Of a stretch of 53,406 nucleotides of DNA, positions 1 through 53,406 are shown one piece after another. The stretch is from assembly GCA_016926155.1 (NCBI GenBank), contig JAFGPC010000052.1, positions 1 through 53,406 on the forward strand, read 5' to 3'. The position numbers were made by a program, and so were the translations under genes. The notes beneath the pieces are model-generated. The model saw only the letters and a list, made by a program, of their open reading frames with translations. It did not search any database and was not told where the DNA came from. The stretch is from Sedimentisphaerales bacterium. GTDB lineage: Bacteria > Planctomycetota > Phycisphaerae > Sedimentisphaerales > Anaerohalosphaeraceae. The number at the start of each line of letters is the position of its first letter. Positions within the stretch are counted from its first letter, which is position 1.

Positions 1-296
1 ATGGACGAAGGTATTACAAAGCCTACCTTGCCGACACACTTGACGGCGATTGGAAACCACTGGCGGCAACACGTGAAAAGCCGTTTGCTTCACCTGTAAA
101 CACCCGTCAGGTCGAACACTGGACGGATTCGTTCAGCCATGGCGAACTGATACGGGCCGGATATGATGAGACATTAACTGTCGATCCGATAACCAATCTT
201 CGTTTCCTTTTCCAGGGAGTCAGCGGTCAGGATATGTCAGGAAAACCATATGGTCGGATTCCATGGAAGCTGGGATTGCTCGTCTTTTGGAAATAA
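1..296 (+). CDS. GH62-like alpha-L-arabinofuranosidase, C-terminal end only
   Basis: The reading frame is open from the window edge to TAA at 294-296, so only about the last 97 residues are present. The segment reads like the end of glycoside hydrolase family 62: a 'YYKAYLADTLDGDWKPL' stretch, then 'SHGELIRAGYDE', then 'DPITNLRFLFQG'. In GH62 enzymes this part closes the five-bladed propeller that removes arabinose side chains from arabinoxylan. Catalytic residues lie upstream and cannot be checked. The next gene begins about 23 bases downstream on the same strand and both belong to carbohydrate metabolism, so co-transcription is likely. The family call is recognition by eye; a GH43-like propeller is the main alternative. 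Confidence 0.7.
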   Translation, partial: GRRYYKAYLADTLDGDWKPLAATREKPFASPVNTRQVEHWTDSFSHGELIRAGYDETLTVDPITNLRFLFQGVSGQDMSGKPYGRIPWKLGLLVFWK

Positions 297-319
297 ATAC
301 CGACAATCAGGAAAACATC

Positions 320-2251
320 ATGCGAGTAGGTTTCTTTATGCGATATGCAGCATTAACTTTTTTCATGTTTTGTTCTTCTTCCATTGTGTTCGCTGCCTCG
401 TTAGAACCGATCTACCTCTATGACATCCGCTATGCCATGCGGATTAATGCCAACGACACAGCGCAGGTTAAAATAGCCTGGGATCATTGCCATGCAGTTG
501 CCGCCCTGCAGGGCCTGGTCAATCGGGATGCCCCAAGGCTGTATCTGCTCGCCATCGATTCTCAGCATCAACGAGGTCGGTGTGTCGATCAGTATTGGCT
601 TGATTATCTGCAAGCTCAAAACAACTGGCAGCAGAATCGACCAACGCAACCAATTCAAAACATGGAAGAACTCATCAAAACCTTCCGCTCCCATATCCAG
701 GGCGTCGTCGTGTATGATCCCAAAGTGGCATCAACCAGTAACGTAGCCTCCACCATAACCGGAACGGAGAGCCTTCTGCCTGTTCGTTATGACACCGAGC
801 CGGACAGTCTTTATACCAAACTGGTTCTAAACGGACCGAAATTGCCCGTCAAGATGTGGCTTCTCAAATCTGATGGTTCGAGTTTGTTCACAGGGGAGGG
901 CATGATCCCCGGCACAAATCGAAAGAGCACAGGCTCGGCTAAATGCGATGCCTATCTTTGGATGAAACAGCATTATATGGATAACGGCAAATGTAACGGC
1001 TCATTCGGAGCCTATTATCTCGATCAATACTGGATTGGCAGGCCCCGTCTTGCACCGCTCAATCATCACTGTCTGACCAATCACGACTATTTCATCGCCA
1101 ACAAGGCCTTTTTCTTCGATCTGGGTGTCTGGGCCGACGAGGTCCCTGTCGACGATCCCCAGCAAACACCGGGAACTGACCTGGAAACATTGAAAGAATT
1201 GTTATTGTCGGCCTATTATCACGGTGGACGAGACAATATGATCCATATCGGAGGCTTTGTCCCGTGGGCCCACAAATATACCACGCATGGCGCTGCGGGC
1301 GGCACGCATGACCCGGTTCCCAGTGAATGGGAGTACGGCAGGGTAATCAGCGCTTATAACGGTTACATGGACGCGGATGCCATCGGCTATGGCGCCATGG
1401 CTAATGCTTCCTTCTATATGCATTTTCCGCTCAAGGAGCAATACCCGCAGAAATGGACCTCACAAGTCGAGTTAATGGTCAAAGGGTATCTGACAAACGA
1501 TGGCAAGGTCGATTTCAAGGGACGGGATTTTATCATTTTCTATGTAGGAGATTACGACTGTGCCGCCTGGCTGTACCAGCGGATGATGGATATCTGGGAT
1601 GATCCCAATCGCGGCAAGGTCCCGATGATGTGGGCCATCGGTCCGCATCTGGCACGCCGGGCCCCTATGGCCATGCACTTTATACGGACAACGGCTACAC
1701 TCGACGACTATTTCGTGGCCGCCGATAACGGTTCGGGCTATTGTGAACCGGGTATGCTCCAGGAACCGCGAGGTATCTCCGGCCTGCCATCCGGTCTGGA
1801 TGCCTGGGCAAGGCATTGCAAACGGGATTACTCTCAGTGGGATCTGACCGTGACTGGTTTTATCATCTACGGTAACGGTCCAAAATTGAATCAAGCCGGC
1901 CTGGATTGTTATGCCTCGTTTAGCCCCAACGGAATCGTACCATCCGGTGGATATGCCGAACTGCTGCATGGAAACATGCCTGTCCTGCGATTCGACCACG
2001 ATGTTATGGAGTCCAATCCCGCCGATGCGGCACGGCACGTCTTACAGCGAATAGAATTCCGCCGCAAACACGGCCATCCCCCTTTTCACTGGTTCCGCAA
2101 CATCCTCAAAACACCCACTTGGTATGGAAACGTAAACGACGAATTGAAAAAGCAGAATCCTAACGTGGAACTGCTCGATGCCCCGACTTTTTTTGAACTC
2201 TACCGCATTTTCCTACAGAATCATACTGAATTTGCCAAAGGAAAACCATGA
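320..2251 (+). CDS. Secreted GxGYxYP-family protein (putative glycoside hydrolase)
   Basis: The protein has 643 residues and an N-terminal signal peptide (hydrophobic residues about 8-22, then 'VFAAS'). I chose the ATG at 320 because AGGA lies 8 bases ahead; the ATG at 338 is a plausible alternative and the frame is open back to 263. An 'ALQGLVNRDAPRLYLL' block near the mature N terminus and the motif 'NGSGYCEPG' in the second half match the GxGYxYP family, large exported proteins of Bacteroidota and Planctomycetota usually found with polysaccharide-degrading genes. Here the tyrosine of the second 'Y-x-Y-P' position is replaced ('YCEP'). Its reaction is not established. It follows the GH62-like gene by about 23 bases, suggesting the same operon. 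Confidence 0.75.
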   Translation: MRVGFFMRYAALTFFMFCSSSIVFAASLEPIYLYDIRYAMRINANDTAQVKIAWDHCHAVAALQGLVNRDAPRLYLLAIDSQHQRGRCVDQYWLDYLQAQNNWQQNRPTQPIQNMEELIKTFRSHIQGVVVYDPKVASTSNVASTITGTESLLPVRYDTEPDSLYTKLVLNGPKLPVKMWLLKSDGSSLFTGEGMIPGTNRKSTGSAKCDAYLWMKQHYMDNGKCNGSFGAYYLDQYWIGRPRLAPLNHHCLTNHDYFIANKAFFFDLGVWADEVPVDDPQQTPGTDLETLKELLLSAYYHGGRDNMIHIGGFVPWAHKYTTHGAAGGTHDPVPSEWEYGRVISAYNGYMDADAIGYGAMANASFYMHFPLKEQYPQKWTSQVELMVKGYLTNDGKVDFKGRDFIIFYVGDYDCAAWLYQRMMDIWDDPNRGKVPMMWAIGPHLARRAPMAMHFIRTTATLDDYFVAADNGSGYCEPGMLQEPRGISGLPSGLDAWARHCKRDYSQWDLTVTGFIIYGNGPKLNQAGLDCYASFSPNGIVPSGGYAELLHGNMPVLRFDHDVMESNPADAARHVLQRIEFRRKHGHPPFHWFRNILKTPTWYGNVNDELKKQNPNVELLDAPTFFELYRIFLQNHTEFAKGKP

Positions 2252-2295
2252 ACAGGAGTCGAACCGAGTGTAAAATTTAACTCCAAATTACATAC

Positions 2296-3456
2296 CTATT
2301 TTACATTAGAAGTTTTCTGGTTTTTAAGTGGTATTTCGAAGTATCGTCTCCACACCTCATACGCCGGTCGGGCTTTTCCATCTTGGTCTAATAGCCCGCA
2401 ATCCCGCCATGCCATGAATACCTCCGGTGAAAAGGATTTGATCTTCTCCCACATGGCATCGTAGTCCCGATGCAGAAAAGTGATCACAAATACAAATCGA
2501 CGCTGTTGTGCAAATGCCAGCAAGGTTTCATAATAGGCTCTCTGTTTGGCCGCTGTCCCATCCACAACCTGGCCGGTACTGGGGAACACCAATCGTTCGG
2601 CTGCCTCGCCTGTCTCGGCAATGGCATATGCTTTTTCATATTTATCAAAGTGTTTGGCCAGCCATTGCAGCGATCCGGCAATATCCGTCGTCCCGGCTGC
2701 AATAAACGGATAATAACTGACAGCGATCAGGTCATTGCATTCCATGATTTCATCGAACGCCTCGAGCATATTCTTCTGTGCCTGTCCTTGAACGGTGAGC
2801 ATGTTATGCAGCGTAAACGAGGCGAACACTTTCAATTCAGGGTGTTCTGTCTTGATCCGTTGATATATGTAGCGATGCAGTCGGACATACTGATCCCAGA
2901 TTTGGGGACTCTTCTGATATATTTCATTTACCTCAATGCCGATCGCAAGATAGTCCGGCTCAAAAAAAGCGATAGCCCGTCGACAGTAATTTAAATAAGC
3001 CTTTTTAACCAATTCGTCGTCATACGGCTTGTCCTTAAGCTCGTCCGGCAAAGGTATCGCCTTTTCAGCCACCTTCAAATCCCCCCGTCCCGGTGAGATC
3101 GCCAGATACACCTTCCCACCCGCCGGTTTGGCTTCCTTTTTACCTTTCCACTCTTCCATCATATCTTTAGAAAACTCCTTGTCATACAATGCTTCCGCCC
3201 AAGGCACTCCTTCTATATGATGGGCCAGAATATCGGCATTCTCTCGTGAAAATTTCCGGGTCTCAAGAACCGCTTCTAAAGTTATATCATAAGGAAATCC
3301 TGTAAAGCCCATCCTAAAATAACGTACCTGATTCTTCCTGGTTGGATTCGTCGAATCAGCTTCACTTAAAGAGCCCGAAGTACAATCCACAAACAGGATT
3401 ATGCTCACCGATACCCATAGTAAAAGTAACACAGATGCATTTTTCTGATATAACAT
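2296..3456 (-). CDS. TIM-barrel glycosidase-like exported protein (clan GH-A type)
   Basis: This 386-residue protein starts at ATG 3456, with AAGGA 8 bases upstream; the frame stays open to 3744 but that extension would run into the divergent dikinase gene. A hydrophobic N terminus (residues about 8-23) ends at 'LFVDC', which resembles a lipobox except for aspartate at -1, so lipidation is doubtful but export is likely. 'IGIEVNEIY' (E178) and 'AIAETGE' (E281) are about 100 residues apart, fitting the acid/base and nucleophile positions of clan GH-A retaining glycosidases such as GH53 endo-galactanases. The exact family and substrate are not recognisable by eye. It is convergent with the GxGYxYP gene, suggesting a shared polysaccharide role. 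Confidence 0.6.
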   Translation of the reverse strand: MLYQKNASVLLLLWVSVSIILFVDCTSGSLSEADSTNPTRKNQVRYFRMGFTGFPYDITLEAVLETRKFSRENADILAHHIEGVPWAEALYDKEFSKDMMEEWKGKKEAKPAGGKVYLAISPGRGDLKVAEKAIPLPDELKDKPYDDELVKKAYLNYCRRAIAFFEPDYLAIGIEVNEIYQKSPQIWDQYVRLHRYIYQRIKTEHPELKVFASFTLHNMLTVQGQAQKNMLEAFDEIMECNDLIAVSYYPFIAAGTTDIAGSLQWLAKHFDKYEKAYAIAETGEAAERLVFPSTGQVVDGTAAKQRAYYETLLAFAQQRRFVFVITFLHRDYDAMWEKIKSFSPEVFMAWRDCGLLDQDGKARPAYEVWRRYFEIPLKNQKTSNVK

Positions 3457-3574
3457 CGTTTTGTCCTTACACCCTGGTTCACTCAACCAATATTGATTTG
3501 CGGAACTCCCTTCTAGCATATATGATTTTCCATAAAGGTTGCAAGAGCAAAAGCTTGGCACTGTTGAGGTGTAC

Positions 3575-6118
3575 ATGAGCAACAATCCTTTGATTCGATC
3601 TCTGGATTCCCTATCCGAAGCCGACCGCCCCTTCGTAGGTTCCAAAGCAACCAATCTGGCACGAATGATCCATACCTCTCTGCCAGTGCCCTCCGGCTTT
3701 GTCATATCCACAGAAGTATTTCGTGTACATATTCCCGTTTCCATTCTGGAAGAGGATCCTGCTGTGATTCGTACCCGAATCGAAGGAATGACCTTATCCG
3801 ACGATCTCTTACAACAAATCGAATTACATTATCATGCTCTTGGAGAAACGACTGTTGCCGTACGTTCCTCAGCAACCGACGAAGACTTGCCGGGGCATTC
3901 TTTTGCAGGCCAGTACGAATCCTTCCTGAATATTTCTACCGCGGAGGAGTGTATCGAAGCGGTTAAAAAGTGTTGGGCATCTCTCTGGTCCGATCGTGCT
4001 GTGGAATATCGTCGGCAAAATGGAATTGATCCTGGAACAATCGCCATGGCCGTAATCGTACAGGAAATGATCGATGCGGATGTCTCGGGCCTGGTGTTTA
4101 CGGCCGATCCGGTAACCGGGGATCGTCAAAACATCGTCGTGGAAGCAGCCCCGGGACTTGGTGAAAATATTGTCCAGGGCAGGGTAGAACCGCAGCGATT
4201 TACACTCAATAGAAATGATTTTACTGTTTTGAATCGCCAGTTGCCTTCTCCGGATACACTTGCCTGCCTTGATGAACATCAGCTACGACAATTGGCACAG
4301 AAGGCAATCAAAGTCGAAGGTTTATTTAAAAATCCACAGGACATTGAATGGTCTATAAAAGACGGGCAAATCTGGCTATTGCAGGCCCGGCCTATCACGT
4401 CTCTGTCCAATACTAAAGATGCAGATTGGGATACCCATCAGATCTGGACCAATGTCAATGCCGGAGAAGTCATTCCCGACGTTGTCACTCCCATGACTGA
4501 CTCCATCCTCCGACCGAATGTGGTCAAGCTCCTTCAGGCATTTTTGGATATAGGGGGAATCGACATGGATCCGTCTCTTCTAATAGGATGTATCGCGGGT
4601 CGATATTACTTCAATGTCAATGCCGTTCTTTCCTTGATCCGGCACTTCCCCGGAACGAAGGACAAAGACCTTTCGAAACTACTGGGCGGCAGGGAAGATG
4701 AATTTTCTCAAATGGGTGTTAATGAAATTAATCCGGCTTACATACCTCCCAGCAGAAAACGACTGGGGCAATCTTTACGGAGCCTCATACAATTTATTCC
4801 GTGTCTGCTTCCGACTGTTTACGGACGTGCCCAACGAGGCCTCAATGTTGTTACTTCAAATACGGAACGAATTGTAAAATTAGACTACTCTTGTATGACT
4901 GACCGGGAAATCGCACAAACGATCACGGAAATTGTTTCCGATGCCCTCAACCTTGGCCAGGCAGGACCACTCATAGCCATAACCATGTTTTATTCGACTA
5001 TTCTTTTCGAACTGTGCTATCGCTGGTTCGATGACAAGAATCACCGGATCGGTAATCAATTGATGTCGGGTGTGGGAGGATTAAACGATGCCCAGTCAGG
5101 ATTTGATCTGTATGATCTGGCGGCCCTTGCTACACAAGATCCTTTTGTTAAAGAGGTCGTAACATCCGGAGAACCTTTTGAGACCATCCGTTCAAGGCTT
5201 GAATCGCAGGATGCCGGGCAGATTTTTCTTGCTCAGTGGGAACGTTTCCTGCACAAGCACGGTCATCATGCAAGAGGGGAAATCGAGGTTACCAATGTTC
5301 GTTGGGCCGAACAGCCGGACAGGATTCTGGAAATGGTCCGTAATCATCTGCCCGGTCCGAATACGATAGATCCAAAAGATACTCTCCAGCATCTGAGACA
5401 ACAGTCACAGGAAACTCTCAGACAATGCCGCAAGAAACTCAATCCCTTAAAACGCTGGATTTTTTCCGCTGTCGTCTCGAGAGCCCGCCTGGGCAGCCAA
5501 ATTCGCGAAAACGTGAAAAATGAATTTGCCCGTCGTGTCGCCACAACTCGATGGATGTTACTGGAACTGGGTAAACGACTTACTCAGAAAGGAATCTTCA
5601 ACAAACCAGAGGATGTTTTCTTTGTACACTATGACGAATTGTCGCAGATTCTGGATGAAACACTTCACGGCCAAATCCATGATCGGATTCGACAGCGCAG
5701 GGCCGAGTATGAGTACAATTGCTCCCTTCATCCGCCTCCGATTGTGGTAGGCAGATTTAATCCTTCTCATTATATTGAAAGGAAACCGGATAAAAACAGG
5801 AAAATCCTTACTGGTCTGGCTGTCAGCCCGGGCGTTGTAACGGGTCTGGCACGTGTCATCCTGCATGCCAGCGATGACCTGGTCCGGCCGGGTGAAATCC
5901 TCGTCGTTCCGGTGACCGATCCGGCCTGGACCCCTTATTTTATCAATGCCGCCGGAATTGTGATGGATACCGGCGGACTGCTCAGTCACGGCAGCATTGT
6001 CGCCCGTGAGTTCGGCAAACCCTGTGTGGTCAACGCCGGTCCGGCCACCAAAATCATACAAACCGGACAAATGCTCCGAGTCGATGGGGACCAGGGGATT
6101 GTTACTATCCTGGATTGA
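3575..6118 (+). CDS. Rifampicin-phosphotransferase-like / PEP-synthase-like dikinase
   Basis: The 847-residue protein starts at ATG 3575, preceded by GAGG about 7 bases upstream; a longer start at 3539 would overlap the divergent promoter region. Residues 1 to about 290 form the ATP-grasp nucleotide-binding domain of pyruvate phosphate dikinases, including 'VAVRSSATDEDLPG' (about 95-107) and 'DIEWSIKDGQIWLLQARPIT'. The last 90 residues are the swivelling phosphohistidine domain, with catalytic histidine near residue 805 in 'GGLLSHGSIVARE'. The C-terminal PEP/pyruvate-binding barrel of true PEP synthase is missing; a long helical middle region (about 300-750) occupies its place. That order and length are those of rifampicin phosphotransferase, which moves the beta-phosphate of ATP to an acceptor. 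The natural acceptor here is unknown. Confidence 0.8.
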   Translation: MSNNPLIRSLDSLSEADRPFVGSKATNLARMIHTSLPVPSGFVISTEVFRVHIPVSILEEDPAVIRTRIEGMTLSDDLLQQIELHYHALGETTVAVRSSATDEDLPGHSFAGQYESFLNISTAEECIEAVKKCWASLWSDRAVEYRRQNGIDPGTIAMAVIVQEMIDADVSGLVFTADPVTGDRQNIVVEAAPGLGENIVQGRVEPQRFTLNRNDFTVLNRQLPSPDTLACLDEHQLRQLAQKAIKVEGLFKNPQDIEWSIKDGQIWLLQARPITSLSNTKDADWDTHQIWTNVNAGEVIPDVVTPMTDSILRPNVVKLLQAFLDIGGIDMDPSLLIGCIAGRYYFNVNAVLSLIRHFPGTKDKDLSKLLGGREDEFSQMGVNEINPAYIPPSRKRLGQSLRSLIQFIPCLLPTVYGRAQRGLNVVTSNTERIVKLDYSCMTDREIAQTITEIVSDALNLGQAGPLIAITMFYSTILFELCYRWFDDKNHRIGNQLMSGVGGLNDAQSGFDLYDLAALATQDPFVKEVVTSGEPFETIRSRLESQDAGQIFLAQWERFLHKHGHHARGEIEVTNVRWAEQPDRILEMVRNHLPGPNTIDPKDTLQHLRQQSQETLRQCRKKLNPLKRWIFSAVVSRARLGSQIRENVKNEFARRVATTRWMLLELGKRLTQKGIFNKPEDVFFVHYDELSQILDETLHGQIHDRIRQRRAEYEYNCSLHPPPIVVGRFNPSHYIERKPDKNRKILTGLAVSPGVVTGLARVILHASDDLVRPGEILVVPVTDPAWTPYFINAAGIVMDTGGLLSHGSIVAREFGKPCVVNAGPATKIIQTGQMLRVDGDQGIVTILD

Positions 6119-6128
6119 AAAGCCGTCT

Positions 6129-7109
6129 CTACTTCGTCTGTGTTTCAATCATATACTGCAGGGCCTTCCAGCCGGCAAGCTGCTCGTGTGTGAGGGTGGC
6201 TGGACGATCGTTCGCCAGATGATGCTCGACGGCACGAAGCCGACGGCGTGTTTTTCTAGGCAGTGCCACTTTATGATTAACCACCAGACCGGTCACCTTC
6301 TGACACTGGTGCTTTCGTCGGATATTGAGCTTTCGCTTGGTGTGGATTTGATACCCGTATTCGAACAGAATCCTTTTTGTCATCCGTATCGTCTGGTGTA
6401 TCACGTAAGAGCTTTTCGACTTATCCTTAATATGCTCCAGTATTTTGGAATTCTGTCCTGTCAAGGTCTGTTTGATTTCTGCGAAATTGAACGAAAATGT
6501 GATATCATCGGCATACCGAGTATATCGAGCGCCGATCTTCTGAGCGTACCCATCCAGCCGGGCATCCAACTCAAAGTTGACCAGATTGCTCAACCGGGGA
6601 CTGGTCGGCGCACCCTGGGGCAATCCCCTTTCATATGTACACAGGCGAACAAGTACATCCGTCGCCTCTTTGCCCCAGTCAATCCCGTAAAAATAAGCCC
6701 GCACACGATTCGTTACGGTAGCTCCGAAGAAATCTCGTATATCCATCCGCACGACAACATCGGCCCCGACATGATACGCGGCATTAGTGGCAATCGACTG
6801 GCCTGGCTCAAAGCCCATGGCCGCTGGATGCGTCTGCAACCGCCCAAGTAATCTTCGTAAAATCCGTCTCTGCATCTCCTTGAGTTCCGGGTTCGGCACC
6901 GAAATTGTACGGAATCCATTACCGGAACGCTTGGGTATGGAAAATTGACGATAACTTACCTGCACTGCATGAAGTTGATCTACAGAAAAATCCAGTCGCT
7001 TTGCCAATTCCTCCAGTTTTTTTCCGTCGACCGGTGGTGTCAGATCAGGCTTTCGCTCCTGTGGACCAGGTCCTTGTAACAACTGTCGTAGCCAGTCCCA
7101 AAATCCCAT
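6129..7109 (-). CDS. Retron-type reverse transcriptase
   Basis: This 326-residue reverse transcriptase carries the retron hallmarks in order: 'SIATNAAYHVG' (the NAxxH motif, residues 109-113), 'RMDIRDFF' (motif A, aspartates 123 and 126), 'LPQGAPTSPRLSN' (163-175), 'YADD' (199-202) and 'KVTGLVVN' (the VTG thumb motif, 272-274). The catalytic residues look intact. I start it at ATG 7109, which has AAGG about 8 bases upstream; a GTG at 7136 in the same frame lies inside a hairpin and is less likely. In retrons this enzyme primes from the 2'-OH of a branching guanosine in its own non-coding RNA to make msDNA. A promoter and hairpin-rich RNA lie directly upstream (7158-7303). No adjacent effector gene is recognised; flanking genes are a convergent dikinase and a cytochrome-like gene. 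Confidence 0.9.
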   Translation of the reverse strand: MGFWDWLRQLLQGPGPQERKPDLTPPVDGKKLEELAKRLDFSVDQLHAVQVSYRQFSIPKRSGNGFRTISVPNPELKEMQRRILRRLLGRLQTHPAAMGFEPGQSIATNAAYHVGADVVVRMDIRDFFGATVTNRVRAYFYGIDWGKEATDVLVRLCTYERGLPQGAPTSPRLSNLVNFELDARLDGYAQKIGARYTRYADDITFSFNFAEIKQTLTGQNSKILEHIKDKSKSSYVIHQTIRMTKRILFEYGYQIHTKRKLNIRRKHQCQKVTGLVVNHKVALPRKTRRRLRAVEHHLANDRPATLTHEQLAGWKALQYMIETQTK

Positions 7110-7130
7110 TTGATGACCTTTATTAGAGAA

Positions 7131-7155
7131 GGGCACAGATCAAATACCTGTGCCC
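7131..7155 (-). promoter_or_regulatory. Perfect hairpin just upstream of the reverse transcriptase start
   Basis: GGGCACAG and CTGTGCCC form a perfect 8-bp stem around a 9-base loop. On the minus strand it ends 22 bases before the ATG at 7109 and is followed by TTCTCT and then the AAGG ribosome site. It could be the last hairpin of the retron RNA, an attenuator separating the RNA from the enzyme message, or a processing signal. The alternative GTG start (7134-7136) would lie inside the stem, which argues against that start. Confidence 0.6.
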
Positions 7156-7157
7156 GC

Positions 7158-7268
7158 TGCCTTGCCAAAGGATGCGATCCTTTGCATCCAACTTTAAAGA
7201 GGTTCTATCTCAACCTGGCTGACGAATCATCAGCCTGCGCTCTGCATTGGAGCACCGCCAAGACATTA
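7158..7268 (-). ncRNA. Candidate retron msr-msd non-coding RNA
   Basis: The 190 bases between the cytochrome-like gene and the reverse transcriptase have no ORF but consecutive inverted repeats. In minus-strand order: GTGCTC/GAGCGC (6 bp, one wobble), GGCTGA/TCAGCC (6 bp), AGGTT/AACCT (5 bp), and CAAAGGAT/ATCCTTTG (8 bp, 3-base loop). The first three have 7-base loops, the regular short-stem pattern of an msr. TGTCTTG (7259-7265) can pair with CAAGGCA (7158-7164, one G-U), closing the whole element like the a1/a2 repeats of retrons. The ends are guesses: the 5' end is taken from the upstream promoter. A long msd hairpin is not obvious, so the DNA template part may be short or may include the 7131-7155 hairpin. 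A TTAGC, resembling a branch motif, overlaps the -10 box. Confidence 0.55.
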
Positions 7269-7274
7269 ATAGAA

Positions 7275-7303
7275 ATGCTAATTCGGCTTGCATCTACTGT
7301 CAA
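7275..7303 (-). promoter_or_regulatory. Sigma-70 promoter for the retron-like unit
   Basis: On the minus strand there is a perfect TTGACA (7298-7303), a 17-base spacer and TAGCAT (7275-7280, four of six matches to TATAAT). It lies about 20 bases after the stop codon of the upstream same-strand gene, giving the RNA and reverse transcriptase their own start near 7268. Confidence 0.6.
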
Positions 7304-7322
7304 GGATTGTGTTAGAAATCGA

Positions 7323-9653
7323 TTATTGCAAAGCCGGGGGTAGAATGGTCATACCATGCTGTTGGGCGTATTGTTCATCCGTGCCATAGGATCCGTAGAA
7401 AGGCACATTCGCATCCAGCCAGAGATAGAGCCTGCGGCGTTCACTCCCATCAAGCTTTACATGCCCGGCGTGAGTCCGGTTAGTGAGGATCTCTATGAGG
7501 GGACTTTCATCAGCCCCGATGCGACCCGGGCGGGTAATGATCGGCTCAATGCTGGCACCGCCCCACTCATACCAGCGGACAAATGGTTTAAGGCTCTCAT
7601 ACGATCTGGTAAATCGCCCCAATGGAGTGCCGGTCAATAACAGTTTGCTCTTGTCGTTTCCCTCGCTACCATCATGACACCGAACACAGTGTCTATCCAG
7701 GATCGGTTGCATAAGAATCGGAAAGCTGAACGGATGCGTTCCCTCCGGGCCCGGTTCAATCACCGATGGCTCACGCTGTATTGCGACAGGCCTTGCCTGA
7801 TTGCCTTTGACATTGCCAACCGGCTCATGACATCCGACACAACTTCTACGCTCACCAGGCTGCAGGTATACTACCGAACGCATAGACTGCACCGCCCTTC
7901 CCGTCTCATCGACGGCTTGAAAATAGAGCGGTTTGCCTGCCGGAACGCGGAAATAAGCCGATCCATCCGATTCGACAGGAACCGTTCCCAGCAACATGCG
8001 GGCGCTTTCGGCATTCGCATGGCCGATCCGAGGTTGATTGGCAACATGGGTACGCGATTTGGGCAATACCTGATAGATACGAAGATGCGCAACATGCCGA
8101 TCCAAAGGCATGGCAAAATGGCTTGCGGTTACATCACTGACAACAAATTCGCCTTCATTCCCCAGTTTCTCATCGACCATGCTGGGCACAACGGGGGGCA
8201 CCGGACGGGGTGCCAACGGAATCGGATACATACAACTGATTCCCTTGTCCCGATAGAGCAGCTCCATATTGCCAAAGCGGTCAAAATAATACAATCCCGT
8301 CTCGGTATCCCGTTTCTTTTCACGAGCACTCATACCCGGCAGCGGATCAAAACTGAACGCTACCAGATACACATCCTCGGATAAAGGCCAGGGACTGTGA
8401 AAGTAACTTTCCGGCCAGCCCGTCGATTCGGGATAACAAACTTCCGGTGTAAGCTTTTCGATCGCGTCAAAACGATCCTGCCCGGTTTTCGCATCCAGCC
8501 CCACGGCACTTGGATCCAGCAGCACCATTGAGCCACCCACATCGGCATGATGCGCCCCGGCAATAAAAACAATCTTCTCCGAACCCGGCACTGCCCGAGG
8601 CTGATAACATGCATTGATATGCATCGTATAGTTACCAAATAATGCTCTTGTCGCCGTGCCGTCCGGACAGGTCATCCACAGTCCATGGAAATTAGCCGCC
8701 GAGCGATCTACATAATCCCAGCGGATATATACAATCCGTCCATCGTGAAGTACTGAGGGATGCCATTCACTGGTCTCATGGTATGATAGTGTCTGTCGTT
8801 TCCGCCATGTCGGATCCAGCCGATGCAGAGTATGAGCCGGCAGCGGTTCCCATGGATTATTACACCGTGTAAACCCACCCCGTGCGGACGACATGAATGC
8901 AATCCCCCCGTCCGGCAGAGGACACGGATCGAAATCATCGTCCGGACCAAATGTAATCTGTCGCAGATTCGATCCATCGGCGTTCATCGCATAAATGTGG
9001 AAACACCGCCGCTCGGTCGAATAGAAATCAGGCTTATCACCATCTGCTCGCCGGGCAAAGGCGAAGTATATCGTTTTGGCGTCATACGAAAGAGAAAGTG
9101 TTGTGAAGTTGCCCCGTTTCAAGCATACTCCTGTCAAATCCTGCACAGCAAGCGAATATCCCGGCTTTTCAAGCACAAACACGCCGCCGCCTTCGATATC
9201 TGCATAATCATAATAATACCCCAGATACTCATGCAGCATCTGACAGACAAACCGCCGTCGCTTCATGAACACAAGAGATTTGCCGGCAATCAATGGATTC
9301 TTCAATGCTGCGCTGTGGATCGCCCAACGCAGTTCCTGATATAATGATGTTCGCTCCGCCTGCCCCATTGAATCAAGTTGGAGGGCTCTTTTCGAAAGAG
9401 ATTCAAAGGCAGATTTCTCGCCGTGAACGTCGACTCTGAAATCGGACAGTGCCGAGAATAATTTCTGTCCGGATTGTACCACCGCGGCAATGGCCTGCGG
9501 ATCATCGCAACTTCGTCCTAATCTCTGCTCCTGGGCAATCCAGTCCATCTCCACCTGGGATCGAAGCGTAACATCTTCACAGCGAAACGATTCCGCCCGC
9601 CCTGACGTCATTACCGTCAATATCAACAGCCAGATCAGCATGGTTCGAGTCAT
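7323..9653 (-). CDS. Secreted di-heme protein related to hydrazine synthase alpha subunit
   Basis: The 776-residue protein has a signal peptide (residues 1-21, ending 'SGRAES') and starts at ATG 9653, with GGAG 7 bases upstream. The middle (about 180-520) looks like a beta-propeller of WD40/TolB type ('NADGSNLRQITFGPDDDFDPCPLPDG'), matching the HZS_alpha-type propellers widespread in Planctomycetota. The C-terminal third carries two c-type heme motifs, C605-VG-C608-H609 and C656-VR-C659-H660, in a planctomycete cytochrome-like domain. True hydrazine synthase alpha belongs to anammox bacteria; nothing here suggests anammox, so this is probably a periplasmic redox or sugar-oxidising paralogue. 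It lies 23 bases after the SYLF lipoprotein gene, as one operon. Confidence 0.75.
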   Translation of the reverse strand: MTRTMLIWLLILTVMTSGRAESFRCEDVTLRSQVEMDWIAQEQRLGRSCDDPQAIAAVVQSGQKLFSALSDFRVDVHGEKSAFESLSKRALQLDSMGQAERTSLYQELRWAIHSAALKNPLIAGKSLVFMKRRRFVCQMLHEYLGYYYDYADIEGGGVFVLEKPGYSLAVQDLTGVCLKRGNFTTLSLSYDAKTIYFAFARRADGDKPDFYSTERRCFHIYAMNADGSNLRQITFGPDDDFDPCPLPDGGIAFMSSARGGFTRCNNPWEPLPAHTLHRLDPTWRKRQTLSYHETSEWHPSVLHDGRIVYIRWDYVDRSAANFHGLWMTCPDGTATRALFGNYTMHINACYQPRAVPGSEKIVFIAGAHHADVGGSMVLLDPSAVGLDAKTGQDRFDAIEKLTPEVCYPESTGWPESYFHSPWPLSEDVYLVAFSFDPLPGMSAREKKRDTETGLYYFDRFGNMELLYRDKGISCMYPIPLAPRPVPPVVPSMVDEKLGNEGEFVVSDVTASHFAMPLDRHVAHLRIYQVLPKSRTHVANQPRIGHANAESARMLLGTVPVESDGSAYFRVPAGKPLYFQAVDETGRAVQSMRSVVYLQPGERRSCVGCHEPVGNVKGNQARPVAIQREPSVIEPGPEGTHPFSFPILMQPILDRHCVRCHDGSEGNDKSKLLLTGTPLGRFTRSYESLKPFVRWYEWGGASIEPIITRPGRIGADESPLIEILTNRTHAGHVKLDGSERRRLYLWLDANVPFYGSYGTDEQYAQQHGMTILPPALQ

Positions 9654-9676
9654 CCGCTTTCTCCGAATTACCTCAT

Positions 9677-10219
9677 TTATTTCGGCAGGTACTTAAACTT
9701 TTGCCCTCCAAGGGAGGCATCCACCATCAGACCGGCATCGGTCATGACAAATACCGCCAATCCATCCTTATAATCCGTCTTGGCGGCAACACCGGTTTCA
9801 GCCGCCACTGCCGTGGCTTGTGCACTGAAGGCAAATTGGCCCGACCGAAACCGATCCAGGGCCGCTTTGTCATTGAAGAAGATCACCTCACGGAAGAATT
9901 CCCCCCCGAACGAAAAACCTAGCGTCGCCTGCTTCATATCGCAGTATCCAACCATTTGGCCCTGTTCATATACCTCACCGCGACCATACGCCCCGCCGAT
10001 CCAGATGGCTCCCTTAAATACCTTCGGCAACACCGCATAACCATAGGAAGTGTTGCGATATGTCTCAAAGGCCGGATATTGGGCTCTGAATAGAGCCATT
10101 GTCTCGTTTACCTCCGCGCTAAGCACTGCTTTAGATTCCGGTTTTTCCGGTGCCGTGGCACAACCCGTTAAAATTATTCCAATTCCCGCCAAAGTAAAAA
10201 TGAAACTCCTTTTGTTCAT
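9677..10219 (-). CDS. SYLF/Ysc84-domain lipoprotein
   Basis: The 180-residue protein starts with a lipoprotein signal: hydrophobic stretch, then 'IILTGC' with the lipidated cysteine at 20. The rest matches the SYLF (Ysc84) domain, a compact lipid-associated fold found in many bacterial outer-membrane or periplasmic lipoproteins: 'YPAFETYRNTSYGYAVLPKV', 'GGAYGRGEVYEQG' and 'TDAGLMVDASLGGQKFKY'. Its molecular role in bacteria is unresolved; phospholipid binding is the usual proposal. A strong promoter lies upstream (10270-10298), and the HZS-alpha-like gene follows after 23 bases, so both are probably transcribed together. Confidence 0.8.
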   Translation of the reverse strand: MNKRSFIFTLAGIGIILTGCATAPEKPESKAVLSAEVNETMALFRAQYPAFETYRNTSYGYAVLPKVFKGAIWIGGAYGRGEVYEQGQMVGYCDMKQATLGFSFGGEFFREVIFFNDKAALDRFRSGQFAFSAQATAVAAETGVAAKTDYKDGLAVFVMTDAGLMVDASLGGQKFKYLPK

Positions 10220-10269
10220 GGTATGTACTCTTTACTTTATCTTATCCTGGTTACACCCAACACGATATA

Positions 10270-10298
10270 ATTGTACACGAAATTAAACTCTATCTCAA
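10270..10298 (-). promoter_or_regulatory. Sigma-70 promoter of the SYLF / di-heme operon
   Basis: Minus-strand TTGAGA (10293-10298, five of six) and TACAAT (10270-10275, five of six) are separated by exactly 17 bases. Transcription would start around 10263, leaving a leader of about 45 bases before the lipoprotein start at 10219. Confidence 0.6.
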
Positions 10299-10340
10299 GG
10301 ATCCACTGTTGATGTCTTAAAAGCTAGATTATCATATTTT

Positions 10341-11978
10341 CTATCCGGTCAACAGATCGAATTCTTCCGGACTTAAACATTGACGCAGTTTTTGCAGGGC
10401 CTGCAGCTCGATCTGTCGTACACGTTCTTTACTCAAATTCAACTCTTCACCGATCTCTTTTAAAGTCCGCGGTTTGCGACGTATCAAACCCCCACTGAGC
10501 GCAAAATGATTTCGTACGATAAACTGTTCACGGTCGTTAAGATTGTTTTGAATCACATCTTCCAGACTGTGCCGTGCCCGTTCAATCGCATCAAAATCGA
10601 TCATTTCTCCGACGCGTAGATCCTGCTGAATCTGGCTCATATCCGATGCTGTATGCCGATCCGGACGGGCGGCTTCGGCCGGGATATGACGTGCAAAGTC
10701 TTTCGTTATCGCCCACGTCGCATATGTGCTGAACCGGTATCCTCTCGTATAGTCAAATTTTTCCACGGCGCGCATTAGGGAAAGATTGCCTTCGCTAATC
10801 AGATCGGCCAGAACGGCGCCGGTCTGTAAATGCTTACTCGCAATACTTACCACCAATCGCAAATTGGCTTCGATAATAAGGTCCTTGATCTTCTCCGCTT
10901 CTATAAGATAACCCTCAATCCGCTTTAAACGTGCACTATTGGGATGTGTCAAATCGATCTTCGTTCGCTCCAGACACGCCAGGTATTTAAGAAAATTGTA
11001 TCGACAAAATAATTTTGCTTCCTGATCTCTCCGCAATAACTGGTCGCGAGTTGTCCGGTTATCTCCGGATCCGAATACGACAGGCTCCGACAGGATTTGT
11101 TCTCGCGCATTCTCAACCAGAAAGTCACTGCTGTCCACATAGGCAATCTTCACCGCCAGCAGTTCCCGAGCACGATGCTTATTGATAATTCGATATATAC
11201 TGCTGCGGCTGCGATGGAATCTCTCCATCAGTTCGGGAATCGAAACGCCCTGTGTATAAAGGCGGTAAATCTGGGTCACTTCCTTGGAACGGACCACTCC
11301 ACGCCGCTTCTCAAACACTCGCTGATCGGGATTCTTCTGATCGTGCTCATTCACCACACAACGAACGGTTTCCCTTGCTCGCCCGACCTGTCCGGCTACC
11401 TGTGTAAACACTTGGGAAGGACTTACAGCGCCTTCCCGGGCCAGATCCCTGGCGAACTCTATAATCGTCTGTTTTTCTTTCACATCAAGCTGGCTGAATT
11501 CTCCTGCCCGCTCGACCAGCTTCTGATGTTCTGCAAGAAACTGTTCCACGTTCGACTCGGAAAAACCGATCCGCTTGCGATCGTCGCCAAAGGTATATAA
11601 CCGCCCTTGTAATCCCTGTTTTTGCCATCGCTGTAAAGTACGACGAGACACACGAAAACGCTCCGCCAGCTCCTGTGCAGTGTAGATCTGCTCTGCCACA
11701 TCACGAACCGATGATGCCAATTGATTGTCCAATCGCATGGCAAAAATCCGCAGATCATGCAGAAGCTCGCTCCCGGGAATGAGCACTCTGGATACATCCT
11801 GTTGCGGACGATATTCGGTAATACGAAAGAAGATAAACTCGAACGGATAATCTATATTTTTGTCGATCAGACTCACAAGCTGCTCGGCCGCAATCCGGTG
11901 CTTTTCCTTCTGGGATCGTGAGGCATACCGGAGCCCATCGAGCAGTTCACGTAACCATTTGTTCTGATATCTGGCCAT
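10341..11978 (-). CDS. Sigma-70 family RNA polymerase factor with N-terminal helix-turn-helix domains
   Basis: The 545-residue protein ends as a sigma-70 factor: region 2 at about 366-432 ('EANLRLVVSIASKHL', 'ADLISEGNLSLMRAVEKFDY', 'GYRFSTYATWAI') and region 4 at about 471-536 ('LKEIGEELNLSKERVRQIE'). Only about 40 residues separate them, so region 3 is reduced or absent. The N-terminal half is unusual. A MerR/excisionase-like helix-turn-helix lies at about 99-150 ('AQELAERFRVSRRTLQRWQKQG'), and a second, resolvase-like one at about 244-266 ('SIPELMERFHRSRSSIYRIIN'). It is larger than group 3 or 4 factors and lacks a classical region 1.1. Architectures of this kind occur in Planctomycetota. 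Targets are unknown. Confidence 0.85.
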   Translation of the reverse strand: MARYQNKWLRELLDGLRYASRSQKEKHRIAAEQLVSLIDKNIDYPFEFIFFRITEYRPQQDVSRVLIPGSELLHDLRIFAMRLDNQLASSVRDVAEQIYTAQELAERFRVSRRTLQRWQKQGLQGRLYTFGDDRKRIGFSESNVEQFLAEHQKLVERAGEFSQLDVKEKQTIIEFARDLAREGAVSPSQVFTQVAGQVGRARETVRCVVNEHDQKNPDQRVFEKRRGVVRSKEVTQIYRLYTQGVSIPELMERFHRSRSSIYRIINKHRARELLAVKIAYVDSSDFLVENAREQILSEPVVFGSGDNRTTRDQLLRRDQEAKLFCRYNFLKYLACLERTKIDLTHPNSARLKRIEGYLIEAEKIKDLIIEANLRLVVSIASKHLQTGAVLADLISEGNLSLMRAVEKFDYTRGYRFSTYATWAITKDFARHIPAEAARPDRHTASDMSQIQQDLRVGEMIDFDAIERARHSLEDVIQNNLNDREQFIVRNHFALSGGLIRRKPRTLKEIGEELNLSKERVRQIELQALQKLRQCLSPEEFDLLTG

Positions 11979-12093
11979 TCTCAGGAATCCATTATCTCGT
12001 TTTTTGGTTGTCCGAACAAGGAGAAACAGTCGTTTTTCGCAAATACCAACTGTCTACACCCTCTTTATTTATGCCTCTTGATCTCCACAATAC

Positions 12094-12122
12094 TTGACAC
12101 TTCAAAGAATGAAGGGTAATAT
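12094..12122 (+). promoter_or_regulatory. Sigma-70 promoter of the secreted PEP-synthase-like gene
   Basis: Perfect TTGACA (12094-12099), a 17-base spacer, then TAATAT (12117-12122, four of six). It lies 50 bases before the ATG at 12172, which has GGAGG at 12158-12162, nine bases ahead of the start. Confidence 0.6.
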
Positions 12123-12171
12123 GAGACTATTGCAAAAGCCTTCTCTGGGGTGATTTTGGAGGAATACTACA

Positions 12172-15100
12172 ATGCCTCGATTTCGAGCAGTTAATGGAGT
12201 GTTGTTGATTGTGGCTTGTATTCTGTCTACCCACAGCAACTTTGCACAAACAATCACTCCTTCCGATGACTGGAAAAATAGGATTACGATCCCAAACGAT
12301 CCTTTCGAAGTCCGTTCCACTGCCTCGGATGGGATGGGCTGGACTAAATTTACTATTCTTCTTGATCCCTATGATCCCAATCTTGTCTATTACCAGGATA
12401 GTAAAAAATATTCTCTGCACTACACATTTGCCACCGAATGGCTTGATCCCTTTTTAGGTATCGCTCCGGAGGATTTCAATGCTGCCACCCTTTATCAGCA
12501 GGGCCAGCAGGCCATCCTGGGGGCCGTAATCACTCCCCCTAATGAAGGCTATCCCCCACAGCCTAAATTCCATGAATATGGCATCCAGTTCGTTCGATTC
12601 GATCCATATACCCCCGAACAGACTGCTCATATGTTTCATCTTGTTCGGGAGACAATTGACACCGATCCGGCAATGCAGGCTCTGTATTTTCCCAGTTATG
12701 AACAACGTCAGGTTGCCGAAAGTAATCGCGAATGGTTTGCCCAACAGGACATCATTGTCAGCTCCCCCGACCGCTGGCTTACAAACAATGTGATCTATTC
12801 TTCCGGCTGGAATACAGGCCTGCTTCGATTCGTTCCTTCCGATCAAATTGCATCGGCATACGCTCAGGGCAGTTTAAATCCAACCGACATCCTCCTGACC
12901 GATGCGGTTCCAGCCGATCTGCCGATCCTTGCCGGGATTATTACTCTCTCTCCTTCCACGCCTAACTCCCATGTGGCGATCCTGGCAAACACATACTCAA
13001 TCCCCTTTGTCTATCTGGCTGAGCAAGAAGATACAGAATTGGCATGGGATCTTGTCGATCAAGATATTGTCTTTACGGCTCATAGCTACTATGAAACTAC
13101 CAAAATCCGCCTGATTCAAACGGAAGGAGTTTTGACCGAGCAACAAATCGAGGAACTTTCCACATTGAAACAACCACCCACTCTGAATTTTACCCCGATT
13201 CAATCCTTCGGATCTTATAGCGCCCCTGTCGCCAATCTCATCTCGGACGACATCTGCTACTTTGGAGGCAAAGCAACCCATTACTCCATCCTGCTCCATT
13301 CTATCCCTGACAACTGTCGGATCGCCACCGCATTTTCCTTCGATTTGTGGAACGACTTTCTCGATCAGCCGATTGCCGTAGGAACGACCCTGCGTCAGTT
13401 CATCCGCTCCCGACTTTCCGGATATACCTACCCCCCTGCCAACATGGCCGGTTTGCTTCATGACCTGGATGACATTCGGGACATGATTCGAGATGCCGAT
13501 CTGGTTCCCTTTACTCCTGCCATACAGCAAGCCGTTCTCGACACCTTGACCGATTCACGATACGGATTTGAACCTGTCGAAAAAATTCGCTTTCGCAGCA
13601 GCACAAATCTGGAAGACACCGAATATTTTACCGGTGCGGGCCTCTACGACAGCTACAGTGGTTGCCTCGCGGATGAGCTTGATGACGATGACGAGGGACC
13701 CAGTCAATGTGATCCCGATGAAAACAATGAACGGGGTGTTTTCCGTGCTATTCGTCGCGTTTTTGCCAGTTTCTATAACGATAATGCTTATCTTGAACGA
13801 TTGCGTCACAACATTGATGAAGACCAGGTTGGTATGGCCATTCTCGTCCACCATTCCTTTCCCGATACCATCGAGTTAGCCAACGGTGTTGCCACGCTGG
13901 ATAGAACCAGTACCTATTCCACGCGCATTAAACTTGTCACTCAGGACGGGGCTGTCTCAGTTGCTAATCCGGAACCGGGTGTCATCCCCGAAGAAGTAGA
14001 GGTTTACAAATATTCTTCCGGTACAATCTATGCCCTGCTGCAAACCCGTTCCAATCTGGTGCCCCTTGGCGCTACCGTCATGGATTGGAAGGATGATTAC
14101 TTGGATCTTGCACAACTTCTCCTCAACGCGGCCGATCGGTTTGAGCTTGTAACCGGCAAGACCGGCTATCTGCTCGATTTCGAATACAAAAAGATCGCGC
14201 CTGAGGGCAAGCTTATTGTCAAGCAAATTCGACAGGTTCCAAAACCCTCACAGGAACAAAACATAACACCCATGCTGATCAACGAACCGACCTGTTTCTG
14301 CCTGTTTCAGGGGGAAGGCCAGGATGTCTTTGCCTATCATCGTCTCAAATCCCGCTGGAATCTCGAAACCCGAAGTCTTTGGCTGACAGAAGACAACCTC
14401 CGACAATCCATATTATCCAACATACAATTGGAATATAAAGACAGAGCACGAATTCGCGATCTGCAAGGCGATCCAACTGTCTGGCCTTATGCCTATCACA
14501 AATCCGAAATGAACGCATCGAAGGAAGCCGCTCTCCATGACGGCTGGCGAATGCACCATTTATCCAATCCCCGACAATATGAATTGTCCATCGAAGGTCT
14601 TCTTACACTTGTCTCCCCCGCCGACAGTCCTGTTATTACCTTGAAAGATTTCGCCCCGTATTCCTATCGCTCCCCGCGATTAAACGTTCAGGTTGAGTAT
14701 GACAATCCAGTCGAAAAGTATGACTGGCAACTTCCTCCCGGCCAGTTAGGAACTACAACCACAAACTGGATTACTCTCTGGCCTTGTTTGACACCTCAAG
14801 AAGGCGACCTGCTGCAGGAACGAATGATTACCGATGAAAAAACAGGGACGATTCAAACCTCATTCTACTGGCCGCCACCGCCTACCGGGGCTATTGCAGG
14901 ATATACTGCTCCACTCGTTCGTTGGGTTAAAACAATCATTACAGGCCTTACTAGCGAACCTATTGAATTACATGGATGGTATTCCCAGACCTATCTACCC
15001 GGACATCATAACTTCTTTGAGAGTTTTCTCTTTGAACCCTGGTTTGAACCGGATTTGTCGCCGAGTTTAATCGAAGAACTCAGAGCTAAAGACATCCGTC

Positions 15101-15363
15101 TTATCCATGTCTATGGCCCTGTCGGTCAGGATGGAATCATTAACGGACAGATCTTCACGTATGGATTCAAAGAAGAAACGTTTCAACCCGGCGATATCGA
15201 CGGCGATAAGGACACCGACTCTCATGATCTGATCGAATTGTCCCATCGATGGCTTAACACGAGTTGCCACGAATGTGACGGCGCCGACCTGGACGGAGAC
15301 GGACAGGTAAGCCTGAAAGACCTCACCGAAATAGCCCGGGCATATCTATCCCAACTCCCGTGA
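12172..15363 (+). CDS. Secreted PEP-synthase-like protein with C-terminal dockerin
   Basis: The 1063-residue protein has a signal peptide (residues 1-26, ending 'NFAQT'). It contains two pieces of the PEP synthase / pyruvate phosphate dikinase fold in reversed order. First comes a phosphohistidine-like segment with H267 in 'SPSTPNSHVAI' (about 238-282). Then an ATP-grasp part runs from about 355: 'FGGKATHYSIL', 'IRFRSSTNLEDTEYFTGAGLY' (about 472-492) and a later C-terminal half. Residues about 1003-1060 hold two complete calcium loops, 'GDIDGDKDTDSHD' and 'DLDGDGQVSLKD', a proper two-repeat dockerin. Cytosolic ATP would not be available outside the cell, so activity, substrate and location are unclear. 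It has its own promoter and a strong ribosome site. Confidence 0.75.
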   Translation: MPRFRAVNGVLLIVACILSTHSNFAQTITPSDDWKNRITIPNDPFEVRSTASDGMGWTKFTILLDPYDPNLVYYQDSKKYSLHYTFATEWLDPFLGIAPEDFNAATLYQQGQQAILGAVITPPNEGYPPQPKFHEYGIQFVRFDPYTPEQTAHMFHLVRETIDTDPAMQALYFPSYEQRQVAESNREWFAQQDIIVSSPDRWLTNNVIYSSGWNTGLLRFVPSDQIASAYAQGSLNPTDILLTDAVPADLPILAGIITLSPSTPNSHVAILANTYSIPFVYLAEQEDTELAWDLVDQDIVFTAHSYYETTKIRLIQTEGVLTEQQIEELSTLKQPPTLNFTPIQSFGSYSAPVANLISDDICYFGGKATHYSILLHSIPDNCRIATAFSFDLWNDFLDQPIAVGTTLRQFIRSRLSGYTYPPANMAGLLHDLDDIRDMIRDADLVPFTPAIQQAVLDTLTDSRYGFEPVEKIRFRSSTNLEDTEYFTGAGLYDSYSGCLADELDDDDEGPSQCDPDENNERGVFRAIRRVFASFYNDNAYLERLRHNIDEDQVGMAILVHHSFPDTIELANGVATLDRTSTYSTRIKLVTQDGAVSVANPEPGVIPEEVEVYKYSSGTIYALLQTRSNLVPLGATVMDWKDDYLDLAQLLLNAADRFELVTGKTGYLLDFEYKKIAPEGKLIVKQIRQVPKPSQEQNITPMLINEPTCFCLFQGEGQDVFAYHRLKSRWNLETRSLWLTEDNLRQSILSNIQLEYKDRARIRDLQGDPTVWPYAYHKSEMNASKEAALHDGWRMHHLSNPRQYELSIEGLLTLVSPADSPVITLKDFAPYSYRSPRLNVQVEYDNPVEKYDWQLPPGQLGTTTTNWITLWPCLTPQEGDLLQERMITDEKTGTIQTSFYWPPPPTGAIAGYTAPLVRWVKTIITGLTSEPIELHGWYSQTYLPGHHNFFESFLFEPWFEPDLSPSLIEELRAKDIRLIHVYGPVGQDGIINGQIFTYGFKEETFQPGDIDGDKDTDSHDLIELSHRWLNTSCHECDGADLDGDGQVSLKDLTEIARAYLSQLP

Positions 15364-15378
15364 CGAATTCATCAATGT

Positions 15379-15858
15379 CTATTGCTGTGCTTCCACCGGA
15401 GGAATGGCTTCTACAGGAGGAACGACCATCATCGGTGCTGGTTGTAGGACTCGCTCATTGAACGCATCCAGAATCTTTCGTTTGCTACTGTCTGAGAAAA
15501 GACGGTGCAAATTATCCAGAATCTTTGCCTTTGTGCCTGCACACATGTCGGGATTGTAAATCAGAGCCAGAAGCACTGCTTCCTTGGATGAATCACTGAA
15601 CAGCCGATAGGCCGCCTTGACCAGATGCACCTGCGCTCCACAGCTCAGTCCCGGCCGCTGCGCGATCGCCAGATACACGGCTTCCTTGTCAGAATCGGAG
15701 AATAGCCGTCCCGCTGCATCGATCTCCTGGATGGTGGCATCCCCCTGCATATAGACCGTCTCAGGACAGCATTTCGGTGATCCCCCGATCACAATGCAGC
15801 CGCTTAGCAACCCGGAAATCACGATACAAACCATGCCATACATAAATCGCTTCTTCAT
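15379..15858 (-). CDS. Small lipoprotein with three 34-residue repeats
   Basis: The 159-residue protein starts at ATG 15858, preceded by AGGAGG; a longer frame reaches 15897 without such a site. It has a clear lipoprotein signal, 'LLSGC', with cysteine at 21. Three tandem units of 34 residues follow, each containing 'RLFSDSsKeAvllA', beginning at residues 51, 85 and 119. The pattern resembles the DUF4476 type of 'F.sDs.K' repeats, seen in small exported proteins. A proline-rich tail ('PPVEAIPPVEA') closes it. The function is unknown. It is convergent with the secreted PEP-synthase-like gene, only 15 bases away. Confidence 0.7.
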   Translation of the reverse strand: MKKRFMYGMVCIVISGLLSGCIVIGGSPKCCPETVYMQGDATIQEIDAAGRLFSDSDKEAVYLAIAQRPGLSCGAQVHLVKAAYRLFSDSSKEAVLLALIYNPDMCAGTKAKILDNLHRLFSDSSKRKILDAFNERVLQPAPMMVVPPVEAIPPVEAQQ

Positions 15859-16071
15859 GGATGTGCCTCCTAAATGTTTAACCTCGTTGCTTATCAAAGT
15901 TCACACTGGTATTATACGACGCTGGTCACCTTAAAAAAATTGTAATTTTTCATAAATATTTTTTTATCCATTATAAAAATACAGGATCTTATCGAAAAAA
16001 CTATACAATTGAATATATATTGTTTCTTGCTTCATCGAGCAAGAACTGTTTCGTTTAAAGCAGGAACATTC

Positions 16072-16785
16072 ATGCCCGACAATCTTGCACAACTCTACGA
16101 GAATATGGCCATGCTGCTCAGGAGCGGCATTCCCATTCTTCGTGCCGTGCAATTAAGCGCCAAAGGCATGTCCAATCACATAGTACAAATCTTCGATCAA
16201 ATCCATCGTCAAATGCAACAGGGAGATGATTTTTCAAAATGCATACAATCGTATCCCAAATTTTTTGATTCACTGGATTGTATCATAATTCAATGCGGAG
16301 AATTATCCGGTTCTCTTGACGAAGCCTTTGAACAACTGGCCCAATGGCATCGATATCGCCCCCACCTAGAAAAGTTTTCGACGGGAAAAGCTATTGAAAT
16401 GTTCAATCTGAGTCGATTTTGCAGAGTTTTTTCAATGCTATACAGAGCCGGTGTTCCGGCAGCGAAAACGATGGAATTGGCCTTGAAGGCGGTCAATAGT
16501 CCAATCTTGTATCGACACCTTGCCGGTGGTTTGAATGCCGCCAGATCAGGTGCTCCTATCAGTACGGGATTTTCTTCAAAACTACCTGAAGATTTTCTTC
16601 AACTCTGGAAGATCGGAGAACAAACGGCGGAACTGGAAACCATGACACGGCGACTGTCTCAGTTATACTGGCAACAAGCTTTGTCTCATATGGAAGCGTT
16701 GGAGGAATGGATACCTAAAATGGCGTATATCCTTCTGCTTCTGGGCATTCTTTTCGCCGGTCTTTTATTCTTTCTCAGCCGTTAA
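16072..16785 (+). CDS. Type II secretion / type IV pilus inner-membrane protein of GspF type, shortened
   Basis: The 237-residue protein starts at ATG 16072 with AGGA 7 bases upstream; the frame is open to 16009. Two GspF-type helical domains are visible: 'LYENMAMLLRSGIPILRAVQL' with 'FDSLDCIIIQCGELSGSLDEAFEQLAQW', then 'FCRVFSMLYRAGVPAAKTMELAL' with 'EDFLQLWKIGEQTAELETMTRRLSQLY'. Full-length GspF/PilC is near 400 residues with three membrane helices. Here the helices between the domains are missing and only the C-terminal one (about 214-234) remains. The two domains are therefore fused on one face of the membrane. GspF normally sits at the centre of the secretion platform and contacts the ATPase. 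Confidence 0.75.
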   Translation: MPDNLAQLYENMAMLLRSGIPILRAVQLSAKGMSNHIVQIFDQIHRQMQQGDDFSKCIQSYPKFFDSLDCIIIQCGELSGSLDEAFEQLAQWHRYRPHLEKFSTGKAIEMFNLSRFCRVFSMLYRAGVPAAKTMELALKAVNSPILYRHLAGGLNAARSGAPISTGFSSKLPEDFLQLWKIGEQTAELETMTRRLSQLYWQQALSHMEALEEWIPKMAYILLLLGILFAGLLFFLSR

Positions 16786-16799
16786 ACCGGCGTTTTTTT
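16778..16799 (+). terminator. Intrinsic terminator of the GspF-like gene
   Basis: GCCG-TTAAAC-CGGC followed by G and seven T bases. It overlaps the stop codon. A longer alternative pairs CGCCGGT (16755-16761) with ACCGGCG (16786-16792). Confidence 0.6.
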
Positions 16800-16880
16800 C
16801 TATCGTTGATACATGATACATGAGGAAGGAAAGCAATTGAATCTACTAGGTATCCGAAACGACACGCGGAATCGCGATAA

Positions 16881-17330
16881 TTAGTTCTCCGCCTTTTCTG
16901 TATCTTCCTGTATTGTCTCTTCCTTCTTCCAATGGTCCGGTGGATCTTCCTGTACTTTCTGGTTCCAGCGTATCTGCCCCTTTGTTAGTTCTACACTGTC
17001 CTGGTTGACGGCAGCCACAGTCACCCCATGGATCTGTTCCCCTATCCCAAGAATCTCCCCATCGATTACGACACTGGGATTTTGTGTTGAATACAGCACT
17101 CCTGTTACTCGACCGAGTTCCGGTTCCTCCTTTTTATCGGGCACTTCATACATGGCCTCGCAAAGGGCAATCTGTTCTCGCTGTGTAGCATTGACCTGCT
17201 CTACCACCTTGTTGAACTTGGAGTAACCAAAGTAGTACACTGCCATCATTGCAACGGAGACCACAAAAAGCCGGACAAGAAACTGTGAAAAGGAACCTCT
17301 ATCTTCCACACTATCATCAAATCCCAACAT
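16881..17330 (-). CDS. Membrane-anchored GspB/GspC-like secretion accessory protein
   Basis: The 149-residue protein starts at ATG 17330 with AAGGAG upstream. One membrane helix (about 19-39) follows a short charged N terminus. The periplasmic part ends in a small beta domain: 'GVLYSTQNPSVVIDGEILGIG', then 'IHGVTVAAVNQDSVEL'. This pattern is typical of the homology region of GspC/PilP/GspB proteins, which link the inner-membrane platform of type II secretion to the outer-membrane secretin. The charged tail ('HWKKEETIQEDTEKAEN') is probably disordered. It lies opposite the GspF-like gene, so the secretion genes here are not one operon. Confidence 0.6.
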   Translation of the reverse strand: MLGFDDSVEDRGSFSQFLVRLFVVSVAMMAVYYFGYSKFNKVVEQVNATQREQIALCEAMYEVPDKKEEPELGRVTGVLYSTQNPSVVIDGEILGIGEQIHGVTVAAVNQDSVELTKGQIRWNQKVQEDPPDHWKKEETIQEDTEKAEN

Positions 17331-17644
17331 AATTCTTCTCCTTCCTCGTCTCTCTTATTACAAGTTCCCCTCTGATTTCCTGTTTTTCGATATCGGCCAA
17401 AAAATGCCCCCTCTAAAGCGTTTGAATGCTCCAACCGAACCTTTGAATTACTCCTCCCATGGCGTCAGATCATATAATGCATAAATTAGGGCCGATAAAA
17501 TGGCTTCAAGAACGCTTTTTCATCTCAGAATGAAAAAAAAGCGAAAAAACAACAATTTACCCCAAATACCTTAATCTTCCCATTTTAACATTTCCGATAT
17601 ATCACTGTTGAACGAAATTTTACCATTTTAACGGAGATGCGAAT
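17331..17644. other. Divergent intergenic region, AT-rich
   Basis: This 314-base gap separates the divergent GspB/C-like and PilZ genes and must hold both promoters, but I see no convincing -35/-10 pair. A 10-base direct repeat, CCATTTTAAC, occurs at 17580-17589 and 17623-17632, the second copy just before the PilZ ribosome site. It could be a regulator site or chance. Confidence 0.3.
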
Positions 17645-17965
17645 ATGGAGACGACGCTCGTAGAACAGAGAAAGGAAGCTCGATCGGAATTATCCTGGCC
17701 TGTAAGCATTTGGCTTCCCGAAGCCAACCGCTTTTTTAACGGCCGCAGTAAGAATGTCAGCCGGGGAGGGGCCTATGTGACCATGCCCATGACCACACCC
17801 GTCCGGCCCGGCCACGAAGTAGAGATCAATTTCCCACGCACACAGGCCCTGGCCCGTCAAAAGGGCCAGTACGCCCGAATCAAGAGCGCAAAGGTGCTGC
17901 GTGTCGACCGCAAAGGAATGCTCGAGGGAGCCTGTATCGGTATTGCCGTTCAGTTTTGCGACTGA
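17645..17965 (+). CDS. PilZ domain protein (c-di-GMP receptor)
   Basis: The 106-residue protein is a single PilZ domain. 'EQRKEAR' near the N terminus provides the RxxxR motif, and 'NVSRGGAYV' the (D/N)xSxxG motif, both needed for cyclic-di-GMP binding. GGAG lies about 9 bases upstream of the ATG. Stand-alone PilZ proteins act as receivers that alter pilus, secretion or exopolysaccharide machines when c-di-GMP rises. Position next to type II secretion or pilus parts fits such a role, but the partner cannot be read from sequence. Confidence 0.85.
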   Translation: METTLVEQRKEARSELSWPVSIWLPEANRFFNGRSKNVSRGGAYVTMPMTTPVRPGHEVEINFPRTQALARQKGQYARIKSAKVLRVDRKGMLEGACIGIAVQFCD

Positions 17966-18024
17966 CTACGCCGTTTTTCGGGCCCGAAAGACCCTGCGCC
18001 CCTTGGACGTGGGCTTACATATAC

Positions 18025-18052
18025 GGGTCGGTGATGGACGCATCATCGACCC
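18025..18052. terminator. Long hairpin between convergent genes
   Basis: GGGTCGGTGATG and CATCATCGACCC form a 12-bp stem with one G-T wobble and a GACG loop. It lies between the PilZ gene and the convergent beta-helix gene ending at 18095. A perfect 14-base palindrome, TTTCGGGCCCGAAA, sits at 17976-17989 directly after the PilZ stop. No long T-run follows either, so a bidirectional terminator is likely but not certain. Confidence 0.5.
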
Positions 18053-18094
18053 AAATTTATGCGCCGATAATCCTTAGTCCTCGTTAATGTAATT

Positions 18095-20770
18095 CTACCA
18101 CGACAGATCCGATTGATCTTCCAGCCAGTGTGTCGCCATCAATGCCAGATCGGTCAAATTCACCCGACAATCACCATTGATATCGCCGATAACAATTGTT
18201 TCACAAACTGGCCCATCAAACCAACTCCTGGATGCCTCTGCCGTACCGCCATAGGCGCCCATGTTCACAATCCCTCCGTTGGGGAACGGCTCATACATGA
18301 TTGGAGAAGCCGGATCTCCTGCGTCGATGCACGGACTGGTGACAGTATCCTGTACCCATGCCTTTGTTTGCGGATCCCATCGGCCTGCCTGGCTTCTAAG
18401 GTAGTAGTCCCCGGGTATCCAGACATCGTCATAGTAATAGTAGGTTCCTTTTGTATCCCAGTGGCCGGGACTGACAAACAATGGATTCTGGTCGATCGTC
18501 CCGATACCGGCGAACTTCCCCGTCCATCCCTGCACACAGCAAAAATCAAATGCGGCGATTCCGAAGTTGCGCCCGATCTGGGCCCACTCGATATTGTCGC
18601 TTTCGCAGGTGTTGCCCCAAAAGATACAGGACAAGAAACGGCTAGTTCCCGGATCTTCCATCACATCCCCCTCCACCTCAACTGCCACGCCGCCCCACTG
18701 GTCGTGGGCAACGTTTTGGGCTACCGTGCAATTGACGATCGTCGCGGCGGCATTCTCCAGGTATATCCCACCTCCGTGTTCGGCCTGGTTACCGACAATC
18801 AGGCAATGGTCCAAGGTCAAGGACCCACCGGACAGAGACACTGCACCTCCATTACCGGTGGCATAATTGTCCGTAAACACGCAATGGATTACACGACAAT
18901 TCGTGCTGTCGGAACTATGCAGTCCCCCACCCGCCGACGCCAGGTTTTCGCGGAACAGACAATCACGAACCTCCAGATCCACCGCGTATTCGCAAACCAG
19001 TCCACCTCCCCCTTGGCCGCCGGAGATAGTGAATCCTTCCAGCACGGCCCCCGACTGTAAACCGGAGGCCAGAACCACATTTTCGCTGTTGTCCTCCCGG
19101 GAAAAATCATGCCAGGGGCCATGATCGTCGTCGTCTCCGCTGAAGATATAATCGTCCCCGGCAAGGTCTCCGCTGAGGATCGATTCGAAGGCGCCGATGT
19201 CACGGGCATCCGGATTGGTCGCCCCGAATCCCGCATAACCTCCGCGAATCGCAACACCGTCCTTGAGCACAAACACCGATTCGCGAGATCCGTTGGGATC
19301 GGCAGGCCGATATATGCCCTGTGCGACGCGAATCTCCTGACCCTGTACGACTTCCGCCAGCGCATTCTGCAGGTCGGTGAACGCATCGCTCCAGCAGGAA
19401 CCATCGCCCATGCCCGTTGCGCTGTCATCGACATAGATAATCGTCGATTTACAATGGAATTCATATGCCCCTATATCAACAGTTCTGTTTGTAATTCTTG
19501 GATTCCCATCCAGATCGAGATCTGTTAGGACATACGTATTATTTCCGGCATCGATGCAGGGAGAACCACGTAACAGATGCAGGTCTCCAAGATCGTCATT
19601 ATCTCCGCGCCACCAGCCGTCGCCGCCATCGTTGGGATTTCTGATAAACATCGGATCCACATCTATGTTGTGCATATCGGTTCCTGTTCCCTGAATCCCT
19701 CCCCACCAATCGTCGCTAATATTACTGAAAAATACCAAAGGAGGCGTACCTCCATAAGTATCGATTACATCTCTGATAATGCTGTTAACTATTGTAAGAC
19801 TGTTTCCTTTGTTGTAAATACCGTCGCCTCCGTCACTGGCCTTGTTGCCAGCCAGTGTGCAGTTGACAAGCTCCAGTGTTCCGGATCGATACCATACAGC
19901 CCCGCCTCCCCAGTCCTCGGCAAAATTTCCTGTAAAAATGCAATTTAACAAATCGAGATCACCCGCATTAACATAAACACCCCCACCGACATCCCAGCCC
20001 CAGTTTAAATAGAATCTGCATCTGTCACAGAAAGCATTATCCTGATTATGTAATACAGCCCCCCCTCCGTTTGCTATGTTTTTAATAAAAGTGCAGCCGA
20101 TAATCTCCAGATCACCCTCCTGGCTATATATACCGCCGCCATAAAGCGATTCGTTGCCCATGAAAGTACAATCCATGATAGTCACAGTCCCCCCGACTGA
20201 ATTGTTTAGCCCGCCTCCATTATGACGATCGTCGAAATCTCTGCTGTCACTATACCCTGCTGTTATGGTAAATCCGTTGATTACGACGACGCTGTTTGTG
20301 TCCGCAATGGTAATTACACTGTAACTGTTATCAAGGCGACTGGCCTTAATTTCTTCAGCATAGGGATTTACCAATTCCAGATCGTTTTCGTCCAGGTCGC
20401 CGCTCAGGATTGTCTGATAGGCTTTCACATCCCGCACATCAGGATCGGATGTGCCGAGACCGGCATAGCCTCCACGAAGTGCCACTCCGTTTTTAAGCGG
20501 AAAAGTCTCTTCCCTTCCCCGGCCCGGTCGATCGCTCAGAACAAATTCATCCGGTTTGTAAACTCCTTGTGCCACACGTATCTCATCCCCTTTCGAAGCC
20601 AGCATCAGGGCATCCTGAAGATACTTCAAAGACGTGTTCCAGGATAATCCATCTCCCTCGGGCGCAGCATCATCATCCACATACAGTATCGTTCCGGCAA
20701 ACAAGGGCAATGGTATTGTAAGCACCAGGATCAAACCCAGGATATTCGTTACGTAAAATTTCCGTTCCAT
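18095..20770 (-). CDS. Secreted two-module right-handed beta-helix protein with dockerin-like tail
   Basis: The 891-residue protein has a signal peptide (1-25, ending 'LPLFAG'). Two copies of the same module follow, starting near residues 27 and 450. Each opens with 'YVDDsA..GdG.sW..al..LQ.AL' and '[11 protein letters not shown]', continues with 'LRGGYAG.G..DPD.RD...y.tiLSGDL', then runs of 'N...GGGi' rungs typical of polymorphic outer-membrane-protein and parallel beta-helix repeats. The C terminus is a single dockerin-like loop, '[21 protein letters not shown]'. Proteins of this type are adhesins, polysaccharide-binding proteins or lyases; no catalytic motif is evident. It is the last of three tandem paralogues, with 48 bases to the gene upstream. 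Confidence 0.85.
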
Positions 20771-20818
20771 TTTCTACCCCTTTCATAAACCCGTTTTCTC
20801 ACCTTACATGCCGAGTAA

Positions 20819-23800
20819 TCAGCGTGTCTCCATCCAATGCGCAGCCATCAATGCAAAATCACGCAGATTCACCTTACAATCCCCATTCAAATCGCCTGTA
20901 ATTACCACTTTACAGTTAGGATTTCCGAACCAGCTCTTGCTTGCCTGAGCTGTTCCGGCATAGGCGCCGATATTAATAATGCCTCCATTCGGGAAGGATT
21001 CCTCCATGATGGGATAAGTCGAATCGCCGGCATCAATACAAGGGCTCGTCAAATCATCCGTGATCCAATTTGCATCGGCTGTATTCCATCGTCCCGCCTG
21101 GCTCTTCAAGTGGAAATCACCGGCTCCAGGATCGGCAAACAACGGATCATCGCTGAAATTATCGCTACCTCCCCATTGTCCTGTCCAATCCTGAATACAG
21201 CAGTAGTCGATATGAACCTCTGGTTGTTGACTGGATTCAGAATCTTCCCAATTGGAATGATGCAATTGTGCAGATCCGTCACTATCGGAATTGGCCCAGA
21301 CAATCGTATGATTGAGCCGGATATTCGGACGACCATCGGAGGAAGACCGAGCCTCATAATAGAGTCCTCCGAACAATTCTTCGGCATGGTTAAAGGCAAT
21401 CGTGCAAAAAGAAAAATTCGCGCCGCTATAGGAGTGGTCGTAGACGCCGCCTCCTTTTTGAGTGGCTCTGTTATTGGCGATTAAGCAGTTGGTAAAAACG
21501 GGCTGTCCCTCAAAATCACTATATACACCGCCGCCAAATTTGGCGATGTTACCAATAATGCGGCAATGGAGAACCTCCAAAGTCCAATTGGAACCGGTGG
21601 AACTATGAATATACAAGCCGCCTCCTGAATCCGAAGAAAGATTCTCAGTAATCGTACAATTTGTGATCACCATCCGCCCCAGATCCACATAAAGACCGGC
21701 ACCTGAAACAGCATGATTGCTTCGAATCAGAGAATCGGCAATCTTTCCATCCAAACCTAACAAGATACCACCTGCCCGAAAAGTAGCTCGGTTGTCTTCC
21801 ACAATACAATCATTTACTTCGCGGGGATATACGATTCCGGCACCAAAAAAAGCCACGTTCCCGATAATTCGACATTGTTCGAATATACTTCCCGCCCCGG
21901 TATATCCGGCAATAGTACCCGGTGTATAACCATGGGCTCCAGCGCCTCGAAGTACTGCACTGTTATTCAGAATGCGACAATTTCGTACAAAAATATCTCC
22001 ATGATAAATCCCTGCTCCATTACGCTGGACTTCCGTGTTTCCATTAGCATTACCGTCTCTGATAGTAATCCCATCCAGAACGGTAGACAGATCACAGTCG
22101 GATGCTGTAACAACATGGTAGGAATTGTCGGACCGACTGGGATGACCGCATACGTCACAAGGATCGACCACGTTGATATCCAGATCGTTGTTCAACAGAT
22201 CTCCACTGAGAACGGTTTCATACTGCTGTACATCCCGCCAATCGGGATCGGATTGTCCAAAACCGGCATACCCGCCCTTGAGAATAACACCATTACTTAA
22301 TTGGAATGTCGCTTCACGATCTCCCAGACTGCCGCTTGGCCCCTGATCCGGCTGATAAATTCCGCCGGCAATCCGGATTTCCGTACCATAAGACGCTAAT
22401 CGTAAGGCATCCTGAAGATATTCAAATGCTGTTTCCCAACTTCGGCCGTCATGGACGGGTAACGAATTGGCATCTCCATCAACATAGAGAATGTCCGGGG
22501 TAACCATTTCATACTCGTAAGCACCGATATCCACCGCCCCTCCCTTAACACGCGGATTTCCATCCAGGTCCAGGGTGGCAGGCGCCGCCGAGGAGGTACC
22601 GGTCCCTGTTCCCGTACCCGTACTGTTATAGTAGCTTTTATCACCGGCATTGATGCAGGGCGAACCTTCCGATAAATGGAGATCGTCATCTTCGGTTCCC
22701 GGTCGCAAATCCGGGCCGGCCGGATCGACAAACAAAGGATTCAATCCTGTATTGCCGTTTCCTATTTGCAGATCCGTCAAACCTTCAATGCAGCAATGAT
22801 ACACCTGAAGCAGGCTGTCCGGATTTATTCCTGTACCTGTCGCCGTGCCGATTCGAGATATCTGGCCTTCCGGATGGCCCCGTCCCTCCTGGTCCTCATT
22901 CCCCCAAAGGATGCTATTGGCCACCAGCCAATAATCCGCCCATCCTGGAGCAATATACACTCCGCCGCATGTCTCCATGCTTTGGTTTGCCCATATCGTA
23001 CAGTTGACCAGCCAGATCTCGGGAACGCCGCCTTCATAAACCGCTCCTCCATCGCCTCCTGCGAAATTGTCGTTAAACAGGCATTGATAAAATCGAGGAT
23101 AACCATAACAGGTATCACAATTGTAGGAATAGACGCCTCCTCCCAGATTCGACGCGGTATTCCCCATAAATTGGCACCGTTCCACTAATGGATCGTCGTA
23201 CACGGTAGACAGACCCCCTCCTGATCCCGCCATATTTGCCCGGATCATGCAATCGATGACATGGGGACTTCCCAGAACCTGCACACCGCCTCCGGCATCC
23301 AAAGCGAAATTGCCCTCGATCAGGCAGCGCTGGACCTGTCCTCCCGCTGCCAGCCCTCCGCCTGACTCGGCACAGTTGGATCGAACGATACAATCTTGGA
23401 ACGTCGAGGATGAATAGGCGCCCCCTCCCTGAGCCCAAGCCATATTACCTTCCAGAATGCAATTCTGCACAATCGCCTTATGGACGCCAGAACCATACCC
23501 ATAGATTCCTCCACCGAGTTTGTCCTTCCAGGTTTCTCCATCGGCCTGACCGCCGGCAATGACGAATCCATCCAGAACGATCTCCCTATCTCCGGTTCCG
23601 ATTACGACGACATGGTAACTGTTATCGGCTCGTTGAGGCATGGTAACCAGGTCTTTCAAATAGACGGGAACCGCATCGTCCCCATTCAAATCTCCGCTCA
23701 GAATGGACGGATACATGGCAGGATCACACAAATCCGGATCAGACGCCCCCAAACCGGCATACCCTCCTTTAACCATGATCTCTTTATCGATCAGGAAGGA

Positions 23801-24634
23801 AATTTCTCTGCCGCCCTCCGGAGGAGCCGGCCGATACACTCCCTGCGCCGCCCAGATAATATCGCCTTCCTGAGCCTCATCCAGGGCAACCTGTAAATCC
23901 GTAAAGGCATCGGACCAGGAGGAACCGTCGTCGGCTCCGTCAATGGCTCGTCGGTCAACATGCAACACCCTGTGGAACCGAATATGTTCCCATGTTCTTT
24001 CGGTTTCAACGTCACAAAGGTATACTAAGAAATCCGTACCATCTACCCACCGCCCATAAACGGCTCCTCCCGTATGCCCGTCGGGAAGATCGGGACTGAC
24101 AGCATCCGGATCATAACGCAGGCCGCGTCCAAAAATATGGATTTCAGAATTATCTACACCTACGATATATCCGCCGATCATGCCCCCCCGGATATTCACA
24201 CGACTATTATCCAGCGCCCAAATCCAACTACTAATGATACCGTCTGTCATCTCCACTACACTCGAATGCTCCGCCTGGATGCCCCCAAAGTGTCCACCGC
24301 CGATTGAAATCAAGCTTGAATCGTAACTCATCAGATCGGAGAATTCACCCCCAACCACTATAAAATGACTATGGCCTCTCGCATAGGCATCGATGATCTG
24401 CCCGCCGCTGACCAGGATCTGGCATGAGTCGGTTGCCGTCAGGTTATAGACATAGCCACCCGTCATCGTCACCATAGCCGTACAACCAAATGTCGGACAA
24501 TCATAGCTGTCCGTTTCTTCAATCACGGTGTCCGTACAGATGCTGCCGCCGGCCTGCACGACAATCGAAAGAATTAGTATCATTCGGAAGATTAATCCCC
24601 CGCCGATCGTGGAATGACAGGACCTTATCTCCAT
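20819..24634 (-). CDS. Secreted right-handed beta-helix protein, largest of three paralogues
   Basis: The 1271-residue protein begins at ATG 24634 with AAAGGGA about 7 bases upstream and has a secretion signal in the first 31 residues. Unlike its neighbours it then has an extra domain (about 40-175) of short rungs ('VSGGQIIDAYARGHSHFIVVG', 'SVVEMTDGIISSWIW', 'SRVNIRGGMIGGYIVG') resembling autotransporter passenger repeats. Two standard beta-helix modules start near 225 and 715, separated by a Gly-Thr run. The C terminus is the dockerin-like 'GDLNGDCKVNLRDFALMAAHW'. No catalytic residues are recognised. Spacing of 48 and 57 bases to the neighbours indicates a three-gene operon. Confidence 0.85.
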   Translation of the reverse strand: MEIRSCHSTIGGGLIFRMILILSIVVQAGGSICTDTVIEETDSYDCPTFGCTAMVTMTGGYVYNLTATDSCQILVSGGQIIDAYARGHSHFIVVGGEFSDLMSYDSSLISIGGGHFGGIQAEHSSVVEMTDGIISSWIWALDNSRVNIRGGMIGGYIVGVDNSEIHIFGRGLRYDPDAVSPDLPDGHTGGAVYGRWVDGTDFLVYLCDVETERTWEHIRFHRVLHVDRRAIDGADDGSSWSDAFTDLQVALDEAQEGDIIWAAQGVYRPAPPEGGREISFLIDKEIMVKGGYAGLGASDPDLCDPAMYPSILSGDLNGDDAVPVYLKDLVTMPQRADNSYHVVVIGTGDREIVLDGFVIAGGQADGETWKDKLGGGIYGYGSGVHKAIVQNCILEGNMAWAQGGGAYSSSTFQDCIVRSNCAESGGGLAAGGQVQRCLIEGNFALDAGGGVQVLGSPHVIDCMIRANMAGSGGGLSTVYDDPLVERCQFMGNTASNLGGGVYSYNCDTCYGYPRFYQCLFNDNFAGGDGGAVYEGGVPEIWLVNCTIWANQSMETCGGVYIAPGWADYWLVANSILWGNEDQEGRGHPEGQISRIGTATGTGINPDSLLQVYHCCIEGLTDLQIGNGNTGLNPLFVDPAGPDLRPGTEDDDLHLSEGSPCINAGDKSYYNSTGTGTGTGTSSAAPATLDLDGNPRVKGGAVDIGAYEYEMVTPDILYVDGDANSLPVHDGRSWETAFEYLQDALRLASYGTEIRIAGGIYQPDQGPSGSLGDREATFQLSNGVILKGGYAGFGQSDPDWRDVQQYETVLSGDLLNNDLDINVVDPCDVCGHPSRSDNSYHVVTASDCDLSTVLDGITIRDGNANGNTEVQRNGAGIYHGDIFVRNCRILNNSAVLRGAGAHGYTPGTIAGYTGAGSIFEQCRIIGNVAFFGAGIVYPREVNDCIVEDNRATFRAGGILLGLDGKIADSLIRSNHAVSGAGLYVDLGRMVITNCTITENLSSDSGGGLYIHSSTGSNWTLEVLHCRIIGNIAKFGGGVYSDFEGQPVFTNCLIANNRATQKGGGVYDHSYSGANFSFCTIAFNHAEELFGGLYYEARSSSDGRPNIRLNHTIVWANSDSDGSAQLHHSNWEDSESSQQPEVHIDYCCIQDWTGQWGGSDNFSDDPLFADPGAGDFHLKSQAGRWNTADANWITDDLTSPCIDAGDSTYPIMEESFPNGGIINIGAYAGTAQASKSWFGNPNCKVVITGDLNGDCKVNLRDFALMAAHWMETR

Positions 24635-24691
24635 GATTATCCCTTTCCCAAATGATGAGTCTGTATTTTTTTCGACTTGCTCATTCTTCGT

Positions 24692-27600
24692 TTATTCTTG
24701 CTGTCGATCTTCCAGCCAGTGCATGGCCATCAATGACACATCCAGCAGACTAACGATACAATCCCCATTCAGATCTCCCATGATCTGCTTCTCACAAATC
24801 GGCTTGTCAAACCAGGTCTTGCTCGCCTGAACGGTTCCACCATAGCCTCCCACATTAACAATCCCCCCATTGGGGAATGGTTCATGCATGATCAGGCTTA
24901 GCGGATCACCCGCGTCAATACAGGGACTGGTAACTTCATCCTGCACCCATGTGTTTGTTGCAGGATCCCACCGTCCTGCCTGGGATTTCAGGTGATAGTC
25001 CCCCGCTGTCGTATCTGCAAACAACGGATCGACATCCATATTCACGTCGCCCCACGTTAAATTATCCGCTGAATCGATAGAGATTCCGTTCATGCCCCCT
25101 TCCAGGTTCGAAAATCGTATCGATACTTTTGTGTTATCCCAGACCCACAGATGATTCCCATCCTGAGCCGAATTACTCCGGAAGATGCTGTTGGCCACAT
25201 CCAATTCGGCAAAATGGCTGGAGGCCAGCGCTCCGCCGCGGCTTTCGGCGCTATTATTCACCAACGTGGCATTTTCCAAAGATAAGCGATTATTAAAACT
25301 GTGTATCGCGCCGCCCTCTATATCACATTGATTATTGGCAAAGAGACAACGGTGAATAACCACCTCATTAAACCAGTTGTCAATAGCCCCTCCATGCCAA
25401 GAGGCATGATTGTTCAGGAACTGGCTGTCCCGGATTGTCAGAGATCCTTCACTAGCACTGATCGCCCCGCCATCCGGCCCGACATTGTCCACAAAGTTAC
25501 TCCCCTTGATTTCAATATGAGCCGCAGCAGATCCTATCGCGCCGCTCCCGTCGGTACCCTCGTTCCCGATGAATTCGCTGTCGATGATTTCGATCTGGCA
25601 GTCCCTTAGATAGAGAGCTCCGGCCCAGGAAAAGACGGCCTGATTCTGTTCGAATCGGCATCGTTCCATGCGGGCTTCTCCTCCCAATTGCATCATCGCT
25701 CCTCCATAATATTCAGCATCAAATCCGGTCGTCATATTACGTTCAAATAAACAATCCACAAATCCCGGCTTGCCGTTGATGCTCAATACCGCCCCGCCGC
25801 GGGCCGTAACATCGCCGCTGAAACTGAAATTTTCCACAAACCGACAACCCCGAAATACCGGACCGCCATTGACGTTGCAAACCGCCCCGCCGCCGGTTTT
25901 CGCACCGAAAGAGATGGCTGTGTTACGGTAAAACGTACAGTGGTTCAGACTTGGATTCCCATGATCATTGTACATTCCACCACCGTTGTTTCCCGGTTCG
26001 GTATACATATTATTACAACAGGGAACATCATATTGTTGCCCATAGACACCATATAGATTCGCGTTTCCTGCCGTAATCGTTACTCCGTCCAGAACCGCTG
26101 TTTCATCGGTTCCATTACCGGTCACTACAGAGTATGCATTGTCATCCCGGCTTGAATCACGGGCATAGGAATGAACATCTTCCCATTCCCAGGAAGCCAA
26201 AGGTTCATCATTGTTGAGAAGATCACCAGAAAAGATTGTTTTGTGCAGATCTATATCCCGAGTATAAGGATTCACTGCCCCATTCCCTGCATATCCTCCT
26301 TTGATCGTAATTCCATTACGAAGATGAAAACTCGCCTGACGATCCCCCTGTAATACATCGTTACCCCGATCAGGATAATACACACCTTGCCCGATATGGA
26401 CATGCTCTCCTTCCTGTGCAGCGGCCAGGGCATCCTGAAGAGAAATGAAAGCGTCTGTCCAGTTTAAACCTGTATTCGCACCTGAAGCATTATCATCTAC
26501 ATACCATATCTTTTTCTGGACACTTTCATATGCCCCGACATCTACCCGATCAAACATTAGACGGTGTAATCCATCCAGATCCTTTTCTCGATAGAATACA
26601 ACATATGCCCATGGATTGGGGAAATAATATCCTTCCGGAATTGTTCCCCCTATATTCCGGGCTATATACATCGGATCGCCCCGATCCAGACAGGGGGAAC
26701 CTTCCCCCAGGTGATAGTCTCCATGAATCCATATCCCATTGGCATTACGAAAACCCGCCTGCATAAAATTCGGATTTGAACTCAGATTTCCCGAACCTAT
26801 CCAGGAACCTTCAACACAACTGTACTGGACGGACAGATATTCGAAATCACCATCGATTTGAAGGTTTGTTGGACTCGTCCCTAATGTGGTCCAGTTATCC
26901 CATAGGATGCAATTACGGAGCCGAACCGTTGTCTCATCGATATAGAATGCAGCCTGACGATTTCCGACCAGTGTGCAAAGGATTAACGAACTGCCAAACG
27001 TCCTGTAGGAACTGTCATAAATAGCCCCTCCTTCCTCTTCTGAGATGTTACCGGCAATGAGGCAATTAATATAACTGCAAAGGGTATTGCTTTCACTGCA
27101 CACAGCCCCTCCTCGACCGTAGGTGGCATTATCGAGTAATTCACAGGAATCAAATAAAATGAAAGAACTCCGACACGTTCCACATCCATCCAGATTCACT
27201 GCTCCCCCTTTTTCCTGAGCGGCATTATTAACAAATCGACACCGTTCCAAAATCACGCGGCTGTTCCAAAAGGCCAGTCCCCCGCCACTGCTTTGTGCGA
27301 CATTCGCTTGGAAGGTACAGTTTCGCAGAATTGCATTACTGTAATCCACCAACACCCCGCCTCCGACGGAATCGGAATGACCGTCACGAATAATAAATCC
27401 ATCCAGGATTGCAACATCTTCGTCTTCTGAACCGATTGTGACTATATGTCGGGTATTATCACTACGTGTCGGGTGCCCCAGATAATCGAGAGGATTGTCT
27501 AATACAACATCATTCCCATTCAGATCCCCGCTCAGAATAGTCTCATACAGAATTACATCCCGTGCATCGGGATCAGAAGCTCCCGCTCCGGCATACCCTC

Positions 27601-27880
27601 CTTTAACAGGACAACGAGTATTCAAGGAGAATGTGGTGTTTTGTGGACCTCCCGCTCGTGCCGGTCGATAAATACCCTGGGCAACTCGGATTTCCGAGGT
27701 TTCGCCATTTGCCTCTTCGAGGGCAATATGCAGGCTTGTAAAGGCATCGGGCCAACAGGTACCGGTATTGGCTCCGGTTGCATTGTCATCCACGTAGATA
27801 ATCCCGGCCCAAACACAATTTGACAGGACCAGAACAAATCCTCCCAGAATGAAGCGGTAGAGATTCGACCTAAGACTCAT
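24692..27880 (-). CDS. Secreted two-module beta-helix protein, first gene of the three-gene array
   Basis: The 1062-residue protein has a signal peptide (1-25, ending 'NCVWAG') and two beta-helix modules opening at about 27 ('IIYVDDNATGANTG') and 462 ('IWYVDDNASGANTG'). The second module is long, with many 'GGA' rungs ('RGGAVLSINGKPGFVDCLF', 'HGGAIDNWFNEVVIHRCLF'). The tail, 'GDLNGDCIVSLLDVSLMAMHW', is the same dockerin-like anchor as in the two downstream genes. AAGGGG lies about 10 bases upstream of the ATG. As the first gene of the array it would carry the leader RNA described at 27995-28272. Confidence 0.85.
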   Translation of the reverse strand: MSLRSNLYRFILGGFVLVLSNCVWAGIIYVDDNATGANTGTCWPDAFTSLHIALEEANGETSEIRVAQGIYRPARAGGPQNTTFSLNTRCPVKGGYAGAGASDPDARDVILYETILSGDLNGNDVVLDNPLDYLGHPTRSDNTRHIVTIGSEDEDVAILDGFIIRDGHSDSVGGGVLVDYSNAILRNCTFQANVAQSSGGGLAFWNSRVILERCRFVNNAAQEKGGAVNLDGCGTCRSSFILFDSCELLDNATYGRGGAVCSESNTLCSYINCLIAGNISEEEGGAIYDSSYRTFGSSLILCTLVGNRQAAFYIDETTVRLRNCILWDNWTTLGTSPTNLQIDGDFEYLSVQYSCVEGSWIGSGNLSSNPNFMQAGFRNANGIWIHGDYHLGEGSPCLDRGDPMYIARNIGGTIPEGYYFPNPWAYVVFYREKDLDGLHRLMFDRVDVGAYESVQKKIWYVDDNASGANTGLNWTDAFISLQDALAAAQEGEHVHIGQGVYYPDRGNDVLQGDRQASFHLRNGITIKGGYAGNGAVNPYTRDIDLHKTIFSGDLLNNDEPLASWEWEDVHSYARDSSRDDNAYSVVTGNGTDETAVLDGVTITAGNANLYGVYGQQYDVPCCNNMYTEPGNNGGGMYNDHGNPSLNHCTFYRNTAISFGAKTGGGAVCNVNGGPVFRGCRFVENFSFSGDVTARGGAVLSINGKPGFVDCLFERNMTTGFDAEYYGGAMMQLGGEARMERCRFEQNQAVFSWAGALYLRDCQIEIIDSEFIGNEGTDGSGAIGSAAAHIEIKGSNFVDNVGPDGGAISASEGSLTIRDSQFLNNHASWHGGAIDNWFNEVVIHRCLFANNQCDIEGGAIHSFNNRLSLENATLVNNSAESRGGALASSHFAELDVANSIFRSNSAQDGNHLWVWDNTKVSIRFSNLEGGMNGISIDSADNLTWGDVNMDVDPLFADTTAGDYHLKSQAGRWDPATNTWVQDEVTSPCIDAGDPLSLIMHEPFPNGGIVNVGGYGGTVQASKTWFDKPICEKQIMGDLNGDCIVSLLDVSLMAMHWLEDRQQE

Positions 27881-27994
27881 GACGCACCCCTTTCCAAGAC
27901 CTATTGACTGCTGACAAAAAATCTCTTCGGATGATGAACTTTACAGTGAAATCCGGTGTTCCAGACGCCTTATGATCAGTGCCAACCAAAACTC

Positions 27995-28272
27995 TATGGA
28001 TAAAACCTCAAAAATATGCCCCGAGCGACCCCTTCATCACCCCCCGGCAGGGACGTCTCAGGGCATCGTAGAGGTTTCCTATCCATACGACCAAGTAGAG
28101 TCTGTAGAGCAAACTAACACCCTTTAGCTCTTCCTATTTCCCACTCACATCATCGCTCGCTATCGGTCATGCGAACAACCGTCCCCCTGCTCAGGCCCTC
28201 TCAAACCTCAATGACCCCAGAGATGCCCTGGGCCACCAGAAACATTGTGACGGGCTTGGCGGCTCACAGGGC
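27995..28272 (-). promoter_or_regulatory. Structured leader with mutually exclusive hairpins, upstream of the beta-helix operon
   Basis: TATGGAT (27995-28001), AAACCTC (28003-28009) and ATGCCC (28016-28021) pair in nested order with GGGCAT (28061-28066), GAGGTTT (28071-28077) and ATCCATA (28081-28087). The inner part continues with GAG/CTC, CG/CG and CCC/GGG, a 93-base hairpin in all. A second hairpin pairs GCCCTG (28225-28230) with CAGGGC (28267-28272), supported by GCCA/TGGC inside. CAGGGCAT (28059-28066) is also perfectly complementary to ATGCCCTG (28223-28230), so an alternative 8-bp helix would break both. This is the arrangement expected of an attenuator or riboswitch. It lies in a divergent region, so it is not a gene-end terminator; minus-strand transcription is inferred. 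I do not recognise a known riboswitch class. Confidence 0.45.
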
Positions 28273-28567
28273 AGTAAAATCGAAACTTCCGGATGACATT
28301 AAAAACAAACATAAACGCTTTCATATACTACAGTTACAAACAAGAGAACTCGTTTTTATCAGTCCGGTTTTATTATTGCGTCTACTTATATTTTATTTCA
28401 GATCAATCGAACCAAATAACCTTCCTGTCTATACTATACGAGTAGGAAATGGAACAATCTGTTACATCGTTTTTAGGAAAATACAAACCTCTATTGTATT
28501 ATTGCACAATGAACCTGATATGGTACGATATATCCAAAGAATTTAAGCCAAATATAGGGAGAACAGA
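28273..28567. other. Non-coding region upstream of the M16 protease gene
   Basis: AT-rich sequence with a nominal ORF crossing it that shows no protein-like composition. It should contain the protease promoter, but no strong -35/-10 pair stands out. The protease ribosome site (GGGAG) is at its end. Confidence 0.3.
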
Positions 28568-31408
28568 ATGCCTGGTAAAAATCGAACTCGATGGATCGTA
28601 TTACCCATTTTTCTTTCACTGTATCTGATTACAGGTTGTGAACACCTCGCAAAACCTTCTTCGAAATCTTTAACAATCTCCAAAGACAGGCTCTTTGACT
28701 ACCAGAAAATCGAACTGGACAACGGCCTTCAGATCATCACGATGGAGGATTTCTCCACTCCAATCGTTGCCATTCAGGTCTGGTATCAGGTCGGTTCCAA
28801 AGATGAACAGCCCGATCGACAGGGATATGCTCATATGTTCGAACATATGATGTTCAAGGGCACTGACCATGTTGGCGACGAGGAACATTCCAAGCTGATC
28901 AACAAAGTCGGCGGTTCCCTTAACGCAGGGACCTATTTTGACTGGACCTTTTACTATGAAACTGTTCCGGTCGATCAGCTTGAGCTGGCCTTATGGCTGG
29001 AAGCCGAACGAATGAACTACTTGAGGATTGATCAGGAAGCGTTCGACACGGAACGTAAGGTCGTGGAAGAAGAATTGCGAATGGGCGAAAATCGGCCGTA
29101 TGGAACCCTCTATAAAAGAGTGATGGCTGGAATGTACCAGACACACCCCTACCGCTGGACTCCGATCGGCAACCTGGCCCATCTACGGGCGACCAGTGTA
29201 GCTGACCTGCGAAGCTTCTGGACGCGATATTATGTGCCGAATAATGCCGTGCTGGTCATTACCGGAGCTGTTACTCACCAACACGCCCAGCAAATGGCAA
29301 AGAAATATTTCGGCTGGGTACCCCCTTTGCCCGATCCTCCACGGGTCACCGTGCGCGAGCCGAAATGGGAATCGGAGGAACGAATCGTAATCAAGGATGA
29401 AAACGCGCCCGCCGCCATGGTTGATATTGCCTGGCGGACGGTCCCCACAGGACACGATGATGAAATTCCATTATCCCTTCTTAGCGAGATCCTCGGTGGA
29501 GGAGCCAGTTCGCGATTATATCGAGATCTGGTCGCAGACAAACAATGGGCCGTTTCAGCATCGGCTTCAACCTGGAATTTACAGCAGGATGGATTATTTT
29601 TTACTGATGCTGTCCTGGCTGAAACCGCCGACGCCAATGCTATTGTTGAGGTAATATGGGACCATATCAACCGTCTCCAAAATGAAGGCGTGACTTCTGA
29701 AGAATTGACAAAGGCGCGCAATCAAATGCTGAAATCCGTTGTAACGCAGAACCTGAGTATTGACAGCAAGGCTCGTTTACTAGGTTCAACGACAGTGGAA
29801 ACCGGTAATACAGATAATGTGAACATGTTAATTGACCGTATCCGGTCGATAACCCGAGATGACTTACAGGCCATGGCCCGTAAATACCTTCGAAAAGACA
29901 GCGTCAAGATCTTTATAGTCGAGCAGAACAAAGGCGGCATGACGGCCTCAACCAAGGATAATGAGGCCGCTGTCATTACGGCCGAGCCCGAAACAAATCC
30001 ACCCGCTCCGGGCCGTGCCGGGATCGTCCGTCCGGAGAATTTCCCCATAGATCCCCCTATGGGGAAACTGGTTTCCGAGGCCCCTATGCCCAAATTCTCC
30101 CGGCATACGCTGGGTAACGGACTGAAAGTGCTTGTTGTGCCGAATCATGAGGTTCCTTTTGTCACAGTCATGCTGGGCTTTCTCAACGGAGCATGGACTG
30201 AAGATAAGCCGGGAACTGCCAACCTGGCCATGCAGATGCTCAAACGCGGCACCGAAAAACATACCGAGGCCCAGTTGGCACAGATTCTGGATGAAAATGC
30301 GATTTCACTTTCCGGATCGGCTTCCATGGACACAGCGACTGTTAATGCCAACTGTCTGACCGACTCTCTCGAACTGACGATGGAGTTGCTGACCGAAATT
30401 ATACAAATCCCAACATTCAATGCGGATGAATTCGAAAAACTCCGTACTCAGGAATTGACCGGGCTTTCCATTGAACTGGAAAACCCAAGCTATCTGGCCG
30501 GTAAGCATTACCGGGAACTGCTATATGGTAACCACCCCTATGCCCGGACGGTCACAGGAGAAATCGACCAGGTTAAGGCCCTGACAACGGAGGATCTTCA
30601 GCAGTGGTGGGCTTCCAGTCTGCGGCCGGAAAAGGCAGCCTTGATTTTTGCCGGAGACATTTCGAAAAGTCGCGCATTGGAACTGGCACGGGTTTATCTG
30701 GATTCGTGGGAGGCGCCCAATCCGCCAAAAAGCATCTCCCTGCCCGCTCCGCCCAAACAGGAAGAACGCACGATCTATATTGTCGATGTGCCGGGCGCCG
30801 CACAGTGTCAGATTCGAGTCGGCCAGCGCTCTATCACGCGACACGAACAACCCGAGTATTTCATCAGTCGGGTTGTCACCAATTACTTCGGCGGAACCTT
30901 TGAAAGTCGGTTGATGCAGACAATTCGTGTCAAGAAAGGACTGACCTATGGCGCTCGCGGAGCGTATATAGCTAATCATTTTGACGGAGAGTTCACGATC
31001 AGCACGTTTACGAAAAACGAAGCGGTTGCCGAAACAGTCCGGACCATTTTCGAAGAGATCGACCGGCTCAGGAGTGAGCCCCCCTCCGATGAGGAATTGA
31101 ACAATACCAAGAGTTATTTTCTGGGCAGCTTTGTTCGAAATCGGGAAACACCGCAGTCCGTCGCGGATGACCTCTGGCTGATCGAATCTCAGAACCTGCA
31201 AAAGGACTACCTGGAATGTCTGCTTAAGACGATCACCGAAACCAGTAAAGAAGATTGTGTGGAATTCGTAAAAGAGACGCTAGCTCCGGACAGAATGGTT
31301 GTGGTCGTCACTGGTGACGCGGAAAAAGTACAAGCGGATTTGGAAACCATTGCCCCGGTCAAAGTCATCGAGCCGAAAAAAACCGAGCCGGTCGCCGCAG
31401 GATACTGA
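28568..31408 (+). CDS. M16-family zinc metallopeptidase lipoprotein (two M16 domains)
   Basis: The 946-residue protein starts at ATG 28568 with GGAG 7 bases upstream. It has a lipobox, 'LITGC', with cysteine 24. The first M16 domain carries the inverted zinc motif HxxEH (H89, E92, H93 in 'HMFEHMMF'), with the third ligand expected at E167-E169, about 75 residues on. A linker of about 40 residues (around 455-500) leads to a second M16 domain (about 505-930) that lacks HxxEH and probably forms the other half of the peptide-holding chamber. This is the pitrilysin/PqqL-type layout in one chain. It is probably anchored in the periplasm and degrades short peptides. Confidence 0.9.
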   Translation: MPGKNRTRWIVLPIFLSLYLITGCEHLAKPSSKSLTISKDRLFDYQKIELDNGLQIITMEDFSTPIVAIQVWYQVGSKDEQPDRQGYAHMFEHMMFKGTDHVGDEEHSKLINKVGGSLNAGTYFDWTFYYETVPVDQLELALWLEAERMNYLRIDQEAFDTERKVVEEELRMGENRPYGTLYKRVMAGMYQTHPYRWTPIGNLAHLRATSVADLRSFWTRYYVPNNAVLVITGAVTHQHAQQMAKKYFGWVPPLPDPPRVTVREPKWESEERIVIKDENAPAAMVDIAWRTVPTGHDDEIPLSLLSEILGGGASSRLYRDLVADKQWAVSASASTWNLQQDGLFFTDAVLAETADANAIVEVIWDHINRLQNEGVTSEELTKARNQMLKSVVTQNLSIDSKARLLGSTTVETGNTDNVNMLIDRIRSITRDDLQAMARKYLRKDSVKIFIVEQNKGGMTASTKDNEAAVITAEPETNPPAPGRAGIVRPENFPIDPPMGKLVSEAPMPKFSRHTLGNGLKVLVVPNHEVPFVTVMLGFLNGAWTEDKPGTANLAMQMLKRGTEKHTEAQLAQILDENAISLSGSASMDTATVNANCLTDSLELTMELLTEIIQIPTFNADEFEKLRTQELTGLSIELENPSYLAGKHYRELLYGNHPYARTVTGEIDQVKALTTEDLQQWWASSLRPEKAALIFAGDISKSRALELARVYLDSWEAPNPPKSISLPAPPKQEERTIYIVDVPGAAQCQIRVGQRSITRHEQPEYFISRVVTNYFGGTFESRLMQTIRVKKGLTYGARGAYIANHFDGEFTISTFTKNEAVAETVRTIFEEIDRLRSEPPSDEELNNTKSYFLGSFVRNRETPQSVADDLWLIESQNLQKDYLECLLKTITETSKEDCVEFVKETLAPDRMVVVVTGDAEKVQADLETIAPVKVIEPKKTEPVAAGY

Positions 31409-31457
31409 GGCGTCTATTCAAAGATTCTCAAACAAACAGATCCATGAGCATAAACTC

Positions 31458-31486
31458 TTGATTCTGTATGCTTTGAAGCGTATAAT
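31458..31486 (+). promoter_or_regulatory. Strong sigma-70 promoter of the CapA fusion gene
   Basis: TTGATT (31458-31463, four of six), a 17-base spacer and a perfect TATAAT (31481-31486). It lies 52 bases before the ATG at 31539 and after the protease stop at 31408, so the fusion gene is transcribed separately. The start codon has only a weak ribosome site. Confidence 0.65.
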
Positions 31487-31538
31487 AGCAGTATACTATA
31501 ATCGGTGTGATCTATTCATTGAACAACATGGATTTTTT

Positions 31539-34500
31539 ATGTCTAAATTGCTTCGAAGCTTTTTGAGTGCATGTACAATTTATATTTTCACAAGCACCGT
31601 TGCAGCGCAGGAAACAGAGCACCTGATTGACACATTGCAGGTCAGGATTCCTCAACTCATGGAAATCGAACACGTGCCAGGTCTTTCCATGGTGCTGATC
31701 CGGGAGAACCGGATTGTATGGAAAGGTACCTTTGGTTTTCGCTCTGCCGGGAATCCGGAAACCGTAAATGAAAGAACCATCTTTGAAGCCGCTTCAATGA
31801 GCAAGCCCCTCTTTTCGTACGGTGTTCTGAAACTGGTTGAAGAGGGCCGCTTCAACCTCGACCTTCCGTTGGATAGTTACCTTCCTGAGCCCTATCTGCC
31901 CGACCAGCCGTTGGCAAAGATAATCACGGCACGAATGGTAATGCTTCATCGGACGGGATTGCCGAACTGGCGTGAAGGCGGTTGGAGAAATGGCGGTCCC
32001 CTGTCGATTCTGCATGAGCCGGATACGCGATTCACATACTCAGGCGAAGGATACTTATACCTCCAAAGGGCAATAGAATACCTTACAGAACAATCCATGA
32101 ATGCCTGGATCGAAAATTCTTTGCTCAGGCCCCTAAACATGACCGACAGCAGTTATAAATGGAGGGATTCTTTTAAAGATAACTTTGCCGGAGGGCACGA
32201 CAAGAACGGAAAGCTGAAGAAATCCAGGCGATTCTACGACCGAGGAAACGCTGCTTTTTCTCTGTATACTACGCCAACGGATTATGCGCTGTTTCTGATG
32301 GAGATCATGAAACCGGATCGCTCGGCAAAACATTCACTAAAGACCGAGACTGTCCAAACAATTACAACATTACAGGTCCGGCCGGAAGAGGGGAATGAGC
32401 GATCATACCGCTCGCTTGGATGGGTGGTCGTCCCCGAGGAAAACGGTGGATGGGTCTGCCATAGTGGAAGCAATGGAAGCGGTTTTCGATGCAATGCCCG
32501 TTTCAATATGAAGCGAAAGTCGGGTTGTGTAATCATGACCAATTCCGACAGTGGTCGTACCGTATGGAAGGCGATTTTAGGCATAATCGATTCCATGCCT
32601 TCTCAAGATAATCCGATAAGCACAATCCCTGAGGTCATTACCCGGGGACCTGTTCAGCGCACTGTCAGATATGATTACCGCGTCATGAATCCAACCTCAA
32701 GAGCCGCCGGTAAAATCGACATTTATGTGCCTCTTCCATTCGAATCTCTCCACCAGAAAATCCATTACCTTCATCTGCCGGAGAACGGAAGGCAACGTAT
32801 CTTCACCGACATACATGGCCAGAAGCTGGTTCATTACTCTTTTGACAGTCTTGCGTCAGGCCAGTGGGTGGACCTTGGTTTTGTTGTCGGTGTGACTTTG
32901 AGCAATACACACTGGAAACCTCTGGAGCAGGCCGTACATCAGAACACGACAGATCTTACCTCCGAACAGAGGAAACGGTATCTGATGGCGGAGACAAATT
33001 ACTCGATGGATACCGACCTGATGCGCAAGGTGGCGGCCGATTTGACCATGGATGTGACAGGTGATTTTGGTAAGCTGGAAAAAATACACGACTATGTCAT
33101 AAGTAAGATCCGCTACGTTCGAGACAACACATGGGATCCGGCCGCTGTGGTGCTGGCTCGAGGTACCGGATCCTGCAGCGAGTATAACTATGTGTTGTCA
33201 GGTTTGTGTCGCCTTGCAGGATTGCCGACTCGTTGCGTGGGGGGCACTACCAATGGATTTCGCGACCTGCCCACAACCGATACGGTCTTCCATCGATGGA
33301 CAGAGGTTTTTCTGTCTGGTTATGGATGGTTTCCCGTGGACTGCTCACGGGATGCTAATCCCATTCGCGGAATGAGGAGTCACTTCGGTCGTGTATACAC
33401 AGATGCTTTAGTCTGGTGCCGCCAGGCGGGGGGGGAAGAAGATATTCTCGGCTGGGAGTACCGCGCAAAGGTCCATGTCAAAGGGGAAAATCCGGGGATT
33501 CGAGAAAATCATCGCACCCGCTGGTTTGCCTATTATCCCCAGGAACAGGTCGAAGAGGCATATAACTGGTTCCTGGGTAACACACAAATTGTACCCAAAC
33601 CGGATCTTCTGGAGTGTGCCCTCGTTCACTGGCAAAAAGCCTCAGTGGAAAACCAGGTAAAAATCATTCGTGCACTCGCTATGTCGGGTCGCAACATTTG
33701 CCTCCGACAAGCCGCGGGCCTGCCTGAAGCCGACAAACTGCGAGACCGTTGTGTGCAAGAGTTGTGCGATTCTCGGGAGCTTTCCGACATCATTCTCAAA
33801 GAAAGCCGTCAGCCTTATCAATTCCGTTCGTGGTTCAAGGACAACGAATCCTACCTGGTCTCAATACCAGATGGTCGGTTCAAATTGAGAAAAAGAACCG
33901 AGGAAAAGGAAGTACCGTCCACTACGGCGCCCTCGTCTGAAATATGGGCGAGCCTGGCTACAGAATTGGTGAATCAACTTGCTACCTCGTTGGATACTTC
34001 CATGATAAAAACTGTAGTGGTAATGCCTGTAGCAGACCAGACCATGGCTGGTTTGGGGCAAAAGAACGCATCCATCCACTTGGCTCTCAAGAATCTCATC
34101 TCTCGCAAGATGAAAGTCAAGCTTATCGAGGAGGACGATTTTGACTGCCTCATGGAAGAACAAGGCCCCGGGAGAAAAGAGTACTGGATCCTGGCAAATG
34201 GAGATAGTGGGAATATGCCCGCCTCCATGGTACCCGACATTATCCTTGTTCCACTATGCATTACAGAGCGATCCGTTAAGGAAAAAGGAGTTGTGCTGTA
34301 TCATCTCGAGTGCAAAGCTCTCCATTTGTCCACCCGTAAATACACTCGATTTGTTGCCCGGAAATATCGTCGGAAAGACGATGCCGAGCAAAGGCCTGAT
34401 CACGGTCTGCTAATCGCCGGCGGTGATACGGTTCTGGCCAGGTGGGAACATGACTTGGTGGGACATAATGGCTACGATTGGCCCCTGACAGGGATCAAGC

Positions 34501-35924
34501 CCCTTCTTTCTGAGGCCGATGCAGCCCTTTGTAATCTCGAATGCTGTGTCTCCCTAAGGGGATTACCAGCAGAAAAAGGTGAGCATTGTTCCTTCTATTA
34601 TCGCGCGCGACCTGAGATGTTAACTTGTCTTACAAGGGTGGGAATTGATCTTGTAACAGTCGCCAATAACCATGGCGGTGACTATGGCCCTTTAAGTGTA
34701 ACCGACACGGCCATGTGGTGCGAAAAAGCCGGTTTGATATGTGTAGGAATCGGCGACAATGCAGTCGCGGCACAAGAGCCCCGACTGGTTCGCATCGGTC
34801 CTGTTCGAGTTGGCATCGCGGGTATGGATACCACAATGGCTTATTTTCGTGCGGGAGAAACTTACGCAGGGACGAATTACACCAAGGAAGGGGATCTCGA
34901 GACATTTAAAAACAAGATGCAAAGGCTCGGCCAATGGGCTCAGGAACGTTGTGACTTACTGATACTCACAATTCATTGGGGCAATAATTGGGTAAGGGAA
35001 ACACAGCCAATTCACAGAAAAATGGCCCGTATTGCTTTTGAAAACGGGGTGGACCTTATCCTTGGCCATTCGGCCCATCGCCTGCAAGGTATTGAAATCA
35101 TTGACGGCAAGCCAGTTGTTTATGATATGGGAAATCTCCTCTTTGATTGCGAACTCAAGCCAGAGGGGCAACAGTGTGCTATTTTCCGGATGCACCTTTC
35201 CACAAAGGGTATTCATAAGATCGAGATTGTTCCCATACAGGTCCTGAGCGGTCATACCATCCTTGCCGGACAAGAAGAAGCGCTTAGAATCCTCACTGAA
35301 ATGTATGATCTCTGCTCCGCTTTGGAAACCAGCCTTATTATTGATGAAGATATGGAAGGCAGGCCAATGGGGGTAATCGACATTCGGGAACCGAAGGTGA
35401 CTAACCGCCCGAAACCGAATCCCGATATATCTATTGTCGAGTTCCCTTTACACAAAAAAGAAATCTCCCGGTTGGAGGCTAAAACTGCTCTGGTATCTGA
35501 TATTCCTGAAGATATCCGAAACAAGATCCCCCCTATGGAGTTGGCACCGAATCTGGAACTGCTGGCGTTTCAACTACCCAACACCGTGATTGAAGGCGGG
35601 ATCCTTCGCATCTCTTCATGGTGGCGTGTAACCGGTCAGGTAGACAGGAATGTAATGCCGGCGTTCCGCCTCAGTGTTGATGGAGAAACAACTCGCAGAG
35701 GAACGCCCTGGTATACAAGACATGATCCGGGAGATTGGACCGTACCACTGTCATTATTGAAACCAGGACAGATCATTGAAGACAGGTACCCTGCTCGCCT
35801 GGCTGGACTACTGACTGGAACATGTAAGGTATATGCTCTTGTCATAGACACTACCCGGAAGGAAGGAAGTCGCATTCTGGGTGAGGAATACCTTCTTGGA
35901 GAAGTAGAGACATTGCCCAGATAG
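31539..35924 (+). CDS. Four-part fusion: serine beta-lactamase, transglutaminase, CsgG/FlgO-like segment, CapA
   Basis: The 1461-residue protein starts at ATG 31539 (the frame is open to 31299, but that lies within the protease gene) and has a signal peptide ending 'TVAAQ' (residues 1-24). Residues about 28-350 are a class C beta-lactamase / D-aminopeptidase-like domain with S86-xx-K89, Y167-S-G and H308-S-G. A linking beta domain leads to a transglutaminase-like fold with C546 ('GTGSCSEYNYVL'), H585 ('FHRWTEVF') and D601. Residues about 820-910 resemble the nucleotide-fold part of CsgG/FlgO proteins ('TVVVMPVADQTMAGLG'). Residues about 955-1235 are a CapA/PgsA metallophosphatase-like domain ('GGDTVLARW', 'NLECCVS', 'VANNHGGDYG', 'IHWGNNW', 'GHSAH'). 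The last 130 residues are a beta-sandwich. CapA acts in poly-gamma-glutamate handling; the other domains cleave or transfer amide bonds, so peptide or gamma-glutamyl polymer processing outside the cytoplasm is the best inference. Confidence 0.85.
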   Translation: MSKLLRSFLSACTIYIFTSTVAAQETEHLIDTLQVRIPQLMEIEHVPGLSMVLIRENRIVWKGTFGFRSAGNPETVNERTIFEAASMSKPLFSYGVLKLVEEGRFNLDLPLDSYLPEPYLPDQPLAKIITARMVMLHRTGLPNWREGGWRNGGPLSILHEPDTRFTYSGEGYLYLQRAIEYLTEQSMNAWIENSLLRPLNMTDSSYKWRDSFKDNFAGGHDKNGKLKKSRRFYDRGNAAFSLYTTPTDYALFLMEIMKPDRSAKHSLKTETVQTITTLQVRPEEGNERSYRSLGWVVVPEENGGWVCHSGSNGSGFRCNARFNMKRKSGCVIMTNSDSGRTVWKAILGIIDSMPSQDNPISTIPEVITRGPVQRTVRYDYRVMNPTSRAAGKIDIYVPLPFESLHQKIHYLHLPENGRQRIFTDIHGQKLVHYSFDSLASGQWVDLGFVVGVTLSNTHWKPLEQAVHQNTTDLTSEQRKRYLMAETNYSMDTDLMRKVAADLTMDVTGDFGKLEKIHDYVISKIRYVRDNTWDPAAVVLARGTGSCSEYNYVLSGLCRLAGLPTRCVGGTTNGFRDLPTTDTVFHRWTEVFLSGYGWFPVDCSRDANPIRGMRSHFGRVYTDALVWCRQAGGEEDILGWEYRAKVHVKGENPGIRENHRTRWFAYYPQEQVEEAYNWFLGNTQIVPKPDLLECALVHWQKASVENQVKIIRALAMSGRNICLRQAAGLPEADKLRDRCVQELCDSRELSDIILKESRQPYQFRSWFKDNESYLVSIPDGRFKLRKRTEEKEVPSTTAPSSEIWASLATELVNQLATSLDTSMIKTVVVMPVADQTMAGLGQKNASIHLALKNLISRKMKVKLIEEDDFDCLMEEQGPGRKEYWILANGDSGNMPASMVPDIILVPLCITERSVKEKGVVLYHLECKALHLSTRKYTRFVARKYRRKDDAEQRPDHGLLIAGGDTVLARWEHDLVGHNGYDWPLTGIKPLLSEADAALCNLECCVSLRGLPAEKGEHCSFYYRARPEMLTCLTRVGIDLVTVANNHGGDYGPLSVTDTAMWCEKAGLICVGIGDNAVAAQEPRLVRIGPVRVGIAGMDTTMAYFRAGETYAGTNYTKEGDLETFKNKMQRLGQWAQERCDLLILTIHWGNNWVRETQPIHRKMARIAFENGVDLILGHSAHRLQGIEIIDGKPVVYDMGNLLFDCELKPEGQQCAIFRMHLSTKGIHKIEIVPIQVLSGHTILAGQEEALRILTEMYDLCSALETSLIIDEDMEGRPMGVIDIREPKVTNRPKPNPDISIVEFPLHKKEISRLEAKTALVSDIPEDIRNKIPPMELAPNLELLAFQLPNTVIEGGILRISSWWRVTGQVDRNVMPAFRLSVDGETTRRGTPWYTRHDPGDWTVPLSLLKPGQIIEDRYPARLAGLLTGTCKVYALVIDTTRKEGSRILGEEYLLGEVETLPR

Positions 35925-36052
35925 AATCCGAACTCGCTGATAACCGAACAGGCAAGAATATCCTCAACAATAGACATACGACTTTTTGATATGATATCGT
36001 GGGTATAGATATGTTTCAAATGAACCGAAACGGCCGGAGATTGACAAATTTC

Positions 36053-36080
36053 TTGCAAATTCCCTCTCAGGAACTATACT
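36053..36080 (+). promoter_or_regulatory. Probable promoter of accB-accC
   Basis: TTGCAA (36053-36058, four of six), a 16-base spacer and TATACT (36075-36080, five of six). It lies 44 bases before the chosen accB start. Confidence 0.45.
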
Positions 36081-36124
36081 GATGCCCCAAATTGGGCTTT
36101 AAAACAGGAAAAGGACAAGCAGGA

Positions 36125-36604
36125 ATGTCGGAACGAAACGAAATGGATATTAAGAAGGTCAAGGAACTCATCGCTTTGATGAAGGAAAATGACCTGATCG
36201 AGTTGGAACTGGCCGATGGACGGAATAAAGTCCATTTAAAGCGGCCCGGACCTCAGATGCCTGTGTTTACTCCTATGCCAATGGTTCCGGGTTCGACTCC
36301 ACAACCTGCAACACCGCCAATTGGATCGGTGGAATCACCTGTTTCCGCATCGACATCCAAAGAGGACTTGGTCGAGATCACATCCCCGATTATCGGCACT
36401 CTTTATTCGGCCCCCAGTCCCGATTCAGAATCCTACGTCTCTGTGGGCGATAAGGTCAAACCCGATACCATCGTCTGTATTGTCGAAGCCATGAAAGTGA
36501 TGAACGAAATCAAAGCCGGCGTTTCCGGCACAATCGTCGAAATTTTATGCCAGGCAGGCCAGCCGGTTGAATTCGGGCAAACTCTATTCCGGGTTCGTCC
36601 CTAA
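36125..36604 (+). CDS. accB: Biotin carboxyl carrier protein of acetyl-CoA carboxylase
   Basis: The 159-residue protein has the usual layout: an N-terminal helical segment ('MDIKKVKELIALMKENDLIE'), a Pro/Thr/Ser-rich linker (about 45-80) and a C-terminal biotinyl domain with 'VEAMKVMNEIKAG', whose lysine carries biotin. It shuttles carboxylated biotin from AccC to the carboxyltransferase in the first step of fatty-acid synthesis. I start it at ATG 36125, with AAGGA about 10 bases upstream; 36092 and 36143 are alternatives. accC follows after 43 bases. The carboxyltransferase genes accA and accD are not in the window. Confidence 0.92.
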   Translation: MSERNEMDIKKVKELIALMKENDLIELELADGRNKVHLKRPGPQMPVFTPMPMVPGSTPQPATPPIGSVESPVSASTSKEDLVEITSPIIGTLYSAPSPDSESYVSVGDKVKPDTIVCIVEAMKVMNEIKAGVSGTIVEILCQAGQPVEFGQTLFRVRP

Positions 36605-36647
36605 AATCTAATCGGATCCGAAGCCCTATATACAGGATAAAATCCAC

Positions 36648-37988
36648 ATGTTTTCAAGAATCCTGATTGCCAATCGAGGCGAAATCGCCGTTCGAATTAT
36701 TCGAGCCTGTCATGAACTGGGCATTGAAGCGGTGGTGGTCTGCTCACAGGCGGACAAGGATGCGGCGTATGTTAAAATGGCCGACGAAGTTGTCTGCATC
36801 GGACCGCCCAGTCCGCTGGAAAGCTATCTGAATATTCCGCGAATTATCAGCGCGGCTGAGATTACCGATGCCGGCGCGATTCATCCGGGTTACGGTTTTC
36901 TGGCTGAGAATGCCAAGTTCGCCGAGATTTGTAGAGAATGCGGTATCACATTCATCGGCCCCGATCCGGATGCGATGCGTCTGCTGGGCGACAAAGTCCA
37001 AGCGCGTGAGATTGCCAAGAAAGCCCGTGTACCGGTTGTACCCGGCTCAGAAGGAGAATTGAAAGACGACCGGGAAGCGTTGAAGCTGGCCGGAAAGATC
37101 GGCTACCCCGTTATGCTCAAAGCGGCCGCTGGCGGAGGCGGCAGAGGAATGCGGATCGCCCATAGCGAAATCAGCTTGCGAGGAGCCTTTGCTGCCGCCA
37201 GGGCCGAAGCCGAAGCGGCCTTTAAAAACGGCACGCTCTACATGGAAAAATTCATTGAGCAGCCACGGCATGTCGAGGTCCAGCTTCTGGCTGACAACAG
37301 CGGGAATGCCGTCCATTTTTACGAACGCGATTGCACCGTCCAGAGGCGACACCAAAAGTTGATCGAAGAATGCCCCTGTCCCGTACTGGATGATGAAACA
37401 CGGGAAAACTTGTGTAGAGCGGCCCTTCGCCTGATCAAAGAAGCCAATTACAGCAGTGCGGCCACATGCGAATTCCTGTTGGACAAAGACAATAATTTTT
37501 ATTTCATTGAGGTCAATACCCGTATTCAGGTGGAACATACGATCACCGAGATGATCACCGGTGAAGATCTGGTGCGATGGCAGATCCGTCTGGCCTCCGG
37601 GGAGCCGCTGACACTGCGACAAAAGGATATTCAGATGAACGGCGTGGCGATGGAATGCCGCATCAATGCGGAAGATCCGCAACACGGATATTCGCCAAGT
37701 CCCGGGAGGATCGAACGTTTCATCCCTCCCGGCGGCTTGGGAGTTCGGATCGACACTCATATGTGCCAGGGTGAAACAGTGTCTCCGTATTATGACTCAA
37801 TGATTGCCAAATTGATTGTCCACAAGCGTACACGGGATGAAGTGATCAACACAATGAAACGCGCCCTGCGGGAATTTCAAATTGAACCGATCAAAACCAC
37901 AATTCCGGCCCACCTGGAAATCCTGGCTCACAACAAATTCGTCACTTCCGATATCGACACTGGTTTTATCGAAAAACACATGGGCTAA
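36648..37988 (+). CDS. accC: Biotin carboxylase subunit of acetyl-CoA carboxylase
   Basis: The 446-residue protein matches biotin carboxylase over its full length. It opens with '[22 protein letters not shown]' type sequence, then '[16 protein letters not shown]', the glycine-rich ATP loop '[12 protein letters not shown]', '[16 protein letters not shown]' and '[16 protein letters not shown]' with the catalytic Arg and Glu. It uses ATP and bicarbonate to carboxylate biotin on AccB. The order accB-accC is the common bacterial pairing. The glycosyltransferase gene begins 6 bases after its stop. Confidence 0.95.
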
Positions 37989-37994
37989 ACAGGT

Positions 37995-38840
37995 ATGTTT
38001 CAGGAAATTCCTTCAACAGGAATGTCGGCCCTTAATAGGGGCAGGGCAACTATATGCATCGTGAATTATAAAACTCTTACTCCGGTTCGCCTTTGCCTTC
38101 GTAGTATTCGCAAGTTTACCCGTTTCCCACACAAAGTCATCGTTGTCGACAATGACTCACGTGACGAATCCCTGGAATACCTGAAATCTTTACAATGGAT
38201 CCATCTTATCGAGCTAAACTTCAAACACGTCAAAAGACTCGGCAGTGAAGCCCATGCATCTGCTTTGGACATTGGCCTAGAACATTGTAATTCGGAATTT
38301 TTCGTTGCGATGCATTCCGATACAATCGTGAAAAAGGAAAACTGGCTCACCGAATTGGTGGGCTATTTTGAGAGCAATGAACAGATTGCCTGTGTCGGTT
38401 CCGGAAAACTGGAAGACATACCGTGGTGGAAAACCGCAGTTAAAAAAGCCACAAACTTCAAAGCTCTGAAGCGAAGACTGTTCTATAACCCCCAAGAACA
38501 CGATCAATACCGTTACCACAACCGAACCATCTGCTCTCTCTATCGCACTGAAATTCTACAGCGGGAAAAACTGTCGTTTTTAATGGGAAAGGAAAAACAC
38601 CTCACCTCCGGACAGGGACTGTATCTGGCCCTCAAGGATCGAAGATACAAAACGGTGGAGTTGCCCTCCTCTGTGATGGGGCAATATGTTCTTCACCTAA
38701 ACCATGCCACCATGGTCCTGAATTGTCATGAATTTCGCCTCCGAGAGCGAACCATTAAAAAATACAAACGATTCACTCGGGAAGTAATGTCTTCGGAACT
38801 AATCCAGACATTGTCTCGCGATGAATCTCTCGATCAATAA
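37995..38840 (+). CDS. Family 2 glycosyltransferase
   Basis: The 281-residue protein is a GT-A type glycosyltransferase: 'TICIVNYKTLTPVRLCLRSI' at the start of the Rossmann-like half, 'VIVVDNDSRDESLEYL' and 'FFVAMHSDTIVKKENWL', where 'HSD' stands at the usual DxD position that holds metal and nucleotide-sugar. There is no membrane helix, so it is probably cytosolic or peripheral. It starts 6 bases after accC, so it is probably co-transcribed although the pathways differ. A start at 38022 (after AGGA) is also possible. Donor and acceptor are unknown; surface polysaccharide or protein glycosylation is likely. Confidence 0.8.
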   Translation: MFQEIPSTGMSALNRGRATICIVNYKTLTPVRLCLRSIRKFTRFPHKVIVVDNDSRDESLEYLKSLQWIHLIELNFKHVKRLGSEAHASALDIGLEHCNSEFFVAMHSDTIVKKENWLTELVGYFESNEQIACVGSGKLEDIPWWKTAVKKATNFKALKRRLFYNPQEHDQYRYHNRTICSLYRTEILQREKLSFLMGKEKHLTSGQGLYLALKDRRYKTVELPSSVMGQYVLHLNHATMVLNCHEFRLRERTIKKYKRFTREVMSSELIQTLSRDESLDQ

Positions 38841-38871
38841 TTCATCTCTTTTCTTTGAGAGAATCCACCGT

Positions 38872-40938
38872 TCATTGCATTTCCAGACGGTTCCTATACA
38901 TAGTGTATCCTACCTCCCGACAGGCATTGATAGTTTCCCGATATGGTGTGTCACAGATATCAATGAAACCGATCTGGTAATTCTCGCCATCTCCTCGCCC
39001 AGTCGTCTCCTGATCCTTATACTGGAACCAGTGGGTGCCGATGATATATGGATTACCCAGAGCGCTTCGTACATAGTCTTTGTATTTTTGTGCCCGGTCC
39101 TCCTGATCCAAGGTAGGCTTGAGACCGGTATGAAACATCCCTCGATCCAGAGCCCCGAAGTGGAATTCGCCGATAATAATCGGCATATCAATATCCTCAG
39201 GTAACTTCAGATCGGCACACGTATAAGCATAACGATTGTACCCAACCACATCGCAGTATTTCGCTGCGGCCTGTGCGGCACGGTTGTTAACCCAGGCAAA
39301 CCGACAGCCTAGATAAAGCTGTTTTGGCGAGACCTTCTTAAACTCCTCCCGAATCGTCGCAAAGTACGTTTCCGCTGTCTTCGTATAAAATGCCCCCAGG
39401 TCTTCGGCAGCTTTCATTTTATCCGGCTCATCGGTACTGTCGATCATTCGCTCCCAAGATGAATACGAGCTGTCCCAGACCTGATTGAGCTTGCCAATTG
39501 TACCGTATTTACTTTTCAAATCTTGAATAAACACTTTCTTGGCAGGCTGATCGGCCGGACTCTTCAAAGCCGCTATTGCCAGCGAGGTATCGTCTCCCCA
39601 AGCCAGTTCATTATGCACAAAAAAGCCGATACACCAGGGATCGGCGATACCTCTTTCTATTTGTGATTGAACCGCTTTTTGCATTCCCTCTCGGAAACTT
39701 GGATCGAACACATCATAAAATTTACCCCAATAGCCCGTACTACCCTCCAGCACCCGTGCTGTGAAATGGATCGTACCGACATAGGGCGTCTTCTGCATCA
39801 GATAGATGTTTGCCTGTGACCAGTTCCCGATCGTGTTCATTCCCCAGCTTCGCAATCTTCGATGTGTAATCACTGAAAACTTTCCTTGCCAGTTCTTACC
39901 ATACTTGCGCAGGAAATTCGCCCGACTGAAATCAAATGTCCGATAAGGGCTGTGAGTTTGATAGTATCCATGGGGTGCCCAGGAACCCCTGCTGTAAAAC
40001 GAAGCGAACGGCGAATTTTCCTCCGGAAGCCATTGGAAATAGTGTTCCCGGTCGCTGATTGGCGTTTCGTTACTTTCTCCCACACAGTCGATCCCATGCG
40101 ACCAGAACAGCCGGCCCTCCGGATCGACCAGCCACCACTTGCCCTGCACCTTCTCCACCCGGAAAAAGCCCGTCGCCTTCAGTTTCGGCCCCTTGGCCCA
40201 GCCACCATACTGGTTCCATTCCTCCGGTTCGGGATGCTCGGCTAGATCTTTTTGTTCCTGTTTTAGATGAAGCTGCAAATCCCCCGAACGTTTCACCTTG
40301 CCCGGCCAGTCGGCGTGGATGAACTGTCCATACTCATCGATAAACGGATAGAACGTCTTGCTGTCCAGAATCCGAACCGAGCCGCCTGTCGTGATTTTTT
40401 GAATCTGAAACGAATAATCCTCGTTGGGCCGATTCACAAAAACCACCAGACCAATTACATTGCCGGTATCCAGCTTGCCCTGATGCTGCGGATAGCCCCG
40501 CATCCCGATCAGCTCCAGCGGCTCGGACAATACCCAAGGCGTCGAATGAAACCGCACGGTGATTATGCCCATCTGTCCTGGTTCGATCGTCGCCTGATCC
40601 GTCAAGCAATGATCGACTCCATTGGCTCCGGGATTGTCTACACGACAATGAATTACAGCTCTCCTTTCACATGTGTTTTTTACTTGCATCTGTAAGTAGT
40701 TAAACGGCGACAAATCCCACTTGCCCCTCTCTGCTTTGATTGTCACACCCGGCCAGGGCTTTTCATGTCCGGTCTGAACTGTAATTCCTTCCCCGGTTCG
40801 ACGACATTGTGCATCCGAAGGCACAATCGATTCTAAGGCATCCACCGAACCCGGTTCGTAAAGCACGCGGTTATCTGCCGTCATACCCGTCGCCGCCAAT
40901 ACCAGTAACACACTCATCAATTGCATTGACTTCTTCAT
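38872..40938 (-). CDS. GH50-like exported glycoside hydrolase (beta-agarase type)
   Basis: The 688-residue protein starts at ATG 40938, the second of two adjacent ATGs, 6 bases after GAGG. A signal peptide ends near 'TGMTAD'. Residues about 30-190 form a beta-sandwich carbohydrate-binding-like domain. The catalytic TIM barrel follows: 'ATGFFRVEKVQGKWWLVDPEG' with 'LFWSHGID', acid/base E444 in 'FFVHNELAWG', and nucleophile E591 in 'PIIIGEFHFG'. The order and length fit GH50 agarases and relatives, clan GH-A retaining enzymes acting on marine galactans. It is the last gene of a five-gene minus-strand run, 10 bases after the cupin gene. Confidence 0.75.
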   Translation of the reverse strand: MKKSMQLMSVLLVLAATGMTADNRVLYEPGSVDALESIVPSDAQCRRTGEGITVQTGHEKPWPGVTIKAERGKWDLSPFNYLQMQVKNTCERRAVIHCRVDNPGANGVDHCLTDQATIEPGQMGIITVRFHSTPWVLSEPLELIGMRGYPQHQGKLDTGNVIGLVVFVNRPNEDYSFQIQKITTGGSVRILDSKTFYPFIDEYGQFIHADWPGKVKRSGDLQLHLKQEQKDLAEHPEPEEWNQYGGWAKGPKLKATGFFRVEKVQGKWWLVDPEGRLFWSHGIDCVGESNETPISDREHYFQWLPEENSPFASFYSRGSWAPHGYYQTHSPYRTFDFSRANFLRKYGKNWQGKFSVITHRRLRSWGMNTIGNWSQANIYLMQKTPYVGTIHFTARVLEGSTGYWGKFYDVFDPSFREGMQKAVQSQIERGIADPWCIGFFVHNELAWGDDTSLAIAALKSPADQPAKKVFIQDLKSKYGTIGKLNQVWDSSYSSWERMIDSTDEPDKMKAAEDLGAFYTKTAETYFATIREEFKKVSPKQLYLGCRFAWVNNRAAQAAAKYCDVVGYNRYAYTCADLKLPEDIDMPIIIGEFHFGALDRGMFHTGLKPTLDQEDRAQKYKDYVRSALGNPYIIGTHWFQYKDQETTGRGDGENYQIGFIDICDTPYRETINACREVGYTMYRNRLEMQ

Positions 40939-40948
40939 CATGTCCCTC

Positions 40949-41290
40949 TTATTCAACAAATTCATCCCCCGAAGCAAACGGGGGAATGACAATATTGAGA
41001 ATCTTCATCTCTCCCACCGCTCGATGCCGACAACCGGGCTTGATCATCACCGCCGTCATTGGAGTAACCGGCAAGCGCCGGCTATCCAGTTCCATATATC
41101 CGCTACCTTCCAGGATCACATAGATCTCTGTCATCCGCTTGTGGTAGTGGACCCTGGCATCCTGCTCAATCTGCACCATATGTACCGAGGCCGGCGCATC
41201 GGCTATATCTGTAAACGCCCTCCTGCTGAATCCGCACGGACAGGCCACGGCCTCAATCCGATCCAATCGTACCACCTCATACCCGCCCAC
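40949..41290 (-). CDS. Small cupin-domain protein
   Basis: The 113-residue protein is one cupin barrel: 'VHYHKRMTEIYVILEGSGYM' gives the first metal motif (HxH...E) and 'PGCRHRAVGEMKILNIVIPP' the second. The start is GTG at 41290 with GAGG 7 bases upstream. Cupins of this size are isomerases, sugar-binding proteins or sensors. Location between an ACT-like regulator and a GH50-like enzyme, with 10 bases to the latter, suggests a role in sugar metabolism, but the substrate is not evident. Confidence 0.8.
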   Translation of the reverse strand: MGGYEVVRLDRIEAVACPCGFSRRAFTDIADAPASVHMVQIEQDARVHYHKRMTEIYVILEGSGYMELDSRRLPVTPMTAVMIKPGCRHRAVGEMKILNIVIPPFASGDEFVE

Positions 41291-41321
41291 AGATCAACCT
41301 CTTTATAATTCGCAATTTCGT

Positions 41322-41588
41322 TCAGGGATGATTAAATACCATTTTTTTGGCTTCTACGCCTTCGATGGCATTGAGCCGGCCAACTAATTCGTCTGCTTTG
41401 GCCGTATCGTCCACCATTTCCAACAGGATCAGCCCGTTGGGGGAACAGAACGCCGCATCAGTCTCGTGCAGACCCAGCCGCGTCTTGATGCTGCAGCCGT
41501 ATTCTGTCAGCAAATGCTGTACTGTATCGACATGATGGATCCGGTCGGTAATATGCACCCCTAAAATGATATGATTCTGCATCGGCAT
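41322..41588 (-). CDS. Small ACT-like protein (TM1266 / iron-only hydrogenase regulator type)
   Basis: The 88-residue protein has the pattern of the TM1266-like ferredoxin-fold family: 'IILGVHITDRIHHVDTVQHLL', 'EYGCSIKTRLGLHE', then a hydrophobic strand ('GLILLEMVDD') and 'LNAIEGVEAKKMVF' at the end. In other bacteria these proteins are often next to [FeFe]-hydrogenase maturation genes and are thought to bind small ligands or act in regulation. No hydrogenase gene is visible here. Starts at 41588 and 41582 are both plausible. It sits 33 bases after the C_GCAxxG_C_C gene. Confidence 0.55.
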   Translation of the reverse strand: MPMQNHIILGVHITDRIHHVDTVQHLLTEYGCSIKTRLGLHETDAAFCSPNGLILLEMVDDTAKADELVGRLNAIEGVEAKKMVFNHP

Positions 41589-41621
41589 GCCTTTTCCCCT
41601 GAACCTTAATTTATAATCTAT

Positions 41622-42077
41622 TCAAGCCTGGTTTTTTTCTTTCTTGAGAATTTCTTCGACGATTTCGGCGGCGTCCCGAACATATCCAGGGCACTTGTCG
41701 AAAGCGCCTGGCTCTTTCGCGGCAATTTGACCGGTCGGTGAACGCATCGCAAAACCCAGCAGATCCTTGCACTCCGTCGTTCCATTGCGCTGTGCAAAAC
41801 GCTCCGCCATCCGAACGATCAGATCGTACACCGTCTCCTTTGTCAACTTGTCCGATGCATTCTCTGTCCCGCACGCCAATCCCAGAACCATATACGCCCC
41901 GGTCAGAGCTCCGCATGTCTGTCCCATCCGACCAATTCCTCCGCCTAAACCCGAGGCAACTTTCAATGCAGTATCAAAATCCATACCAAATTGCTCAGCA
42001 AATACCGCCAGCACTGCCTGGCTGCAATTGTAACCTTTCTCGAACAATGCAACCGCCCTGTCCGTCGTTTCACTCAC
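41622..42077 (-). CDS. C_GCAxxG_C_C family protein (probable redox or metal-binding protein)
   Basis: The 151-residue protein carries the family signature: 'GYNCSQAVLAVFAEQF', 'ASGLGGGIGRMGQTCGALTGA' (the CGAxxG part), 'TECKDLLGF' and 'DKCPGYVRDAAEIVEEIL'. The conserved cysteines suggest metal or redox chemistry, though no reaction is established for the family. The start overlaps the stop of the preceding 2-helix membrane protein gene by 8 bases, so translation is likely coupled. It has no signal peptide. Confidence 0.85.
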   Translation of the reverse strand: MSETTDRAVALFEKGYNCSQAVLAVFAEQFGMDFDTALKVASGLGGGIGRMGQTCGALTGAYMVLGLACGTENASDKLTKETVYDLIVRMAERFAQRNGTTECKDLLGFAMRSPTGQIAAKEPGAFDKCPGYVRDAAEIVEEILKKEKNQA

Positions 42078-42309
42078 CTTCCAGTCTCCGCTTCATATCC
42101 CGATAATCGCATGTCTTCCACATAACCACAAAACAACCGATTGTAATTACCAGAGTCCCCAGAAGAATAAGGTTATAGACAGTCGGCGTAAACGAACCGG
42201 CTCCAAAACAACTGTATCGTGTCGGTCCCGCTCGCCAGGCTTTGCGTCCAATTAACAACAGCAGCGTCACCAACAGCCAGAAATGTCCTGCTACAAAATA
42301 CCGCAACAT
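42070..42309 (-). CDS. Small membrane protein with two predicted helices
   Basis: The 79-residue protein has two hydrophobic stretches (about 9-21 and 46-64) joined by a polar loop containing 'GPTRYSCFGAGSFTP', and a charged C terminus ('DYRDMKRRLEGE'). GGAGG lies 9 bases upstream of ATG 42309. It overlaps the next gene by 8 bases and opens the five-gene run. I do not recognise the family; a membrane partner of the C_GCAxxG_C_C protein is an inference from coupling only. Confidence 0.7.
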   Translation of the reverse strand: MLRYFVAGHFWLLVTLLLLIGRKAWRAGPTRYSCFGAGSFTPTVYNLILLGTLVITIGCFVVMWKTCDYRDMKRRLEGE

Positions 42310-42805
42310 CCTTTAATCCTCCCTAGGCAATTCATTCATCAATAGTAAGTCCTTACAAGAATGAATATACGATACTCATCCATTCCCGAAAGAACAAGGG
42401 ATTCTTTCAGGTACGAGCGAAAAAGTCTGTAACGACAAAGACTTACGTAAAACCGATAAGGCCGAGGGGGCGCGTTTTGGGGCGCTGGACCCGGATCTTA
42501 ATAAAATTATCAATGTCTGGTCAAAGTTACCACCTAAAATAAAAAAAGGCCTTTCAAATTTTTTATCGAATACTTTTTCTAAAGGAGCTTTTTAAGTCTA
42601 ATTCATAAATTATCCCATACGCTTCGAAGCGCCACCAGCAAACAAGTCAAGCAGTTACGATAGGAGCATGAACAGCTCACACAATCGCTGGCCTCTGGTA
42701 CATCGGCGCAGAATCCATCTTCATCGACAGGTTATATGATACACTTATCTGCCTTTCCACCTTCCGGTTCTTCAGTCTTACGGAAGAATCGGGAGAAACT
42801 TAATG
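42310..42805. other. Intergenic region between the five-gene run and the SUMF1 gene
   Basis: This 496-base stretch holds no credible gene. On the minus strand an AAGTCT/AGACTT hairpin (42423-42444) followed by TTTTTC could be a weak terminator for the SUMF1 gene. A GC-rich patch (42465-42500) contrasts with AT-rich flanks. No known RNA family was recognised. Confidence 0.3.
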
Positions 42806-44851
42806 CTAAGGATTCTTCTTTGCTCCCCATTGCTTCGCGAAGATCGCGAAATCTTTCATGTCCACCAGACCGTCACCATTCAGGTCGGACACCAGGCATG
42901 GCGCACTGACTCGAAAGCCCAGATCACTGTTCTCCGTCGTTGGATCACTTCCGTTCCGATGCGACGCATGCAAGGCCAATTCCGGTTCGCTGAAGGAACC
43001 GCCCCGCATCCCACGACCCATGACAGAAGGACATTTCAGAAGAATCGCCTCGTTCCACTCCCAGACATTGCCCCCCTGGTCGAACGTGCCATAGGCACCG
43101 TCGGACACATAATCATTAGATATATCTTTTGTCTTGTATGCCCCCCTTTCCGACGGCCCCCGCAATATAAAACCATCATAGTAATTCGCCGAACCGTTCG
43201 TCAGATCCCCGCCCGGAGGGGCCTCAGCCGTGGGGGCAACGTCGCTTTCCGTAGGATACTCCCAGTAATCCGCCCCTGTTCCGATACCCTTGTGATACGC
43301 TGCCTTGTACCACTCATCCTCCGACGGAATCGCCCATTGCCAGTTTGCGTTGCGCGCCACGCTCAGAAGCTCGGATGCGCTTATCTTGCCGCTCAGTGAG
43401 TACGCCCCTTCCTCAGTGGTGCTTACGTCCTGCTCGCCACATATCTGCCCATTATGGAGCCAGTTGCAGAACCTTGCCGCATCGCCCCATGAGACAAAAT
43501 TCACCGGCAGGTTCTCGCACCCGGATGCCACGCTGTACGTGTAAGGCACCGCGTTCCCTTCTTGCTTGATTTTGCATCCATCTGGGTCAGCCCACATGTT
43601 CAAATTGTACAGGCTGTGCTTGTCCCCATGGGCCGCCACTGCGTTGAGGAACACGCAGTACTGACCGGCAGTGATTTCATACTTGCCGATCCAGTAGAAG
43701 TACGGCACAGATCCGCATATCCGATCGGAAATCGGACCAACCCCGCCGAATACGCCCGGCCCCGAAAGCTCGCCCGTATTGCCCGGATACCCCACGGGAA
43801 CCGTCTCGATCGTAATCGGTGGCGGACACGGCGCAGGAATCCTCGCCACTCGGAATCCCACATTCGCCACACCCTCATGTGCCCGCCCCGGGACTCGCTC
43901 CGACGCGTGCAAATAGACTTCGCCGTTGTCGTACATCCCGCCCCGAGTCGCATGCCGCTCCGGATGCGCCGACGTGAATCCGGGCATCTTCCCCTCCGTC
44001 CACTCAAGAACATTGCCGCCCTGGTCAAGTGTCCCATACGGACTCTTACTGTTTTCGTGTTCGCCGACCTTGGTGCGGTAGTAAGGAGACCCGATGCCGT
44101 CAAAACTACCACTACCATCGTACGTCGCGTAATTACCGGGATCAGAATCGCCGCCTGTACCTCCCTCGGTAAAGGGGCTGCTTCCGGGACTGTAAACCAA
44201 GCCGCCGCTGCCATCGCCCGTGATGTAACCCGGCGCCGTATCCGTGCCCGTCGGGTAGTTCCAGTAGCCATGAATATCTTTGTCGTAGTACGCCGCCTTG
44301 TACCACTCGTTCTCCGATGGTATCACCCATGTAGCTTGCGTATTGCGAACTATCAGCATCAGATCCTCCTCACTCGTTACGCCTTCTAGAGTGTAAGAAC
44401 CATCCTCCGTTACACCCCGATCATGATCGACCACACCCGTCAACGATTCCATCGGCTGGCCATTGTGTAACCAGTTGCAAAACCGCGCCGCATCGCCCCA
44501 CGAAACGAAGTTCACCGGCCGATCCGCCCAGTCATCCGCTACACTATACGTATAGTTTCCCGAACTCCCTTCTCGCAGTATTTTGCACCCGGTAGAAAGC
44601 GACCACATGTTGCCGTTATACAGACCATAGGGATCCATACCCGCCACAGCGTTGAGAAACTCACAGTATTGACCAGCCGTCACCTCCTTCTTGCCCATGT
44701 AGTAAAGGTAACCAACCGCCCCATACGTCGTGTCATCCGGCGCATTCCCTATGTCTCCTACGACCTCTGTCTCGATCTGCACCCCCCATGCACTCGAGAC
44801 GCAGGCCAACATTACACCTGCTACTACCACGATCATAAAATACTTGCACAT
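42806..44851 (-). CDS. Secreted protein with two SUMF1/FGE-type domains and dockerin-like tail
   Basis: The 681-residue protein starts at ATG 44851 with GGAGG 6 bases upstream and has a signal peptide ending 'SSAWG'. It contains two copies of the formylglycine-generating-enzyme-like fold, each with 'PVNFVSWGDAARFCNWLHNGQ', 'W.IPSE.EWYKAAYY', 'GTLDQGGNV.EW' and a closing 'GFRV' strand. The copies are close to each other in sequence, pointing to internal duplication. The end is a dockerin-like loop, 'DLNGDGLVDMKDFAIFAKQW'. Most exported SUMF1-like proteins of Planctomycetota have no shown enzyme activity and may bind ligands. Whether these copies act on sulfatases cannot be told. Confidence 0.85.
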   Translation of the reverse strand: MCKYFMIVVVAGVMLACVSSAWGVQIETEVVGDIGNAPDDTTYGAVGYLYYMGKKEVTAGQYCEFLNAVAGMDPYGLYNGNMWSLSTGCKILREGSSGNYTYSVADDWADRPVNFVSWGDAARFCNWLHNGQPMESLTGVVDHDRGVTEDGSYTLEGVTSEEDLMLIVRNTQATWVIPSENEWYKAAYYDKDIHGYWNYPTGTDTAPGYITGDGSGGLVYSPGSSPFTEGGTGGDSDPGNYATYDGSGSFDGIGSPYYRTKVGEHENSKSPYGTLDQGGNVLEWTEGKMPGFTSAHPERHATRGGMYDNGEVYLHASERVPGRAHEGVANVGFRVARIPAPCPPPITIETVPVGYPGNTGELSGPGVFGGVGPISDRICGSVPYFYWIGKYEITAGQYCVFLNAVAAHGDKHSLYNLNMWADPDGCKIKQEGNAVPYTYSVASGCENLPVNFVSWGDAARFCNWLHNGQICGEQDVSTTEEGAYSLSGKISASELLSVARNANWQWAIPSEDEWYKAAYHKGIGTGADYWEYPTESDVAPTAEAPPGGDLTNGSANYYDGFILRGPSERGAYKTKDISNDYVSDGAYGTFDQGGNVWEWNEAILLKCPSVMGRGMRGGSFSEPELALHASHRNGSDPTTENSDLGFRVSAPCLVSDLNGDGLVDMKDFAIFAKQWGAKKNP

Positions 44852-45366
44852 TGTGACCTCCTTTCTCTTTATCTGAGATTTCCCATATGTCACCATAAGC
44901 AACAGTCTCACACGCTACAACATACTATCTATCAGAATGATCTGGATCATCACAACTCTTCTAACGAGGCGTCTCTATCTCCTTGCTGGATGGCGTTGAT
45001 GATAAATGTTGCGTCATTCATAACCCACTCTACATCAAGCTGTAGAGAAACTAATCCGCTGAGGGGGTCATTGAAATGTGCCTCCTGGGTGCTCTTTGCC
45101 CTTACAACAATAGGGTAGGCAGGAAAGATAATGGAAGCAAGGGAAATTTTACCTGTAGGAGAGAACTCACTTTGTTCTATCCGCTTTTTAGTGAACAATC
45201 CACAGTAGCATAGGATATGGACAGGGCCTATCTCGCCGGCTAAGCACCATTGTCGAAAGACTGGCGATCCATGCTACATAGCCTTTTTAAATGAATACGT
45301 AAAGAAATAGCTACATAGGAAAGAAACAAGCTCTGGAAAAATTGGAATTGAAGCATGATTTCCGCT
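44852..45366. other. Intergenic region, no supported gene
   Basis: About 500 bases between the SUMF1 gene and the terminator of the oxidoreductase gene. A possible 82-residue minus-strand frame (44950-45198) begins only at an ATT codon, lacks a ribosome site and shows no family features; it may be a gene remnant. Nothing else stands out. Confidence 0.3.
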
Positions 45367-45401
45367 TAAAAAACAGGGGAGCAGGTCATTCCTGCTCCCC
45401 T
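45367..45401 (-). terminator. Intrinsic terminator of the Gfo/Idh/MocA gene
   Basis: CAGGGGAGCAGG and CCTGCTCCCCTG form a perfect 12-bp stem with a 5-base loop; on the minus strand six T bases follow (45367-45372). It lies about 30 bases after the stop codon. Confidence 0.92.
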
Positions 45402-45432
45402 GATATCGGTGTCTCATAAAAAAACGATTTTT

Positions 45433-46806
45433 TTAGACCTTCATCTCCAGGGCTCCCCAACCGTCGCGAGGTTCGCGCCAGGCGAGTTCGTTGATCTTCG
45501 GATCACTGGTAATTTCTCCGGCTTCATTCAGTTCCAGCTTCTTTCCAGCCCGTGCACAGAGATTTCCAAGCTGGATATTCGCCGTCATAGGACCGGAATA
45601 ACTGAAGTTGGACTGGCTGAATTCCCGGGGCTTTTCGCCCTTGCAGGCCATGAAGAATTCCTCGTGATGCCCGGGCGAGCGTTCGAGCAATCTTTCAGGT
45701 CGGCCGAACTCCCTGCGCCGCGCTTCCGGAATAATCAGCGGGGTTTCCCAGTAATCGCCATTGACCAGCATCTTGCCCTTGGTACCGATGATCAGGTTCC
45801 CCGTCCTCGGCAGGCTGCGTCCATCGACCTCGAGTTCCTCCGGCGTATCCGGCATGAAGGGCCTACCGTTTCCATCCTTACCCTCATACCAGAAGGTCTT
45901 GAACCCGGGGCGGCCGTCTTTGGCACGGTAGGTGCTTTTGACCACCATCCCCAACGGCCACTGATCCTTGACCGGTCCGGTCATGATGAACGGCTCGGCC
46001 GTGGCCGCGTAGCCTGGATTCATAATCGAGTAGATTCCATCAGTCGTATGGCAGGCCATATCGCCCAGCGCGCCGGAACCAAAATCGACTACACCTCGCC
46101 AATTGAACGAATGATAGGCGCCCTTCTTGTAAGGACGCATTGGGGCTGCACCAATCCAGGCTTCCCAGTCCAGTGTATCGGGGATCGGATCGGACCCTGC
46201 CGGACGATCGCCGCCCTGAGGCCAGATGGGGCGATTGGTCCAGGTATGAAATTCCTTGATATCACCGACCGCGCCGGCCTTAACATATTCATATGCAAGC
46301 CGCCATCCATTCCCGGCATGGCCCTGGTTACCCATCTGGGTTACGACCTTGGGATTCTTGGCATAAGCGGCCGCCAGCAACTGTGCCTCACGAACCGACC
46401 AGGTTAGCGGCTTCTCGGTGTAACAGTGAATGCCCATGGAAACGGCGGTCATCGACGGAGCAAAATGGGTATGATCCGGAGTCGCCACAAAGACCACATC
46501 AAGATCCTTCCCGTGGTTTTCGAACACCTTCCGCCAATCCGTATATCCGGCTGCCTTGTCCCAGCCTTGCTTACCCAGGACGCCGTTCCACCGGGTTTTA
46601 TCGACCTCGGCAAAAGCGATACATTGTAAACCTGCCCCGTGCGATGCGCCCGTATGGGCCTCCGCCCGTCCACCCACGGCGATAAATCCTACCTGGAGTT
46701 TCTCGTTGAGTCCCTGGCCCCGGAGAAGGGTTGGGAATCCAATGGAAGATACTGCTCCAACGGCAGCAGCGCCTTTTACAAACTGACGACGTGTAATGTT
46801 CGACAT
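45433..46806 (-). CDS. Tat-exported Gfo/Idh/MocA family oxidoreductase
   Basis: The 457-residue protein begins with a twin-arginine signal, 'TRRQFVKGAAAVGAV', so it is folded in the cytosol, probably with bound cofactor, before export. The Rossmann half contains 'LQVGFIAVGGRAEAH', a degenerate glycine motif, then 'DVVFVATPDHTHFAPS' and 'CYTEKPLTWSVREA', with the conserved EKP lysine. The substrate half follows ('GNQGHAGNGWRLAYEYVKAG'). Such exported members are abundant in Planctomycetota and probably act on sugars, with NAD(P) bound as a non-exchanging cofactor. AAGGA precedes ATG 46806. Confidence 0.88.
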   Translation of the reverse strand: MSNITRRQFVKGAAAVGAVSSIGFPTLLRGQGLNEKLQVGFIAVGGRAEAHTGASHGAGLQCIAFAEVDKTRWNGVLGKQGWDKAAGYTDWRKVFENHGKDLDVVFVATPDHTHFAPSMTAVSMGIHCYTEKPLTWSVREAQLLAAAYAKNPKVVTQMGNQGHAGNGWRLAYEYVKAGAVGDIKEFHTWTNRPIWPQGGDRPAGSDPIPDTLDWEAWIGAAPMRPYKKGAYHSFNWRGVVDFGSGALGDMACHTTDGIYSIMNPGYAATAEPFIMTGPVKDQWPLGMVVKSTYRAKDGRPGFKTFWYEGKDGNGRPFMPDTPEELEVDGRSLPRTGNLIIGTKGKMLVNGDYWETPLIIPEARRREFGRPERLLERSPGHHEEFFMACKGEKPREFSQSNFSYSGPMTANIQLGNLCARAGKKLELNEAGEITSDPKINELAWREPRDGWGALEMKV

Positions 46807-46883
46807 GAGTTGGGTTCCTTAACTTTTAATGAACAAATCGATCCTTATTTACCTCGTATCCGGGGGATTTTCACCCTCATAAC

Positions 46884-46897
46884 AGCCGTACACGGCT
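46884..46897. promoter_or_regulatory. Inverted repeat upstream of the oxidoreductase gene
   Basis: AGCCGT-AC-ACGGCT lies 78 bases upstream of the oxidoreductase start. It resembles a small dimeric repressor site. The remaining 46807-47205 region contains only this, the DsrE promoter and AT-rich sequence. Confidence 0.3.
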
Positions 46898-47121
46898 ATG
46901 ATAAATACTTTAAACAAGAAACACAACATTTTCCACAGGTATCATTTTTAACAGAACAGAAGCCTGTTTAAAGGAACTATTGTACACAAAAGCCCCAAAT
47001 CAATCAACCCTTTCCATTCCCTGGACACAACAATATATAGTGTACCAGAAAGTGTTAGAAACTTCAAACTTTTAGAATAACCCCGTTGAAACCAGCCAAT
47101 TTCAGGGAAGATAAGGATTCT

Positions 47122-47150
47122 TTGAATGTTATCCGGATTGACGCTATATT
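47122..47150 (+). promoter_or_regulatory. Promoter of the DsrE-like gene
   Basis: TTGAAT (47122-47127, four of six), a 17-base spacer and TATATT (47145-47150, five of six). The start at 47206 is 56 bases on, with GAGG ahead of it. Confidence 0.5.
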
Positions 47151-47205
47151 GATGCTTCGGATTGAGAAATGAAAATTAAAACACAAGGCACTGAGAGGAT
47201 TCAAA

Positions 47206-47553
47206 ATGAACAAAGTCGTACTGGTGGCTTTCCTGGGTGAACCGATGTGTTTCGTACATGTACTGCTCAACGCCCTGGATATGAAAGATAAAGGCTTCGA
47301 TGTCAAAATCATTATAGAAGGCAGCGCATGTAAACTGGTTAAGACATTAGACGAACCCGGAGCGGCCTTCGGGGATCTGTATCGAAAGGTGCGGGATGCC
47401 AACCTGATCGATTGTGTCTGTCGGGCGTGTGCCTCCAAGATGGAAGCGGCCGAAGCCGCGCAGTCCCAAGGCCTTCGGCTGGAAGGGGAAATGTCGGGCC
47501 ATCCCAGTCTGGCCCGGTATATCGCCGATGGATATCAGATTATTACCTTTTAG
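47206..47553 (+). CDS. DsrE-like cytoplasmic protein
   Basis: The 115-residue protein has a DsrE-type alpha/beta layout: 'KVVLVAFLGEPMCFVHVLLNA', 'KGFDVKIIIEGSACKLV', 'LIDCVCRACASKM' and a final 'GYQIITF'. DsrE-fold proteins carry sulfur or work as small subunits in sulfur trafficking. The cysteine-rich 'CVCRACASK' fits a thiol role, but the specific function is unknown. GAGG lies 7 bases upstream of the ATG. It is convergent with the pseudopilin operon, 13 bases away. Confidence 0.7.
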   Translation: MNKVVLVAFLGEPMCFVHVLLNALDMKDKGFDVKIIIEGSACKLVKTLDEPGAAFGDLYRKVRDANLIDCVCRACASKMEAAEAAQSQGLRLEGEMSGHPSLARYIADGYQIITF

Positions 47554-47566
47554 CGAATAAGCTTCG

Positions 47567-50500
47567 CTATCGCGCTTCCGGAACCGGATGCAGCGCCACC
47601 AGTTTCGGCCGGTGCGAGGGATCCGAGACATGACTGCGGTCAAAGATCGCAATCATTCGTCGATCCGCCTGGTTTTCACATGTATCATCTTCCGGATTGA
47701 CCGTTCCTTTGTCGTTAATCTGCGGCGCCCCGATCCGGATCGCGATATACGCCGTGAACACATCGCTACGAGTCGTGAAGATATTCGACACACGCGACAG
47801 AATCCAGTCCCGCTCTTCGATGTCTTCATCGAATATTGGATCGACATCATATCCTGATGTCTCTCGTAGAGTTGGATGATTGGGATCAGTGAATCGTTTC
47901 ATTCCCGGTACATCGAGGAGGTCACCCAGATTTTCAAACGGCCCGCTCTTTCGCGTCTCAACAATGGCTGTCGCCAGATCATCGATCAAATCCTGGGGAT
48001 CCTCTCCGACCTCAACCCAATCGGGATTCGGCGGGATCGCTGTTCGAATCACCTCCTTGGTCGCGGAATTGACATTGACCCGCCCCGGAAGCGTTCCTTC
48101 GGCTCGATTCAAAAAACAGATGTACCCAAGGAGTTCCGGGGCGGTGTCAATATCGTACCGCACATCACCCTCGGCCGCAGCCAGGCCGATTTTTGTCGTG
48201 ATCGCATTTGGATCACCTACGTCATGACCAATCCAGAGAACTCTTTCAAAGTTCACCAAAGCGCCATGCCGCCACCAAAGGATCTTACTGTCCCAACTCT
48301 GATAGTCATCGCCCACAGGCACCTGAAAACCATTCCCCTCCGGATGAGGATTCAAGTTGTTCGGCAAGCCAAGATGCGTTGTGGCATAGGCCGTTGCATT
48401 GACCGTCTGGTGCTCCACTAATTCCGCATTGGCCATTCTCCAGTCGGAATCGTCTCTCCAGAGAACATGAATCCCTGTATCCTCCGTCGTCAAAAGCTCA
48501 ACAAGTTGCTCCGAACTGACCTGATCTACAGTAAGGTAGGTAAATCCGCCGTCCGGATCCGGTATTTCCTGCTGCAATTCAATGCTGTCACTGGCAAGCA
48601 GGTCGGTATCAAAAGCGGGATTAAATAGTTCCCTTTGACTCCCAGGAGGTGTGGAGATACGCGGATCATTGATATTGAGTATCACCACCTTTGTCGGATC
48701 GGTTACATACTCTATGGCGGCGGGAACCTGAGCCGAGCCGATTGCATAAACATGATTGCCGACTTTGATACGATATTTACTCAAATCCAGAGAACGATCA
48801 ACCGGATTGATCTGACGAGCAGTTGCCATTAAATCTCTATAAGGATACGTCAACTCAACGGCAAAACGTGACAAACCTGTAGGAAGCACCTGCGTAAAGA
48901 CCTGAGTAATAAACGGCTGACATTCCAATCCATATACCAAGTCATCGTCATCCATTCCAAAGGCATAAATAGGATCATCCCCAAGATTCTGCCCGGTTAC
49001 CTCGCGGATAATCTCCTTAACCAGCCATCCTGTAATATACGTGGGATAATCATACGTCCCGTTTTCATTGGTCTGGCTTCCGAATATGCTTTCGGAAAAT
49101 GGACCATCATCATTTTGCGTTATATCGATGTTGTCAATGAGATTCGCAACAATCTGGGCGGACTTCTTGGCCGCCTCCCTAAGGATTTCGTCTGTGATCT
49201 GCGAGGGAGTATCAACGTAGTCTTTTAGAAAATAGGCCCGAAACGCATACAGAAGGGTAAGAATCCGCCGGCGAGCTTCTGGCGTATTCTCCAGGAAATT
49301 CCCCTGTACACTGACAGCCGAGCCATTCGGCGCCAGGAAGTAGTGGGCATGTTCCCGCCACTGATGACGCGTTCGATCATACAACAAAGGATAACGCCCA
49401 TTGCGAAGATTCCGATCAAAGCTGTAAAAGGTGCATACATGCCTTCGATCATACCGCCACTGGTAGTTGTCATCATCATTCAGATACCATGCACCGCTTG
49501 TATCATTGAAATTAGCTGGATTCATCCGGACTTTCCAGTCATCAAAATCATTATTAGATGCATCGCGGGGCACTGTAAGAACTCGATAAGGCCCTCCCTG
49601 GGCATCAAATGTGTAATGCGCTACCGATTCCGTCTCAAAAGGCGCTTCGGTTGGACTGCTGAGCAGGAATCGATTTCGTATTTCCAGTTCATTATTGATT
49701 TCAAAAAGCCGCCAAACCGGACCGGGATTTTCAATATGCATCAAGACATCCCGGAGATAAACGGCACTATTGTCACGACTTGGATCAAAGGTTCCGTCGG
49801 CTCTATGGTATTTGGGTATGTTTTCTTTACGGGATGCATCTGTCTGGTCCAGGCCCCGGAGGAAAGACCAATAAACAGGTTCAAGCCAACAACCCCATTC
49901 TGTATCATAATTCCGCCAGTGAGATACATTCAGATTCAGCATCCCGCAGTTATCGACAATCCGCACCGCCGCCCAGATGGGCCGGCCCTTGCTGCTGTAC
50001 AAATCGGGAATCCGCACCCACAGACTGTCCCACACACCGTCACCGTCGGCATCGGCCGCGTAATAGCGTGTCTCGGGATTGGTTCCTCCCGGAAGCTGAC
50101 GTGGCAACTGAACCATCGGCATCCCCGAAGACGAATCGGCCAGAATCGCCCCCAGTCCCAGCAGCGTCCACGCCCCCAGCCCCTTGGGTGTACCCGGCGA
50201 ATAATAACTCAGATACGGCGCGACCACCGCCATGTCATAATCGTAATACAGATCGGTGATATGACGCCACACGAAAAAATCATCCGTCAGATCCTCCGGC
50301 GTGCCGGCCCCGGTTTCCATCTCCGGCTCAATATCGGCCAGCCATAAATCCCCGCCCTTATCCGGATCCATCATGCCTGGAATATCGAATGGCTCATTGA
50401 TTACGATGTTGTTATACTCTTGCGCCTCACCTAAGCTTGCTCGGCGATCCTTTCCGTACAAATCATCCACCAGAACCGTCTCGATCCGCTGGACCACCGC

Positions 50501-50680
50501 CTGCACCCCGGCATCGATATCGTGCTCATCCTGAATCGTGCTGGTGCCCATCTCTCCCAGCCGCGAGACCATTACAAACAGCACCCCGATCAGGCTCAGC
50601 AGCACCGTCAGAACGACCACCAGAATCAGCGCCGAGCCCGGTTTATGCTTCATTCGAATTGTCGCATGATGTTGTGCCAT
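47567..50680 (-). CDS. Large GspK-like minor pseudopilin
   Basis: The 1037-residue protein is the last of the pseudopilin run. It has a membrane helix near the N terminus ('GSALILVVVLTVLLSLIGVLF') and, near the C terminus, the GspK saddle signature 'RVNVNSATKEVIRTAIPP' followed by 'SGPFENLGDLLDVPGM', a helix-hairpin-helix unit. GspK normally has about 320 residues and caps the pseudopilus tip together with I and J. This version has a very long insertion in the middle ('ADADGDGVWDSLWVRIPDLY', many acidic turns). I prefer ATG 50680 (GAGG 8 bases upstream); the frame is open to a TTG at 50752 overlapping the stop of the J-like gene. Confidence 0.7.
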   Translation of the reverse strand: MAQHHATIRMKHKPGSALILVVVLTVLLSLIGVLFVMVSRLGEMGTSTIQDEHDIDAGVQAVVQRIETVLVDDLYGKDRRASLGEAQEYNNIVINEPFDIPGMMDPDKGGDLWLADIEPEMETGAGTPEDLTDDFFVWRHITDLYYDYDMAVVAPYLSYYSPGTPKGLGAWTLLGLGAILADSSSGMPMVQLPRQLPGGTNPETRYYAADADGDGVWDSLWVRIPDLYSSKGRPIWAAVRIVDNCGMLNLNVSHWRNYDTEWGCWLEPVYWSFLRGLDQTDASRKENIPKYHRADGTFDPSRDNSAVYLRDVLMHIENPGPVWRLFEINNELEIRNRFLLSSPTEAPFETESVAHYTFDAQGGPYRVLTVPRDASNNDFDDWKVRMNPANFNDTSGAWYLNDDDNYQWRYDRRHVCTFYSFDRNLRNGRYPLLYDRTRHQWREHAHYFLAPNGSAVSVQGNFLENTPEARRRILTLLYAFRAYFLKDYVDTPSQITDEILREAAKKSAQIVANLIDNIDITQNDDGPFSESIFGSQTNENGTYDYPTYITGWLVKEIIREVTGQNLGDDPIYAFGMDDDDLVYGLECQPFITQVFTQVLPTGLSRFAVELTYPYRDLMATARQINPVDRSLDLSKYRIKVGNHVYAIGSAQVPAAIEYVTDPTKVVILNINDPRISTPPGSQRELFNPAFDTDLLASDSIELQQEIPDPDGGFTYLTVDQVSSEQLVELLTTEDTGIHVLWRDDSDWRMANAELVEHQTVNATAYATTHLGLPNNLNPHPEGNGFQVPVGDDYQSWDSKILWWRHGALVNFERVLWIGHDVGDPNAITTKIGLAAAEGDVRYDIDTAPELLGYICFLNRAEGTLPGRVNVNSATKEVIRTAIPPNPDWVEVGEDPQDLIDDLATAIVETRKSGPFENLGDLLDVPGMKRFTDPNHPTLRETSGYDVDPIFDEDIEERDWILSRVSNIFTTRSDVFTAYIAIRIGAPQINDKGTVNPEDDTCENQADRRMIAIFDRSHVSDPSHRPKLVALHPVPEAR

Positions 50681-50748
50681 TCGACGTCCCTCGTATTCGG
50701 GCAAGTTTTCATCGGGATCCAACGGATTCATGAATCCGTCGGACCCGT

Positions 50749-51840
50749 TCAATCGCCCAGCCGCACAATATGCGTAAATGTCTTTCCGTTCGTGAAAACG
50801 CCCTTGGAATCATACAGCGTAAACGTAAACTTCAGCGCCCTGCCCAGCCCGGTCACTTGTTCAAAATCCCCATAGTCAGGATTCCAGTAACGCCCGATAG
50901 CTTTCGTGCCGTCAATACGATCTCCACTGATTAGGAAATCAGTATCGGTTATGCCGTCGATTGTGCCGTCCTGATTCAGGTCCACTTCCGGATACCAGCG
51001 GGCCTGCTCCTTGACCCAGGCCTGTACGGAAAACTGCCCTACTCCCTGCGCCAGCAACAAATGCACATTCGCCGGCGTTCGGGTATCCACAGCCAATCCT
51101 GTCCAGCCTACCGGAGGGGAATGGTTTGGAGTACCATCTCCGTCCGTATCAATGTCTTCACCGATCACGCGGGCAATGATTTTTCCTTTGTCGGCCCACG
51201 GCAGATTTCGCCACTGCAGCATCGTCAGATTTTCGTACTCATCCGCGTTGCAATGGGCTATGGTAAAGCCAGCCGGAACATCTGTCGGGTCGAGCGGATA
51301 AGGATCACCATTTATATCATAGACCAGACCTGGATCGGAGGCCACAATATGCTGACTTCGGGCCAGAATCCGCTGGCCCGGCTCAAACTCCACAGGACGC
51401 TGACCTGCGGTATTCCAGCCCAGCATATAGGTGAGCCTAGCCAGATTGCCGTGTACGATGTCTCCCGTTGCAAGAGGCCATTTGTTATAGGTTTGAAAGT
51501 TCCCATCGGCAAAAAACATCACGACATCATATCGCTCATAACGGGCAATATTGTCCACAGGGTCAGAAGCGGGCACCGGATCGCCGTCCAGGTCCACTGC
51601 CTGGGCCCGCCACGCGATCAAAATCTCTCCATCCTTGCGCAGGCCGGCAAAGTCGTTGTCAAGCTGGTCGGTGATCGCCCGCAGCTTTCGCATGATCTCG
51701 GTTGTTGCACTGGCCCGACGGTGGGCGTCAACCGCCATCTTGAAGACCATCCCCGAGACCAGCAGCAGCGCCGTCAGCAGCGCCATCGCCACCAGCAGTT
51801 CGATAATCGTAAACGCCTTGTTCTTGCCCTTATTTCGCAT
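50749..51840 (-). CDS. GspJ-like minor pseudopilin
   Basis: The 363-residue protein begins with a type IV prepilin signal, 'KNKAFTIIELLVAMALL', with the conserved glutamate at +5. Residue -1 of the cleavage site is alanine rather than the usual glycine. A long N-terminal helix ('LLTALLLVSGMVFKMAV') then leads into a globular domain with 'RRASATTEIMRKLRAITDQLD', and a tail with calcium-loop-like text ('DLNQDGTIDGITDTDF'). Position between I-like and K-like genes supports J. It is longer than usual J proteins (about 200 residues). Confidence 0.7.
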   Translation of the reverse strand: MRNKGKNKAFTIIELLVAMALLTALLLVSGMVFKMAVDAHRRASATTEIMRKLRAITDQLDNDFAGLRKDGEILIAWRAQAVDLDGDPVPASDPVDNIARYERYDVVMFFADGNFQTYNKWPLATGDIVHGNLARLTYMLGWNTAGQRPVEFEPGQRILARSQHIVASDPGLVYDINGDPYPLDPTDVPAGFTIAHCNADEYENLTMLQWRNLPWADKGKIIARVIGEDIDTDGDGTPNHSPPVGWTGLAVDTRTPANVHLLLAQGVGQFSVQAWVKEQARWYPEVDLNQDGTIDGITDTDFLISGDRIDGTKAIGRYWNPDYGDFEQVTGLGRALKFTFTLYDSKGVFTNGKTFTHIVRLGD

Positions 51841-51867
51841 TATTTTCCGGTATCCGGATTTTACTTC

Positions 51868-52896
51868 CTAAAAACTCAGCACCGTCTGATACACGCTCAC
51901 GCACGGATCGCGCCCCGCTACCACCGGAGGCACATCGTCCCCGTCGCCCTCTGGATCAAACGAATCCGTATCCATAATCGCCGGCGGCATCACCCAGATC
52001 GTCCGGGGCTCCGGCAAAGAATTACCAACACCTGTTGTATTGCCCCACTCAAACAAACCGTCATCACTCAATGTTGTCGTATAATTGCTCAGCGGCACCA
52101 GCCGAATTACCCATTCCGGCACTGCCGCCGTTGGTGTCAGATTCTCCACTTCCAGTACTCGCATCACCTGTCCCGTCGAACCGTCCACAATCGAAGCCCC
52201 TTCCTTGACGTACTGGGCTACGGTATTCATGATCGCCGCATCCGTCCCATCGTCGAAATTAAATGTCCCAACAATCCTCATCTCATTGTGAAATCCGCCG
52301 TCCCACCCGTCCGCGTCATCCTGCTGAACATCCGCTGCAGTTCGCTGTACTTGAATCGGCACCGGCACAGGCCATTCGGAGGCCGTCCATATTCCCCGAT
52401 GCATAGGATCGGTATATCGCGGATACCGGACTGCCCCCCCGGTCCGGCGCCCAACAAAAATAATGACCTGCAAATCGTGGGGACTCGGAAATTGCATACC
52501 TCTATACAATCCTGTCCAGTAATATCGCTGCTCTTCCGCATACGGGGAAGAAGGATAGATGCCCTGCTGATCCATGTAGGCCGACGTCAAGGTATAAAAA
52601 TCCGTATCATTCATCCCCGAAGGGCGAAGTTCTATAAGTGAATTGGGATCGACCGACCAGGCATCAAAGGGCGTCAATTCTGCCGAAACACGCTGTAAAT
52701 TGACTCCATACAGCGAGATTTTGGCTGTCGCTTCCTTGGCCGCGACCAGGCCGATCGTCCGCTCGGTCGCCAGGGCCGTCAGCTTGATTCCCACCGGAAA
52801 CGTCCCGGCGATCAGCAGAAAGCCCAGCATCAGAATCCCCGCAGCCATCAGCACCTCGGTTAATGAAAATCCACGTTGTCGCATTCTTGGCTTCAT
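51868..52896 (-). CDS. GspI-like minor pseudopilin / prepilin
   Basis: The 342-residue protein has a prepilin signal 'MRQRGFSLTEVLMAAGIL' (glycine before phenylalanine, glutamate at +5), followed by a hydrophobic helix and a large soluble domain with several acidic loops. Its place between the H-like and J-like genes, and the 'VLMAAGILMLGFL' helix, favour GspI/V-type, though it is much longer than canonical GspI (about 120 residues). ATG 52896 has AAGG 7 bases upstream. Confidence 0.65.
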   Translation of the reverse strand: MKPRMRQRGFSLTEVLMAAGILMLGFLLIAGTFPVGIKLTALATERTIGLVAAKEATAKISLYGVNLQRVSAELTPFDAWSVDPNSLIELRPSGMNDTDFYTLTSAYMDQQGIYPSSPYAEEQRYYWTGLYRGMQFPSPHDLQVIIFVGRRTGGAVRYPRYTDPMHRGIWTASEWPVPVPIQVQRTAADVQQDDADGWDGGFHNEMRIVGTFNFDDGTDAAIMNTVAQYVKEGASIVDGSTGQVMRVLEVENLTPTAAVPEWVIRLVPLSNYTTTLSDDGLFEWGNTTGVGNSLPEPRTIWVMPPAIMDTDSFDPEGDGDDVPPVVAGRDPCVSVYQTVLSF

Positions 52897-52905
52897 GCAA
52901 ATGCC

Positions 52906-53406
52906 TTACGGATTGGTCTTTTCCTTGTTGACGATTTCGCCGGTAAACGGACTGACATACAACTCTTCCTGAAACCGCAGAAAACCGCTCCACCGCTGCG
53001 TCGCCGGGACCGCCTCGAACTCGTTGCGGTTAAACACCCAGAAACAATTCCGGCTCGGTTCTTGCCCCAGTCCCATGGCCGGGTAGTTATCCTGTATAAA
53101 TCGACCTGTCTGATTGACATTTATATTATCTAACGTGTTGAATATATCATCCGTACTTGTGTCGTCATAGACACCGTCGCGATTCCAGACTCGGACATCA
53201 TGCGTTACGAGCCGACCGGACTTGGAAAACACCACTGAAAAGGTCTGCGCATCGGTCAACTCGAAATCCTCATCGATATTCTGATCGCTGGCTGCCGAAT
53301 TGACGTTTGGTATAACCCCGACCTGAATCGGTGTGTCGGAACTATCCGAAGCGCTATCGGTACTTGTTCGAATCCGCGTATCCATCACCATCACATTTTC
53401 CGGCAG
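52906..53406 (-). CDS. H-like pseudopilin, C-terminal part (cut by the window)
   Basis: The frame is open to the right edge of the window, so the start and any prepilin signal are missing; 163-167 residues are visible. The text contains 'DAQTFSVVFSKSGRLVTHDV', a pattern seen in GspH/FimT-type pseudopilins, and a tail 'FQEELYVSPFTGEIVNKEK'. It ends 9 bases before the I-like gene. Together with the following genes it forms an operon of pseudopilins, assembled and pushed through the secretin in type II secretion. Identification leans on context. Confidence 0.55.
   Translation of the reverse strand: MPENVMVMDTRIRTSTDSASDSSDTPIQVGVIPNVNSAASDQNIDEDFELTDAQTFSVVFSKSGRLVTHDVRVWNRDGVYDDTSTDDIFNTLDNINVNQTGRFIQDNYPAMGLGQEPSRNCFWVFNRNEFEAVPATQRWSGFLRFQEELYVSPFTGEIVNKEKTNP

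Follow-up and report, generated by a model that had tools for sequence, protein, structure and literature searches.

The gene at positions 12172 to 15363 of the window, the 53,406-nucleotide stretch of contig JAFGPC010000052.1 that was analysed (Sedimentisphaerales bacterium, assembly GCA_016926155.1), probably encodes an exported, catalytically intact dikinase in which the phosphohistidine domain comes first and which would move the β-phosphate of ATP via histidine 267 (H267) to an extracytoplasmic acceptor. We assign this reading a probability of roughly 0.55. The source assembly comprises 5.0 Mb in 222 contigs and is 96% complete; a search for a plasmid origin of the window gave no match, and PADLOC returned no defence system for the dikinase gene. 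The parts of the gene are as follows.

12158..12163, +: ribosome-binding site GGAGGA, 8 bases 5' of the ATG (sequence)
12172..15363, +: predicted exported histidine-first dikinase gene, an ORF with an ATG start, 1063 aa
12172..12246, +: putative export signal, residues 1-25, conserved in relatives
12259..12780, +: N-domain, residues 30-203, alpha/beta (alignments, model)
12781..13131, +: phosphohistidine swivel domain, residues 204-320 (Pfam, family matches, model superposition)
12970..12972, +: H267, predicted phospho-carrier at the start of helix 267-274 (63/63 rows; model)
13207..14247, +: ATP-grasp nucleotide-binding domain (PPDK_N), residues 346-692 (Pfam, fold match, profile comparison)
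13270..13272, +: K367 in the GGKA motif, predicted ATP contact (63/63 rows)
13588..13647, +: RFRSSTNLEDTEYFTGAGLY motif, residues 473-492 (two alignments)
14182..14232, +: E671 ... K684-Q685-R687, predicted Mg/ATP ligands (63/63 rows)
14269..15171, +: beta-rich C-domain, residues 700-1000 (model; no family match)
15187..15345, +: type I dockerin, residues 1006-1058 (loops 15193-15228 and 15286-15321)

Pfam orders the domains of the protein as PEP-utilizers, PPDK_N, and Dockerin_1. The PPDK_N match (residues 407-574) reaches 39.6 bits, above its cut-off; the PEP-utilizers match (residues 249-287), which corresponds to the swivel domain, scores 18.5 bits in the single protein, below the cut-off of 23.1. 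This weak match is nevertheless taken as real because 57 of 60 family members match the same model and because, in superposition, residues 204-320 fit the swivel domains of rifampin phosphotransferase (RPH, Z 11.1), Enzyme I, and pyruvate phosphate dikinase (PPDK). Pfam order and superpositions thus bear out the initial annotation, which had placed a histidine segment ahead of the ATP-grasp domain; H267 and RSSTNLEDTEYFTG lie where it had put them. The same annotation had called the protein PEP-synthase-like, which does not hold for the enzyme: the PEP/pyruvate barrel (PF02896) gave no Pfam match at E-values up to 1, the protein reaches 16 bits with the NCBIfam PEP synthase models, whose cut-offs are 598 and 740, and identity as a PEP synthase was rejected on these grounds together with the leading position of the histidine domain. 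With the barrel absent, pyruvate is irrelevant to the exported dikinase. The reversed order had also been presented as a departure from the norm; in glucan water dikinases (GWD), the histidine domain likewise stands before the nucleotide domain, so the order by itself is not new. CBM modules were not detected in Pfam scans of the protein and family members.

An AlphaFold2 model built on a 63-row alignment (pLDDT 89.9, pTM 0.84) places residues 346-692 closest to RPH (Z 27.9, rmsd 2.8, 293 residues aligned) and to PEP synthase (Z 27.4). For residues 30-320, modelled at a pLDDT of 95, no fold match to the N-domain appeared among the matches listed, which were filled by swivel matches. The shortest distant relatives consist of the N-domain, swivel, and ATP-grasp only, which makes the N-domain the core third domain of the family; its residues K59, H83, G117, Y172, and P174 are invariant in the distant group too. 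As it is kept even in the shortest members, the N-domain is likely to form the acceptor site, although no such site was found. The C-domain, absent from these short relatives, is beta-rich in the model, and searches of PDB and Pfam found no sequence related to it; Foldseek gave weak matches to lipocalin-like pericyclases and hydratases (probability about 0.1).

The residues expected of a working dikinase are retained. H267, G365-G366-K367, R473, R475, S476, S477, N479, E481, and D482, together with AGLY, E671, K673, K684, Q685, and R687, are identical in 63/63 aligned rows spanning Planctomycetota, Verrucomicrobiota, Myxococcota, and Binatota, the conservation of the RSS..N.ED stretch being biased because it seeded the scan for relatives and that of the other catalytic residues being unbiased. 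The same pattern recurs in a nine-member alignment obtained by protein search, which includes distant, unseeded relatives and in which the RFRSSTNLEDTEYFTGAGLY motif is invariant save at variable positions. In a profile comparison, the ATP-grasp residues align to those of canonical dikinases that this genome also encodes, among them the protein at 3539-6118 of the window, with the pairs GGKA/GSKA, RSSTNLED/RSSATDED, FASFYNDNA/WASLWSDRA, and E...KQIR/E...LQAR. The possibility that the protein is a relic was rejected on the basis of this invariance across phyla: neither the nucleotide-binding nor the histidine residues have been lost, a point that the initial annotation had singled out for checking, and its suggestion of a fold repurposed for binding only is disfavoured.

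The canonical dikinase at 3539-6118 (+) is an 859 aa RPH/PEP-synthase-like protein with ATP-grasp first and histidine last, whose E...Q-A-R equals the E671 ... K684-Q685-R687 segment; it falls below all NCBIfam equivalog cut-offs, with top scores to RedH/PigC and PEP synthase models. Beside it, at 6129-7136 (-), lies a 335 aa reverse transcriptase related to retron/defence clades (retron_St85, 214 bits against a cut-off of 235; PADLOC RT_XIII and RT_X), followed at 7323-9653 (-) by a 776 aa exported-looking protein with a hydrazine synthase alpha middle domain (PF18582, 3e-25) and CXXCH-like haem motifs. Downstream of the dikinase gene, 15379-15897 (-) encodes a small protein that resembles a lipoprotein and contains three similar repeats of the form 'RLFSDSxKxxxxxA', and 31299-35924 (+) is a single frame of 1541 aa with beta-lactamase, transglutaminase, and PGA_cap (capsule synthesis) domains, either an unusual fusion or a joined frame.

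Export appears to be a conserved property of the family. The N-terminus of the window protein, MPRFR-AVNGVLLIVACILSTHSNFAQ, is signal-like, and a crude signal test is passed by 50/61 family members compared with 4/607 internal methionines; Sorangium and Polyangium members that fail the test carry lipoboxes. Cleavage by signal peptidase I near A25 and a lipobox (IVA-C) at C16 are indistinguishable from the sequence, and either would mean export. The earlier proposal that a signal peptide directs the protein out of the cytoplasm is therefore upheld, the signal being both present and conserved.

The proposed two-repeat dockerin at the C-terminal end is likewise genuine. Dockerin_1 (residues 1006-1056) scores 21.3 bits in the whole-protein scan, just below the cut-off of 22.9, and 26.8 bits in the genome scan, above it; both loops (D1008-D1019 and D1039-D1050) show the spacing of calcium loops, with D at positions 1, 3, 5, and 12. 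A partner cohesin, which the initial annotation had suggested looking for, was not found: PF00963 has no match in the 96% complete assembly, a search that a divergent cohesin could escape. It has been proposed that freshwater Planctomycetes possess cohesin/dockerin systems without cellulosome function (PMC6461901). Within the close family, C-terminal dockerins occur in a minority of members, all of them Planctomycetota; in two members of the Binatia type, dockerin-like repeats precede the rest of the chain. As the window protein groups in the tree with three members that have no dockerin, these modules must have been gained or lost more than once. Export is thus conserved across the family, through Sec signals and lipoboxes, and the dockerin is optional. 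Elsewhere in the window, three consecutive large beta-helix proteins (Chlam_PMP, Disaggr_assoc) are encoded at 18095-27880 (-); the protein from 18095-20770 has half a dockerin at its end.

Relatives occur in 19/392 genomes of the phylum that were searched, where they fall into a close group and a more distant one, at about 25% identity; distant members mostly end in dockerin-like repeats, some with FG-GAP repeats in front. An alignment-based scan of GTDB genome contigs revealed at least 570 loci encoding relatives, whereas an earlier single-protein scan had found none. The best 80 of these loci belong mainly to Planctomycetota, Verrucomicrobiota, and Myxococcota (Sorangium, Polyangium), plus a single record from Binatia, and the nearest relatives among the matches listed come from Phycisphaerae and Sedimentisphaerales. 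A tree of 63 members tracks the phyla (changes: Planctomycetota 1, Verrucomicrobiota 2, Myxococcota 3), which indicates that inheritance has been mainly vertical. A literature search, largely of open-access papers, found none on an exported histidine-first family, and these dikinases appear to constitute a family, spread over three phyla of bacteria, that has yet to be described.

One Planctomycetota branch has an internal lamin-tail domain: Pfam confirms it in one member, and the longer chains of the sister members suggest it there too. The insert is seen in L105. Longer-chain members (L105, L110, L111, L112, L116, and L100) adjoin tandem exported leucine-rich-repeat/beta-helix proteins. Such neighbours were rejected as a family-wide trait, being seen in several longer-chain Planctomycetota members, and none of the genes next to the family loci examined proved to be conserved; one apparent conserved neighbour cluster turned out to consist of antisense ORFs over the dikinase gene itself.

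The family co-occurs with CotH kinases and lamin-tail proteins. The 1063 aa dikinase has no CotH domain in Pfam; its own genome holds 23 CotH matches elsewhere. Inspection by eye of one full-length CotH protein showed a dockerin and lamin-tail-like repeats behind an N-terminus that looks like a signal, so use of ATP beyond the cytoplasm is already implied in this organism. CotH is present in 16/19 family genomes compared with 126/392 overall. By loose, first-look candidate counts among the 392 genomes, the dikinase family is carried by 14/14 genomes with at least 12 CotH candidates and by 14/15 with at least 25 lamin-tail candidates; it is carried by 1/14 of the most sulfatase-rich genomes. 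The 14 CotH-rich genomes are spread over six GTDB families; in two of these (f1 and f14), the dikinase family is found only in the CotH-rich genome. Of the 19 genomes that carry the dikinase family, 6 belong to a single GTDB family (f70). The co-occurrence thus partly reflects one lineage, and the Fisher value, 6e-22, overstates independence.

Several known systems share features with the window protein. Like GWD and phosphoglucan water dikinase (PWD), it has a swivel phosphohistidine domain before the ATP-grasp domain. Weak matches to GWD1_pHisD (PF22973) occur in 4/60 family members (best E 0.0065), compared with 57/60 for PEP-utilizers. GWD/PWD depend on an essential histidine and pass the β-phosphate to the histidine and then to a sugar (PMC7569903, PMC12892837). 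They differ in being plant plastid enzymes with a starch-binding CBM45, whereas the window protein is bacterial and exported, has no CBM45, and carries other N- and C-domains. RPH provides the best fold match for both the ATP-grasp and the swivel domains; however, its order is ATP-grasp first, a drug-binding middle domain, and histidine last (PMC4844700), whereas the window protein is histidine-first and has no drug-binding middle domain. PEP synthase and PPDK share with it the folds of both domains, ATP-grasp and swivel, as well as the catalytic residues, but differ in their barrel, opposite order, and lack of export. CotH-type exported kinases resemble it in accessory modules, compartment, and genomes, although their kinase fold is unrelated to the dikinase. 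Proteins with CotH and with LTD-LTD-Fn3-CotH architecture are among the cellulosomal proteins of C. thermocellum (PMC6083626).

Activity, dikinase chemistry, the availability of ATP outside, and the class of acceptor are what we infer from these features. The ATP-grasp domain would bind Mg-ATP outside the cytoplasmic membrane and pass its β-phosphate onto H267, from which the swivel domain would carry the phosphate to an acceptor held mainly by the conserved N-domain. The acceptor is probably a hydroxyl on a surface protein or glycan, and the C-domain and dockerin may position the enzyme. That the phosphate ends up on an acceptor at the surface is our best guess by analogy with GWD/RPH chemistry and from the CotH link; it agrees with the initial annotation, which had raised transfer outside the cytoplasm, there too as a possibility.

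One consideration against this reading is that extracellular ATP is scarce. The protein might be an exported nucleotide-using enzyme that hands phosphate to water or a small molecule, in ATP scavenging or an RPH-like inactivation. Its closest folds are indeed RPH and PEP synthase and the family has no conserved partner gene; the RPH drug-binding domain is missing, however, and the presence of dockerin, lamin-tail, and FG-GAP modules points to anchoring on large structures of the surface, which leaves this alternative rather unlikely. A repurposed, non-catalytic fold with a binding or structural role would suit a protein without known activity that is exported to an ATP-scarce place, but it is improbable given that all the ATP-grasp and histidine residues checked are invariant across phyla, unlike those of a relic.

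The ATP problem would be sidestepped by another external donor (PEP, polyphosphate, or pyrophosphate) or by a reverse reaction making ATP from a phosphorylated surface compound; PPDK is known to be reversible (PMC5371819). The absence of both the PEP/pyruvate domain and a partner gene makes such a scheme quite improbable. Action in the cytoplasm, where ATP is available, would require the signal to be misread or used late; the export-like N-termini of 50/61 members, the lipoboxes of Myxococcota, and the calcium-binding dockerin render it very improbable.

The dikinase group to which PEP synthase, PPDK, GWD, and RPH belong is considered intracellular. If active, the conserved exported family would represent phosphohistidine-swivel phosphate transfer from ATP outside the cytoplasm in at least three phyla. 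More tentatively, a second ATP-dependent machinery, unrelated to CotH, may phosphorylate surface proteins or glycans beside the expanded CotH kinases in Planctomycetota, with kindred in Verrucomicrobiota and Myxococcota; such a machinery, if true, would imply a supply of ATP to the extracytoplasmic compartment. The tie to CotH and lamin-tail proteins makes surface phosphorylation and the origin of its ATP testable questions.
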